Notes under the pieces: generated by a model
Databases searched by the model: none
Seen by the model: only the letters and a program-made list of their open reading frames with translations
Told to the model about the DNA's origin: nothing
Shown: positions 1 to 40,577 of the stretch, one piece after another
Numbering within the stretch: position 1 is the first letter of the stretch
Layout of the letters: each line of letters starts with the position of its first letter
Position numbers and translations under genes: made by a program
Origin: a virus
DNA: 40,577 bases
Direction: 5' to 3' (one strand)
Virus record (IMG/VR): IMGVR_UViG_3300009091_000029
Span: 1-40,577 of that record

Positions 1-1
1 C

Positions 2-970
2 CCCCCTCCCACCTCAACCCTCATCCCAGACCAAACCCCCTCGTTCATCCCCGCCGACCAGCTCGACCCTACCAAGCCGGTCCCCTCCCTCGAAGACCTC
101 CAAGCCACCCAACCCCAGACCGGCTACCCCTCTCCCTCCCCACTCACCCCATTCGTCCCTGGTCCACAGCGGTACGCCACCGAGCCCACGCGCGAGGCCC
201 AAGCCGTCATCACGCGCCCAACGCTCCCTGGCGGTGTCGTCCCTGGGTCTCTCCCTGGGTCAACGCCTGGCCAAACCTCCCCCTTCATCCCCACCGAGCT
301 ACGAAGTGAAGGTGAGACCCAGAAAAACGTTCTCGCCATGGAACTCACTCCATCCGAGAAGCGCGTCGCCCAAGTCAGGGGTCTCAACCCTCTCGACAAC
401 GCGCAGCGTCAGGAAATCTTTGACCTCGCCTCCCAGGCAGACCAAGAATACGCCGCTGCACTCGAGCGTGCAAAGGAAAGCGCCAAGGATCTCGACGGCC
501 CAACGCAAGAAAAGCTCGCGCTCCTCATCTTCGCCGCAGATCACGTCAACAATCTCGCTCGTGTTCCCAGGGAATATGTCGAAGCCTTCATCGGGCCAGT
601 CAACTTCCCCAGAACCAAAGGCCAACGCCTCCTCGCAAATACCCCTGTTGGGATAAAGGGCAACAGAGCCCTGTGGTTTAACATCTTCGAGAACGAACTC
701 GCCGGCATCGCTCCATTCGGCTTCGCCCTCGGCGGCAAAGCCCTCACAGGAACAGAATTCGAGATCCTCCGTGGCACCCAACCAACCGGGTACGAGTCCA
801 CCTACGACCAATACCTCAACAAGCTCAACAGCTTCCGCAATGACGTTGCCAAGATCGCCAAGGTCTACAGAGAAGGAAACGCCAACAAGCTCTCTGACTC
901 TCAATGGCGTCAACTCCTCTCCGTCGAGCAAGGTATCCCTACCTCTGTCGGCCTTCCTGGGAGCAGGTAA
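2..970 (+). CDS. Hypothetical virion-type protein, 5' end outside window
   Basis: The frame is open from the first complete codon at position 2, so the gene begins before the window; 322 residues are visible. An internal ATG at 338 should not be taken as the start, because the frame continues upstream without a stop. The visible N-terminal third is rich in Pro, Thr and Ser and looks disordered. The rest is hydrophilic and mostly helical, with a Gly/Phe-rich stretch around visible residues 225-255. No family was recognised. Its place before a large protein with hydrophobic stretches and a small membrane protein suggests a late structural or DNA-ejection role, which is inference only. Confidence 0.7.
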   Translation, partial: PPPTSTLIPDQTPSFIPADQLDPTKPVPSLEDLQATQPQTGYPSPSPLTPFVPGPQRYATEPTREAQAVITRPTLPGGVVPGSLPGSTPGQTSPFIPTELRSEGETQKNVLAMELTPSEKRVAQVRGLNPLDNAQRQEIFDLASQADQEYAAALERAKESAKDLDGPTQEKLALLIFAADHVNNLARVPREYVEAFIGPVNFPRTKGQRLLANTPVGIKGNRALWFNIFENELAGIAPFGFALGGKALTGTEFEILRGTQPTGYESTYDQYLNKLNSFRNDVAKIAKVYREGNANKLSDSQWRQLLSVEQGIPTSVGLPGSR

Positions 971-975
971 CCCCC

Positions 976-2685
976 ATGCCATCCTACCACGCTGCATTTG
1001 AAACCGATGACGGTCAACGCCTGGTCTTCCGCAAGGAGAGCCCAACGCCACTCACCACGACCGACCTCCAACAATGGGGACAATCCTTCGGTGGTCGCTT
1101 CATCGGTGTCGAGGGTCCAGCCTACCCCGGCATCATCCTCCCCGACCCCACCCAACACATCGACACCTCTCGTCAAGCGCCCTCCCCCTCCATCCCAGGC
1201 ACCGCCCAAGCCCTCCCCCCTGAAGAGTCCTCCCCCGGCTACACCTTCGCCTCGGGCCTCCCGTCCATGGCCGCTTCAACCGTCCTCCCCGCCCTCGCCG
1301 GCCCCATCCTCAACGCGCTCCCGCTTCCTCCACCTATCAAAGCCGCCCTCGTCGCCAGCCGGTACGCACTCCCGCTCATCCGCGCTGGCCTCTCTGGTGG
1401 TGGAGCTGCGTTGATGGCCCCCCTTGGTGAGAAGATCCAAGAGGCCCAGGGTGTCCCCAACCCTCCTTTGGGCTCTCGTATGCTCAACGAAGGAATCGCT
1501 GGCAGCCTCCCCGACGTAGGGATCTTGGGCGCGAAAGTCGTCGGCCAGCGCGTTGCTCCAAAAATCTTCGGCTCCCCCAAACTCTTCGAGGAAGCCCAGC
1601 GTCTCGGTATCCAGGTCCCCTCCGCAGTGGGGATCACCGGCTCTGGTACGCTCGGGAAAATGGAGTACGCCTCAACCATCCGCAAGCTCGCCCAAGGCCA
1701 AGCCGACGCGATGATGCTCGAAGCCTCCCGCCAACTCGACGCCGCTGGGGGCGCCCTCCCACGCACCGCACGAGCCTTTGGTGCCGAAGCGACCGACGCA
1801 CTCGATGACTTCTTCGACATCTACAAAGGTGTCCCAAAGAGCGTCCAAAAGTACGAGACCGCCATCGAAGCCGCCACAGGATACACCCGTCAGCAACTCT
1901 CCAACGCCCGGAGAATCTCCACCTACCTCAAGTCCGACCCCAAAAATCTCGCGGCGATCACCAAAAAGGTCCCCGCAATGCAAAAGCTCATGCAGCGTGC
2001 CCACCTCACCGAAGCCGTCTACGCTGCCAATAAGACCAACACCTTCGACCCGATGATCTTCGCAAAATCCTGGGACGACCTTGGCCCTGAAGCCCAACGA
2101 CTCATCTACGGAAAAGATTACAAAGCGATGGCGTCATTCGTTGACGTCGCCCGAACCCAATCCGAAGCCGGCGCAGTCGCCGCCGCAGCGCGCAAGGGTG
2201 CCACCCTCAAGTCTAGCGCGTTGACTTGGGCTCCCGTTGCTGCTGGGATCGGTTCCGCCTTGAGCCTGGCTGGACTCCAAGCTACCGCCCCAGGCTCCTT
2301 CGGTCCCATCTCCCCCTCGGTGTTCTACCTCACCACAGGCGCCATGACCGTCTCCCCCTACGTCGTCAACAAGCTCCTCCTTTCCGAAGCCGGAGCCCGG
2401 TGGCTCACTGGTGCCATGAAGACCTCCCTCAAGTGGCGTGGAGCACCCCAGGAACTCTCCAAGATGCTCGGCCGCTCCTTCATCCAAGCCGGCCTCCACT
2501 CCCTCATCGTCCAAGAGCCCATCGTCGCAAAGGGCTCCAAGGAGTCTTCAATCGGAAACGACGCCACCTCTGTCCCTCTCTCCATCGCTCCAGACCTCCC
2601 ATCCTCTGGCTCCGTCCCCCGTCGCCTTCCAGACACCACCACCCTTCCCTACCCAACCGTCACAGAACCCCCACTGAGGAGGTAG
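976..2685 (+). CDS. Large hypothetical protein with hydrophobic segments, possible internal virion protein
   Basis: This 569-aa protein starts at ATG 976, five bases after the preceding stop; the frame stays open upstream to 904, but that part overlaps the previous gene. Ala/Gly/Leu-rich hydrophobic stretches lie near residues 95-155 and again at about 440-500. Between them is a charged helical region. The C-terminus is Pro/Ser/Thr-rich. No catalytic motif was recognised. Long proteins with amphipathic or membrane-active segments at the end of a late operon are often internal virion or DNA-ejection proteins in podoviruses. That assignment rests on size, composition and position only. Confidence 0.7.
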   Translation: MPSYHAAFETDDGQRLVFRKESPTPLTTTDLQQWGQSFGGRFIGVEGPAYPGIILPDPTQHIDTSRQAPSPSIPGTAQALPPEESSPGYTFASGLPSMAASTVLPALAGPILNALPLPPPIKAALVASRYALPLIRAGLSGGGAALMAPLGEKIQEAQGVPNPPLGSRMLNEGIAGSLPDVGILGAKVVGQRVAPKIFGSPKLFEEAQRLGIQVPSAVGITGSGTLGKMEYASTIRKLAQGQADAMMLEASRQLDAAGGALPRTARAFGAEATDALDDFFDIYKGVPKSVQKYETAIEAATGYTRQQLSNARRISTYLKSDPKNLAAITKKVPAMQKLMQRAHLTEAVYAANKTNTFDPMIFAKSWDDLGPEAQRLIYGKDYKAMASFVDVARTQSEAGAVAAAARKGATLKSSALTWAPVAAGIGSALSLAGLQATAPGSFGPISPSVFYLTTGAMTVSPYVVNKLLLSEAGARWLTGAMKTSLKWRGAPQELSKMLGRSFIQAGLHSLIVQEPIVAKGSKESSIGNDATSVPLSIAPDLPSSGSVPRRLPDTTTLPYPTVTEPPLRR

Positions 2686-2692
2686 TTTTTCC

Positions 2693-2872
2693 ATGTCATT
2701 CCTCTCCAAGATCCCCTGGACCTACGTCGGCGCAGCGGGCCTCATCATCACCGGCATCGCCAAGATGGCTCTCGGTGACAATGAAGCCGGCCTTGCCACG
2801 ATCTCCCTTGGCATCTCCATCATCGGCGGACGCCGCATCGCCGGCCGCATCGAGGAGTCGGTCAAGAAGTAA
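2693..2872 (+). CDS. Small membrane protein
   Basis: This 59-aa protein starts at ATG 2693, ten bases after a very strong GAGGAGG ribosome site that overlaps the end of the previous gene. Two hydrophobic Gly/Ile-rich helices (about residues 10-25 and 34-46) are joined by a short charged turn, and the C-terminus is basic (ESVKK). The shape fits a small holin-like or virion membrane protein, but no family was recognised. It is the last rightward gene before the convergent leftward operon. Confidence 0.7.
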   Translation: MSFLSKIPWTYVGAAGLIITGIAKMALGDNEAGLATISLGISIIGGRRIAGRIEESVKK

Positions 2873-2914
2873 GCCCTTCAATCTCTCGGGCTGAGTCTCC
2901 AGCCCCACGCAGGC

Positions 2915-2941
2915 AAAACGGCGGTTCTCCTCCTTCCGCCG
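2915..2941 (-). terminator. Intrinsic terminator of the leftward operon
   Basis: Read leftward, a perfect 6-bp GC stem (2936-2941 with 2919-2924) closes an 11-base loop and is followed by TTTT. It lies 18 bases past the stop of the last leftward gene and between two convergent genes. A shorter GGGCT/AGCCC hairpin (2888-2905) just after the rightward gene may serve the other strand but lacks a T-run. Confidence 0.6.
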
Positions 2942-2958
2942 GGGTGAGGACGGGCACC

Positions 2959-3270
2959 CTACCTGTGTGGGGCTGTTGTGTTTACGGCATCTCCATGCGT
3001 CGGACAACCGCTCTTCGTCTGCACCAACATCCCTGGACGAAGGTCAACTCCTACGAGACAGGTACAAATATCCTTGCGAACCCGAAATCCCTTCGATTCC
3101 CCGGCCTCAAACACCGCCGTCCCCCATCCCTTCAATGCCTCAAAGACTTCCTTGTCCCTTGTCTCACTGATTCCATGATCGCCAAGCACTTTCAAAACCG
3201 TGATCCACGTTAGATGCAGCTTTTCAAGTATCGCTGTCTGTAAGGTAATCATATCATCCACAGTAACCAT
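2959..3270 (-). CDS. Hypothetical protein downstream of tRNA-Gln
   Basis: This protein of about 103 aa is the last gene of the leftward operon. The frame is open further up, but that part lies inside the tRNA. An AAAGGAG site sits 8 bases before ATG 3270 and only 2 before ATG 3276, so 3270 is preferred. The N-terminal half is helical with charged residues; two cysteines lie near the middle (ICTC) and one near the C-terminus. No family was recognised. Coding status is supported by the ribosome site, the absence of competing frames and a terminator 18 bases after the stop. Confidence 0.55.
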   Translation of the reverse strand: MVTVDDMITLQTAILEKLHLTWITVLKVLGDHGISETRDKEVFEALKGWGTAVFEAGESKGFRVRKDICTCLVGVDLRPGMLVQTKSGCPTHGDAVNTTAPHR

Positions 3271-3287
3271 CTCCATGTCTCCTTTAA

Positions 3288-3360
3288 CTGGGGAGGCAGG
3301 GATCGAACCTGCAATCTCCGGTTCCAAAGACCGTTGCGTTACCAGTTACGCTACTCCCCA
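3288..3360 (-). tRNA. tRNA-Gln (anticodon UUG)
   Basis: Read on the minus strand, a 73-nt cloverleaf is visible. The acceptor stem is TGGGGAG with CTCCCCA and discriminator G. The D-arm stem is GCGT/ACGC. The anticodon loop is CTTTGGA with anticodon TTG, and the T-loop is GGTTCGATCC. The UGGGG 5' end is typical of glutamine tRNAs. The anticodon stem has four clean pairs with a weak closing A-G position. CCA is not encoded. It lies inside the replication operon between two small genes and is presumably cut from that transcript. Phage tRNAs commonly supplement host decoding. Confidence 0.9.
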
Positions 3361-3391
3361 CCATTGATTATTCCTCTTCCTCTCACCCATT

Positions 3392-3613
3392 CTACTCGAA
3401 ATCTTCCACCGCCAAAGCACGTCCGTTCTTGATCTCGACGGCTGCGTCTAGTAGGAGTTTTAGCTCAATCATCGAAGCATTGTCTAATAACAAACAGCTA
3501 TTGCCAACTTCGATCTTGAACTCCACACTTCTGAACGGATAGCGCGTAGCTGTAAGCACTACCACCTTATCTGTACTTAGGAATTTCCTGGTAATTACTG
3601 TATACGATTCCAT
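3392..3613 (-). CDS. Small hypothetical protein
   Basis: This 73-aa protein starts at ATG 3613, preceded by a GAGGAGG ribosome site that lies within the end of the helicase gene. The start follows the helicase stop directly, so the two are probably translated in a coupled way. It has alternating beta-type and helical segments and one Cys. No domain was recognised. It precedes the tRNA-Gln gene in the same transcript. Confidence 0.75.
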   Translation of the reverse strand: MESYTVITRKFLSTDKVVVLTATRYPFRSVEFKIEVGNSCLLLDNASMIELKLLLDAAVEIKNGRALAVEDFE

Positions 3614-3615
3614 GA

Positions 3616-4839
3616 TTATTCCTCCTCACTAAACTTATCTTCGACCTTCGCCAAAAACTCCCCCTTGGACACCGCCAACCTATAAAAAGACTTTGGCTTC
3701 GTCGCTGTCTTCTCGATCTCCAACTGCACCACCCCGGCAACTGTCAAATTCTGCATCACCGACCTGAAATTCTCCCCCGGCAACCACGGCCACATGTACT
3801 GCAACAGCACTGACTTCTGAATCCTCCCTCCCGCCCTCCTGATCTTCGCGATGATCCTATCCGAGTGTTCATTGCTCGGATGGCTCCCCATCTTCTTGAA
3901 CGCCATAGGCATCAAGAGATGCACGGTATTGAGCGCCTTCATCGCAGCAATCAGCACTGGCTTCGTCAGCACCAGTGCATCTCCCATCATCGCTGCGAAC
4001 ACCATCGCAACCCTCAAGAGATGCCCCGCCTTTCTTCCATAGAACCCGGTCTGCTCATCCTGCCCAGAACTCTCCTTCTTCCACCGTTGATACCACTTGA
4101 CGTAAAACTCCTTCCCATCTGCATCAAACTTAAACCCCCCTTGTAACTTCGACATCCTGTACAGCTCTTTTATCAACCACGCCTTGTGCTGATACAACCC
4201 CTTTGGGGGCTCGACCAACGGATTCGCCCTCTCCGTCTCGTCCTGGTACACCGAGATGATCCTCCCCAGCAACCCCGCCGTCTGTGCCACCTTCGGGATC
4301 TCATGCCCCAGACCCGTTGGCGTAGTCCCAAACAACCCACCAACGCATGGCAGATGCAGGACAATCGTCCCACACCCCATCACCCTCGAAAAGTCCTTGT
4401 CCACTGTCGTGTTGAGCGCACAGATGTCCGTTGCGAGGTTCTCCGCAAAGCTCTCTCTTCTCAGTAAATTCCCCAGCTCATCCGCCACGAGGAACCCAAT
4501 CGCCGGCTTCTTCTTCCCCTCTTCATCCTCCCCTCGATCCAACTGCATCAAGAGACTTTTACTACTGCTCTGCCCCTCGATGATGTTCACCTCCTCCTCC
4601 GGCAACGCGCGCATCAGCCCAACCGCCAGATCAATCGCCGTCGTCTTCCGGCTCACCGCGCTCTCACTTACCAACGCCACCATGATCTGTCCTGGGTACA
4701 GCTTAAAATAATACTGATCCAGGCACACCTTCCTATTCAACACATGTCCCACCACCGCAATCGCACTCCACAGATGGAACAGCTCAGGCGCTTCATTTTC
4801 CTTGGTATAATCAAGGTACACGGAGAGGAAATCTTTCAT
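3616..4839 (-). CDS. DUF3987-like replicative helicase/ATPase
   Basis: This 407-aa P-loop ATPase resembles DUF3987-type phage and plasmid helicases, which unwind DNA for the replicative polymerase. The N-terminus has the family's FHLWSAIAVVG-type opening (residues 21-31) and a LYPGQIMVALVSES strand leading to a P-loop-like turn (about 57-67) ending in SRKTT. The Walker B strand ends in VADE (118-121). The usual glycines of the P-loop are replaced by Ser and Ala, so the nucleotide site deviates from the common form. The C-terminal 70 residues look like a winged helix. No primase domain is visible. It starts three bases after the polymerase gene ends, so the two proteins are probably made together. 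Confidence 0.7.
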   Translation of the reverse strand: MKDFLSVYLDYTKENEAPELFHLWSAIAVVGHVLNRKVCLDQYYFKLYPGQIMVALVSESAVSRKTTAIDLAVGLMRALPEEEVNIIEGQSSSKSLLMQLDRGEDEEGKKKPAIGFLVADELGNLLRRESFAENLATDICALNTTVDKDFSRVMGCGTIVLHLPCVGGLFGTTPTGLGHEIPKVAQTAGLLGRIISVYQDETERANPLVEPPKGLYQHKAWLIKELYRMSKLQGGFKFDADGKEFYVKWYQRWKKESSGQDEQTGFYGRKAGHLLRVAMVFAAMMGDALVLTKPVLIAAMKALNTVHLLMPMAFKKMGSHPSNEHSDRIIAKIRRAGGRIQKSVLLQYMWPWLPGENFRSVMQNLTVAGVVQLEIEKTATKPKSFYRLAVSKGEFLAKVEDKFSEEE

Positions 4840-4842
4840 CAG

Positions 4843-7299
4843 TTACTCCAATAGCTCCTTTAGCTTCTGTTCAAATTCTCCCCGACTCGGCAACTGCTTC
4901 CACTCCACATCCCCTTTCCAGCTCCTCCCCATCTTGATCTCCACGAACATCGACAACGACCCCGCACCAATCTCTCGCGTCGTTTGTAGGCTCTTCACGA
5001 CAAACTGTGCCACCTCCCATGCCTCGTCCCTGTCTACCGACACCAACAGTGCATCATGCACATGCGCGTTGATCTCGAAGTCTCTCCAGTCCTTCCTCCA
5101 CTCGTACAACGGCACCAACCCGTACTGGTTCAACCAATCCACCACCTCGCTCTGCGGCTTGAATGAATACCCTCTCCTGTAGGTATCCTCATTCAACCTT
5201 TCAAAGCTCACATCAAAGATCCTCCCCCACGAATTCTCCAGCCTCCGATTCCTCAGCAGCTCCGCTCTGATGTCCCTCTGCCACAGCGGAATCGCTGGGT
5301 ATCTCTCCAAGTACCTCGAGATATATTCCTGACACCTCTTTGGCGGCACGACAAACCCATCCTTCAACAACTGCTCGCTCGCCGTATCCGCCTCCATCCC
5401 ATAATCCACTGCATGCACGAACCGCTTCCCCATCCCCCGCTCTACCCTTGTCACCTCCTCCACAGCCTTCTCAAAGATGATCGCTGCATTGTAGGTATGC
5501 ACATCGAACGACCATGGTGGAGTATTCGCCAACTGCATCAACTCCGTATCCCCCGTCAACATCCCCACCACTCTCCACTCCGCTTGGCTCAGGTCAAACT
5601 CGAGAAACACATGCTTCTTCTTCGGTACAAAGAACCTCCTCAACGCTCGATCAATGTTCTGCGCGTTCGATCCCGTCCCCATCGGATTCTTCGCGCTCGC
5701 CAGCCTCCCCGTCTCCGTCGTAAACTTGTAGCTCGACCTGTACCTGTGATCCTTATCCAGCCTCTCCGAATCCAAAACCTCCTGCTGCTTCCCAATCTGC
5801 CGGTGCTTCAACACCAACCCTGCAACTTCCTTCACCTCCTTCGGCACATACGCTTTCTTCATTATCTTCAGCAGCGCCGTCTCATCCACACTATCCGCCC
5901 ACATCCCCGTTGTCTGCTTCTTCTTCGGTATCTTCACCCCCCTTCCCTTCAACCACTCGATCAGCTTCTTCCCACTCACCGCCACCTTCGCACACAGCTT
6001 CTCCTGCGCAATCCCCTCCATTTTGATCTCAGCCGCAACCCTCTCAACCATCAATTTCCCCAACATCCTCACGCGCTGCTCTTCGTCCACCAAGATCCCG
6101 GTGAGCATGATACTCAACAACGGCTGGAGCATCCTCGCGTAGTGAGTCAAGTAAAACCCTAATCTGTGCTCCTGTACCAACCTCTTCCTAAACACCTCCC
6201 ACAGCTCAAACTGCGCACAACAGTCCATCCCATTGTACGCCCACAGGGCTTCCGCGTTCGACGTGTATTTCTGCACCGACTCTGGATCTTTAGCCTCTTC
6301 CTTCCAATACACCCGATTCGTAAACACGCTCGCCATATACGCTAGATCATGGTCATCGTTCGGCTCCAGCGCATGGTGCATCGCGAGGGTATCCCACACA
6401 TACCCCTTCACGGCAATCCCGTGTAACCTCTTCAACCAATACGTATCGAACAACCCATTCTGAAAAATCTTATTCGTGTTCCTCGACTCAAGCATCTCCC
6501 GTACCAACACCCACACCTTGTGTGCATCCCCCATCCCCCAATACGCCGGCGTCGTTGGAATCGTAAAACTCGCGCCCTTCGCCAGCGCAAATCCAACACA
6601 CCCAATGATGTTCCCCGGCGTCTCGATGTCCACCGCCATCGGTGTCCCGTTTTTTCTCGTCAACACAAACTGTGCAAAATCCTCTACCTCTTTTATCGTA
6701 GGCTTTATCTTATGTGTCGATACTGTTGGAGCTGCACCACTTGGGTCTTTCGCCGCTCTTGCAACTTTTTCCCAATCCCTGACACACCTCCGCTCCCAGC
6801 TTGGTTGGCGAAAAAGTGCCGCGGGGTGGATCGTAGGAATACACACGACCACCCGCCCGCACGGAAGAACCGTCTCAAGAGGACTCCCTCTCCACTTGGT
6901 AATCCCTGTCCTCCCTGTAAGCGCCCAAAGTGCCAGATTCCCGACAGCAACCACCACCTCGACGTATGGCAATTCCGCAAGACGACTACGCAGATCCTCT
7001 GCCCACGCCTCGATTTCATGTTTCTCCAACTTCTCCAGCTTGTTCCCTGGTGGCCTTCGCTGCACCACATTGTCCAACCTCATCAGCTCCCGCTGCAACC
7101 CCACCTGTCTCCACCACCGCTCAACCATCTGTCCGGTTGGTCCAACCAGTGGCCTCCCCTTGATCTCCTCATCCTTTCCTGGCGCCTCCGCGATGACGAG
7201 CACCTTTGCCGCCTTTGGTCCTTCTCCATACACCCGCCTCCCCAGCGACTCCAGGTCTACCGAGAACAACGGATTCTCTGTCTCCTTCTTCTTCTTCAC
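4843..7299 (-). CDS. DNA polymerase A with N-terminal uracil-DNA-glycosylase-like domain
   Basis: This 818-aa protein has three parts. Residues 20-185 form a uracil-DNA glycosylase superfamily domain, with the loop EAPGKDEE (38-45), VGPTG (52-56) and TIHPAALFR (156-164). The N-terminal CxxC expected for the iron-sulfur cluster of family-4 enzymes is absent. Residues 195-375 are a DnaQ-like 3'-5' exonuclease: VDIET with D224 and E226, NGLFD with D285, and YNGMD with D359. Residues 385-818 are a family A polymerase: motif A FDLSQAEW (568-575), motif B R621-K625-H629-Y633 and motif C HVHDA (746-750). It is therefore the replicative polymerase with proofreading. The start is GTG 7299, the only reasonable one, with GGGTGAT upstream. 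A His replaces the usual Phe or Tyr of motif B. Confidence 0.93.
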   Translation of the reverse strand: MKKKKETENPLFSVDLESLGRRVYGEGPKAAKVLVIAEAPGKDEEIKGRPLVGPTGQMVERWWRQVGLQRELMRLDNVVQRRPPGNKLEKLEKHEIEAWAEDLRSRLAELPYVEVVVAVGNLALWALTGRTGITKWRGSPLETVLPCGRVVVCIPTIHPAALFRQPSWERRCVRDWEKVARAAKDPSGAAPTVSTHKIKPTIKEVEDFAQFVLTRKNGTPMAVDIETPGNIIGCVGFALAKGASFTIPTTPAYWGMGDAHKVWVLVREMLESRNTNKIFQNGLFDTYWLKRLHGIAVKGYVWDTLAMHHALEPNDDHDLAYMASVFTNRVYWKEEAKDPESVQKYTSNAEALWAYNGMDCCAQFELWEVFRKRLVQEHRLGFYLTHYARMLQPLLSIMLTGILVDEEQRVRMLGKLMVERVAAEIKMEGIAQEKLCAKVAVSGKKLIEWLKGRGVKIPKKKQTTGMWADSVDETALLKIMKKAYVPKEVKEVAGLVLKHRQIGKQQEVLDSERLDKDHRYRSSYKFTTETGRLASAKNPMGTGSNAQNIDRALRRFFVPKKKHVFLEFDLSQAEWRVVGMLTGDTELMQLANTPPWSFDVHTYNAAIIFEKAVEEVTRVERGMGKRFVHAVDYGMEADTASEQLLKDGFVVPPKRCQEYISRYLERYPAIPLWQRDIRAELLRNRRLENSWGRIFDVSFERLNEDTYRRGYSFKPQSEVVDWLNQYGLVPLYEWRKDWRDFEINAHVHDALLVSVDRDEAWEVAQFVVKSLQTTREIGAGSLSMFVEIKMGRSWKGDVEWKQLPSRGEFEQKLKELLE

Positions 7300-7402
7300 T
7301 CCAGATCACCCATTCCCCAACGAAAAGAGCGACTGAGGAAGCTCTGTTTCAAAGACTCTCTCCCCAGCCGCTCTTTGCGGTTCTCTTTCAATTTCCCTGC
7401 TT

Positions 7403-7738
7403 CTACTTCCTTGTCATCACCTTCAACTGATCCAGCACGATCTCCAGCCCTCGAATTATCATGGTTGAGAGCGTGATCTGATTCCTCGCCGCAACAATCT
7501 TTGCTCGCGTTCTCAGCACACGAGGGATTCTCACGGACACCTGAACCAGCGCCGCTTCTGGAAGAGCTTCTGAAGACTCCGCTTGAACCTCCGGTTCCTC
7601 CACATCCTCCACTGGAGTCTCCTCCGTATCGCTCTCCTCTTCATTGAAGGTACTCAGGACATCCTCGATCTCTTCTTCGTCAAGGACATCCTGCACGTCC
7701 AGCAGGGGGTTCAACTCTTTCTTCTCTCCATTCTTCAT
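7403..7738 (-). CDS. Ribbon-helix-helix protein with acidic N-terminus
   Basis: This 111-aa protein has residues 1-65 extremely rich in Glu and Asp and residues 66-108 forming a ribbon-helix-helix-like unit. That unit is a beta strand VQVSVRIPRVL followed by two helices (RTRAKIVAARN and LSTMIIRGLEIVLDQL). Such domains bind DNA as dimers in Arc/CopG-type regulators. The acidic tail may mask DNA or contact a partner. The start is ATG 7738, with an AAAGGGGG ribosome site at 7743-7750. Upstream is a structured leader that can pair next to this site, so the gene may be controlled at translation. Confidence 0.75.
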   Translation of the reverse strand: MKNGEKKELNPLLDVQDVLDEEEIEDVLSTFNEEESDTEETPVEDVEEPEVQAESSEALPEAALVQVSVRIPRVLRTRAKIVAARNQITLSTMIIRGLEIVLDQLKVMTRK

Positions 7739-7742
7739 GCGA

Positions 7743-7870
7743 CCCCCTTTGGTGGCAGATTAAACTCTACGCGCTTTCCCTTCCCACGAGGAAGGGCGGG
7801 CGATTTATCCTCGGGCTCGTGGCACAACAGAGGAATTGTCGCCACCATTCAATAAAGGTCGCGCGTAGAG
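7743..7870 (-). promoter_or_regulatory. Structured RNA leader with mutually exclusive helices
   Basis: The intergenic RNA read leftward holds a perfect 10-bp outer helix (7861-7870 with 7765-7774). Inside are a hairpin with two stems (7841-7845/7819-7823 and 7836-7839/7824-7827) and a perfect 7-bp hairpin (7790-7796/7778-7784). The loop of the last can pair with 7816-7821 as a pseudoknot. The strand 7841-7847 can instead make 7 perfect pairs with 7750-7756, which abuts the AAAGGGGG ribosome site of the next gene. The alternatives look like a riboswitch or protein-binding leader. No known class was recognised. Confidence 0.5.
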
Positions 7871-7891
7871 CCCTGTAGCAGAGCAACGCTG

Positions 7892-8548
7892 TTACGCCTC
7901 AGCCTCTTCCAGCTCGTGCTTGTTGTAGTGCGCCTCGAAGCCCGCCTTGGGGACGCTCTCCTGGCACACCGGGCACTCCAGCATGCTCACCGCTGCCTTG
8001 GGGATCGCCTTCGCAGTGGCCGTGGTCTTACCCACCGGGCTCGCAGACGCCCCAGGTGTCGCCGCCTTCACAGGCGTTCCTGCAGGCTTCCCACTCGCGT
8101 TCACCGGCACCATCCCAACCTCGGCCCACCCCCGAACGTTCGTGTAGAACTCTCCAGGGATGATCGCGCCGCTCGCCTTGTCCTTCCTTGGCGTCTGCAC
8201 GATCTTGAACACGCACTCGCTCCCGACCGCGTTGGAGCACATCACGTCGAGGTCGCTACCCATCGGCACCCGCAGCGCCTTGAAGCATCTCTTCAGATCC
8301 TTCGCCGCGATGGAATTCTGCCACGTCTTCGGGTCGTTCCCCTCGGGATCATCTTCCGTCCCGATGAAGAACGTCGCGCTCTGTCGCATCCCTGCCACAT
8401 CGGTCGGCTCGATCACCTCGAAATTTCCACGGTACACGAGCCTTCCGTTGACCTCGCCTTCAGTAAACTCCAGGCACCTGACATGGTACGTCCCCGGTGA
8501 AAGGTCTGGGGAATCGTTGATCTCGTCAGGATTCCACTTTCGTCCCAT
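7892..8548 (-). CDS. Single-stranded-DNA-binding protein, DUF669-like, with C-terminal zinc finger
   Basis: This 218-aa protein has residues 15-145 forming an OB-like beta-rich domain of the kind found in DUF669-type phage ssDNA-binding proteins (a GTYHVRCLEFTE strand, then a W/N-rich core). A flexible Ala/Thr/Lys linker follows (about 150-185). A C2H2-like finger (CPVC, then H and H spaced as HYNKH) ends the protein with an acidic tail. Acidic tails commonly recruit replication partners. It sits upstream of the polymerase and downstream of the Sak4-like gene, as expected for a replication/recombination module. An AAGGAGGAG site precedes ATG 8548. Confidence 0.7.
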   Translation of the reverse strand: MGRKWNPDEINDSPDLSPGTYHVRCLEFTEGEVNGRLVYRGNFEVIEPTDVAGMRQSATFFIGTEDDPEGNDPKTWQNSIAAKDLKRCFKALRVPMGSDLDVMCSNAVGSECVFKIVQTPRKDKASGAIIPGEFYTNVRGWAEVGMVPVNASGKPAGTPVKAATPGASASPVGKTTATAKAIPKAAVSMLECPVCQESVPKAGFEAHYNKHELEEAEA

Positions 8549-8566
8549 GATTCTCCTCCTTCTTCC

Positions 8567-8824
8567 TTAGACTTCCGAATCCGCCATCGGCTCCGGCCAC
8601 TCGGTCGCGGGTACGTCATCGACCATCTGATCCGCCTCTGGCTTCACCTTCTTGGGGCGTCCCCGCTTCTTCTTCGGTGGAGCATTGGGATCGCTCTCGA
8701 CACTCGGCGCCGCTGCCTTGGGCGGGCGACCCGGTCCTCTCCGCTGCCCCTTCACCAGCTCCTCGACCATCTTCCCCAGCGCAGCAAGCCGGGCCATTTC
8801 AGCAAACGTCGCAGTCTTTGCCAT
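8567..8824 (-). CDS. Small AT-hook protein
   Basis: This 85-aa protein contains two AT-hook-like motifs, RRGPGRPPK near residue 30 and KKRGRPKK near residue 55. Each would bind the minor groove of AT-rich DNA. Its ATG at 8824 overlaps the stop of the Sak4-like gene (TGATG), so it is translationally coupled. The N-terminus is helical and the C-terminus acidic. It is likely a DNA-architecture or regulatory accessory of the replication module. Confidence 0.75.
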   Translation of the reverse strand: MAKTATFAEMARLAALGKMVEELVKGQRRGPGRPPKAAAPSVESDPNAPPKKKRGRPKKVKPEADQMVDDVPATEWPEPMADSEV

Positions 8825-9600
8825 CACTCAGTCTCCTCTTTCTCTGCATTCTTATTATACCCCACCCACACCGAGCTAAATTTCTGCGGGCAGGGCTCTG
8901 GCGCACCGATCTGCGTTGAGCAGTTAAACAGCGCGCTCACCCTCGTCTGAAGCAAGTAAATCCTCGATTCCTCATCCTCCTGTACGAACGCTCGGTATAC
9001 CTCTCCGAACGCACTGGCGAGTCTCTTTCTCACCCTCCCAGGCGCCGCGGGGTTCCGCACGAAATTCCCATGCACCTCATCCTTATCCTCGTCCACATGC
9101 GCAATCACTGCGAGGTTGCACGGAAAGCTCCCGAACCGCATCATCAGCAATTCTTCAAGCTGATCCGTCGCGGCTGCCCACCACTGCCTCGGATCTCTGG
9201 CGTTCTTGTTCATCCGATGCTGCTGATCTTTCCTCGCAGCCAACTCCAAGAACGTCACACTGTCGAGCACGATCGTGTTCCACAGCTCCAACTCCTGGTA
9301 AATCCCACCCATCCGCGTAAGGAAATGTCCAAACGCCTGCGGATTCGTGGGCTCGGGATCGGTGTAGTGCTCGATCTGTACCCTCAAGTCGCCCGCTGGA
9401 CTCATCACAGCCTGCGTGAAGATCCCCGGCGACAGCTCAACCAGCTCCCCCGCCTTCCCGGTCTTGATGTAGGGCATGTCCTTGCCCAGCGGATCGAACG
9501 CCAAAACAAGCATCGGCTTCGGCCAGGTCGCAGCGAAGGTGCTCTTCCCCGCGCCTGACTCTCCATAGACTACTGCATGGATCGACGGCTTCGGCTTCAT
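8824..9600 (-). CDS. Sak4-like RecA-fold ATPase (AAA_24), single-strand annealing
   Basis: This 258-aa protein has Walker A GESGAGKST at residues 13-21, Walker B TIVLDS ending at D113-S114, and a following strand CNLAVIAHVDED (161-172) typical of RecA-like cores. The size and single-domain layout match phage nucleotide-binding proteins of the AAA_24/Sak4 group, which assist homologous recombination with an ssDNA-binding protein. Such a protein is encoded nearby (7892-8548), and a Cas4-like nuclease lies upstream. Its start overlaps the end of the preceding small basic gene by four bases. Confidence 0.8.
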   Translation of the reverse strand: MKPKPSIHAVVYGESGAGKSTFAATWPKPMLVLAFDPLGKDMPYIKTGKAGELVELSPGIFTQAVMSPAGDLRVQIEHYTDPEPTNPQAFGHFLTRMGGIYQELELWNTIVLDSVTFLELAARKDQQHRMNKNARDPRQWWAAATDQLEELLMMRFGSFPCNLAVIAHVDEDKDEVHGNFVRNPAAPGRVRKRLASAFGEVYRAFVQEDEESRIYLLQTRVSALFNCSTQIGAPEPCPQKFSSVWVGYNKNAEKEETE

Positions 9601-9872
9601 GCACTCTTCCTTCTCACGCCCTTACCTCCCCGTCCCGCGTACCCGATCAACTGCGGCTTCTTTGCCTTCCGCCTCGTCTCCAGGATCACCGTCTTCCCAT
9701 CCCTTCCCTTCACCCTTCTCCACCGCTTCCCTTCTGGGGCATCCTTCTGGACTTTCCTCCATAGGTCTTCTACTGCCCTCCTCGCTTCTTTCATCTCGCG
9801 CTCTCCCTTCGCTCTAGCACGCGCAGACTTCGTTGTCAACCCTTTGCTAGCAACCTTCGTTTGCCTTGTCAT
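9597..9872 (-). CDS. Small basic protein
   Basis: This 91-aa protein is Lys/Arg-rich throughout, with a predicted helix at residues 20-45 and a GKRWRRVKGRDGKTVI beta hairpin. It probably binds nucleic acid; no family was recognised. It overlaps the next gene (ATGA at 9597-9600) and begins within the end of the upstream gene, with GGAG five bases before ATG 9872. Confidence 0.7.
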   Translation of the reverse strand: MTRQTKVASKGLTTKSARARAKGEREMKEARRAVEDLWRKVQKDAPEGKRWRRVKGRDGKTVILETRRKAKKPQLIGYAGRGGKGVRRKSA

Positions 9873-10146
9873 CCTTCTCCCCCTTCAAGCCCTCTTCCAG
9901 CTCGATCACCCGCACGACCAACTGCGGGAACACGTTCAACGCCTCCGCAATCGCCAGCGCCCGTTGCTCGTTTCTCATCACGTAGACCTGTGAGACAGCA
10001 CCATGCATTTCCTGTACCAACAACGGGTACGCCAATTCAGGTTCTTTGCTCTTTGTAGTAGTGATGAATGTCTCCCCAAATGGCTCAAACTTCTGTCCAA
10101 GCACCGCTGCGATGCTGATAAGTGCCTCTTTCGCTGCCTCTGTCAT
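9847..10146 (-). CDS. Small hypothetical protein
   Basis: This 99-aa protein starts at ATG 10146, which overlaps the stop of the nuclease gene (TGATG); a GTG three bases upstream would add one residue. Helices flank a central beta region, and the C-terminal 25 residues are acidic and charged. No motif was recognised. It belongs to the recombination part of the leftward operon. Confidence 0.7.
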   Translation of the reverse strand: MTEAAKEALISIAAVLGQKFEPFGETFITTTKSKEPELAYPLLVQEMHGAVSQVYVMRNEQRALAIAEALNVFPQLVVRVIELEEGLKGEKDDKANEGC

Positions 10147-11114
10147 CACTCATTTTCCCCCTTCTTCTCCCATTTCGCTGCCATCGACAGCTCCCATGGA
10201 TCATGTTTCAACAACAACGGCATGAGATTCTTCCCCCTTCCCATCCCACAGAAATCCTTCAGCTCGCAGAACCTACACGCCCCGGTGAACGTCCCATCCA
10301 TGGGCAACTCATCAATACAATACAGCGGATCGGCGTTTACCGTCTCCAGTGCCTTCCCATACGCCATCGCTAGCCTGGAAAAATCTCTCTTCCACTGCTC
10401 AATCTGCCACGGCGCCCGCGTCACGTTGATCCATTCCCACTTCGCGTGCTCCTTCTTGCACTCCCGGTACGTCACCCCATGCTTCTTACACTTCCTCACG
10501 GGATCTCCTGGGAGCAGTGAAAACTCTATCGCATCCACCAAGCACCCCATCACAGGCTCACCAAGGATCTGACTCGCTGCCCACATGTACCCGGTCAACT
10601 GACTCGACGTATGCCACTGGCTACTCCAGTAGCTATTCACAAACCCGGTAGTCTTGTGCTCGATCACACACCACTTTCCATTGTGCTTCAGCTTTGCAAT
10701 CCCATCGAGCCTTCCGAGGAACGTGATCTCCGGGCATATCCCATCATCCAGCTTCACCGCAACATCCTGCTCAAAATCCGCGCTGTCCAGGTAAAAAAGC
10801 AACTGATCTTCCCTGTGCGCCTCAAACCACTTCTCCAACACGGTGCTGGTGTTCTCCAGACTCAGCCTCTCCTCGATCTCCTCCCCGCCTTCTACATGGT
10901 TCGTATACTCAACCAAGTACCTCCCCATCGCGCTCTTCTGTGCCTTCTCCGTCGCACCCCCTCGCAGGTACGTATCCAGCGCCGCATGCGCTGCCCTCCC
11001 TACCGCCATCGAAACACTCTCTGCAATCGAGGTATACCCCAGCCCATACCTCACAATCGCCTTCGTCTTGCACGCCGCGAACGCTGCTGTCGCGCTGTTA
11101 TCGGCGTAGATCAT
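10146..11114 (-). CDS. Cas4-like PD-(D/E)XK exonuclease with iron-sulfur cysteines
   Basis: This 322-aa RecB-family nuclease shows motif I GRAAH (39-43), the catalytic core D137 in GRLDG, E152 and K154 in VIEHKTTG, and a motif QLTGY (172-176). One Cys near the N-terminus (C15) and CRFCELKDFC near the C-terminus (C280, C283, C289) match the four-cysteine iron-sulfur arrangement of Cas4 and AddB nucleases. The enzyme probably resects DNA ends to make single strands for the Sak4-like protein. No CRISPR genes are near, so an adaptation role is not implied. A GAGGAGG site encoded in the Glu-rich end of the upstream gene precedes ATG 11114. Confidence 0.85.
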   Translation of the reverse strand: MIYADNSATAAFAACKTKAIVRYGLGYTSIAESVSMAVGRAAHAALDTYLRGGATEKAQKSAMGRYLVEYTNHVEGGEEIEERLSLENTSTVLEKWFEAHREDQLLFYLDSADFEQDVAVKLDDGICPEITFLGRLDGIAKLKHNGKWCVIEHKTTGFVNSYWSSQWHTSSQLTGYMWAASQILGEPVMGCLVDAIEFSLLPGDPVRKCKKHGVTYRECKKEHAKWEWINVTRAPWQIEQWKRDFSRLAMAYGKALETVNADPLYCIDELPMDGTFTGACRFCELKDFCGMGRGKNLMPLLLKHDPWELSMAAKWEKKGENE

Positions 11115-11410
11115 TCTTCTTCTTCCTCCTCTTTTTCTCCAAGACTATTGAGAATATCGAACGTCGCTTCCAACAGCTCCACGACACTCGGCAGTCCCAA
11201 CAGCTCTGGCAACAACGCCTTTGCCCCAAAAGCATCAAAGGCGAGCAACGCCTCAACGTCTAGATCCAGAAGAACCTTCTTTTCCTCGTCGCCGAACAAG
11301 TCACAACGGCTACAAATCTTCATCCTCTTCCCGTCCCGTGTCACCTCGATGATCGCCGGCCCCGGCCCAATCTTCTCATGCAATCGACACAAACACTCAC
11401 AGTTACTCAT
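11111..11410 (-). CDS. Small Cys-rich protein with acidic C-terminus
   Basis: This 99-aa protein has an N-terminal CECLCRLH and a later CSRC (about residues 33-36) that could bind one zinc ion. The middle is Leu/Ala-rich and helical, and it ends in six Glu residues. Those Glu codons also form the ribosome site of the nuclease gene, whose start overlaps by four bases. No family was recognised. Confidence 0.7.
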   Translation of the reverse strand: MSNCECLCRLHEKIGPGPAIIEVTRDGKRMKICSRCDLFGDEEKKVLLDLDVEALLAFDAFGAKALLPELLGLPSVVELLEATFDILNSLGEKEEEEEE

Positions 11411-11583
11411 TGGTCCTCCTTCCCCCTCTTCTTCTCACCCAACCAGTAAGGCAACCAACGCGCAATCGTCTCTCTGTCCCTAAAATCACTCAACGATGCG
11501 TGCGCTGCCCATCCCGCGAAAAAGATCAAAGTCGCTGCAAAGTACGCGCCCAACACGATGAACATCCACTCCCAAGTCGTCAT
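11407..11583 (-). CDS. Small single-pass membrane protein
   Basis: This 58-aa reading frame runs from ATG 11583, directly after the previous stop, to a TGA that overlaps the next start (ATGA). It has one transmembrane helix (about residues 5-28, FIVLGAYFAATLIFFAGWAA) and a charged Lys/Glu-rich C-terminus. No family was recognised. Coupling on both sides supports it as a real gene. Confidence 0.7.
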   Translation of the reverse strand: MTTWEWMFIVLGAYFAATLIFFAGWAAHASLSDFRDRETIARWLPYWLGEKKRGKEDQ

Positions 11584-11724
11584 CTATCTCTCCCCCCTCC
11601 TCTTCCCACCCGTCTTGTAGCATTTACTCCCGTAGAAACAATGCCACTGCATGCTCCCTCTCGACCCTTCCCCTCGCGCCTTCGTATCCAACCTCAACTT
11701 GTTCCTATATCTCTTCTGCTTCAT
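11584..11724 (-). CDS. Small basic Cys-containing protein
   Basis: This 46-aa protein starts at ATG 11724, overlapping the stop of the upstream gene by four bases. The frame remains open further up, but that part lies antisense-like within the upstream gene's end and lacks a ribosome site. It is Arg/Lys-rich with WHCFYGSKC in the second half. It is followed without a gap by the membrane protein gene. No function was recognised. Confidence 0.55.
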   Translation of the reverse strand: MKQKRYRNKLRLDTKARGEGSRGSMQWHCFYGSKCYKTGGKRRGER

Positions 11725-12164
11725 CGTTCCCACGTCACGCCCTCCCGATGATGCTCTTTCGTCAGGAAAAAATTCCATGCCTTCAGGTATCTCGGGTGTC
11801 CCCACGGTTTCGATGCCTTCTCCAGCGCCTTCCTCAGCACCCACGCTGGATGCACTCCCAAATAATCGCACACCACTCTGAATGGCAAGTATTGCTCCTT
11901 CTCCCCCATCGTCTGCTTCTTGTCAAGCAGCCATTCCCACTCGTGACAGCGATAGCAGTACCCTTCATTGTGAGGCTTCGTCGCTCGATGCACCCCTGCT
12001 GCAAGCGTCGCAATCAGTAACAGCTTCTCCGGCACCGCAAGCCGCTTCGCTGCTGCCCACTGACTGCTCAATAGCAATTCCGGTGCATCGGTGAACGTAT
12101 CGGCCCGTTTCCGCTTCGTCCTTCCCAACCCCTTGCTTTTCAAGGCTTCTTCTCCGCGCTGCAC
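11721..12164 (-). CDS. Hypothetical protein with CxxC and HTH-like segment
   Basis: This 147-aa protein starts at GTG 12164, within the end of the upstream gene. The N-terminus is basic. A CYRCHEWEW motif (about residues 69-77) could hold a metal. The segment FRVVCDYLGVHPAWVLRKAL (about 95-114) reads like a helix-turn-helix of the kind seen in small phage regulators. No specific family was identified. Confidence 0.65.
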   Translation of the reverse strand: MQRGEEALKSKGLGRTKRKRADTFTDAPELLLSSQWAAAKRLAVPEKLLLIATLAAGVHRATKPHNEGYCYRCHEWEWLLDKKQTMGEKEQYLPFRVVCDYLGVHPAWVLRKALEKASKPWGHPRYLKAWNFFLTKEHHREGVTWER

Positions 12165-12322
12165 CTGGAGCCCTTCTGTAGCAGATCGTATACCGCACCA
12201 TCCGCGGTCATCGACTGTCCAATCGGGCTATCGAGGTCGTCATCCTCGAAAAACGCGATCCACCGATGGAGGCTAATCCGCTCCATCCGAATCTTTTTTC
12301 CGTCTCTCACCATCCACGACAT
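12140..12322 (-). CDS. Small hypothetical protein
   Basis: This 60-aa protein has a clear AGGAGG site before ATG 12322. It is basic at the N-terminus, with an aromatic and acidic middle (WIAFFEDDDLDSP). That middle resembles the VDDNRYDGLESPVG segment of the 61-aa gene at 13929-14114; both continue into a short helix, so the two may be distant relatives. Function is unknown. Confidence 0.7.
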   Translation of the reverse strand: MSWMVRDGKKIRMERISLHRWIAFFEDDDLDSPIGQSMTADGAVYDLLQKGSRCSAEKKP

Positions 12323-12325
12323 CCT

Positions 12326-12520
12326 CTACCTCCTATCCCACATACACGTATGCCACTCACAGATGTGATAATCCACTGCTGTCCAATCGGGCTCATGGAT
12401 TACAGTCAAGCAGTGACATGGATGTAGCCATACTGCACAATTCGACACTCCATACTCTTTCTCCCTTAACTCCCTCCGTTCGCTAAGACAGAAATCAAAG
12501 AGTGGTTGGTTCATTTTCAT
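12326..12520 (-). CDS. Small His/Cys-rich protein
   Basis: This protein of about 64 aa starts at ATG 12520 or 12514, inside the end of the upstream coiled-coil gene; the longer open frame above is an overlap artefact. Cys and His are dense in the second half (HPCHC, then HICEWHTC), suggesting metal binding. The ribosome site is weak. No family was recognised. Confidence 0.5.
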   Translation of the reverse strand: MKMNQPLFDFCLSERRELREKEYGVSNCAVWLHPCHCLTVIHEPDWTAVDYHICEWHTCMWDRR

Positions 12521-12833
12521 CAGGGTATCCCCGCCAGCGAGCGCCCCCAACAAAAACGCAGCGAAGCCGCTGCCGCATCGCACGCTGCCAGTCTTCGGCC
12601 TCGACGGCACGCTCCCAGCCCTCCCACGCGAGGCGCCGAAGGTCACGGATCTCGGAGTCCATCTCGTCAATCGTGGCCCAATCTTTCTCACACCAAGCGT
12701 CGGCTTCGCGTAGGTTATATTTCAACATAGCCACCTTGGCCGCGAGATCCGCAACCTTGGCCTCCCACATCGCTCTTTCCTCCCGAGGGTGCAGCGACTG
12801 CAGTTGGGCTGCTGGTCCTACGATGTCAGTCAC
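12495..12833 (-). CDS. Coiled-coil protein, related to the upstream gene
   Basis: This 112-aa protein starts at GTG 12833, overlapping the upstream stop (GTGA). Residues 15-90 form heptad-like helices. The segments WEAKVADLAAKVA and LRRLAWEGWE match segments of the adjacent larger gene (YEAQVADLAAKVA and LRRLAWDSAE). The two are therefore products of duplication. Function is unknown. Confidence 0.65.
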   Translation of the reverse strand: MTDIVGPAAQLQSLHPREERAMWEAKVADLAAKVAMLKYNLREADAWCEKDWATIDEMDSEIRDLRRLAWEGWERAVEAEDWQRAMRQRLRCVFVGGARWRGYPDENEPTTL

Positions 12834-13711
12834 GGCATCACCACGCAGGCCAGTGCCCGCTCCAGGTCCCAGCGCAGCTGGTCCCGCTCCTGCTCCGCAC
12901 AGATCGCTCGGCCGACGAGCACCATGACCTGCGCCAAGACGGAGCCATCAGCGATGCCTCGTGGTGATCCCTGCTCCTCGCAGTAGGCAGCGATGCGCTC
13001 AAGCTCGATGGAATCCGCCTCTTCTTCTGACCACAAGTCCGGGATGTCCGTCAGCTCACCACGCTTGGCCTGAGCCACGCCTTCGGCAACGTGAGCCTCG
13101 ATGAGTGCATCCCGCTCCTGAAGCGCAGCGTCTCGCTCCCGCTCCAGCTCTACCACCCGATCTACAAGCGTCCGCATGCCGTCACTATTGACGGGGAGCA
13201 GTCCTAGCGGGCTCGTCATTTTCGCCGGCGGCGAGTATAGGAATCCTTCTACTGCCTTCAGGGCCTTATCCCGTTCCTGCGTCAGTCGCTCGATTCGGAG
13301 AAGCAACTCGCCCCGCTCTGCATCGTCCCAGCGCGCAGTGTCCCGCTCCTGCTCCGCATCGTCAATGCACCTCTGGCCCAGCTCCACCACCTCCGCGTAC
13401 TGCCGCGCGGCGATCTCCGCGGAGTCCCAGGCGAGGCGCCGCAGCGCGAGAATCTCCAAAGAGTCTTCTTCAGATTGCGCGCACCGTTGCCTGTAGAGGG
13501 CACACTCCAGCTCGTAGACGTGATCCCGGAGCATACCGACCCACAACTCCAGCGCCCCCCGCTCTTGCTGCGCGATCACCGCAGAGTCCCAGGCGAGCTT
13601 CCGAAGGTCACGCCGCTCCTGCTCGATTACAGCATGTGGATCGAGGCATGCCACCTTGGCCGCAAGGTCCGCGACCTGAGCTTCGTACTGCCTTCGCTCG
13701 TCGTCAGTCAT
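12830..13711 (-). CDS. Coiled-coil protein with internal repeats
   Basis: This 293-aa protein starts at ATG 13711, overlapping the upstream stop by four bases (ATGA) after GGGGGAAGG; the frame is open to 13777, but the coupled start is better supported. It is mostly charged coiled coil. The motif L-R-K/R-LAWDSA occurs twice (about residues 36-46 and 89-99), and QERD-type heptads recur through the second half. No catalytic motif was seen. It may act as a scaffold or a host-interacting protein. Confidence 0.65.
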   Translation of the reverse strand: MTDDERRQYEAQVADLAAKVACLDPHAVIEQERRDLRKLAWDSAVIAQQERGALELWVGMLRDHVYELECALYRQRCAQSEEDSLEILALRRLAWDSAEIAARQYAEVVELGQRCIDDAEQERDTARWDDAERGELLLRIERLTQERDKALKAVEGFLYSPPAKMTSPLGLLPVNSDGMRTLVDRVVELERERDAALQERDALIEAHVAEGVAQAKRGELTDIPDLWSEEEADSIELERIAAYCEEQGSPRGIADGSVLAQVMVLVGRAICAEQERDQLRWDLERALACVVMP

Positions 13712-13932
13712 CCTTCCCCCAAGTAGCTCTCGTACAGCACTGTTTCTTGAAGCCGCGTCTTCAATATCCGTGTACACTCTACGCAGAGAAATATGACATC
13801 GAGGTGCCCGATCTGCATAAGCACTCTCCGTTTTGTTAGGCTCCTAGAGCACGATCTACAGAGGCGCCTACGAACCGGACCATCCAACGTCAGGTGGACG
13901 CTCAACTTTGCTGGCACTAGATAGGCTTTCAT
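13708..13932 (-). CDS. Small zinc-finger-like protein
   Basis: This 74-aa protein has two CxxC pairs (CRSC near residue 25 and CVEC near residue 50), a typical single-zinc ribbon spacing. It is basic between the pairs. It overlaps both neighbours by four bases (ATGA). It is likely a nucleic-acid- or protein-binding early protein. Confidence 0.7.
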   Translation of the reverse strand: MKAYLVPAKLSVHLTLDGPVRRRLCRSCSRSLTKRRVLMQIGHLDVIFLCVECTRILKTRLQETVLYESYLGEG

Positions 13933-14114
13933 CCTTCCTCCTCCCCATCTCTCATCTCGTACAACTCCAGCAAATTCTCTATCGCCTCGCTCGCTGTCTT
14001 CCCATGTCCCACCGGGCTCTCCAGCCCGTCATAGCGGTTATCATCCACCGCCAACCACTCATCGGAGTAGTATTGGTACAAGCGGACCATCCTTCCCTTT
14101 GCAACTGAAATCAT
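13929..14114 (-). CDS. Small early hypothetical protein
   Basis: This 61-aa protein is the second gene of the leftward operon. Beta-type residues 8-25 are followed by a helix (TASEAIENLLELYEM) and an acidic tail whose GAGGAGGAAGG codons supply the ribosome site of the next gene. Overlaps of four bases occur on both sides. Function is unknown. Confidence 0.7.
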   Translation of the reverse strand: MISVAKGRMVRLYQYYSDEWLAVDDNRYDGLESPVGHGKTASEAIENLLELYEMRDGEEEG

Positions 14115-14473
14115 CCTTCTTCCTCCTCTGTTCTCCAGACCCTCATCAGATCCTCCACTTCCTTCTCATGCTTCCCCACATCCACCGCCGCACTCGCACT
14201 CCCTCCCCTCGGCCTCCCTACCCTCCGCTTCGTCGCCACGCTCGGTAACACCTTTCCCGCCAACAGCAGCGCCCTGACCAGCCCCTCGAAGACATCCTCA
14301 AACACCGGGCTCGGCACAGTGTGCCCTCTTTCCCAGCGGCTCACCGTGCTCCACGTCACGCCCAACCTCGCGGCAAACTTCTCCTGCGTCTCATCCAAGG
14401 CGCTTCGGAGCGCCGCGATCTTCCCCTTCCCCCACTTCGTCTGCCTCTTCCCCAACTTCCTGAATTGACTCAC
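14111..14473 (-). CDS. HTH (XRE-type) transcription regulator with AT-hook
   Basis: This 120-aa protein has a helix-turn-helix at residues 19-60 with the XRE pattern (TQEKFAARLGVTWSTVSRWE), then an AT-hook RRVGRPRGG near residue 85-92, then a charged C-terminus. It starts at GTG 14473 with an excellent GGAGGTGATG site eight bases upstream. It is the first gene of the leftward operon and lies beside a repeat-rich control region. It is therefore a candidate autoregulator that binds the 15-bp repeats at 14617-14693. Confidence 0.8.
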   Translation of the reverse strand: MSQFRKLGKRQTKWGKGKIAALRSALDETQEKFAARLGVTWSTVSRWERGHTVPSPVFEDVFEGLVRALLLAGKVLPSVATKRRVGRPRGGSASAAVDVGKHEKEVEDLMRVWRTEEEEG

Positions 14474-14616
14474 GTTTTCATCACCTCCCTTCGCGTCACT
14501 TCTCTACTCTCCCTCCCTTGTACACCCTTCGTGCTCTGGCGTCAAGAGCCCTGCCGTCCCTCTCCCTTCCTCCCTCCAACCTGTCACCCCCTGCCCTGCC
14601 TTCTCCCACTTCATCC

Positions 14617-14693
14617 CTATGCAGCCTTAATACTCCTCACTTGCACCCTATGCACCCTTAATCTATGCAGCCTTAATCCTATGCGACCTTAAT
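14617..14693. repeat. Four iteron-like 15-bp repeats
   Basis: Four copies of CTATGCAGCCTTAAT or one- to two-base variants occur at 14617-14631, 14648-14662, 14663-14677 and 14679-14693. Start-to-start spacings are 31, 15 and 16 bases. They lie 144-220 bases upstream of the HTH regulator start. They could be operators for that regulator or iterons of a replication origin. Confidence 0.75.
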
Positions 14694-14759
14694 CCTCTTC
14701 CCCTCCCACCGCCCAGGCTAGCCAGGTTAGGGCTGAAAGAAATGAAAGTTTTCCTGCCC

Positions 14760-14820
14760 GAAGAAGAAAATACTTGTGGGTAGCAATCTTTGGATGAAGA
14801 AATACTTTCTGCTAGAAATC
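14760..14820. repeat. Imperfect direct repeat, 32-bp offset
   Basis: Segments 14760-14788 and 14792-14820 share GAAG/AAATACTT and a GTAGCAATC/CTAGAAATC end. The common AAATACTT core is offset by exactly 32 bases, about three helical turns, so bound proteins would face the same side of DNA. It lies in the divergent control region. Confidence 0.5.
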
Positions 14821-14826
14821 CTCAAC

Positions 14827-14856
14827 TCTATCCTCCTCTATCCTCTTCTATCCCCC
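14827..14856. repeat. Three tandem 10-bp CTATCC repeats
   Basis: Three units of the form TCTATCCTCN follow each other with a 10-base period, about one helical turn. Function is unknown. They lie between the 32-bp repeat and the promoter candidate. Confidence 0.5.
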
Positions 14857-14939
14857 ACTCTCTGTTTCTTTTCCTGGTCTACCCTCTTTGGGGTACTCCT
14901 CGAGGTATGCTACCCGCCTGGTAGCCGGTAGCTGGGGTC

Positions 14940-14968
14940 TTGACATGGCACCCGATGCTTGGTTTACT
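14940..14968 (+). promoter_or_regulatory. Sigma-70-like promoter for the rightward block
   Basis: TTGACA at 14940-14945 is followed after 17 bases by TTTACT at 14963-14968. The -35 box is perfect and the -10 box has two mismatches to TATAAT. A perfect 6-bp hairpin GCTACC/GGTAGC (about 14909-14925) and a second GGTAGC copy lie just upstream and may be an operator. Confidence 0.5.
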
Positions 14969-15208
14969 CGCTGCACCGTCGAGCCATCGACGGGACGCGA
15001 CCCCCAGGGGGTAGGCCCAGCAACCCGGCCGCTCGCGTGCAGCGCTCTTCGACAATCAGGCGGCCGATGATGAAGCGGTGCGAACCTTCGCCCGCCCTGC
15101 CATCGGCCCGCGTTGCTGTCTACCAGCGGAGCCCCAGGAAGCGGGGGCAGTAGACTAGGGCGCCATACCCCGGCGCAGGGGCTAAACCTCCGGTTTCGGG
15201 CATTTTTT
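14969..15208 (+). ncRNA. Structured RNA of unknown class ending at a terminator-like hairpin
   Basis: Perfect helices seen include 14969-14976/15037-15044 (8 bp), 14977-14982/14987-14992 (6 bp, 4-base loop), 15062-15069/15101-15108 (8 bp), 15118-15123/15150-15155 (6 bp, enclosing GCCCC/GGGGC) and 15160-15164/15172-15176 (5 bp). The loop CCCC of the last can pair with GGGG at 15178-15181 as a pseudoknot. An AAACC/GGTTT hairpin (15184-15196) and six Ts (15203-15208) end it, although six bases separate them. It does not code convincingly. It could be a stand-alone RNA or the leader of the 15246 operon, such as an attenuator or antitermination RNA. If transcription starts near 14975, part of the first helix would be lost. 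Confidence 0.55.
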
Positions 15209-15245
15209 GCTTCATCAAACATCCAATAAGGTAGAGGAGCCCACA

Positions 15246-15431
15246 ATGTTTGACCTTGGAATCGTATCAATAGAGCCGTCCTTAGCGTACGACCGTCGGT
15301 GGCGGTGGCGGTACACGCGCGTTGACTTCGCGGATGGCACGACCGTGTGGTTCGACGCATGGGGTGCGCGCTGGCGCGTCCCGGAAATTCTCGCGGAGTC
15401 CGTGTCCCCAACGGAGGAAAACAATGATTGA
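15246..15431 (+). CDS. Small hypothetical protein
   Basis: This 61-aa protein starts at ATG 15246 with AGAGGAG seven bases upstream, just after the structured RNA. It is Trp/Arg-rich in the middle (RRWRWRYTRVDF), followed by TTVWFDAWGARWRV, probably a small beta-sheet fold. Its FDAWGA recurs in the zinc protein at 18578-19255. It overlaps the next gene by eight bases. Confidence 0.75.
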   Translation: MFDLGIVSIEPSLAYDRRWRWRYTRVDFADGTTVWFDAWGARWRVPEILAESVSPTEENND

Positions 15432-17412
15432 GTTAGAGTACACGTCACCCAAAACCCAAAAGGCCCTGGGGCTGCAGAATATTTCTGCTGACCCCTGGTT
15501 CAATGGGTTAGTCATGTCCGGGTGGTCGCTAATTCAGAATGACGACGACTGTAGCGAGGTAGCGGAGCGCTACTCGCTGGCGGAAGAAATTTTCGCCCGC
15601 CCGTGCCCTAGAGTCCCCCGGCATGGGTTCGCGGAGTCCCGTCTAGTCAAGGGCGAAACCTACCCCGCACGCGCGGGGCATCTGTCTGAAATTCTTTGGG
15701 AAGCTAAAGCGTTAGACCCCGGCGCCGAGGTTTTGGTCGGCCGCTGGGTTCCGTCCGAGTCTAGCTCTATCCTCACCCCTTCAGGGCTCGCCATCGGCTG
15801 GCGCCACGACGGCGCTACCGCCGGCCGGGACTCGTTTCTGTTCCCATTTGCCACTCCGGCAGTCATGCCTACCGGGGAGGATTGCGGCGTCAAAGCGCCG
15901 GAAGTCCCATACATTGAGGCGGTCGCAGGCACCGACGGCATCGTGCGTGCCGTTCAACTCCGCGCTGGTCCGATGATTCCGGCCGGACCGCCTAACCGAG
16001 TATACTCGACGCGCGCCGCCGTGCTGGTTCTAGACAGCAGCAAATACGGCGACCTAGAATGGGAAAAGGTATGCTCCGAGGTAGGCGTGAAATACAAGCA
16101 TCGCGGGTGGGAAGATGGTGGCGTCGTCGCCTTGCATCCCGGCGCTACTCAGGCATGCCATCACGCAATCCACGCGGCGGTGGCAGGGATTGCATTTCTG
16201 ACCACCGATTGTGACGGTATCCAGCCGGGCACCGAGCTAAACCAAACGGCGGAAGCGTCCGCGTACTCATGGCGCGCTTTCACCGAGGGAATTCAAGCAG
16301 GCTACCTCGCGTCCCGCTACTCGTTGACCGCAGCGATTGCGGTACTTCACCACGCCACGGCGCTTTCAGGCGAATATGCCTGGTTACTCGGTGCAGCCGT
16401 CGCCACGATTCACCGTTACAGCCTCGCTGCTATCCATGGCGAGCGTCGGCATAAGAAAGGCGGGAAGAAGAAAAAGCTAGACCGCCAGACAATTTACCAG
16501 GCGGTGCTCGAAAATTTCGGCGCCGTGCTGAAAGCACGCCGCGACTTGCCCGATATCCACGCCGAATTCTGCAACCCCGCGCTTTGGTCTTCGTCGTTCG
16601 GTGGTAAGCCGTGGGCAGGATGTGTTGAGGCCGTGGTTAGGCTAGATGAGGCTATCCGGCAGGCGTTGCGTATCGGGTTGCTTACGACCGCGCAGAAGGG
16701 TGGCAAGCAGGCGTCAATCTCCGAGTGTATCTCTGCCGCGCATGTCATAATCAATGCGGCGCACAACACGGGAAAATTTCTCAACAAATGGGTAAGCCAG
16801 AGTAAGTTTGACGCCGCCGCCGTTGCGGACGGCCGGCTGCTATTGAAGGAAACGCCTACACTCTTCAACTGGTACGCGATAAAGCAGGCATTCGCCCTGC
16901 ACCGCGACGTGTCGGAAATTTGCCAGCGCATGGCACGGTCTCACTCCCTTGTCGGCAAGCTGGGCGCCGAGGTTGGCGTGAAGACTGTTAAGGCTCCTGC
17001 ATCCAAGCCGGTCCATGCCGGGCCTAAGCCTACCCCCAAGACGGTCGCGGATGTTACGAACCTGCTCTTGAAGGTTCAAGCCATCCAGAAAACCGACGCA
17101 TGGGTTCACATTCAGGCTGCATTGTGCAGCGGCATGGTCGTGGTCGGCGGATATGCAAAGCTCGACGTGTCGTTGACCGCTCCATTCCTCCCTATGAACG
17201 CGGGTACGTGCTCCGCGTCGTTCGCTGGTTCGGGGACCGTGTACACATTGCTGGGTCGCCCTAAGTCGTGGAAGACTGGCAATCTGCTAGTCGAGAAATT
17301 CTCCGTCGGCACCGATGGGACTTCCGGCGAGGTTATTGTCGCCGTGTTCGTTAGCCCCGAGGGTTCAATCAAGCTCGCGATTCAACATAACGGGGAATCC
17401 CACAATGGCTAA
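15424..17412 (+). CDS. Large protein of unknown function (662 aa)
   Basis: This is the largest gene of the 15-20 kb block. It starts at ATG 15424 with GGAGG six bases upstream; the frame is open to 15322, but that part overlaps the previous gene. I recognise no domain. Visible traits are a mixed alpha/beta N-terminal half, an Ala-rich helical middle with many His residues (about 230-360), a basic stretch GGKKKKLDRQ near 357-366, a helical third quarter, a Pro/Lys linker near 525-545, and a beta-rich C-terminal 110 residues. There is no signal peptide. Base composition differs from the flanking modules. It overlaps the phosphatase gene by eight bases. Confidence 0.75.
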   Translation: MIELEYTSPKTQKALGLQNISADPWFNGLVMSGWSLIQNDDDCSEVAERYSLAEEIFARPCPRVPRHGFAESRLVKGETYPARAGHLSEILWEAKALDPGAEVLVGRWVPSESSSILTPSGLAIGWRHDGATAGRDSFLFPFATPAVMPTGEDCGVKAPEVPYIEAVAGTDGIVRAVQLRAGPMIPAGPPNRVYSTRAAVLVLDSSKYGDLEWEKVCSEVGVKYKHRGWEDGGVVALHPGATQACHHAIHAAVAGIAFLTTDCDGIQPGTELNQTAEASAYSWRAFTEGIQAGYLASRYSLTAAIAVLHHATALSGEYAWLLGAAVATIHRYSLAAIHGERRHKKGGKKKKLDRQTIYQAVLENFGAVLKARRDLPDIHAEFCNPALWSSSFGGKPWAGCVEAVVRLDEAIRQALRIGLLTTAQKGGKQASISECISAAHVIINAAHNTGKFLNKWVSQSKFDAAAVADGRLLLKETPTLFNWYAIKQAFALHRDVSEICQRMARSHSLVGKLGAEVGVKTVKAPASKPVHAGPKPTPKTVADVTNLLLKVQAIQKTDAWVHIQAALCSGMVVVGGYAKLDVSLTAPFLPMNAGTCSASFAGSGTVYTLLGRPKSWKTGNLLVEKFSVGTDGTSGEVIVAVFVSPEGSIKLAIQHNGESHNG

Positions 17413-18223
17413 ACCCAAGGCGAAACCTAAACCTAAACGAAAGGCAAGAAAGAAAATGACGCACTGGTCCGAGGCTGCCGGGCTCTCTCGCCGCACGGGC
17501 GAACCCGTTACCTGCTGCGGCTGCAAATTAAAACTCGTCTATGCAGATGAGCATGAAAGCGGACTCTGCCGGCATTGCGCAGGCACGGCATACATCCACG
17601 GAGGTACGCCACCGAGAACCGGCCGCGAGTCTATCGTCACGGCGGGCGGCAAGTCAGTACCCGTCACATGGGTAGAGAGTGATTCCAAGCCGAAGCCAAG
17701 CAAGGGCGGGGGTTACTCGGCCGCAGTAGCCCCGCTCTGTGACCATGACGGAAGCGTAGTTTTCACACTCCCCGATGGCACGTCTATCGGCGCCGCGAAT
17801 TCCCGCGGGCTCGACCTAGGGCTCGCCGACCTCGTGCTTGACCTTGCGGGCGTCGTAAGTAGCCCCAAGACTTTCATCGAGAGTAAGAACAAAAAATTCT
17901 CGATCCTCAACGAGCTTATTTCAACGCCCGAAGTCATCCGGCTCCACTGGGCGGATATGCAACCCCCGCCCGCTGGCGTCGGATTGAAATTTTGGCAAGG
18001 GTTGCTTTCCTGCATCGACCCCGGCAGCCGCGTGGTCGTTTGTTGCATCGGTGGCCATGGTCGCACAGGGACTGCGCTGGTTTCCATTCTCATAGCGTCC
18101 GGGATGCTTCTCGACGTTAACCAGGCCATTGCGTTTATCCGGGAAGAACATTGCACCAAAGCAGTAGAGTCCGAGGCGCAAATAACCTATCTCCGAAAGC
18201 TCGCTCAGGAAGCGAAAGGGTAA
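17405..18223 (+). CDS. Protein tyrosine/dual-specificity phosphatase-like protein with zinc knuckle
   Basis: This 272-aa protein has a very basic N-terminus (Lys/Arg/Pro, residues 3-18), then a zinc-ribbon-like pair CCGC (37-40) and CRHC (55-58). A phosphatase-like domain follows at about 135-265. The signature C214-IGGHG-R220-TG fits CX5R(T/S), and the upstream WAD (182-184) sits where cysteine phosphatases have the general-acid WPD-type loop. The residue before the catalytic Cys is Cys instead of the usual His. It may remove phosphate from host proteins or RNA; the substrate is unknown. It starts at ATG 17405, inside the end of the preceding gene. Confidence 0.75.
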   Translation: MAKPKAKPKPKRKARKKMTHWSEAAGLSRRTGEPVTCCGCKLKLVYADEHESGLCRHCAGTAYIHGGTPPRTGRESIVTAGGKSVPVTWVESDSKPKPSKGGGYSAAVAPLCDHDGSVVFTLPDGTSIGAANSRGLDLGLADLVLDLAGVVSSPKTFIESKNKKFSILNELISTPEVIRLHWADMQPPPAGVGLKFWQGLLSCIDPGSRVVVCCIGGHGRTGTALVSILIASGMLLDVNQAIAFIREEHCTKAVESEAQITYLRKLAQEAKG

Positions 18224-18225
18224 AA

Positions 18226-18513
18226 ATGACAAATGGTAAGAACGTGAACGCGCTAACCCGCTCCACTACTTTGCTTGACGGAAGCGACGGAAAGGAATTG
18301 TTGAGGGTTGAATTCCAACCCGATCGCCCCGAAAACGTGGTCATCGAATACGGCTACGTTGCCCCATGCCCCGATCCCTCGACGTGCCCTCTCGGTGGCG
18401 AAAAGCACGGCCGGCTGCGCCGTCTTCGCATCCCTCTTGCCCGTCTAGCGGAAGCTATCGTCGCCGCACAGGCGTTGAGCATCGCTGCCCCTAGCGTGGA
18501 AACCCTGCAGTAA
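18226..18513 (+). CDS. Small hypothetical protein
   Basis: This 95-aa protein starts at ATG 18226, two bases after the phosphatase stop and with GAAAGGG upstream. A beta-rich first part (LLRVEFQPDRPENVVIEYG) is followed by PCPDPSTCPLG with two Cys, then a basic helix. Function is unknown. Confidence 0.7.
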   Translation: MTNGKNVNALTRSTTLLDGSDGKELLRVEFQPDRPENVVIEYGYVAPCPDPSTCPLGGEKHGRLRRLRIPLARLAEAIVAAQALSIAAPSVETLQ

Positions 18514-18517
18514 ACCC

Positions 18518-18552
18518 GAGGTATGGGGCGGAAGGATTCCGCCCCTAACCTC
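18518..18552 (+). other. Long GC-rich hairpin between genes
   Basis: A perfect 9-bp stem (18525-18533/18537-18545) with a three-base loop is extended by GAGGT/ACCTC (18518-18522/18548-18552) across a small internal loop. There is no T-run after it. It may be a weak terminator, an RNA-processing site or a stabiliser separating the first four from the last five genes of the block. Confidence 0.55.
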
Positions 18553-18577
18553 TAAACCTCTAGGAGTAAGCAACGCA

Positions 18578-19255
18578 ATGGAAGATTCAAGCGCTCTCCC
18601 TGGTGAGCCGTGGGCGGGGCTATGGACATGGACTAAGGGTAAGCAGGGCGACTGGCTTGTCCGTGGTCCGTGGAAATGCCCTTATTGCGAAGGGTCGGGG
18701 ATCGCAATTTTTCACGGTCAGACTCCGCACGAGTCGAAGTGTACATTCTGCGCTGGTACAGGGGACATACACCCGCCATACAACTGCACAGTCACCGCAA
18801 AGTCGGGTAAGACTAAGCAAGTAGTGCTCCGATTGCGTCTATGGAAGCACGCCACCGAGAACGTCGCCTTGTGGTCAATCTACGACTCTAAACCCGCGGG
18901 GACTTGGCCGCAGAAAAAGTCTAAGGTCGCGGCGTTCGACGCATGGGGTGCGCCCGTCATCGAGCACAACGCAAAGCTCGCCAAGGAAATTTTAGACGCC
19001 GCAGTAAACCCGACGATTATTTCCCCCCCTCCCGCATCATCCCTCGAGACGGCGGAAGAAATTTTTAGCCCCGAGCCCGTCGAGGAACCTAGCGAGCCGC
19101 TTGTGAACGAGTCCGTCGCTGTTCCCACCGTCGCCACGTGTTCTAACTGCGGTAGCGTTGACGCTCTTCTCCCTGCGCGCGACCGCGATGGCTTGCGTGG
19201 TGTCTGCTGCGGCACGTGCCTGTCGCTTCCCACAAGCGCGCGTGACTTTGGTTAG
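18578..19255 (+). CDS. Zinc-finger protein with DnaJ-like CxxCxGxG repeats
   Basis: This 225-aa protein carries CPYCEGSG (about 34-41) and CTFCAGTG (about 55-62), the paired zinc motif of DnaJ-type zinc centres. Near the C-terminus, CSNC (about 187-190) and CCGTC (about 208-212) form a second zinc ribbon. Between them are a basic beta region and a Pro/Glu-rich linker. It lacks a J-domain. Zinc proteins recur in this block and may bind RNA, DNA or host proteins. An AGGAG site lies 11 bases before ATG 18578. Confidence 0.7.
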   Translation: MEDSSALPGEPWAGLWTWTKGKQGDWLVRGPWKCPYCEGSGIAIFHGQTPHESKCTFCAGTGDIHPPYNCTVTAKSGKTKQVVLRLRLWKHATENVALWSIYDSKPAGTWPQKKSKVAAFDAWGAPVIEHNAKLAKEILDAAVNPTIISPPPASSLETAEEIFSPEPVEEPSEPLVNESVAVPTVATCSNCGSVDALLPARDRDGLRGVCCGTCLSLPTSARDFG

Positions 19256-19264
19256 AGGTTAGAC

Positions 19265-19495
19265 ATGAGAAACGATGCTTTCAAACGCAAGGTCAATGCT
19301 CGGCGCTATCGGTTCCGCGGGCGGCGACCTGGCCGTCGTAAGCCCCGCCTTTCCCGTTGCCCGCTTTGCGGCTGGCGCTGCGATGCTCTGCTAGCGGATA
19401 GCGAAGGGAACCTCGCCTGCCCCGAATGCGCCGATGGCATTGCGGAAGAGCACGCAATCAATCGCTACGCTCTAGACCATGAGGGTCGCCCGTGA
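19265..19495 (+). CDS. Small zinc-ribbon protein
   Basis: This 76-aa protein has a highly basic N-terminus (about 13 Arg/Lys in residues 8-31), followed by CPLC, then C near residue 39, then CPEC, a zinc-ribbon arrangement. A helix and acidic residues end it. It overlaps the next gene by GTGA. It is a probable nucleic-acid binder. Confidence 0.7.
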   Translation: MRNDAFKRKVNARRYRFRGRRPGRRKPRLSRCPLCGWRCDALLADSEGNLACPECADGIAEEHAINRYALDHEGRP

Positions 19496-19665
19496 CTGCA
19501 AAGCATTTTCTCGCCATCGCCGCAATCCTCCGTCGCAATCGCGACGCGGATTATACCACGCTCGTAGAGGCTTTTATCTTTTACCTGCGCGGCGAAAACC
19601 CCGCTTTCAACCCCGATCTATTCCGCAAGGCTGCCGGCATCGGCTATTTAGTGGAGGATGTTTAA
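19492..19665 (+). CDS. Small hypothetical protein
   Basis: This 57-aa reading frame starts at GTG 19492, overlapping the upstream stop (GTGA), and ends within the start of the RapZ-like gene. It is helical, with FIFYLRGENPAFNPDLFRKAAGIG in the second half. No family was recognised. Coupled overlaps on both sides support coding. Confidence 0.65.
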   Translation: MTAKHFLAIAAILRRNRDADYTTLVEAFIFYLRGENPAFNPDLFRKAAGIGYLVEDV

Positions 19666-20053
19666 GGTGATTCCCCATGTCATCGAAGTGGTTTCTTTCG
19701 GCTATCGCTACGGCTCACCCGATTCCCTCGCGCTATGCTACGACCTTCGCTCGCTGGTCAACCCTGCAGGGCGGAAGCATGCGCATCAATTCCCTCAGCT
19801 CAACGGCACCCATAGCGCTGTCGCGTCATTCGTATTGTCTGACCCTCGCGCGCATGCCATTCTCGATTCCGCCCTGCACGATGCCTGCTTGTTGCTTGGT
19901 CGGAAAAGCGGCCGTGTCCCTATCCGCATAGGTTTTGGATGCTTCGCTGGCCGTCATCGTAGCGTTGTTCTCGCTAACGAATTCTCCCGTCGGCTCCGTC
20001 GTAAGGGTATTCCCGCCCGCGTTATTCACCTTAGTATGAAAACGAAAGGATAA
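19658..20053 (+). CDS. Stand-alone RapZ C-terminal-like domain protein
   Basis: This 131-aa protein matches the C-terminal domain of RapZ/YvcJ. It has SFGYRYGSPDSLALCYDLRS (13-32) with NP at 35-36, where RapZ has SFG-KYG then DVRFLPNP. It also has IGFGCFAGRHRSV (91-103), where RapZ has a G-C-T-G-G-x-HRS motif. The P-loop domain of RapZ is missing. In enterobacteria the C-terminal domain binds small RNAs and a sugar phosphate signal. In a phage it could interfere with such control; that is inference. It starts at ATG 19658, overlapping the upstream stop. Confidence 0.8.
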   Translation: MFKVIPHVIEVVSFGYRYGSPDSLALCYDLRSLVNPAGRKHAHQFPQLNGTHSAVASFVLSDPRAHAILDSALHDACLLLGRKSGRVPIRIGFGCFAGRHRSVVLANEFSRRLRRKGIPARVIHLSMKTKG

Positions 20054-20057
20054 ACCC

Positions 20058-20252
20058 ATGTCCCCTAGGATATTCGAGGCCCTCGATTGCGAGGCGCACG
20101 CCCGCGGCATTTCGCTCTTAGCGTGCGCTCGGTTGGTTGAATCTCTCGCGAGGTTGGATGGCTTGTCACCCGTGGAAGTATTCTGTTTTGGCACCGATGC
20201 GGGACGTGTTGCGGAAGAGTGTCGCGAGCTTATCCACAAGCTAGCAGAGTAG
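20058..20252 (+). CDS. Small hypothetical helical protein
   Basis: This 64-aa protein has GAAAGGA upstream of ATG 20058. It is nearly all helical, with three Cys and many Ala/Leu. It is the last gene before the 670-base gene-free region with the large palindrome. Function is unknown. Confidence 0.7.
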   Translation: MSPRIFEALDCEAHARGISLLACARLVESLARLDGLSPVEVFCFGTDAGRVAEECRELIHKLAE

Positions 20253-20280
20253 AGGATGCTTAGGTAAGCAATAGTTTAAT

Positions 20281-20560
20281 CTTTCGCTATACAATATCGC
20301 AGCTAGCTTAGAGATATGTCAACGAAACCAGGGGCTTAAGTCGAACCTATAGGGGTAGAAAATTCTCGTCCTGTCCCTACCCTCCCCTACTAAGAGAGAG
20401 TATATAAATATATAAACATAGCAATATATACTAACAAGAGGGGGTTAGGGAGTAGTAGTGTGTAGGGACAGGCAAAGAACTTTCTACCCATACAAGAATG
20501 GCTTAAGCTAAAGGAATCGTTCGCATATCTCGATGCTAGCTGTTATATTGTGTATGAAAG
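20281..20560. repeat. Large imperfect palindrome, candidate origin or foldback element
   Basis: Matched arms share one centre near 20421: 20281-20285/20556-20560, 20291-20297/20545-20551, 20300-20307/20535-20542, 20311-20318/20524-20531, 20334-20340/20502-20508, 20353-20361/20481-20489 (9 bp perfect) and 20370-20380/20462-20472 (11 bp perfect). The middle is AT-rich (20399-20432). No gene is visible. It lies between the early block and the packaging genes and is AT-rich compared with the rest. A replication origin or a decayed foldback transposable element are both possible. Confidence 0.75.
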
Positions 20561-20634
20561 TATTGAGATATTAAGGGAGGGATCGCTTAAGTATACACCA
20601 AACTATTAATACACACAGGGTTGGGGGAAAACGA

Positions 20635-20726
20635 GGGGGGCAGGTAGGTGGAAAGCTAGCAAAACAGTGATCTACCTTCCGTACCCCCCATCTTGCCGGC
20701 GCACCCCGCCCCGCGAAGGGGGGCGG
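20635..20726. repeat. GC-rich inverted repeats before the packaging genes
   Basis: Six Gs (20635-20640) pair with six Cs (20684-20689), with GGTAG/CTACC inside (20643-20647/20672-20676). A second perfect 7-bp hairpin follows (20706-20712/20720-20726). AAAACAGTG occurs twice, near 20661 and near 20790. The stretch 20561-20919 holds no convincing gene and may contain a packaging or control site. Confidence 0.5.
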
Positions 20727-20919
20727 TAGCACCTCGGGCGGGAGGAACGCTTTTCAAAACAAGGGAAGGGTACAAGGAAGGCGTGTAGAAAAACAGTGCT
20801 GAGGTAGATTGGGAGCAAGAGGGGAGTACCTCCTGGGCAAAAAATTACACCAAGCGAGCAAAGACCTGGATTTTTCGCCGCAACGGGCGCAAGATTTGTG
20901 CCAAAAGGAGCCAACGATA

Positions 20920-21633
20920 ATGGATTTCGACGCTAAGTACCCGAAAAGTAACGGGAAAAGTGCTGCCAACGACAAAAAGACACCCTCGAGTGGGCAAACT
21001 TCTCCTTCCCATAGCCAGGAGAGCGCCATCCTGGGGAAAAAGAGCCTCTTGGGGCTCCTTCAGGCGCATCAGAGTGCGGCAGAGGGGGCCGAAGTAGCTG
21101 ATTTTACTGCAAAAGAGGTCTCGGCGACCCTGACGGAGCTGACGAGCGACCAGAAAGCCGCACTCTTCGACCTCCTCCTCGGGCTCCCTCCGCAGCTCAT
21201 TGCGGCAGAGCAGGAAACGGAGTGGCCGGACTTCCAGAGCTGGCTCAAGTCACCGTTGGTGGTTGAGTCGCTTCGCAAAGCCTCCCGCCAGCTCTTCGAG
21301 CGTGTCCAACGGGGCGAGTTTGGTCCCATCCCCATCGCGAAAGTCGAAGCGGAGGAGATGATGCGGATCTTGATTCGGACAGCGAAGAGCGGGAAGAGCG
21401 ACGAGACGAAGCGGAAGGCAGCAAACGACGTGCTCAACTACGCCGGACACCTTCCGTCCAAGAAGCCGGAAGACTTCAACGCCAACGACTTCCTCGCCGC
21501 GATGAGCTTCGAGGAGCTGAAGGCGTTTGCGGATCATGGGGAGGTACCAGACAGGTTGCGCGACAAGGCTGCGTTCCTCGTCACGTCGAGCGTGCAGAAG
21601 ATGGAGAAGGCGGTGGATATCACTCCGAAGTAG
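20920..21633 (+). CDS. Putative terminase small subunit
   Basis: This 237-aa protein starts at ATG 20920 with AAGGAG nine bases upstream; the frame is open to 20809 but without a better start. The first 50 residues are polar and probably disordered. Residues 60-237 are helical, with LLGLLQAHQ near the start and a charged DETKRKAANDVLNYAGHLP region near 170-188. No HTH motif is clear. The assignment rests on its place 118 bases before the terminase ATPase gene and on its size. It would recognise phage DNA for packaging. Confidence 0.5.
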   Translation: MDFDAKYPKSNGKSAANDKKTPSSGQTSPSHSQESAILGKKSLLGLLQAHQSAAEGAEVADFTAKEVSATLTELTSDQKAALFDLLLGLPPQLIAAEQETEWPDFQSWLKSPLVVESLRKASRQLFERVQRGEFGPIPIAKVEAEEMMRILIRTAKSGKSDETKRKAANDVLNYAGHLPSKKPEDFNANDFLAAMSFEELKAFADHGEVPDRLRDKAAFLVTSSVQKMEKAVDITPK

Positions 21634-21644
21634 ACTCCAAAGTA

Positions 21645-21681
21645 GTAAATCTACGCTTCTTAGGTAAATCTACACTTCTTC
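21645..21681. repeat. Tandem 19-bp repeat between terminase genes
   Basis: GTAAATCTAC(G/A)CTTCTT occurs at 21645 and again at 21664, a 19-base period. It lies in the 118-base gap between the putative small subunit and the terminase ATPase gene. Packaging recognition sites often lie in or near the small-subunit gene, so this could be one. Confidence 0.45.
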
Positions 21682-21751
21682 TAATCTCCCAAAGGGCTTT
21701 ACAACTTCTCCTGACTTTGCTAGGACAGATCCGTGAAAGGGAGTACCAGTT

Positions 21752-22471
21752 TTGGTTGAACCCCTCGCCCCAGACGCGGGACAGGAACATGCCCCCGCGG
21801 CCGAGACCGATGAACTCCTGCTCAAGCTGCGCGCCGAAGCGCGTCTTCGATGCAAGCAACAAGACAACGAGTCGAAATACGCCAACGACCCGTGGTTGTT
21901 TCTTATCGAGTGCGTCTGGACCCTCGATCAGATCACCGGGAAGATCAGGAAGTTTCCGAATCACCCCTATCTTCAATATCTCACCGAAGAGTGGATGAAC
22001 AATCGACTCATGGCAGTAGCAAAGAGTCGAAGAATGATGGTAACGTGGTGGGCAGTTGCACTCCACTACTGGTTGGTCAGATTCCGCCCCGGAACGACCA
22101 TTGCGTTCGTGAGTAGGAAAGAGGGAAGGAATATTTCCGAGGGATCGGCTGAACTCGTCAATCGGGCGAAGTTTATCCACGATCACCTCCCCGGAACACT
22201 CAGCGCGGCGCCGGTAGATTACAAATTCTGCCGTCTCTCGATTCCCTCGAGCTATTCCGAGATCATCGGGATCGGCCAAGGCCCCGATCAGCTCCGACAG
22301 CTCACCGTCACCGCAATCTTCGCCGACGAACTCGCATTTTGGGAACAAGCCAGGGAAACTTTCATCGCATCGCGACCAACAATCGAAGGTGGTGGGCGAT
22401 TCTTGGGAGTCTCGACAGCAAACCCCGGCTTTTTCCAACAAATTGTCGAGGATACCTTCAACCTTCAATAA
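21752..22471 (+). CDS. Terminase large subunit, ATPase part (split gene)
   Basis: This 239-aa protein is the packaging motor half of a terminase. The P-loop-like AVAKSRRMMVTW (88-99) is of the deviant terminase type. Walker B is TAIFADELAFW with D192-E193, and the coupling motif GVSTANPGFF lies at 219-228. The protein stops shortly after, where an intact terminase would continue into its nuclease domain. That domain is encoded separately at 26204-27055. The start is TTG 21752 with AAAGGGAG upstream; an in-frame stop at 21734 rules out an earlier start. Together the halves give about 520 residues, a normal full length. Confidence 0.85.
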   Translation: MVEPLAPDAGQEHAPAAETDELLLKLRAEARLRCKQQDNESKYANDPWLFLIECVWTLDQITGKIRKFPNHPYLQYLTEEWMNNRLMAVAKSRRMMVTWWAVALHYWLVRFRPGTTIAFVSRKEGRNISEGSAELVNRAKFIHDHLPGTLSAAPVDYKFCRLSIPSSYSEIIGIGQGPDQLRQLTVTAIFADELAFWEQARETFIASRPTIEGGGRFLGVSTANPGFFQQIVEDTFNLQ

Positions 22472-22489
22472 TTGCTGCTCGGGAATAAG

Positions 22490-24961
22490 ATGAGAAAACT
22501 CTTCCCTGTATTCTCCCTCCTCCTCCTCTTCTCCATCACGTCTCTCATCTGTTGTAACGTATCCTCCTGGGCAGAAGACATCCAAGCCGACTATGGAGTC
22601 TTCAAAAAGCTCTTTCTTCAGCGTGAGGGGAAGAAAATAGAGCTAGATCCGGTGACAACCCCGGATCTCTTCGACAACTCCGTCGGAACCTGTGAGAACC
22701 GAAAAGCCGTAGAAGGAGCAGTCGCGTTCTGTACAGGGCAAGGATCACAAGCGGTTGTCACAACGAGTCTCACGCCAGGAAGCGTTCCTGGGACAACTCC
22801 CCCGACTGTAACCACAACGACCACGGCAGGGACGACGACGACCTCGTCAACGCTCATCAACGTGACGTTGCGCTACGTGCGTCCTGCCGGGAGCGATACC
22901 CTCTGCGATGGAACGACCAACATCGACGCGGGAAGCGGTGCATGTGCGTGGGCCACGATCTCCAAAGCCGGCGGGGCGGGAGTCATCACGCCGGGGTCGG
23001 CTGGCGCAACGGTCTATGTCGCCCCAGGCACATACACGGGTACGATCAAGACATACACCGTGGGTTCGGCGACGCAGCCGGTTAAATTCATCTCCAGCGT
23101 CCCGTGGGGAGCGATCATCGCGCCGGCTGGCACGTCGTCCAATGCGGTCTGGGAAGTCCGCGGCCCGTATCAGCAGATCAACGGATTCCAATTCACCGCA
23201 CCGGGCTACTCTGGCGCCGTCGCCTGTTACGCATCGCTGGTGAGCACAGGACACCATTGTCAGCTTCTCAACAACTACGTCGCTGGGATTGCGATCGGGG
23301 ATGGGGATAGTTGCCCCTCATTTGGCGCGCTCAATACGGGGGTGCAGGGTGGTGGGGGGCGTCCGTCCGACAGCCTGTACGGCTACAACGTCGTCAAAGG
23401 GAATGTTGTGCGGATCGTGGGTTCTCGACCCAACTGCAATCAGACCCACGGCATCTATGCGGGCGGACCCTACGATGTGATCCAGAATAACCTCGTGTCT
23501 GGTGTCGTCGGGTGGGGAATCAACTATTGGGGGGACATCCGGTACGGAGTCATCGGCAACAATACCGTCTTCAATAATAATCAAGGCGGGATTCTCATCG
23601 GCACCGATGGATACGGCACCTATACGGACGTGCAGTACGTCAACGTGCTCAATAACGCGGTCGTCAACAACGGACTCGCGAGCATTGCGGACGAGATTGG
23701 GGGGATCTCCCTCTACGACAATGGCTCCTCGAACAACCTGTTCAATGGCAACCTGCTCTACGGGAACGTTTCCAAGTACGCTGGCGACGATCAATTCTTC
23801 AAGGGGATGGACGGGGGGTACAATCACGTCCCCTGTGCCTGGCCGTGCGACGACGCCAACGCGAAGTCTGGAACCGACGCGACGACATTCATCAATTTCG
23901 TGCCGGATTGGAACGCAAACCCTGCGACAAACTACCTTCCCGGAAACTACGCGCTGCGGTCCGGCTCCAACGCCATCGACAACGGCACGACGGCATGCGT
24001 GAACGGTGGGTACACCCCGTGCGTCCCGTCGGACGACTTCATTGGCACGGCACGGCCCAAGGACGTGACGTGGGACATCGGAGGATGGGAGTATGATTCC
24101 GGTGCCAGCACGACAACGACGACCGCAACGTCGAGTACCACGTCAACGACGCTGACCTACGCACCAGACTGGCGCTCCTATGTGACTTCAGCTCTCACCA
24201 TGGAAACCTCCGTGACCACAGACAGTGGCGGCGGTTCCTGTGCGTGGGCCAGCTCCGACCTCACGCAGACCTCCAGTCAGGTCGTCGTGGGAAGCTACTC
24301 TGGGAACGACACGACGAACATCGGGAACCAATCCTCGACGTGTACGGCTCTCGCGTACACCGGCGCCTTCACCTGTGGGGGCTGGTGGCGGCGGACGGGC
24401 TCGGCCGGAACGGTGTATCTCATCAGCAAGAAAGGCACCAACAACGGCTACGGCGCACAATACTTCAGCACGGATGTGTTCTGGTACGTCGGGAATGGCA
24501 GCTCAAACTGCGAAATGCAGACCACGACGGACTTTTTCCCCGCAACCAGTGCTTGGGTGTTCTGGGCTGGGATCTCCACGGGAAGCGCCCTCCAGGTGTA
24601 CGGGAACGGTGCGCTTCAGACGGGAACGTGTGGTGGGGGCGGGTGTACGGGATCAGGGACGAGCTGCACCTATTCCGGGGTCGCATCGTCGTCGAACAAC
24701 TTCCTCCTCGGTGGAGATGATTCGGCCAACGGATTCGCCGGCTTCATGGACGACCTCTTCTGCGACACGTACTCTGCGAGCAACGCCGACGACGGCGTCG
24801 TTGATCCAGCGGCCCTATGTCGCATTCTCGCGTGTGGACTCGACGGACAGGGCTGCCAATGCAACGGAACAGTATATGCTTCGGGTACAGGCGACGGAAC
24901 CCGATATAAGCTCTACGGAAACGGGTGTTCCCTGCCGAATTGTAACCAAGAAACTCCATAA
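22490..24961 (+). CDS. Secreted-type tailspike/adhesin: beta-helix plus LamG-like domain
   Basis: This protein of about 823 aa starts at ATG 22490. The N-terminus is a signal peptide (basic MRK, hydrophobic 4-20, possible cleavage after SSWA). A Thr-rich linker (about 100-120) leads to a right-handed beta-helix-like region (about 125-530) with the calcium/pectate-lyase-like opening RYVRPAGSDT and repeated GNNTVFNNN-type turns. A second Thr linker (about 540-560) precedes a LamG/concanavalin-like domain with paired Cys (about 565-780). The domains suggest polysaccharide binding or degradation. A signal peptide is unusual for a tailspike. The gene lies between the two terminase halves, and its composition is richer in G than the later genes. 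Confidence 0.75.
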   Translation: MRKLFPVFSLLLLFSITSLICCNVSSWAEDIQADYGVFKKLFLQREGKKIELDPVTTPDLFDNSVGTCENRKAVEGAVAFCTGQGSQAVVTTSLTPGSVPGTTPPTVTTTTTAGTTTTSSTLINVTLRYVRPAGSDTLCDGTTNIDAGSGACAWATISKAGGAGVITPGSAGATVYVAPGTYTGTIKTYTVGSATQPVKFISSVPWGAIIAPAGTSSNAVWEVRGPYQQINGFQFTAPGYSGAVACYASLVSTGHHCQLLNNYVAGIAIGDGDSCPSFGALNTGVQGGGGRPSDSLYGYNVVKGNVVRIVGSRPNCNQTHGIYAGGPYDVIQNNLVSGVVGWGINYWGDIRYGVIGNNTVFNNNQGGILIGTDGYGTYTDVQYVNVLNNAVVNNGLASIADEIGGISLYDNGSSNNLFNGNLLYGNVSKYAGDDQFFKGMDGGYNHVPCAWPCDDANAKSGTDATTFINFVPDWNANPATNYLPGNYALRSGSNAIDNGTTACVNGGYTPCVPSDDFIGTARPKDVTWDIGGWEYDSGASTTTTTATSSTTSTTLTYAPDWRSYVTSALTMETSVTTDSGGGSCAWASSDLTQTSSQVVVGSYSGNDTTNIGNQSSTCTALAYTGAFTCGGWWRRTGSAGTVYLISKKGTNNGYGAQYFSTDVFWYVGNGSSNCEMQTTTDFFPATSAWVFWAGISTGSALQVYGNGALQTGTCGGGGCTGSGTSCTYSGVASSSNNFLLGGDDSANGFAGFMDDLFCDTYSASNADDGVVDPAALCRILACGLDGQGCQCNGTVYASGTGDGTRYKLYGNGCSLPNCNQETP

Positions 24962-24979
24962 CCACCCACTTCTAAGTCT

Positions 24980-25087
24980 ATGACTCCCCGCCTCATCACC
25001 CTCCTCCTGCTCGCTGCGCTCTGTACCGTCGTGATCCTCGGGTCGATGGTCGATGTGTGGGATGTGTTGTGGGGGTACATTGAATGA
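24980..25087 (+). CDS. 35-aa transmembrane peptide
   Basis: The frame runs from ATG 24980 to a TGA that overlaps the next start (ATGA). It has one hydrophobic helix (LITLLLLAALCTVVILGSMV) and ends VWDVLWGYIE. No ribosome site is clear. Position before a membrane-anchored coiled-coil protein suggests a lysis accessory such as a small holin or antiholin. Confidence 0.45.
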   Translation: MTPRLITLLLLAALCTVVILGSMVDVWDVLWGYIE

Positions 25088-25422
25088 TCCCTCCTGTTCC
25101 CGTGCCCCAACCAACGCCGTGCGGCGCAACGAGCTGTCCACTCTGGGTCAGTTTGAAAGAGCATTTCGACAAGCAGTACGAAGCGAGCGAGAAGGCGATC
25201 GAATTGGCTCGTAAAGGACTCGAATATCGCTTTGAAAAGATTCTGTCGGATCAACTTCGACAGTATCCTGACCGAATCGCGCACGATAAACTCGAAACGA
25301 GACTCGCAAAGCTCGAAGAAAGCGCAGCCCTCACGACAGGAAAGCTCGCTGCAGTCGTCGCTGTCATCACGCTTGGTCTCGCAACAATCTTCAGTCTCCT
25401 TCATATCCTTCAGCGGGGATAG
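25084..25422 (+). CDS. Coiled-coil protein with C-terminal membrane helix, holin/XhlA-like
   Basis: This 112-aa protein has a Pro/Cys-rich N-terminus (PCGATSCPLW), a charged coiled coil (about 22-80) and a C-terminal hydrophobic helix (about 85-108, LAAVVAVITLGLATIFSLL). The shape resembles XhlA-like holin partners and other small lysis proteins. No endolysin is visible in the window. It is coupled to the 35-aa membrane peptide upstream. Confidence 0.6.
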   Translation: MIPPVPVPQPTPCGATSCPLWVSLKEHFDKQYEASEKAIELARKGLEYRFEKILSDQLRQYPDRIAHDKLETRLAKLEESAALTTGKLAAVVAVITLGLATIFSLLHILQRG

Positions 25423-25433
25423 AAGCGTAGTAG

Positions 25434-25464
25434 TTAACAATCTTCAAACAAGTAAACATATAAA
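25434..25464 (+). promoter_or_regulatory. Weak promoter candidate
   Basis: TTAACA (25434-25439) and TATAAA (25459-25464) are separated by 19 bases within a short AT-rich stretch of the 116-base gap. The spacing is longer than ideal. It would drive the genes from 25539, including the terminase nuclease gene. Confidence 0.3.
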
Positions 25465-25538
25465 AGGGCTTTCCATCTTCTCGTCTTCGTGCTACGTTTT
25501 CCCGTCTCCTCCACTCCAACCAGCAAAGGAACTCTACT

Positions 25539-25838
25539 ATGCCCGCAATCATCAGTCAGTCCGGGACGTGGACAACGCTCTCCACGCCCACCACGGGGCA
25601 GGCGCGGACCGATGCCAACGATCCGAAGCTGCTCAACTTCGCCTCCAGCGATGCTGCAGCTCGTGGGTACGCCGGTCCCTACAACGCTTCCACCAACATC
25701 CCTGACGAGATCGTGCAATTCGTCCAGCTCGTCGCCAACGCCTACTCCATCTCCTTCTGGCCGGCTGCGGTCCTCGTTCGCACCTGGCTGAGTGGTCTCG
25801 TCAACGGCGGCGCCCCTCGCAGCTTCCCCAATCCATAA
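25539..25838 (+). CDS. Small hypothetical protein, possible virion component
   Basis: This 99-aa protein has AAAGGA upstream of ATG 25539. It is Ser/Thr/Ala-rich at the N-terminus with a hydrophobic FVQLVANAYSISFWPAAVLV stretch near residue 62-81, too polar at the ends for a sure membrane helix. No family was recognised. From here the coding strand becomes strongly C-rich. Confidence 0.65.
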   Translation: MPAIISQSGTWTTLSTPTTGQARTDANDPKLLNFASSDAAARGYAGPYNASTNIPDEIVQFVQLVANAYSISFWPAAVLVRTWLSGLVNGGAPRSFPNP

Positions 25839-25868
25839 CATCGTAGTGAGAGAAAAAGGAACCCTTTC

Positions 25869-26192
25869 ATGGCTAACCTCACGATCACCTCCACAGGAAC
25901 CGCATCGGTCCTCGACATCCGCCCACAGCAGCACGGCTCAACCATTGTCGAGGGCGTCTCGTCTCTCGCCTCTCCCACGGCGAACACCACGGGTCTCGGC
26001 AACGACGACCTCGCCTACCGCACAGGGAGCGACGCCAACGGCCAGCCCATTTTCAACTTCAACAACTGGTTCAGCGAGCTTTCTCAATTCATCGGAATCA
26101 TGGCTGCCTCCCAATCCATCACCCCGGCTGCCGCAATCCTTCGGCTGAAGCTCATGCTGCGCGCAATCGAAGAGCAGGGTCCGCAGGCGTAA
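25869..26192 (+). CDS. Small hypothetical protein, possible virion component
   Basis: This 107-aa protein has a beta-rich N-terminus (TITSTGTASVLDI), a middle with Gly/Asn, and a helical C-terminal third. An AAAGGA site precedes ATG 25869. It ends 11 bases before the terminase nuclease gene, which has no ribosome site of its own and may depend on reinitiation from here. No domain was recognised. Confidence 0.65.
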   Translation: MANLTITSTGTASVLDIRPQQHGSTIVEGVSSLASPTANTTGLGNDDLAYRTGSDANGQPIFNFNNWFSELSQFIGIMAASQSITPAAAILRLKLMLRAIEEQGPQA

Positions 26193-26203
26193 TCCCTTCC
26201 TCC

Positions 26204-27055
26204 ATGCCCACGACCGAAACACTCGCTCAATCCATTGACACCCCACTCGAAGGGGTCAAGGCGTGGACGAACGTCTACAATCGCTTCCGTGTTGTCGAAG
26301 TCCGCTACACCGCCGACCCCGAAAAGCGATCCCAGGAATGGATTCTCGCGAACAAGTCTGGCATGCCCGATCGCGGGTGGAAGCGCGAGTACGAAATCAA
26401 CTGGTCTTGCCCCGCGGGTGAGCCTGTCATCCCCGAATTCGATCCCAACGTCCATGTTCGCCCCCTCCTCCCGCTCCGTGGGTGCCGCATCGTCCGTGGG
26501 TGGGACCCAGGCTTCGTTTCTCCCTCTGTCGTCATCGGCCAAGTCTCAGTCCACGGCCAGCTCCTCATCCTGAACGAAGTCTGCCCCTTCAATACCACGC
26601 TCGACTCCCTCATCCCCATGGTCAAGTCCGCCACCATCGCGACGTTCCCAGATCCCTCCGCACCATTCGACGCAGGTGACCCCGCCTCAGACGCCGAAAC
26701 CGCCCTTGGGAACATCCTCAAGACGATGCGCACCCACGGCATCCATCTCTCCATCAATCGTCCTGGAACAGAGGAATCTTACGATTCTCTCCGCTCCCGC
26801 ATGATGAAGATGGTCTACATCCCTGGTCTTGGCCACCAACCCGCCTTCTTCGTTCACCCCCGCTGCAAGACCCTCATCGCTGCGCTCTCCGGCGCGTTCT
26901 CCCGCTCTCCCCATCCACCGTACTCCCCGATCAAGACCCACCCCTACAAAGACATCGTTGACGCCCTTCGGTATCTCAACGACAACCTCCAATTCTCTAA
27001 TCGCCAATTCCAGAGCGATCTTCGCTCCATGGCAACAGTAGATCGTGTCTGGTAA
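26204..27055 (+). CDS. Terminase large subunit, nuclease part (split gene)
   Basis: This 283-aa protein starts in the linker typical of a terminase (GVKAW then VVEVRYTADPEKR, about 17-42) and REYEINW (61-67). The RNase H-fold nuclease follows: RGWDPGF with D101, DAGDP with D156/D159, and HPYKDIVDALRY with D250 and D253. These acidic residues fit the metal site that cuts concatemeric DNA. No ATPase motif is present; the ATPase gene is 3.7 kb upstream. The start ATG 26204 lacks a Shine-Dalgarno site. Composition is C-rich, unlike the ATPase half. Confidence 0.85.
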   Translation: MPTTETLAQSIDTPLEGVKAWTNVYNRFRVVEVRYTADPEKRSQEWILANKSGMPDRGWKREYEINWSCPAGEPVIPEFDPNVHVRPLLPLRGCRIVRGWDPGFVSPSVVIGQVSVHGQLLILNEVCPFNTTLDSLIPMVKSATIATFPDPSAPFDAGDPASDAETALGNILKTMRTHGIHLSINRPGTEESYDSLRSRMMKMVYIPGLGHQPAFFVHPRCKTLIAALSGAFSRSPHPPYSPIKTHPYKDIVDALRYLNDNLQFSNRQFQSDLRSMATVDRVW

Positions 27056-27083
27056 ACCCCAATTTTCATCTGAAAGGACTCCC

Positions 27084-27686
27084 ATGAAGCGTTTCCTCTT
27101 CGTCACCCTCCTCTTCGCTGTTGTCGCCACCTCGGCATGGGCAATCCGTCGCGATACCCTCACCGAGCGGTCGAGCGGCGAAATCCTTCCCTCGCTCATC
27201 GTCGATGGAATTCTCGAGACCCATCGGGCGTTCGACCCCTCATTCTTCTTCTGCGGCCAAAACGTCAACGCATCTACCGTCTACTTCAGCCCCGTTGTCG
27301 CCACGTTCAACGGCTCCGCTGTCAAGCCGATCCCCGGTGACGGCGTCTGTGACGGTTTCGATGGCGCCACCGAAGCCACACAGTCTCTCTTGGTCTCTGC
27401 CCAAATGCCAGCACTCCGCTGTTCCGCCATCACGTGTTGGGTGTCGTCCGATCCCGCTTCCAACGTCGTCTTCACCTTCCGTGCAGCCGACGCAGCAACG
27501 GCCGGTGGCACGTTGACCTGCACGGTCCCCGGCACGGGCTCTGCCCAAAACTGCGTCGGACGCGCCGAGGCAGGGAAGGGGGCTTACGTCCCAGCCGCAG
27601 CCGAGATCGCAATCCAAGCCGTCACGCTTGAAGACCTCTCACTCCAGGACGCCGCCTGCACCGTGCAGTGCTCCGCCGCCGAGTAA
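27084..27686 (+). CDS. Exported Cys-containing protein
   Basis: This 200-aa protein starts at ATG 27084 with AAAGGA six bases upstream. The signal peptide MKRFLFVTLLFAVVATSAWA is near perfect. The mature part is beta-rich with eight Cys (for example CGQNV, GVCDGF, RCSAITCW, TCTV, NCVG, ACTVQC), which suggests disulfides formed in the periplasm. No family was recognised. It follows the terminase nuclease gene by 28 bases and opens the exported-protein cluster. Confidence 0.75.
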   Translation: MKRFLFVTLLFAVVATSAWAIRRDTLTERSSGEILPSLIVDGILETHRAFDPSFFFCGQNVNASTVYFSPVVATFNGSAVKPIPGDGVCDGFDGATEATQSLLVSAQMPALRCSAITCWVSSDPASNVVFTFRAADAATAGGTLTCTVPGTGSAQNCVGRAEAGKGAYVPAAAEIAIQAVTLEDLSLQDAACTVQCSAAE

Positions 27687-27688
27687 CG

Positions 27689-27781
27689 ATGTCCATCACA
27701 GGCGTTCCCATGATCGGGATTCTTGTTGGAATCGCCGTCGGAGTCACTGTCGCAATCTATATCATCTTCGTGGATCTCTAA
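27689..27781 (+). CDS. 30-aa transmembrane peptide
   Basis: The frame begins two bases after the previous stop and encodes one hydrophobic helix, MIGILVGIAVGVTVAIYIIF, between short polar ends. No ribosome site is visible, so translation would rely on reinitiation. It may be a genuine small membrane peptide or chance. Confidence 0.4.
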   Translation: MSITGVPMIGILVGIAVGVTVAIYIIFVDL

Positions 27782-27809
27782 GGAGATTTTTCTCGTAGGA
27801 CTACCCACC

Positions 27810-28211
27810 ATGAAGAGAATCATGCGCTACAGAATCTTCATCTCCGCGATCCTCCTCTTCTTCGCTAGCCTTTCCCACGCTGCTGTCCTCTCGACAAACT
27901 CTGGGACACTTCAAGCTGGACGGGCTACCACAGGCGATCTCACAAACGTCGTCTTCGTCACGGGGCCTCGCGGCGCACTCTGGATCACCTGCTCCGGCAA
28001 CACCGGCACCGTCGCGTGGACTGTCCAGCAATCCCCAGACAACACCAACTACGCCGTCGTCACAAACTCTGGCGCAACCAGCGACTCGCTCACCTTTGCC
28101 GACGTTGACGCTGCGGTTCCGATCTTTGGCCCCACCGGCTACTACAAGGTCAACCTCGGCACCTGTACAGGCTGCGCCTTCTCCTGCTTCTATAGAATCT
28201 CCGACGAATGA
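27810..28211 (+). CDS. Exported single-domain beta-sandwich protein
   Basis: This 133-aa protein starts at ATG 27810 with TAGGA upstream. The signal peptide is MKRIMRYRIFISAILLFFASLSHA. The mature domain has W-V-Q-S-P-D, TNSGA, VPIFGPTGYYKVNL and CTGCAFSC-YR. The same pattern recurs in the first domain of the next gene, so the two are duplicates. It is a likely adhesin or decoration domain. Function is unknown. Confidence 0.75.
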   Translation: MKRIMRYRIFISAILLFFASLSHAAVLSTNSGTLQAGRATTGDLTNVVFVTGPRGALWITCSGNTGTVAWTVQQSPDNTNYAVVTNSGATSDSLTFADVDAAVPIFGPTGYYKVNLGTCTGCAFSCFYRISDE

Positions 28212-28230
28212 AACTTCGGTGAGAACATCC

Positions 28231-29283
28231 ATGTCTCACATCACACGGAAGCTCATTATCGCGACATTCCTCGTCTTCATCTACTCTTCAGCAGGAGCAG
28301 TATCGTCTACCTCTGGCCCCCTTGGAGTCGGAATCACCGTCTCGGGAGATTTCCCCAACATCATCGAGGTGAGGAACCCAAGCAGCGATCCCTGGTTAAG
28401 CATCACCTGCGTCAAGAACTCTGGGACCATCACATCCTGGTCTGTTCTTCAATCCCACGATTCCATCTCCTGGGCTCCCGTGCGCACCTCCGGCGCCGAA
28501 AGCATGGTCTTTGGGAATGTCTCGGGCACTGTCCCAATCCCCTCTCCTTCAGGTTTCTACAAGGTCAACCTCGTCTGCACGACCTGCGACGTGTCCTGTT
28601 GGTATCGTGGAGAAGAAATCTCCGTAACGACCCCAATCCCCATCACAGACACCTTCAACCGCACAGCCCTCAACACATCTGGACCATGTTCCAAAGATCC
28701 CTGTTGGACGATGGGAGGAGGAGTCCTCGAAATCTCCGGTTCCACCCAACTCGACTACTCTTCAGGTGATCCGGGATCTGCGTATTGGAATTCCACGACC
28801 CTCGGCAACTCCATTCCCTCAACAGGGTACGCCTGTACGCAACTCGACGTCAGCGCCACGACGGGATATACAGGAGCCTGCCTTCAAACATCCGCCCCAA
28901 CCACTGCATGCCCTGCCGGTAACTGCATGCTCTGCTGCGAAACAAACAACACAAATACCTCCTACATCGCAACATGCAACATCCCGACACTCGACCACAG
29001 CGAAGGCACCTCGACGTGGGGCAGTGCGGGAACCCTCGCGACTGGCGAATGGGTTGGAATCCGCCGTACCGCAGAAAACACCATCTACTGTTTCGATGTA
29101 CAAAGCACCGGTGCAGTCACCGATAGTGCGGCAATCACCGCAACAGACGAATGTGCGAGCTTCTCTCCAATAGTCTACCCAGGCGTAAAGGACAGAGAAG
29201 CCGGCACAAACAAGACAATAAATACCTTCCACGCTGGTCCAGAACCAACGCCACCCATAGGGCGCTGTGGTAGAACAACCTGA
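28231..29283 (+). CDS. Exported two-domain protein, LamG-like C-terminal part
   Basis: This 350-aa protein starts at ATG 28231. The signal peptide runs to about residue 23 (YSSAGA). Residues 24-130 repeat the domain of the upstream gene (WSVLQSHDS, VRTSGAES, VPIPSPSGFYKVNL, CTTCDVSCWYR). Residues 135-340 begin ITDTFNRTALN, as in LamG-like domains, and contain paired Cys. It is probably a carbohydrate-binding surface protein. The stop overlaps the next start (TGATG). Confidence 0.7.
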   Translation: MSHITRKLIIATFLVFIYSSAGAVSSTSGPLGVGITVSGDFPNIIEVRNPSSDPWLSITCVKNSGTITSWSVLQSHDSISWAPVRTSGAESMVFGNVSGTVPIPSPSGFYKVNLVCTTCDVSCWYRGEEISVTTPIPITDTFNRTALNTSGPCSKDPCWTMGGGVLEISGSTQLDYSSGDPGSAYWNSTTLGNSIPSTGYACTQLDVSATTGYTGACLQTSAPTTACPAGNCMLCCETNNTNTSYIATCNIPTLDHSEGTSTWGSAGTLATGEWVGIRRTAENTIYCFDVQSTGAVTDSAAITATDECASFSPIVYPGVKDREAGTNKTINTFHAGPEPTPPIGRCGRTT

Positions 29284-29624
29284 TGCCCGACATCGCCAAG
29301 CCACCCCGAGAAAAGGTCGAACCGACCTTCCTCCGTATCGTCGGAGGAGATGCGGTCACCTCGGTCTTTGGCCGTACAGGCGACGTGATCGGTGAACCGC
29401 TCGACTACTACGCAACCGACCACTGGATGCTCAACACGAGCCGCCTTCTCGGTCGCACCACCGTCGATTCCGGCCCTACCGAAGAGATCACCGTAGGAAG
29501 TGGTCTCCTCCTCTCTGCTGGCACCCTCTCCGCAACTGGTGGTGGGGGTGGCGGCGGCGATTGGGACTACGGACTCATCACCGAAGCCTCCTCCTCAAAC
29601 CAAGATTGGGGAGGTCTCGTTTAA
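29283..29624 (+). CDS. Short tail-fibre-like protein
   Basis: This 113-aa protein has no signal peptide. VTSVFGRTGDV (about 26-36) is a motif common in phage tail fibres. GSGLLLSAGTLSATGGGGGGG follows the usual fibre repeat style and ends in a Gly hinge. It may be a fibre adaptor that works with the next protein. Its ATG 29283 overlaps the preceding stop. Confidence 0.65.
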   Translation: MPDIAKPPREKVEPTFLRIVGGDAVTSVFGRTGDVIGEPLDYYATDHWMLNTSRLLGRTTVDSGPTEEITVGSGLLLSAGTLSATGGGGGGGDWDYGLITEASSSNQDWGGLV

Positions 29625-30179
29625 GTGTCTACCCAAGTCCAGCGGAGGCGAGGGACGACTGTTCAGCACGCGACTTTTACCGGCGCCCTCGGAGAACTCA
29701 CTGTTGACACCGATCTCAACACCCTTGTCGTCCACGACGGGTCCACTGCTGGCGGATTCCCCCTCATGGGGCGTTTCACCCATGTCTTCCACGTCCCATC
29801 CGTCGTGCCCTGGGCGTGGGACAACATGCCTGCCGCCAACACCTTTCTCTTTGGTTCCCATCGTCACGTCACCCGTCTTTCTCTCTCAGGATTCACCCAA
29901 TGTCGAATCGTTGTCAACGTCCAAACTGCCGCAGCAACCAACGCCAAACTCATCCTCCGTTACAAAGCCACAACCTTCTCCACCACTGTAACCGACTACT
30001 CCGACATCGGGACCAGTGAAGTCAGCGTCGTTGTCGATGCTTCAAACAGCGTCGTCTCTTCCTCGTGGATTCCTCTCGCATCAGGAGCAAAAGCTGATGT
30101 CTTCGTCACCGTCGTCGGGTACGGTGGCAATGGCGCGACCGACCCAGTATTCGGCACCATAGAAGGGCACTTTCGATGA
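29625..30179 (+). CDS. Tail fibre with phage-type N-terminus
   Basis: This 184-aa protein starts at GTG 29625, right after a stop, with GGGGAGG nine bases upstream. The N-terminus (VQRRRGTT, HATFTGALGELTVDTD, TLVVHDGSTAGGFPL) is a widespread tail-fibre attachment region. Residues 60-184 form a beta-sandwich-like domain with W-W-N-x-P, TFLFGSHRHV, LRYKATT, LASGAKADV and a final GHFR. That domain is shared with the exported protein encoded next. It is the likely receptor-binding part. Confidence 0.75.
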   Translation: MSTQVQRRRGTTVQHATFTGALGELTVDTDLNTLVVHDGSTAGGFPLMGRFTHVFHVPSVVPWAWDNMPAANTFLFGSHRHVTRLSLSGFTQCRIVVNVQTAAATNAKLILRYKATTFSTTVTDYSDIGTSEVSVVVDASNSVVSSSWIPLASGAKADVFVTVVGYGGNGATDPVFGTIEGHFR

Positions 30180-31327
30180 CACGTTTTCTCAGCCTCGCCG
30201 TTCTCACCCTCTGGACTCTTATCGTCGTTCTCTCTGGGATCGCAGGTGCCCAGACTCTCATGTGTACTGGATGCGTCCCCGGTGCGGCTATCGTGAGCGA
30301 TGGTGTCGGCCCGACACAGATTGACGAGACGGGCAACTACTCGTTCACCACCCTCAGTGGAAAGGTGAAGCGTAATACCTCCGCAGTAGCAGACAACGAC
30401 TGTACTGGCGAGCAGGGATCGTGGTGGTACGACACCACCGACAGCGCCTTTGAATTCTGCAACGCAAACTCCGGGGCTCCCGCCACTGTCGGCGCAGGCA
30501 GCGGAGATGTCTCGGATGTCGGTCCCGGTTGCGCAAGCGGCGCCTGCTTCACCAACGGCGTCGTCACAACAGGTACAGTCCTCCTGAATTGGGAAGGCAC
30601 CGCCGCCGACGCGAACGACTTCACGATCAACGTCCCCGCGAATCCAGGGTCAACGATAAGCTGGACCGTCCCCGATGTCGCCGCAGCACTTACATTCCCC
30701 AGCGGTACCGACGCCGTTGTCGGACGTGCGGCAACCGAGACTCTCACCAACAAGACCCTTTCTGTTGGCGGGACAGTCACCGAGGGAACAGGATACATCA
30801 ACTTCGCAGCAGTTGCCGCAGGGGCCTGCGCTGCGGGTGAATATTGGGTCCAAGCCTCCAGCGGCACGACATCCCTCTCCTTCTGCGACAACGGCGTCCT
30901 TCGCACCCTCACCGACGCGACGCGCTTCCTCCTTCCCATCTATACCGCAGACGCAGTGGATTGGGAATGGACTAACCAGCCCTCCTCGGCCACCTTCCTC
31001 TTCGGCTCCAGCCGACACGTCGTGAAGCTGGATACCACAAATTATAGCGCCGTTCGCTTGACGACCAACGTCGTCGTGGCGGGTGGCACCACAAGCCAAC
31101 TGGAGCTGCAGTACAAGACCACCGCATGCACGGTCATCGGTAGCTACCTTGCCATCAGCGGAACGCCTGTGGTGACATCCCTCACATCAACGGGCGTCAT
31201 CGCTTCAGCTTGGCAAACCCTCTCCGCAGGCGCCAAGGCCGCCGATGTCTGCCTCGCGGTCATCGGAACAGCGGGAGTATCTACCGGCGACCCACAGCTT
31301 GGATCAATCACCGCCGAATTCCGGTAA
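30176..31327 (+). CDS. Exported tail-fibre-like protein sharing a C-terminal domain with the neighbour
   Basis: This 383-aa protein starts at ATG 30176 (ATGA overlap). The signal peptide ends near SGIAGAQ (about residue 25), followed by CTGCVPGA. The middle includes ATETLTNKTLS, a motif of phage fibres. The last 125 residues (W-W-T-N-Q-P, TFLFGSSRHVVKLD, LQYKTT, LSAGAKAADV, final AEFR) are clearly related to the C-terminal domain of the upstream fibre. So the same putative binding domain is made once without and once with an export signal. Confidence 0.75.
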   Translation: MTRFLSLAVLTLWTLIVVLSGIAGAQTLMCTGCVPGAAIVSDGVGPTQIDETGNYSFTTLSGKVKRNTSAVADNDCTGEQGSWWYDTTDSAFEFCNANSGAPATVGAGSGDVSDVGPGCASGACFTNGVVTTGTVLLNWEGTAADANDFTINVPANPGSTISWTVPDVAAALTFPSGTDAVVGRAATETLTNKTLSVGGTVTEGTGYINFAAVAAGACAAGEYWVQASSGTTSLSFCDNGVLRTLTDATRFLLPIYTADAVDWEWTNQPSSATFLFGSSRHVVKLDTTNYSAVRLTTNVVVAGGTTSQLELQYKTTACTVIGSYLAISGTPVVTSLTSTGVIASAWQTLSAGAKAADVCLAVIGTAGVSTGDPQLGSITAEFR

Positions 31328-31330
31328 CCC

Positions 31331-32086
31331 ATGTCCCTCCTCCTCCTCCTCCTGCTCCTGGTCCTCGCTCCCGCGAGGTCAGCGATTGCACAGCAGATGT
31401 CCTGCACGGGATGTGTGCCTGGGGCGTCACTCGTGGACGCCTCGGTCACGCCCGCAAAGATCCTCGGTTCTCCGACCGACGAATACTATCTCACCTACGA
31501 GGCGAGTGGGAGCACCTGGGAGTGGCAGAGCATCGTCGCAGCGGCGTACACCACGAGCGTAAGCCTTCCTCCAGCCCTGTGCGTTGGTTCAACGGCATCG
31601 TCCGCGTGGGACAACCCCACCACCAACGCCCCCGCAGCCGCCTGCACCGGGACCAACGTTCGCAAAGCGACACTGGATTTCGACGCGGCGACGGATGAGT
31701 CGATCCAATACAACACCATACGCCTTCCGAGTAATTGGGCGGCGTCCTCGGATATCGTCTTCAAGCTGACGTGGTCTGCCAATGCCACGACCGTAACCAA
31801 CGCTCGATGGTGTGCCCAGGTGATCTGTCGCGCAGACGGGGAAACGGACGACCAGGCGTTTGATACCGAGGGATGCCTCGATGACGCCAACAAGACTGGC
31901 GCAGTCAATCAACTCAACGACGCTACGATCACGTTGACCAATGGTGCAGGGCAGACGGACACTTGCGCAGCCGGAGAAAACCTCCACTTGCTCGTCTATA
32001 GAGACGCAAACCATGGCAACGATACCCTCGCCGTCGATGCGAGCCTCTCGGCCATAGAACTCGTGTTGACGCTGAATCCAGCATGA
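31331..32086 (+). CDS. Exported beta-rich protein
   Basis: This 251-aa protein has a Leu-rich signal peptide (about residues 1-21, ending RSAIAQ), then MSCTGCVPGASLVDASVTPAK, matching the start of the mature upstream protein. Residues 90-250 form a beta-sandwich-like domain with several Cys. From this gene to about 33800, composition is less C-rich than in the flanking genes. Its stop overlaps the next start. Confidence 0.7.
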   Translation: MSLLLLLLLLVLAPARSAIAQQMSCTGCVPGASLVDASVTPAKILGSPTDEYYLTYEASGSTWEWQSIVAAAYTTSVSLPPALCVGSTASSAWDNPTTNAPAAACTGTNVRKATLDFDAATDESIQYNTIRLPSNWAASSDIVFKLTWSANATTVTNARWCAQVICRADGETDDQAFDTEGCLDDANKTGAVNQLNDATITLTNGAGQTDTCAAGENLHLLVYRDANHGNDTLAVDASLSAIELVLTLNPA

Positions 32087-33351
32087 TCCTTCCTTTCCTC
32101 ATCCTCCTGAGTCTGTTTCCAACAGCTTCTTGGGCACTGACATCGGCCAAGTCCTGCACTGGGGTGTCTGGAGGTGGCGTCGGCTCGGGCGCATCATGGA
32201 CAAATCCCACGAACGCATGCGTCAACAACACAACACGAGCGACCTACAGTGGTACAGGGCAAGCAGTCTTGGCGGTAAAGGATTGGGGATTCTCGATTCC
32301 CTCGGATGCTACAGTCAATGGGGTCACCGTAACGTACAATAGCTGTGGTCCGAATACGCAAGAAGCACGTCGGCAGATTTACTCTATGCTGACCACGGAC
32401 GGATCTACTGCATGTAATACGACGTGGAAAAGCACAAACTCCGGGGCCGGCGCGCTCGCGTTTCCATATTTCTCGGGCTGTACGGCAACGGCTGGATCGG
32501 ATGGGGATGAGGTCGCCGGGAGCACGACGGATACTTGGTGTACCTCGACGCTCACCCCAACCCAAGTGAATAGTGCGAATTTTGGCGTCTTCATCAAAGA
32601 CTACAACACTACGGCACACCTACTCGCCGCAGACCTCGTCTCGATCTCCATCGACTACACCGAAGCCACGACCACAACCACATCCTCAACCAGCACCTCG
32701 ACCACCTCCACAACGCTCGCTGGTGGCCCAGCACGTCGCGCTGCGTGGATTCATGGCCGCCCTCTGCCTCCAGCCGCAACGTTTACTCCTACCGGAAAAG
32801 ACGCGCAGATCGCGAATGCCGGCTACGTGACATACAATTTCGGGGCTGAAACTGCCTCCACGATAGGAACGGACGCGACGTATGTCTTTCGTATGCTCTT
32901 GGCCTTCGACATCTCTTCCTTGACCGGGAAGACGGTAACTGGATGTAGGTTGACGATCCAAACAGGAAGCAGCAATCCTGGCACTGGCACTACAGGCACC
33001 ATCTATCGGATCACTCGCTCTGATTGGGTTGAAGGCGCTGGAACCGGTACGCCGGTTGCTGGCGCTACCTGGAACGATTACGACGGATCGACGTGGACGA
33101 CTCCTGGGAGCGATTACGACGGCTCAACCCCAACTCCAGTTTCATTTACACCCCCAGTAGGGGCAGCCGTGTTCTATGAATTCCCAGACATCTCCGCCTT
33201 CTGCCAGGACGCAATCACGAGTCGCAGCGGGAGCCTTGACCTGCTGATCCGACAGGACACCGAGACGCTTGGAGCCCACGCATTCAACATGCGGACAAAA
33301 GAAAGTGCCACGACTTCGACCAAGCCAAAGTTGGTAGTGACCTACCAATAG
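32083..33351 (+). CDS. Exported two-domain protein with Thr linker and DNRLRE-like domain
   Basis: This 422-aa protein has a signal peptide ending at SWA (residue 18). A Cys-rich N-terminal domain spans about 20-195, and a Thr/Ser linker (TTTTTSSTSTSTTSTTL, about 197-213) follows. The C-terminal domain begins near 240 with RMLLAFDISSL and GCRLTIQTG, contains WVEG then ATWNDYD, and ends TKPKLVVTY. These are hallmarks of DNRLRE-type surface domains. It is likely an adhesin. The linker matches those of the tailspike at 22490. Confidence 0.75.
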   Translation: MILPFLILLSLFPTASWALTSAKSCTGVSGGGVGSGASWTNPTNACVNNTTRATYSGTGQAVLAVKDWGFSIPSDATVNGVTVTYNSCGPNTQEARRQIYSMLTTDGSTACNTTWKSTNSGAGALAFPYFSGCTATAGSDGDEVAGSTTDTWCTSTLTPTQVNSANFGVFIKDYNTTAHLLAADLVSISIDYTEATTTTTSSTSTSTTSTTLAGGPARRAAWIHGRPLPPAATFTPTGKDAQIANAGYVTYNFGAETASTIGTDATYVFRMLLAFDISSLTGKTVTGCRLTIQTGSSNPGTGTTGTIYRITRSDWVEGAGTGTPVAGATWNDYDGSTWTTPGSDYDGSTPTPVSFTPPVGAAVFYEFPDISAFCQDAITSRSGSLDLLIRQDTETLGAHAFNMRTKESATTSTKPKLVVTYQ

Positions 33352-33368
33352 CGAACAAGGATATGGAC

Positions 33369-33800
33369 ATGATCGCCCGAATCTCCATCGTGATCTTCCT
33401 GCTCGGCATGGCCGCGCCTGTGTGGGCAAAGAATATCAGTGCTGCCACGCGAGCCCAAGTCATCCTCGCGCTTAAGGAATACTGCCGCTCGGTCGGCCCC
33501 GACATCCGGGATGATCGGAGGACTGATCCGGCACATGTCTGGAAATGCTTGGTGACCATCCTAATCGAGAATAGCAAATTGAAGCAGGAGGAGATCATCT
33601 CTGCTGCAATGGCTGCCGTCCAGGCTAAAGCTGATGCAGTCATTGCTACGGAGGCGGATGCTGAAGCTGTGGCAGCAAAAGCAGCGGCAACCCAGATCCT
33701 CACCGACTTGACCGACGCGAGTACGGAGTTGGGTATCGTTATTGCAACTACGACGACCACGACCATAGAGTCAACAACTACGACTACCGCTCCAGACTGA
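33369..33800 (+). CDS. Exported helical protein with Thr-rich tail
   Basis: This 143-aa protein starts at ATG 33369, eight bases after AAGGA; an ATG at 33363 is too close. The signal peptide ends near APVWA. The mature part has two Cys, then an Ala-rich helix (about 75-115), and ends in a Thr tail (TTTTTTIESTTTTT). It may be an anchor or stalk that works with the Thr-linker adhesins. Confidence 0.65.
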   Translation: MIARISIVIFLLGMAAPVWAKNISAATRAQVILALKEYCRSVGPDIRDDRRTDPAHVWKCLVTILIENSKLKQEEIISAAMAAVQAKADAVIATEADAEAVAAKAAATQILTDLTDASTELGIVIATTTTTTIESTTTTTAPD

Positions 33801-34166
33801 ATGACGACACGAATACTCATGTTGCTCCTCCTCAGTAGCACCGCTCTCGCGAGTGGCCCCCAAGTCATCCGTGCTCGCCAAGACCTCGACTGCACCAGCA
33901 TCGTCTCCTACGAACTCGCCTGGCAAGATGTCGTCGGTGTAGGCGTCGTCCCCGGTCCCACCGCGACCATGCTCACATTCCCTCCTCCTACACCGTTCGT
34001 CTGTCCAACCGACGTGACGACAACCCAGCCCATCACAGGGATCGGCCTACATCGCTTTTGGATTCGAGCTGTTGCAAGTGATGGCATTACAAAATCCCCT
34101 TGGTCCAACGCGCTCGAATCCAATGTCCCTTTCTCACGACCTGTACTTGTGTCTGTAGGTGAATAA
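33801..34166 (+). CDS. Small exported fibronectin-like protein
   Basis: This 121-aa protein follows the previous stop without a gap. The signal peptide MTTRILMLLLLSSTALAS is clear. The mature part looks like a single fibronectin type III-like domain (VSYELAWQDVVG, HRFWIRAVASDG, KSPWSNALES). It ends directly before the portal ATG. Confidence 0.65.
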   Translation: MTTRILMLLLLSSTALASGPQVIRARQDLDCTSIVSYELAWQDVVGVGVVPGPTATMLTFPPPTPFVCPTDVTTTQPITGIGLHRFWIRAVASDGITKSPWSNALESNVPFSRPVLVSVGE

Positions 34167-36374
34167 ATGCCTTCAACCCTCCACCCAAACCTCGCCGCCG
34201 ACTCTTCCCTCCGTCTGCGCGTCGAAGCCTCCCTCCTTCCGCGCCTCCAACGTATCCGTGACGACCGCTCCACCTACACCGACACCTGGCTCCGCTACTG
34301 GAACATCTGGTCCTCCGAGCGCGATGCCAACCAAGCCTACGTCGGTCGCTCCAAGACCTACCTCTCCATCGGTCGCCGGATCATCGAAAACTGGGTCCAG
34401 AAGCTCAAAATCTCCCTCTTCCCCAACGACGAATGGCACTCAGTCATCGCCCTCCGTGAAGCCTTCGAGCAACGTGTCCCTGTCGTTCGCGCTCTCAACG
34501 ACTACTTCCTCCGCAAGTATATGTCCGTTGAGCGGAAGTCTGGCCCCTACCTCCGTCAACTCGTCACGCTAGGCACCTCCCCCTCCTCAACCGTCTGGCG
34601 CTACGACTCTCGCGTCCTCCCTGTCCTCAAAGATGTCCTCGATTCCGACGGCAACCTCACTGGCCGCCAAATCCGCTCACTCGAAAACGTCATCGACTAC
34701 ATCGGTCCCACCTTCCGCCTCGTAGACCTCTTCTCCTGGTACATCGACCCCGTTACCGTCCTCGACGTGAACGACGCTTCCGTCATCTTCGAGGATATGC
34801 TCCTTCCCGTCGAGCGTCTCATCGCCATGGCGGCGTCTCCCATCAATCCCGACGATGAATCCATGGGAGTCGAAGTCGAGAACATCCGCGAGGTCCTTGC
34901 TCTTGAACCCACCGGGCCCGAAACCAAGGACAAATTCTCCTCCCTCATCCTCCGTCTCCAACGCAAGGGCTTCTCTCGTCCCTCCTCCTTCTCCCCCAAG
35001 AACGCGCCCTTCGACTGCACCGCTGTTTGGGTCAAGGCTGACTACGACGACACGGGTCTCTCATGGTGGCGCATCTCCGTCGTCGCTGACAAGGTCATCA
35101 CCAAGATCCAAAAGAACCCCTTCTGGATCGGCACCACCTCCTACCTCGCAGGAAAATTCATCGAAGTCCAATCCGAATTCTATGGCCGCGCTCTCCCGGA
35201 AGTATTCGCCCCAATGCAATACTTCCGCAACGATGTAGCCAACCAATCCAACGACGCCCTCGTCTGGTGCATGAACCCGATCTCCGTCGTAGACGCCTAT
35301 AAGGTCCAAGATCCCCAGTCCATCCGCATGCGTCCCGGTGCCAAGTGGCTCGCAGATCCCGAAGCCGTTAAATTCATGGAGCCCCCAAAGGAAACTCCAT
35401 CCATCGGCTTCCAAGCCACCGCACAAATCATCGCATTGATGAACGACGTCTCCAACGTCGCCGCTCTCGGTGGCGCTGGCTCTGGCCCTCGCGTCCGCGG
35501 CAAAGCAGTCAACACCGCAACCGGTGCCTCGATCCTCCAACAAGAAAACGCCGTCCAGGTCATCGACGTTGTCCGAAACCTCGAGCAGCAAGTCTTCATC
35601 CCTCTCCTCCGCATGACGCACGGTCTTTCCGTCCAGTGCCTCGCTGATCCCCTCCTCCTCCGCATTGTCGGCTCCGACGGCGCGTCCATGGTTGAAAAGA
35701 AGCTCACAGCCTCCGACATCGCAGGCGACTTCGACTTCAACTGGCTCGGTTCCACCGCAACCTCCAACCGCGAGGTTCAAACCGCTCAACTGCTCAACTT
35801 CCTCCAGATCGTCACCCGCGTCCCTCCCCAGCTCTACCCCAACATCACCATCGACTTCTCCGTTCTCCTCAAGACCATCTATACCTCCATGGGGCTCCGC
35901 AACGCCTCCCAAATCATCAAGGAGAACACCCGAAAGATCACCATCGACCCACGGGTCGAAAACGATCTCATCCTCGTTGGTCGGGGCGAAGAAGTCGCCG
36001 TCTCCATGACCGACAACGACCAAGAGCACATCCAAGTCCACTCCACTGCGAGCTTCAACTCCACTGATCTCTGGGTTCGCGGTCAATTCGAGAACCACAT
36101 CCAGCAACACCAAATCTCCGCGCAAGCCAAACAAATGATGCTCCAACAACGCCAACTTCAACAGCTCGGCGCTCCAGGCATGCCTTCCCCCGGCAACCCT
36201 ACACAACCACAAGGATTATCACCTTCGGGTCTCCCTCCGGCACCGGGAGGCATGCCTGGACCAACACCTCTGTCCCCCGGCAACCCAACTCCCAACCCCT
36301 CTCGTATGCGTCAAACCAACGACTTCGGTGACGCCATGCGCGCCACCCCACGCGGACCCCAACTTCTTTCGTAA
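34167..36374 (+). CDS. Portal protein
   Basis: This 735-aa protein has a size typical of podovirus portals. The N-terminal half is helical and charged with aromatic residues (YTDTWLRYWNIW, SKTYLSIGRRIIENWVQKL). A central alpha/beta part follows, and the C-terminal third has VRNLEQQVFIPLLRM and a Gln-rich helix, then a Pro/Gly tail (about 650-735). The portal forms the ring through which DNA enters and leaves the capsid. The assignment rests on overall pattern, size and position before scaffold and capsid. Its ATG directly follows the previous stop. Confidence 0.75.
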   Translation: MPSTLHPNLAADSSLRLRVEASLLPRLQRIRDDRSTYTDTWLRYWNIWSSERDANQAYVGRSKTYLSIGRRIIENWVQKLKISLFPNDEWHSVIALREAFEQRVPVVRALNDYFLRKYMSVERKSGPYLRQLVTLGTSPSSTVWRYDSRVLPVLKDVLDSDGNLTGRQIRSLENVIDYIGPTFRLVDLFSWYIDPVTVLDVNDASVIFEDMLLPVERLIAMAASPINPDDESMGVEVENIREVLALEPTGPETKDKFSSLILRLQRKGFSRPSSFSPKNAPFDCTAVWVKADYDDTGLSWWRISVVADKVITKIQKNPFWIGTTSYLAGKFIEVQSEFYGRALPEVFAPMQYFRNDVANQSNDALVWCMNPISVVDAYKVQDPQSIRMRPGAKWLADPEAVKFMEPPKETPSIGFQATAQIIALMNDVSNVAALGGAGSGPRVRGKAVNTATGASILQQENAVQVIDVVRNLEQQVFIPLLRMTHGLSVQCLADPLLLRIVGSDGASMVEKKLTASDIAGDFDFNWLGSTATSNREVQTAQLLNFLQIVTRVPPQLYPNITIDFSVLLKTIYTSMGLRNASQIIKENTRKITIDPRVENDLILVGRGEEVAVSMTDNDQEHIQVHSTASFNSTDLWVRGQFENHIQQHQISAQAKQMMLQQRQLQQLGAPGMPSPGNPTQPQGLSPSGLPPAPGGMPGPTPLSPGNPTPNPSRMRQTNDFGDAMRATPRGPQLLS

Positions 36375-36391
36375 ACAAGGAGGGCAGAAAA

Positions 36392-36553
36392 ATGCCAGTC
36401 AAAGGAAAAAAAGAGGAAAAGATCCGTGCAATCATGCACGAATTCAAAGCTGGCACCCTTCACTCAGGCAAGGGCGGCCCAGTAGTCGAAACCCCCTCCC
36501 AGGCTCAAGCCATCGCCCTCAGTGTCGCTGGAGTCAAGAAGAAGAAAAAGTAA
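36392..36553 (+). CDS. Small basic protein, DUF6496-like
   Basis: This 53-aa protein has an AAGGAGG site before ATG 36392. IRAIMHEFKAGTLHSG and QAQAIALSVAG with a Lys-rich end match the small phage proteins known as DUF6496. Their function is unknown; they commonly lie near head genes. Confidence 0.75.
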   Translation: MPVKGKKEEKIRAIMHEFKAGTLHSGKGGPVVETPSQAQAIALSVAGVKKKKK

Positions 36554-36568
36554 CAGGAGGTAAAGGTC

Positions 36569-36760
36569 ATGCCCACAAAGAAGTCGCCATTCCCAGGAAA
36601 AGTTTCCTCCATCGAACTCGACAACGGTAAAAAGGCTACAGCGCCAAAAAAGCCTGCAAAGTCCGAAACCCTAGAGCAATTCAAAAAGCGCCTCAAGTCC
36701 ATGTCCAAAGAAGAGATGCTCTCTGCCTTCGAGGATCTCCTTGAAGACGAGACCTTCTAA
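36569..36760 (+). CDS. Small basic-acidic protein
   Basis: This 63-aa protein has a very strong AGGAGG site upstream of ATG 36569. The N-terminal half is Lys/Pro-rich, and the C-terminal half is a helix FKKRLKSMSKEEMLSAFEDLLEDE. It lies between portal and scaffold and may be a head-assembly accessory. Confidence 0.7.
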   Translation: MPTKKSPFPGKVSSIELDNGKKATAPKKPAKSETLEQFKKRLKSMSKEEMLSAFEDLLEDETF

Positions 36761-36765
36761 GTCCC

Positions 36766-37083
36766 ATGAAACCCGTCAATCTCCCCCAAGACGACCTCTC
36801 CGACGAACTCCTCTCCGGTCTCTCTGACTTCGAGCAAGCCGAACTCCAACTCCTCCAATCATTTTCCTCCTCGAAGCTCTGGGCCTGGCTCTCCGACTAC
36901 CTTCTCCAGCGCCGGCTCGCGCTCATCGCTGAGAACATCCCAACGAATGATTCCAACAAGCTATGGATGCAGAAGGGAGCTATAACCGAGATCACAAGGC
37001 TCTTGCAAGCACCGAAACTTGTAGTAGAATTCTACCGTCAACGCTTGGCCGAGGCAGCGGAAACCGCCAAGGCAAATAGCTAA
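36766..37083 (+). CDS. Small helical hypothetical protein
   Basis: This 105-aa protein starts at ATG 36766, five bases after the previous stop and without a clear ribosome site. It is helical throughout, acidic at the start and Ala/Glu-rich at the end. Its position suggests head assembly; no family was recognised. Confidence 0.7.
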   Translation: MKPVNLPQDDLSDELLSGLSDFEQAELQLLQSFSSSKLWAWLSDYLLQRRLALIAENIPTNDSNKLWMQKGAITEITRLLQAPKLVVEFYRQRLAEAAETAKANS

Positions 37084-37117
37084 CTACGTTACGTCCACGG
37101 TAAGGACGGAGGATCAC

Positions 37118-37840
37118 ATGCCTGAGCAAGACACCGAAACCCAACCTTCTCCCGAATCGCAGCCCGATACCCCGATCAAAGAGGAGTCACCTCCCGCTCG
37201 TCAAGAAAACCTCGTCTCCAAAGATCGCTACGACGCACTGCTCGCTGAACGGGACGCCTACAAGGACACCCTCGCGACACTCCAACGGTCCTTCGAGCGC
37301 CCCCAACAAACCTCTCCAGGAGTATCCGACGATCCCATCTCGGACATCGCCAAGGCTCTCGGGGCGGAAAACTCAGCCGAAGTACGTCAATGGGCAACCT
37401 TCCTTTCGCCCTTCTTCAACCGTCTCGCCCAACCCTACGTCGGTGCGCTTGCCAATGCGGCTGACAAGATCGACGCGCTCGAGGCCCAACTCGAATCCGG
37501 CTCCGATTACAAAACCCTCAAGGCCGACATCGAGAAGATCCGCAGCGAGCGCCAATCCATGGGTCAGTATATCTCTCGGAAGGAAGCCTATCACCTCGCG
37601 CGCTCAAAAAACATCGACAGTCTCATCGCGTCGGAACGCCAACGGGTCATCGACGAGATGGGCACTCGAAAGCAAGACGCCCACGCCGCGACGATCAAGG
37701 AAGACTCCTCCATTGCCCCCGCCGGTCCGGCCCGTACACGGACCGTTCCCTCACCCCGCAACATCACCCCTCAACAATTCGCTGCGATGTCTTTCGAGGA
37801 GAAGGAGAAGTTTCTTACCGAAAACAACTTTACCTTCTAA
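37118..37840 (+). CDS. Putative capsid scaffolding protein
   Basis: This 240-aa protein has an acidic, Pro/Gln-rich N-terminus (1-50), a long charged helical middle (about 50-185) and a short C-terminal helix (TPQQFAAMSFEEKEKFLTENNF). This layout and its place just before the major capsid gene fit a scaffold that guides capsid assembly and is later removed. A GGAGG site precedes ATG 37118. Confidence 0.7.
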   Translation: MPEQDTETQPSPESQPDTPIKEESPPARQENLVSKDRYDALLAERDAYKDTLATLQRSFERPQQTSPGVSDDPISDIAKALGAENSAEVRQWATFLSPFFNRLAQPYVGALANAADKIDALEAQLESGSDYKTLKADIEKIRSERQSMGQYISRKEAYHLARSKNIDSLIASERQRVIDEMGTRKQDAHAATIKEDSSIAPAGPARTRTVPSPRNITPQQFAAMSFEEKEKFLTENNFTF

Positions 37841-37852
37841 GGAATCCACTTC

Positions 37853-39187
37853 ATGGCCAACCCCGACGTCACAAACAACATGCACACCTCGTCCGTCCTC
37901 GTGTCGGACATGGTGGCATCGTACCTTCGGGAAAAGCTCCTCTCCCTCGCTGAGAAGAACACCATCTTCTACGAGCTGGGCGACAAGGAACCCCTCCCTG
38001 AAGGGAACTCCAAGACCATCCAATTCACGCGCTACGAGCGCCTCTCTCTCCCAACGTCTCCGCTGATCGAGGGTGAGACCCCCAGCTCGATGTACCTCAC
38101 GACCTCGGTCATCCAGGCTGTGGTCGAGCAGTGGGGTGCCGTCGTCACGCTGACCGATGTCGCGGAGATGACGATCAATCACCCGGCGATGCGCATCGCC
38201 CAGCAACGGCTCTCCACCCAGCACGACGAGACGGTGGACCGCGAAATCCAGCGCACGCTCGCTGGCACCTCCAACGCCACCTTCGCGAACGGCCGCGCCT
38301 CTCGTGCAACCCTCGTAGCCGGCGATGTCCTCACCACGGACGATCTCCGTCGCCTCCTCGCCAACCTCCGTCAGCAAGGCGCTGTCCCCTTCGACGGTTC
38401 TCACTACGTCGGAGTCTTCGACCCCTACGTCGAGATGGACATCACCAAGGACGCAACCTTCAAGGACGCTGCTGTCTACCAGGACATGCGCCCGCTGCTC
38501 AACGGCGAGGTCGGCACCTGGATGGGCGTTCGCTGGAAGCGTTCCAACAACATCCCCTCCATCACGGCGATCTCTTCGGGCTTGACGTGGGCTGCACAAA
38601 CGACTCTCGCCAGCTTCACAGGCTTCACCGCCTCTTCGACCGTCTACGGCAAGGTCACAAAGCTCGACCCGATGACGGGCGCCGAGGTCTACATCCAGAA
38701 CGCCACTTCCGTCACCAACGGCGCTGCGTTCATGGCGCAAATCACCATCGCCTCCGCAACCTCGGGTGCCGGCACCTACAACATCTATCTCACCATGGAG
38801 GCCGGCGCAGCGGCTACCGCGACCTTCCAACACCGCGTCGTCGCTGACGGTGCCTCGTCCTACGTCGTGACCATCGCCAAGGCCGTCGGCACCGGCACCA
38901 TCGTGACCACCGGCACTGCCCGCGCCCTCGCCGTCGTCGGCACTGGCATGCTTGCCCCGCCCGATGCCTCTGCCGCTGGCGCTGTCCACCTCACCTACAT
39001 CTTCGGCAAGGAAGCCTTTGGTGTGGTCAATCTCGGCGGCCTGAAGACCACGATCACGCCCTCGACGCCCTCGGATTCCGACCCCCTGGTCCAGCGTCGC
39101 AAGGCGGGCTGGAAGCAACTCTTCAAGGCAGTCATCAAGAACCCGGACTTCTTCCGGCGCATCGAGTCGCTTTCCACCTACGGGTGA
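37853..39187 (+). CDS. Major capsid protein, N4-gp56 family
   Basis: This 444-aa protein resembles N4-gp56-type major capsid proteins. It has an N-terminal helix REKLLSLAEKNTIFYELGDKEPLPEGNSKTI-type region (26-56), LTDVAEMTINHPA (100-112), and the C-terminal FGKEAFGVVNL with a final RRIESL. Residues about 245-365 are a Thr/Ala/Gly-rich beta segment that reads like an inserted surface domain within the HK97-fold body. AAGGAA precedes ATG 37853. A hairpin follows the gene. Confidence 0.85.
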   Translation: MANPDVTNNMHTSSVLVSDMVASYLREKLLSLAEKNTIFYELGDKEPLPEGNSKTIQFTRYERLSLPTSPLIEGETPSSMYLTTSVIQAVVEQWGAVVTLTDVAEMTINHPAMRIAQQRLSTQHDETVDREIQRTLAGTSNATFANGRASRATLVAGDVLTTDDLRRLLANLRQQGAVPFDGSHYVGVFDPYVEMDITKDATFKDAAVYQDMRPLLNGEVGTWMGVRWKRSNNIPSITAISSGLTWAAQTTLASFTGFTASSTVYGKVTKLDPMTGAEVYIQNATSVTNGAAFMAQITIASATSGAGTYNIYLTMEAGAAATATFQHRVVADGASSYVVTIAKAVGTGTIVTTGTARALAVVGTGMLAPPDASAAGAVHLTYIFGKEAFGVVNLGGLKTTITPSTPSDSDPLVQRRKAGWKQLFKAVIKNPDFFRRIESLSTYG

Positions 39188-39206
39188 TCCCTACTAACCC
39201 CCTAAC

Positions 39207-39236
39207 CTGAACCGAGATCCCGTCCTCTCGATTCAG
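39207..39236 (+). terminator. Hairpin after the capsid gene, weak terminator or attenuator
   Basis: CTGAA-C-CGAGA (39207-39217) pairs with TCTCG-A-TTCAG (39226-39236) around an eight-base loop, ten pairs with one mismatch. There is no T-run. It probably trims or attenuates the transcript after the highly expressed capsid gene. Confidence 0.45.
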
Positions 39237-39254
39237 ACTTGAAGGAACCTCGCC

Positions 39255-39647
39255 ATGGCCGAAAAGCCCGCCAAGAACATGCCAACGATCAAGGAACTCG
39301 AGGAGCAATTCAACGAGTACGCCACAGACGACTCCATGCATGGAGTCCAGATGCGCGCAAAGATCCGCTCTGTTCTCAAGCGGATGCACCACGACGACAT
39401 CCATCCCAACGAGGAATGGGTCGAACTCACCGTTCCACCCTCCGTCTCAGGCGAACCCTTCAAGATCAACGAAATCACCTACTCTGGAGTCTGCCAAGTC
39501 CCCGCGTGTGTTGCGCAAACGCTGCTCTACATGATCGACATGAACCGCCGCGTCGAGCGTGACCGTATGCGCGAAGCTGGCCGCATCATCGACCTTGATC
39601 GCCCCGTCAACAACATCCGTTCCATCAATCAATTCGAGGAGGTTTGA
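39255..39647 (+). CDS. Small hypothetical protein downstream of capsid
   Basis: This 130-aa protein has GAAGGAA upstream of ATG 39255. The N-terminus is charged and helical, the middle has beta segments (WVELTVPPSV, FKINEITYSG), and two Cys flank VPA. It is probably a head or head-tail accessory; no family was recognised. Confidence 0.7.
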   Translation: MAEKPAKNMPTIKELEEQFNEYATDDSMHGVQMRAKIRSVLKRMHHDDIHPNEEWVELTVPPSVSGEPFKINEITYSGVCQVPACVAQTLLYMIDMNRRVERDRMREAGRIIDLDRPVNNIRSINQFEEV

Positions 39648-39650
39648 TCC

Positions 39651-39899
39651 ATGTCGTCTCAAGGCCCCGTCCAGCCCGTCCTGTTGAGCGACGATCCCAA
39701 CTACGTCGTCGTCAAGATCGGCAAGCAAACCGCCGATGGCGAGATTGTTGAACTCGTCTTTCGCTCTCTCAAGTCCGATGTCAACGACGACATCGACCGC
39801 TTCATCGGCCCACTTCACTCTCGCATGATTGCGATCAACCGCGAACGACTCTCAGCCGAGCGCTCCTCCAACAGCTCCGCAGCCAAGATCGTCTCGTAA
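39651..39899 (+). CDS. Small hypothetical protein
   Basis: This 82-aa protein is preceded by GAGGAGG encoded in the end of the previous gene. The N-terminal half has beta strands (YVVVKIGKQ, EIVELVFRSL), and the rest is a helix with a Ser/Asn-rich end. Function is unknown. Confidence 0.7.
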   Translation: MSSQGPVQPVLLSDDPNYVVVKIGKQTADGEIVELVFRSLKSDVNDDIDRFIGPLHSRMIAINRERLSAERSSNSSAAKIVS

Positions 39900-39926
39900 C
39901 GAATCCCCAAAAGAAAGGAACCTCCC

Positions 39927-39977
39927 ATGGCGTGCAAGAAGCCCTCGGGTAAGGGAAAGAAGAAGAAGGGAAAGTAA
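39927..39977 (+). CDS. 16-aa Lys-rich peptide candidate
   Basis: MACKKPSGKGKKKKGK is encoded after an AAAGGAA site seven bases upstream, in a gap that is otherwise empty. Half of it is lysine. Such tiny basic genes could encode DNA-condensing peptides, but chance cannot be excluded. Confidence 0.4.
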   Translation: MACKKPSGKGKKKKGK

Positions 39978-40003
39978 TCCTTCCAAAAGGATAGGCTTGC
40001 GCT

Positions 40004-40577
40004 ATGTCAAACTTCGACCCTACTGTCCAAATCCCCCGCGGCTGGCTCACTCGCGGTCAAATCGTTGACCTCGCGTTGAAGAAGGTGGGGAACATCGCAC
40101 TCAAGTCCGCCCCAACCTACATGGCGCAAGCCTTTCTCAACGAGATTCTCCATAATCTCTACACGATGTATGATCTCCCATTCCTCTACATGTACTACAT
40201 GGTAGACCTCACCGTCCAACTCGGAAGCCGCGCACCCTACGTTTCTCTCCCAGCCCCCTCCACGGTCGCCGATCCCACCTTCGGCTCCCACGGCTTCGCC
40301 CGATGTTCCCTCGATGACGCCCTAACGATCTTCGCCATCAATGGGGAAAACGCATACCTCCAAGTAAAACAACTCGATCTCACTTCATTCAACCGTTATG
40401 TTGGCGACGGTAACGCCCGTGGAATTCCAGACGCCTTCCACATCGACCACCCAGGACTCCTCTTGTTCTTCTGGCCCAAAGTCCCCTCCACCGGAGTCTA
40501 TTGGGAAGTCTCCGGCCGCTTCCGCTACCAGCGCCACCCTCGCATCCTCCTCCTCGACTCCACCGACGATTCCGCAA
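40004..40577 (+). CDS. Putative head-tail adaptor, 3' end outside window
   Basis: This frame starts at ATG 40004 and is open to the end of the window (191 codons). The first 60 residues are helical (RGQIVDLALKKVGNIAL, AQAFLNEILHNLYTMYDLPFLY), a pattern seen in phage adaptor proteins that join portal and tail. The rest is beta-rich with many aromatic residues. AAAAGGA lies about 16 bases upstream. The assignment is tentative. Confidence 0.55.
   Translation, partial: MSNFDPTVQIPRGWLTRGQIVDLALKKVGNIALKSAPTYMAQAFLNEILHNLYTMYDLPFLYMYYMVDLTVQLGSRAPYVSLPAPSTVADPTFGSHGFARCSLDDALTIFAINGENAYLQVKQLDLTSFNRYVGDGNARGIPDAFHIDHPGLLLFFWPKVPSTGVYWEVSGRFRYQRHPRILLLDSTDDSA

Follow-up and report, generated by a model that had tools for sequence, protein, structure and literature searches.

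The window analysed here, the complete IMG/VR record IMGVR_UViG_3300009091_000029, is a linear sequence of 40,577 bp from an uncultured soil-type phage and possibly a fragment. Its terminase large subunit (TerL) is encoded as an ATPase gene (ORF1) and a nuclease gene (ORF2). This arrangement had been proposed in the initial annotation, with the genes 3.7 kb apart; the ORF coordinates and a gap of 3732 bp are confirmed, and the split is real. The gap contains what was first described, i.e., a signal-peptide adhesin-like gene, two membrane genes and two small genes (Table 1).

Table 1. Terminase halves, gap genes and packaging partners in the window (L numbers designate related loci).
Feature	Position	Strand	Remarks
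Putative terminase small subunit (TerS)	20920..21633	+	directly upstream of ORF1; phrog_2538 TerS, E 0.007
ORF1, ATPase half (NsubI core)	21752..22471	+	239 aa, TTG start
Signal-peptide adhesin/lectin-like gene	22490..24961	+	sub-threshold Laminin_G_3, E 4.9e-4
35-aa membrane peptide gene, lysis-type	24980..25087	+	read from sequence
112-aa membrane gene, holin-like	25084..25422	+	
Small gene 1, 99 aa	25539..25838	+	kept in gaps of L006, L009, L010 (alignment)
Small gene 2, 107 aa	25869..26192	+	kept in gaps of L006, L009, L010 (alignment)
ORF2, NsubII-like segment (~residues 24-75), hinge and RNase H nuclease	26204..27055	+	283 aa
Portal protein (probable)	34167..36374	+	

The two halves and the position of the cut

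ORF1 is a T4-gp17-type terminase ATPase core. It has Walker A K91, Walker B D192/E193 and an S/T coupling motif at 221-223 (STAN 221-224), and ends shortly past the coupling motif, in agreement with the initial annotation. K91, R93 and E193 are invariant in 52/52 homologues, and the Walker A has a deviant form, KSRRMMVT, common to fused relatives. The AlphaFold2 model, with an alignment of relatives as input, reaches pLDDT 93.7. Its best PDB match by Foldseek is the T4 gp17 ATPase (2o0h, E 1.3e-11), and the ORF1 profile matches gp17 at residues 97-288 (E 2.8e-20).

ORF2 is a terminase RNase H nuclease. Its AlphaFold2 model (alignment of relatives as input) has pLDDT 87.7, and Foldseek relates it to phage D6E TerL (E 6e-8), the G20c nuclease (5m1k, E 7e-5) and the P74-26 terminase, whereas searching PDB sequences with the ORF2 profile produced no credible match. 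Among the nuclease acids listed initially, D101 (45/45), D156 (41/45), D159 (44/45) and D253 (42/45) are conserved. D250 is not (23 D, 21 H), which makes it, on alignment evidence, unlikely as a catalytic residue. At the end of ORF2 (window 27035-27055) the motif ..A..D..W is kept in the window clade and the stretch just before it varies; partner- or portal-binding by this tail is possible.

Each ORF has intact catalytic residues and a confident terminase fold, although single-sequence Pfam and PHROGs scans of the halves are weak and profiles from relatives were needed. Of the features that define a TerL, ORF1 provides the P-loop ATPase (Walker A, Walker B, coupling motif) and ORF2 the C-terminal RNase H-fold nuclease with acidic triad; a third, both domains on one polypeptide, is absent from the window and its split relatives.

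The initial annotation placed the start of ORF2 in the usual linker, and this placement has to be corrected. In an hhalign alignment built on 31 TerL rows, the junction falls near gp17 residue 302, and ORF2 residues 24 to ~75 pair with gp17 303-362. NsubII of gp17 reportedly comprises residues 1-58 plus 314-360, with the hinge next (work of Sun et al. from 2007). Judged from this alignment, the chain is cut ahead of the ATPase/nuclease linker, within the ATPase domain itself, where the nucleotide-binding core (NsubI) gives way to NsubII. NsubII (the "transmission" subdomain), hinge and nuclease are therefore all placed on ORF2, separate from the NsubI engine. In nearer relatives, split ATPase halves end in a stretch of the form ..S(S/T)A.PGFF..(L/I)V.., and nuclease halves begin just ahead of ..G(V/I)....(V/L)..HYTADP. 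Reviews describe NsubII as the transmission subdomain and the hinge as essential (PMC9958956). When T4 gp17 is separated at the linker/hinge, ATPase and nuclease activities are kept and DNA translocation is lost (PMC3012670). As far as the alignment can tell, the natural split spares this hinge.

Recurrence, selection and genomic setting

Relatives were collected by scans of viral contigs and one GTDB collection, followed by HMM classification of ORFs. A viral contig scan with ORF2 alone found nothing; a two-row alignment then gave 45 loci. This 45-locus scan relied on nuclease motifs only, so that the sample was not selected for splitting. The two domains lie in different ORFs in 74 classified contigs and in one ORF in 22 (near-duplicates included); the non-redundant tree holds 54 split and 19 fused forms. 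The split is far beyond chance, because the same split point recurs across the lineage, in dozens of independent contigs. Its recurrence in unrelated assemblies supports the original suggestion of separate proteins for motor and nuclease. All split members found are uncultured contigs or MAGs; more distant ones occur in MAGs of Selenomonadales, other Bacillota and Latescibacterota.

The gap between the halves ranges from an overlap of a few bases to over 7 kb. Eight contigs, drawn from several metagenomes, encode the halves divergently on opposite strands, with kilobases between them; these contigs form one clade in the concatenated tree. Both genes of this group are observed to be under strong purifying selection (dN/dS ~0.03-0.14). 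Each of the 16 whole records, window included, contains exactly one ATPase half and one nuclease half, and none has a fused TerL. No further copy of either half is present in the window record, and a second complete terminase, named beforehand as a refutation, was found neither there nor in the 15 relatives. Two arrangements were seen besides these: a long-branch row with reversed order, the nuclease half ahead of the ATPase half on the same strand (L041:2193-3825), and intein-like inserts of ~270-300 aa inside the domain of an ATPase ORF and of a nuclease ORF (L019:2399-3976 and L040:1854-3728).

Within the concatenated tree of 73 rows, the window belongs to a 19-member clade (support 100), of which 19/19 are split, by at least 0.7 kb or onto opposite strands. 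ATPase and nuclease distances in this clade correlate with r 0.97, a value inflated by co-inheritance in one genome. The search for relatives with an intact gene, suggested with the initial annotation, did recover single-ORF fused TerLs of ~510 aa in the same lineage (L014-L017, L028, L029 and L212, the last from Megasphaera massiliensis). As fused forms nest inside split clades, ~7 split/fused changes are required. The fused loci are candidate re-fusions, or else the splits arose repeatedly at one point; the tree cannot discriminate between an old split with several re-fusions and repeated splitting.

A TerS-like gene precedes ORF1 in the window and in relatives, and the window gene can be aligned with its counterparts directly ahead of the ATPase half in L138, L140, L172 and L182. 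In L172 a portal homologue directly follows the nuclease half. Gap genes were aligned across four genomes (window, L006, L009 and L010). Small gene 2 is a probable paralogue of small gene 1. Gaps of relatives contain holin-like and lysozyme-like genes, but the gaps of L006, L009 and L010 showed no ORF similar to the ~800-aa adhesin-like product, for which reason this gene is regarded as variable cargo.

ORF2 differs in base composition from ORF1, as noted at the outset, chiefly in its GC skew and its third-position C (ORF2 0.55, portal/capsid genes 0.57-0.59, ORF1 0.37). It also lacks a Shine-Dalgarno site as claimed, yet this is unremarkable, since the same holds for several other window starts that were checked. 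A foreign origin of ORF2 on these two grounds was rejected, its third-position C matching the downstream structural module. The neighbourhood of TerS and ORF1, the L172 portal, the gap-gene comparison and the ORF2 composition fit two separately moving gene modules with the adhesin-like gene as cargo. Elsewhere in the window, GC skew changes sharply at 14500-15500 (~15 kb, with a gene strand switch) and at ~25.5 kb (start of the structural module). Genes with signal-peptide-like N termini, unusual for a late structural region, occupy 27084-34166 between nuclease half and portal. A DNA polymerase I-like gene lies at 4843-7299 (-), and its N-terminal part resembles uracil-DNA glycosylase by eye only.

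A probable two-gene terminase and its alternatives

Very probably the halves make up a genuine large terminase encoded by two genes; they are synthesised as separate proteins and most likely associate non-covalently. ORF1 would be the ATP-hydrolysing engine (T4-gp17-type NsubI), and ORF2 would supply the RNase H nuclease/translocation domain together with the hinge and the transmission subdomain NsubII. Assembly in trans most likely runs through the NsubI/NsubII interface around ATP, which the halves would restore to yield a single functional TerL protomer at the portal. The sequences directly show two intact genes with conserved catalytic residues, a lineage-wide split at one point, opposite strands in sisters, purifying selection and single copies of the halves; association, interface, packaging and cutting are inferred, with no evidence at the protein level. 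The viability of cultured Arthrobacter AY phages with an independently split TerL speaks in favour of this reading. TerS-like and portal genes, the packaging partners, are both in the window, packaging activity itself being inferred. The loss of translocation upon domain separation in T4 counts against a two-gene terminase, though the T4 cut was at the hinge (PMC3012670).

It is improbable, though the strongest of the alternatives, that the ATPase half pumps alone in phi29-like manner while the nuclease half, as a free enzyme, cuts the concatemer at initiation and termination, without a common protomer. The structure prediction for ORF1 by itself gives a confident, well-folded domain, and the halves can occupy different strands beside different partners (TerS and portal, respectively). 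The NsubII segment expected to close the ATP cleft, however, sits on the nuclease protein, and fused relatives occur within split clades, so that the halves act as one unit in those relatives. A decaying terminase, with a complete TerL elsewhere and missing from an incomplete contig, is very unlikely: the window record may be a fragment, but dN/dS of 0.03-0.14 in relatives, retained catalytic residues, and one copy of each half without a fused TerL in 16 records speak against decay.

Rejoining of the halves, either in the RNA by a group I/II intron or in the protein by a split intein, has precedents in the Jug phage terL, broken by group I introns (PMC12363816), and in the inteins of Mic1 TerL (PMC7156551), but is scarcely credible here. 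With Rfam matches accepted up to E 5, the window gap shows no intron family, nor do 18 other loci at gathering threshold; neither half has an intein-sized extension. A ribozyme or intein at the junction, the criterion for an intron- or intein-split terL, is thus not met. In many relatives the halves overlap by a few bases, and the opposite strands in eight contigs exclude single-transcript splicing, frameshifting and read-through there. These arrangements already refute rejoining for those relatives, and a frameshift explanation was rejected on them as well. An assembly or binning error fusing two genomes, the other refutation named initially, could draw only on the composition shift near 25.5 kb, which fits module boundaries. 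The gap genes can be aligned in four genomes, and contigs from many metagenomes as well as MAG contigs show the same split, eight contigs having the halves on opposite strands; this independent recurrence already refutes the error, whose remaining probability is negligible.

The two-gene terminase bears on T4-type motor models, in which the covalent hinge from ATPase to nuclease/translocation domain is essential and a gp17 cut there kills packaging. A cut one subdomain earlier predicts that NsubII, hinge and nuclease must stay covalent, and that the engine can be held by an interface alone. The window lineage is a natural test of how motor parts must be joined to work. A tentative extension, possible but unlikely, is a hetero-oligomeric ring in which the engine is one protein and the transmission-plus-nuclease another, each exchangeable. 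During cutting and pumping, independent swapping or regulation of the nuclease/transmission protein would then be possible, which a one-chain TerL does not permit. In practical terms, pipelines requiring a full-length TerL hallmark may score such phages as incomplete or misread TerL trees.

Comparison with known terminases

The C-terminal nuclease joined to TerL was described as a universal feature by Iyer et al. (PMC7824862). T4 gp17 (PF03237 Terminase_6N type) has the same ATPase core fold and motifs, RNase H nuclease logic and NsubII-hinge-nuclease order (found here in ORF2), but on one polypeptide, while the window chain is cut at ~residue 302 with the genes kilobases apart. Fused TerLs of the same lineage are homologous across both halves and differ in being one ORF. 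In the Jug phages the TerL coding sequence is likewise in pieces, but is rejoined by RNA splicing; the window has no intron and its sisters use opposite strands. When the GenBank phage collection was queried by tblastn with several split halves, the matches opened were all single ORFs, with no cultured split homologue among them. A Komagataeibacter phiKX gene considered as a terminase half was rejected as a single 388-codon gene.

Split TerL is already known and viable, since cultured Arthrobacter phages of cluster AY encode an independently split TerL, with its domains in consecutive genes (PMC11920828, PMC12820723). AY phages (BillyTP, BlueShadow) resemble the window in using one gene for the ATPase domain of TerL and another for its nuclease domain, but differ in their consecutive overlapping genes, unrelated TerL family and apparent hinge cut. 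The BillyTP products have 359 and 198 aa, with a PF20441 nuclease, and from these lengths the AY cut is apparently at the hinge, after NsubII. The BillyTP TerL gave no profile match to the present halves, and the criterion for an AY-like case, a homologous TerL cut at the same boundary, is not met by the window lineage. The literature on split terminases, subscription papers not covered, yielded only the AY, Jug and Mic1 cases. As far as this literature shows, the new elements here are the terminase family concerned, the position of the cut inside a domain, the long distance between the halves and their location on opposite strands.
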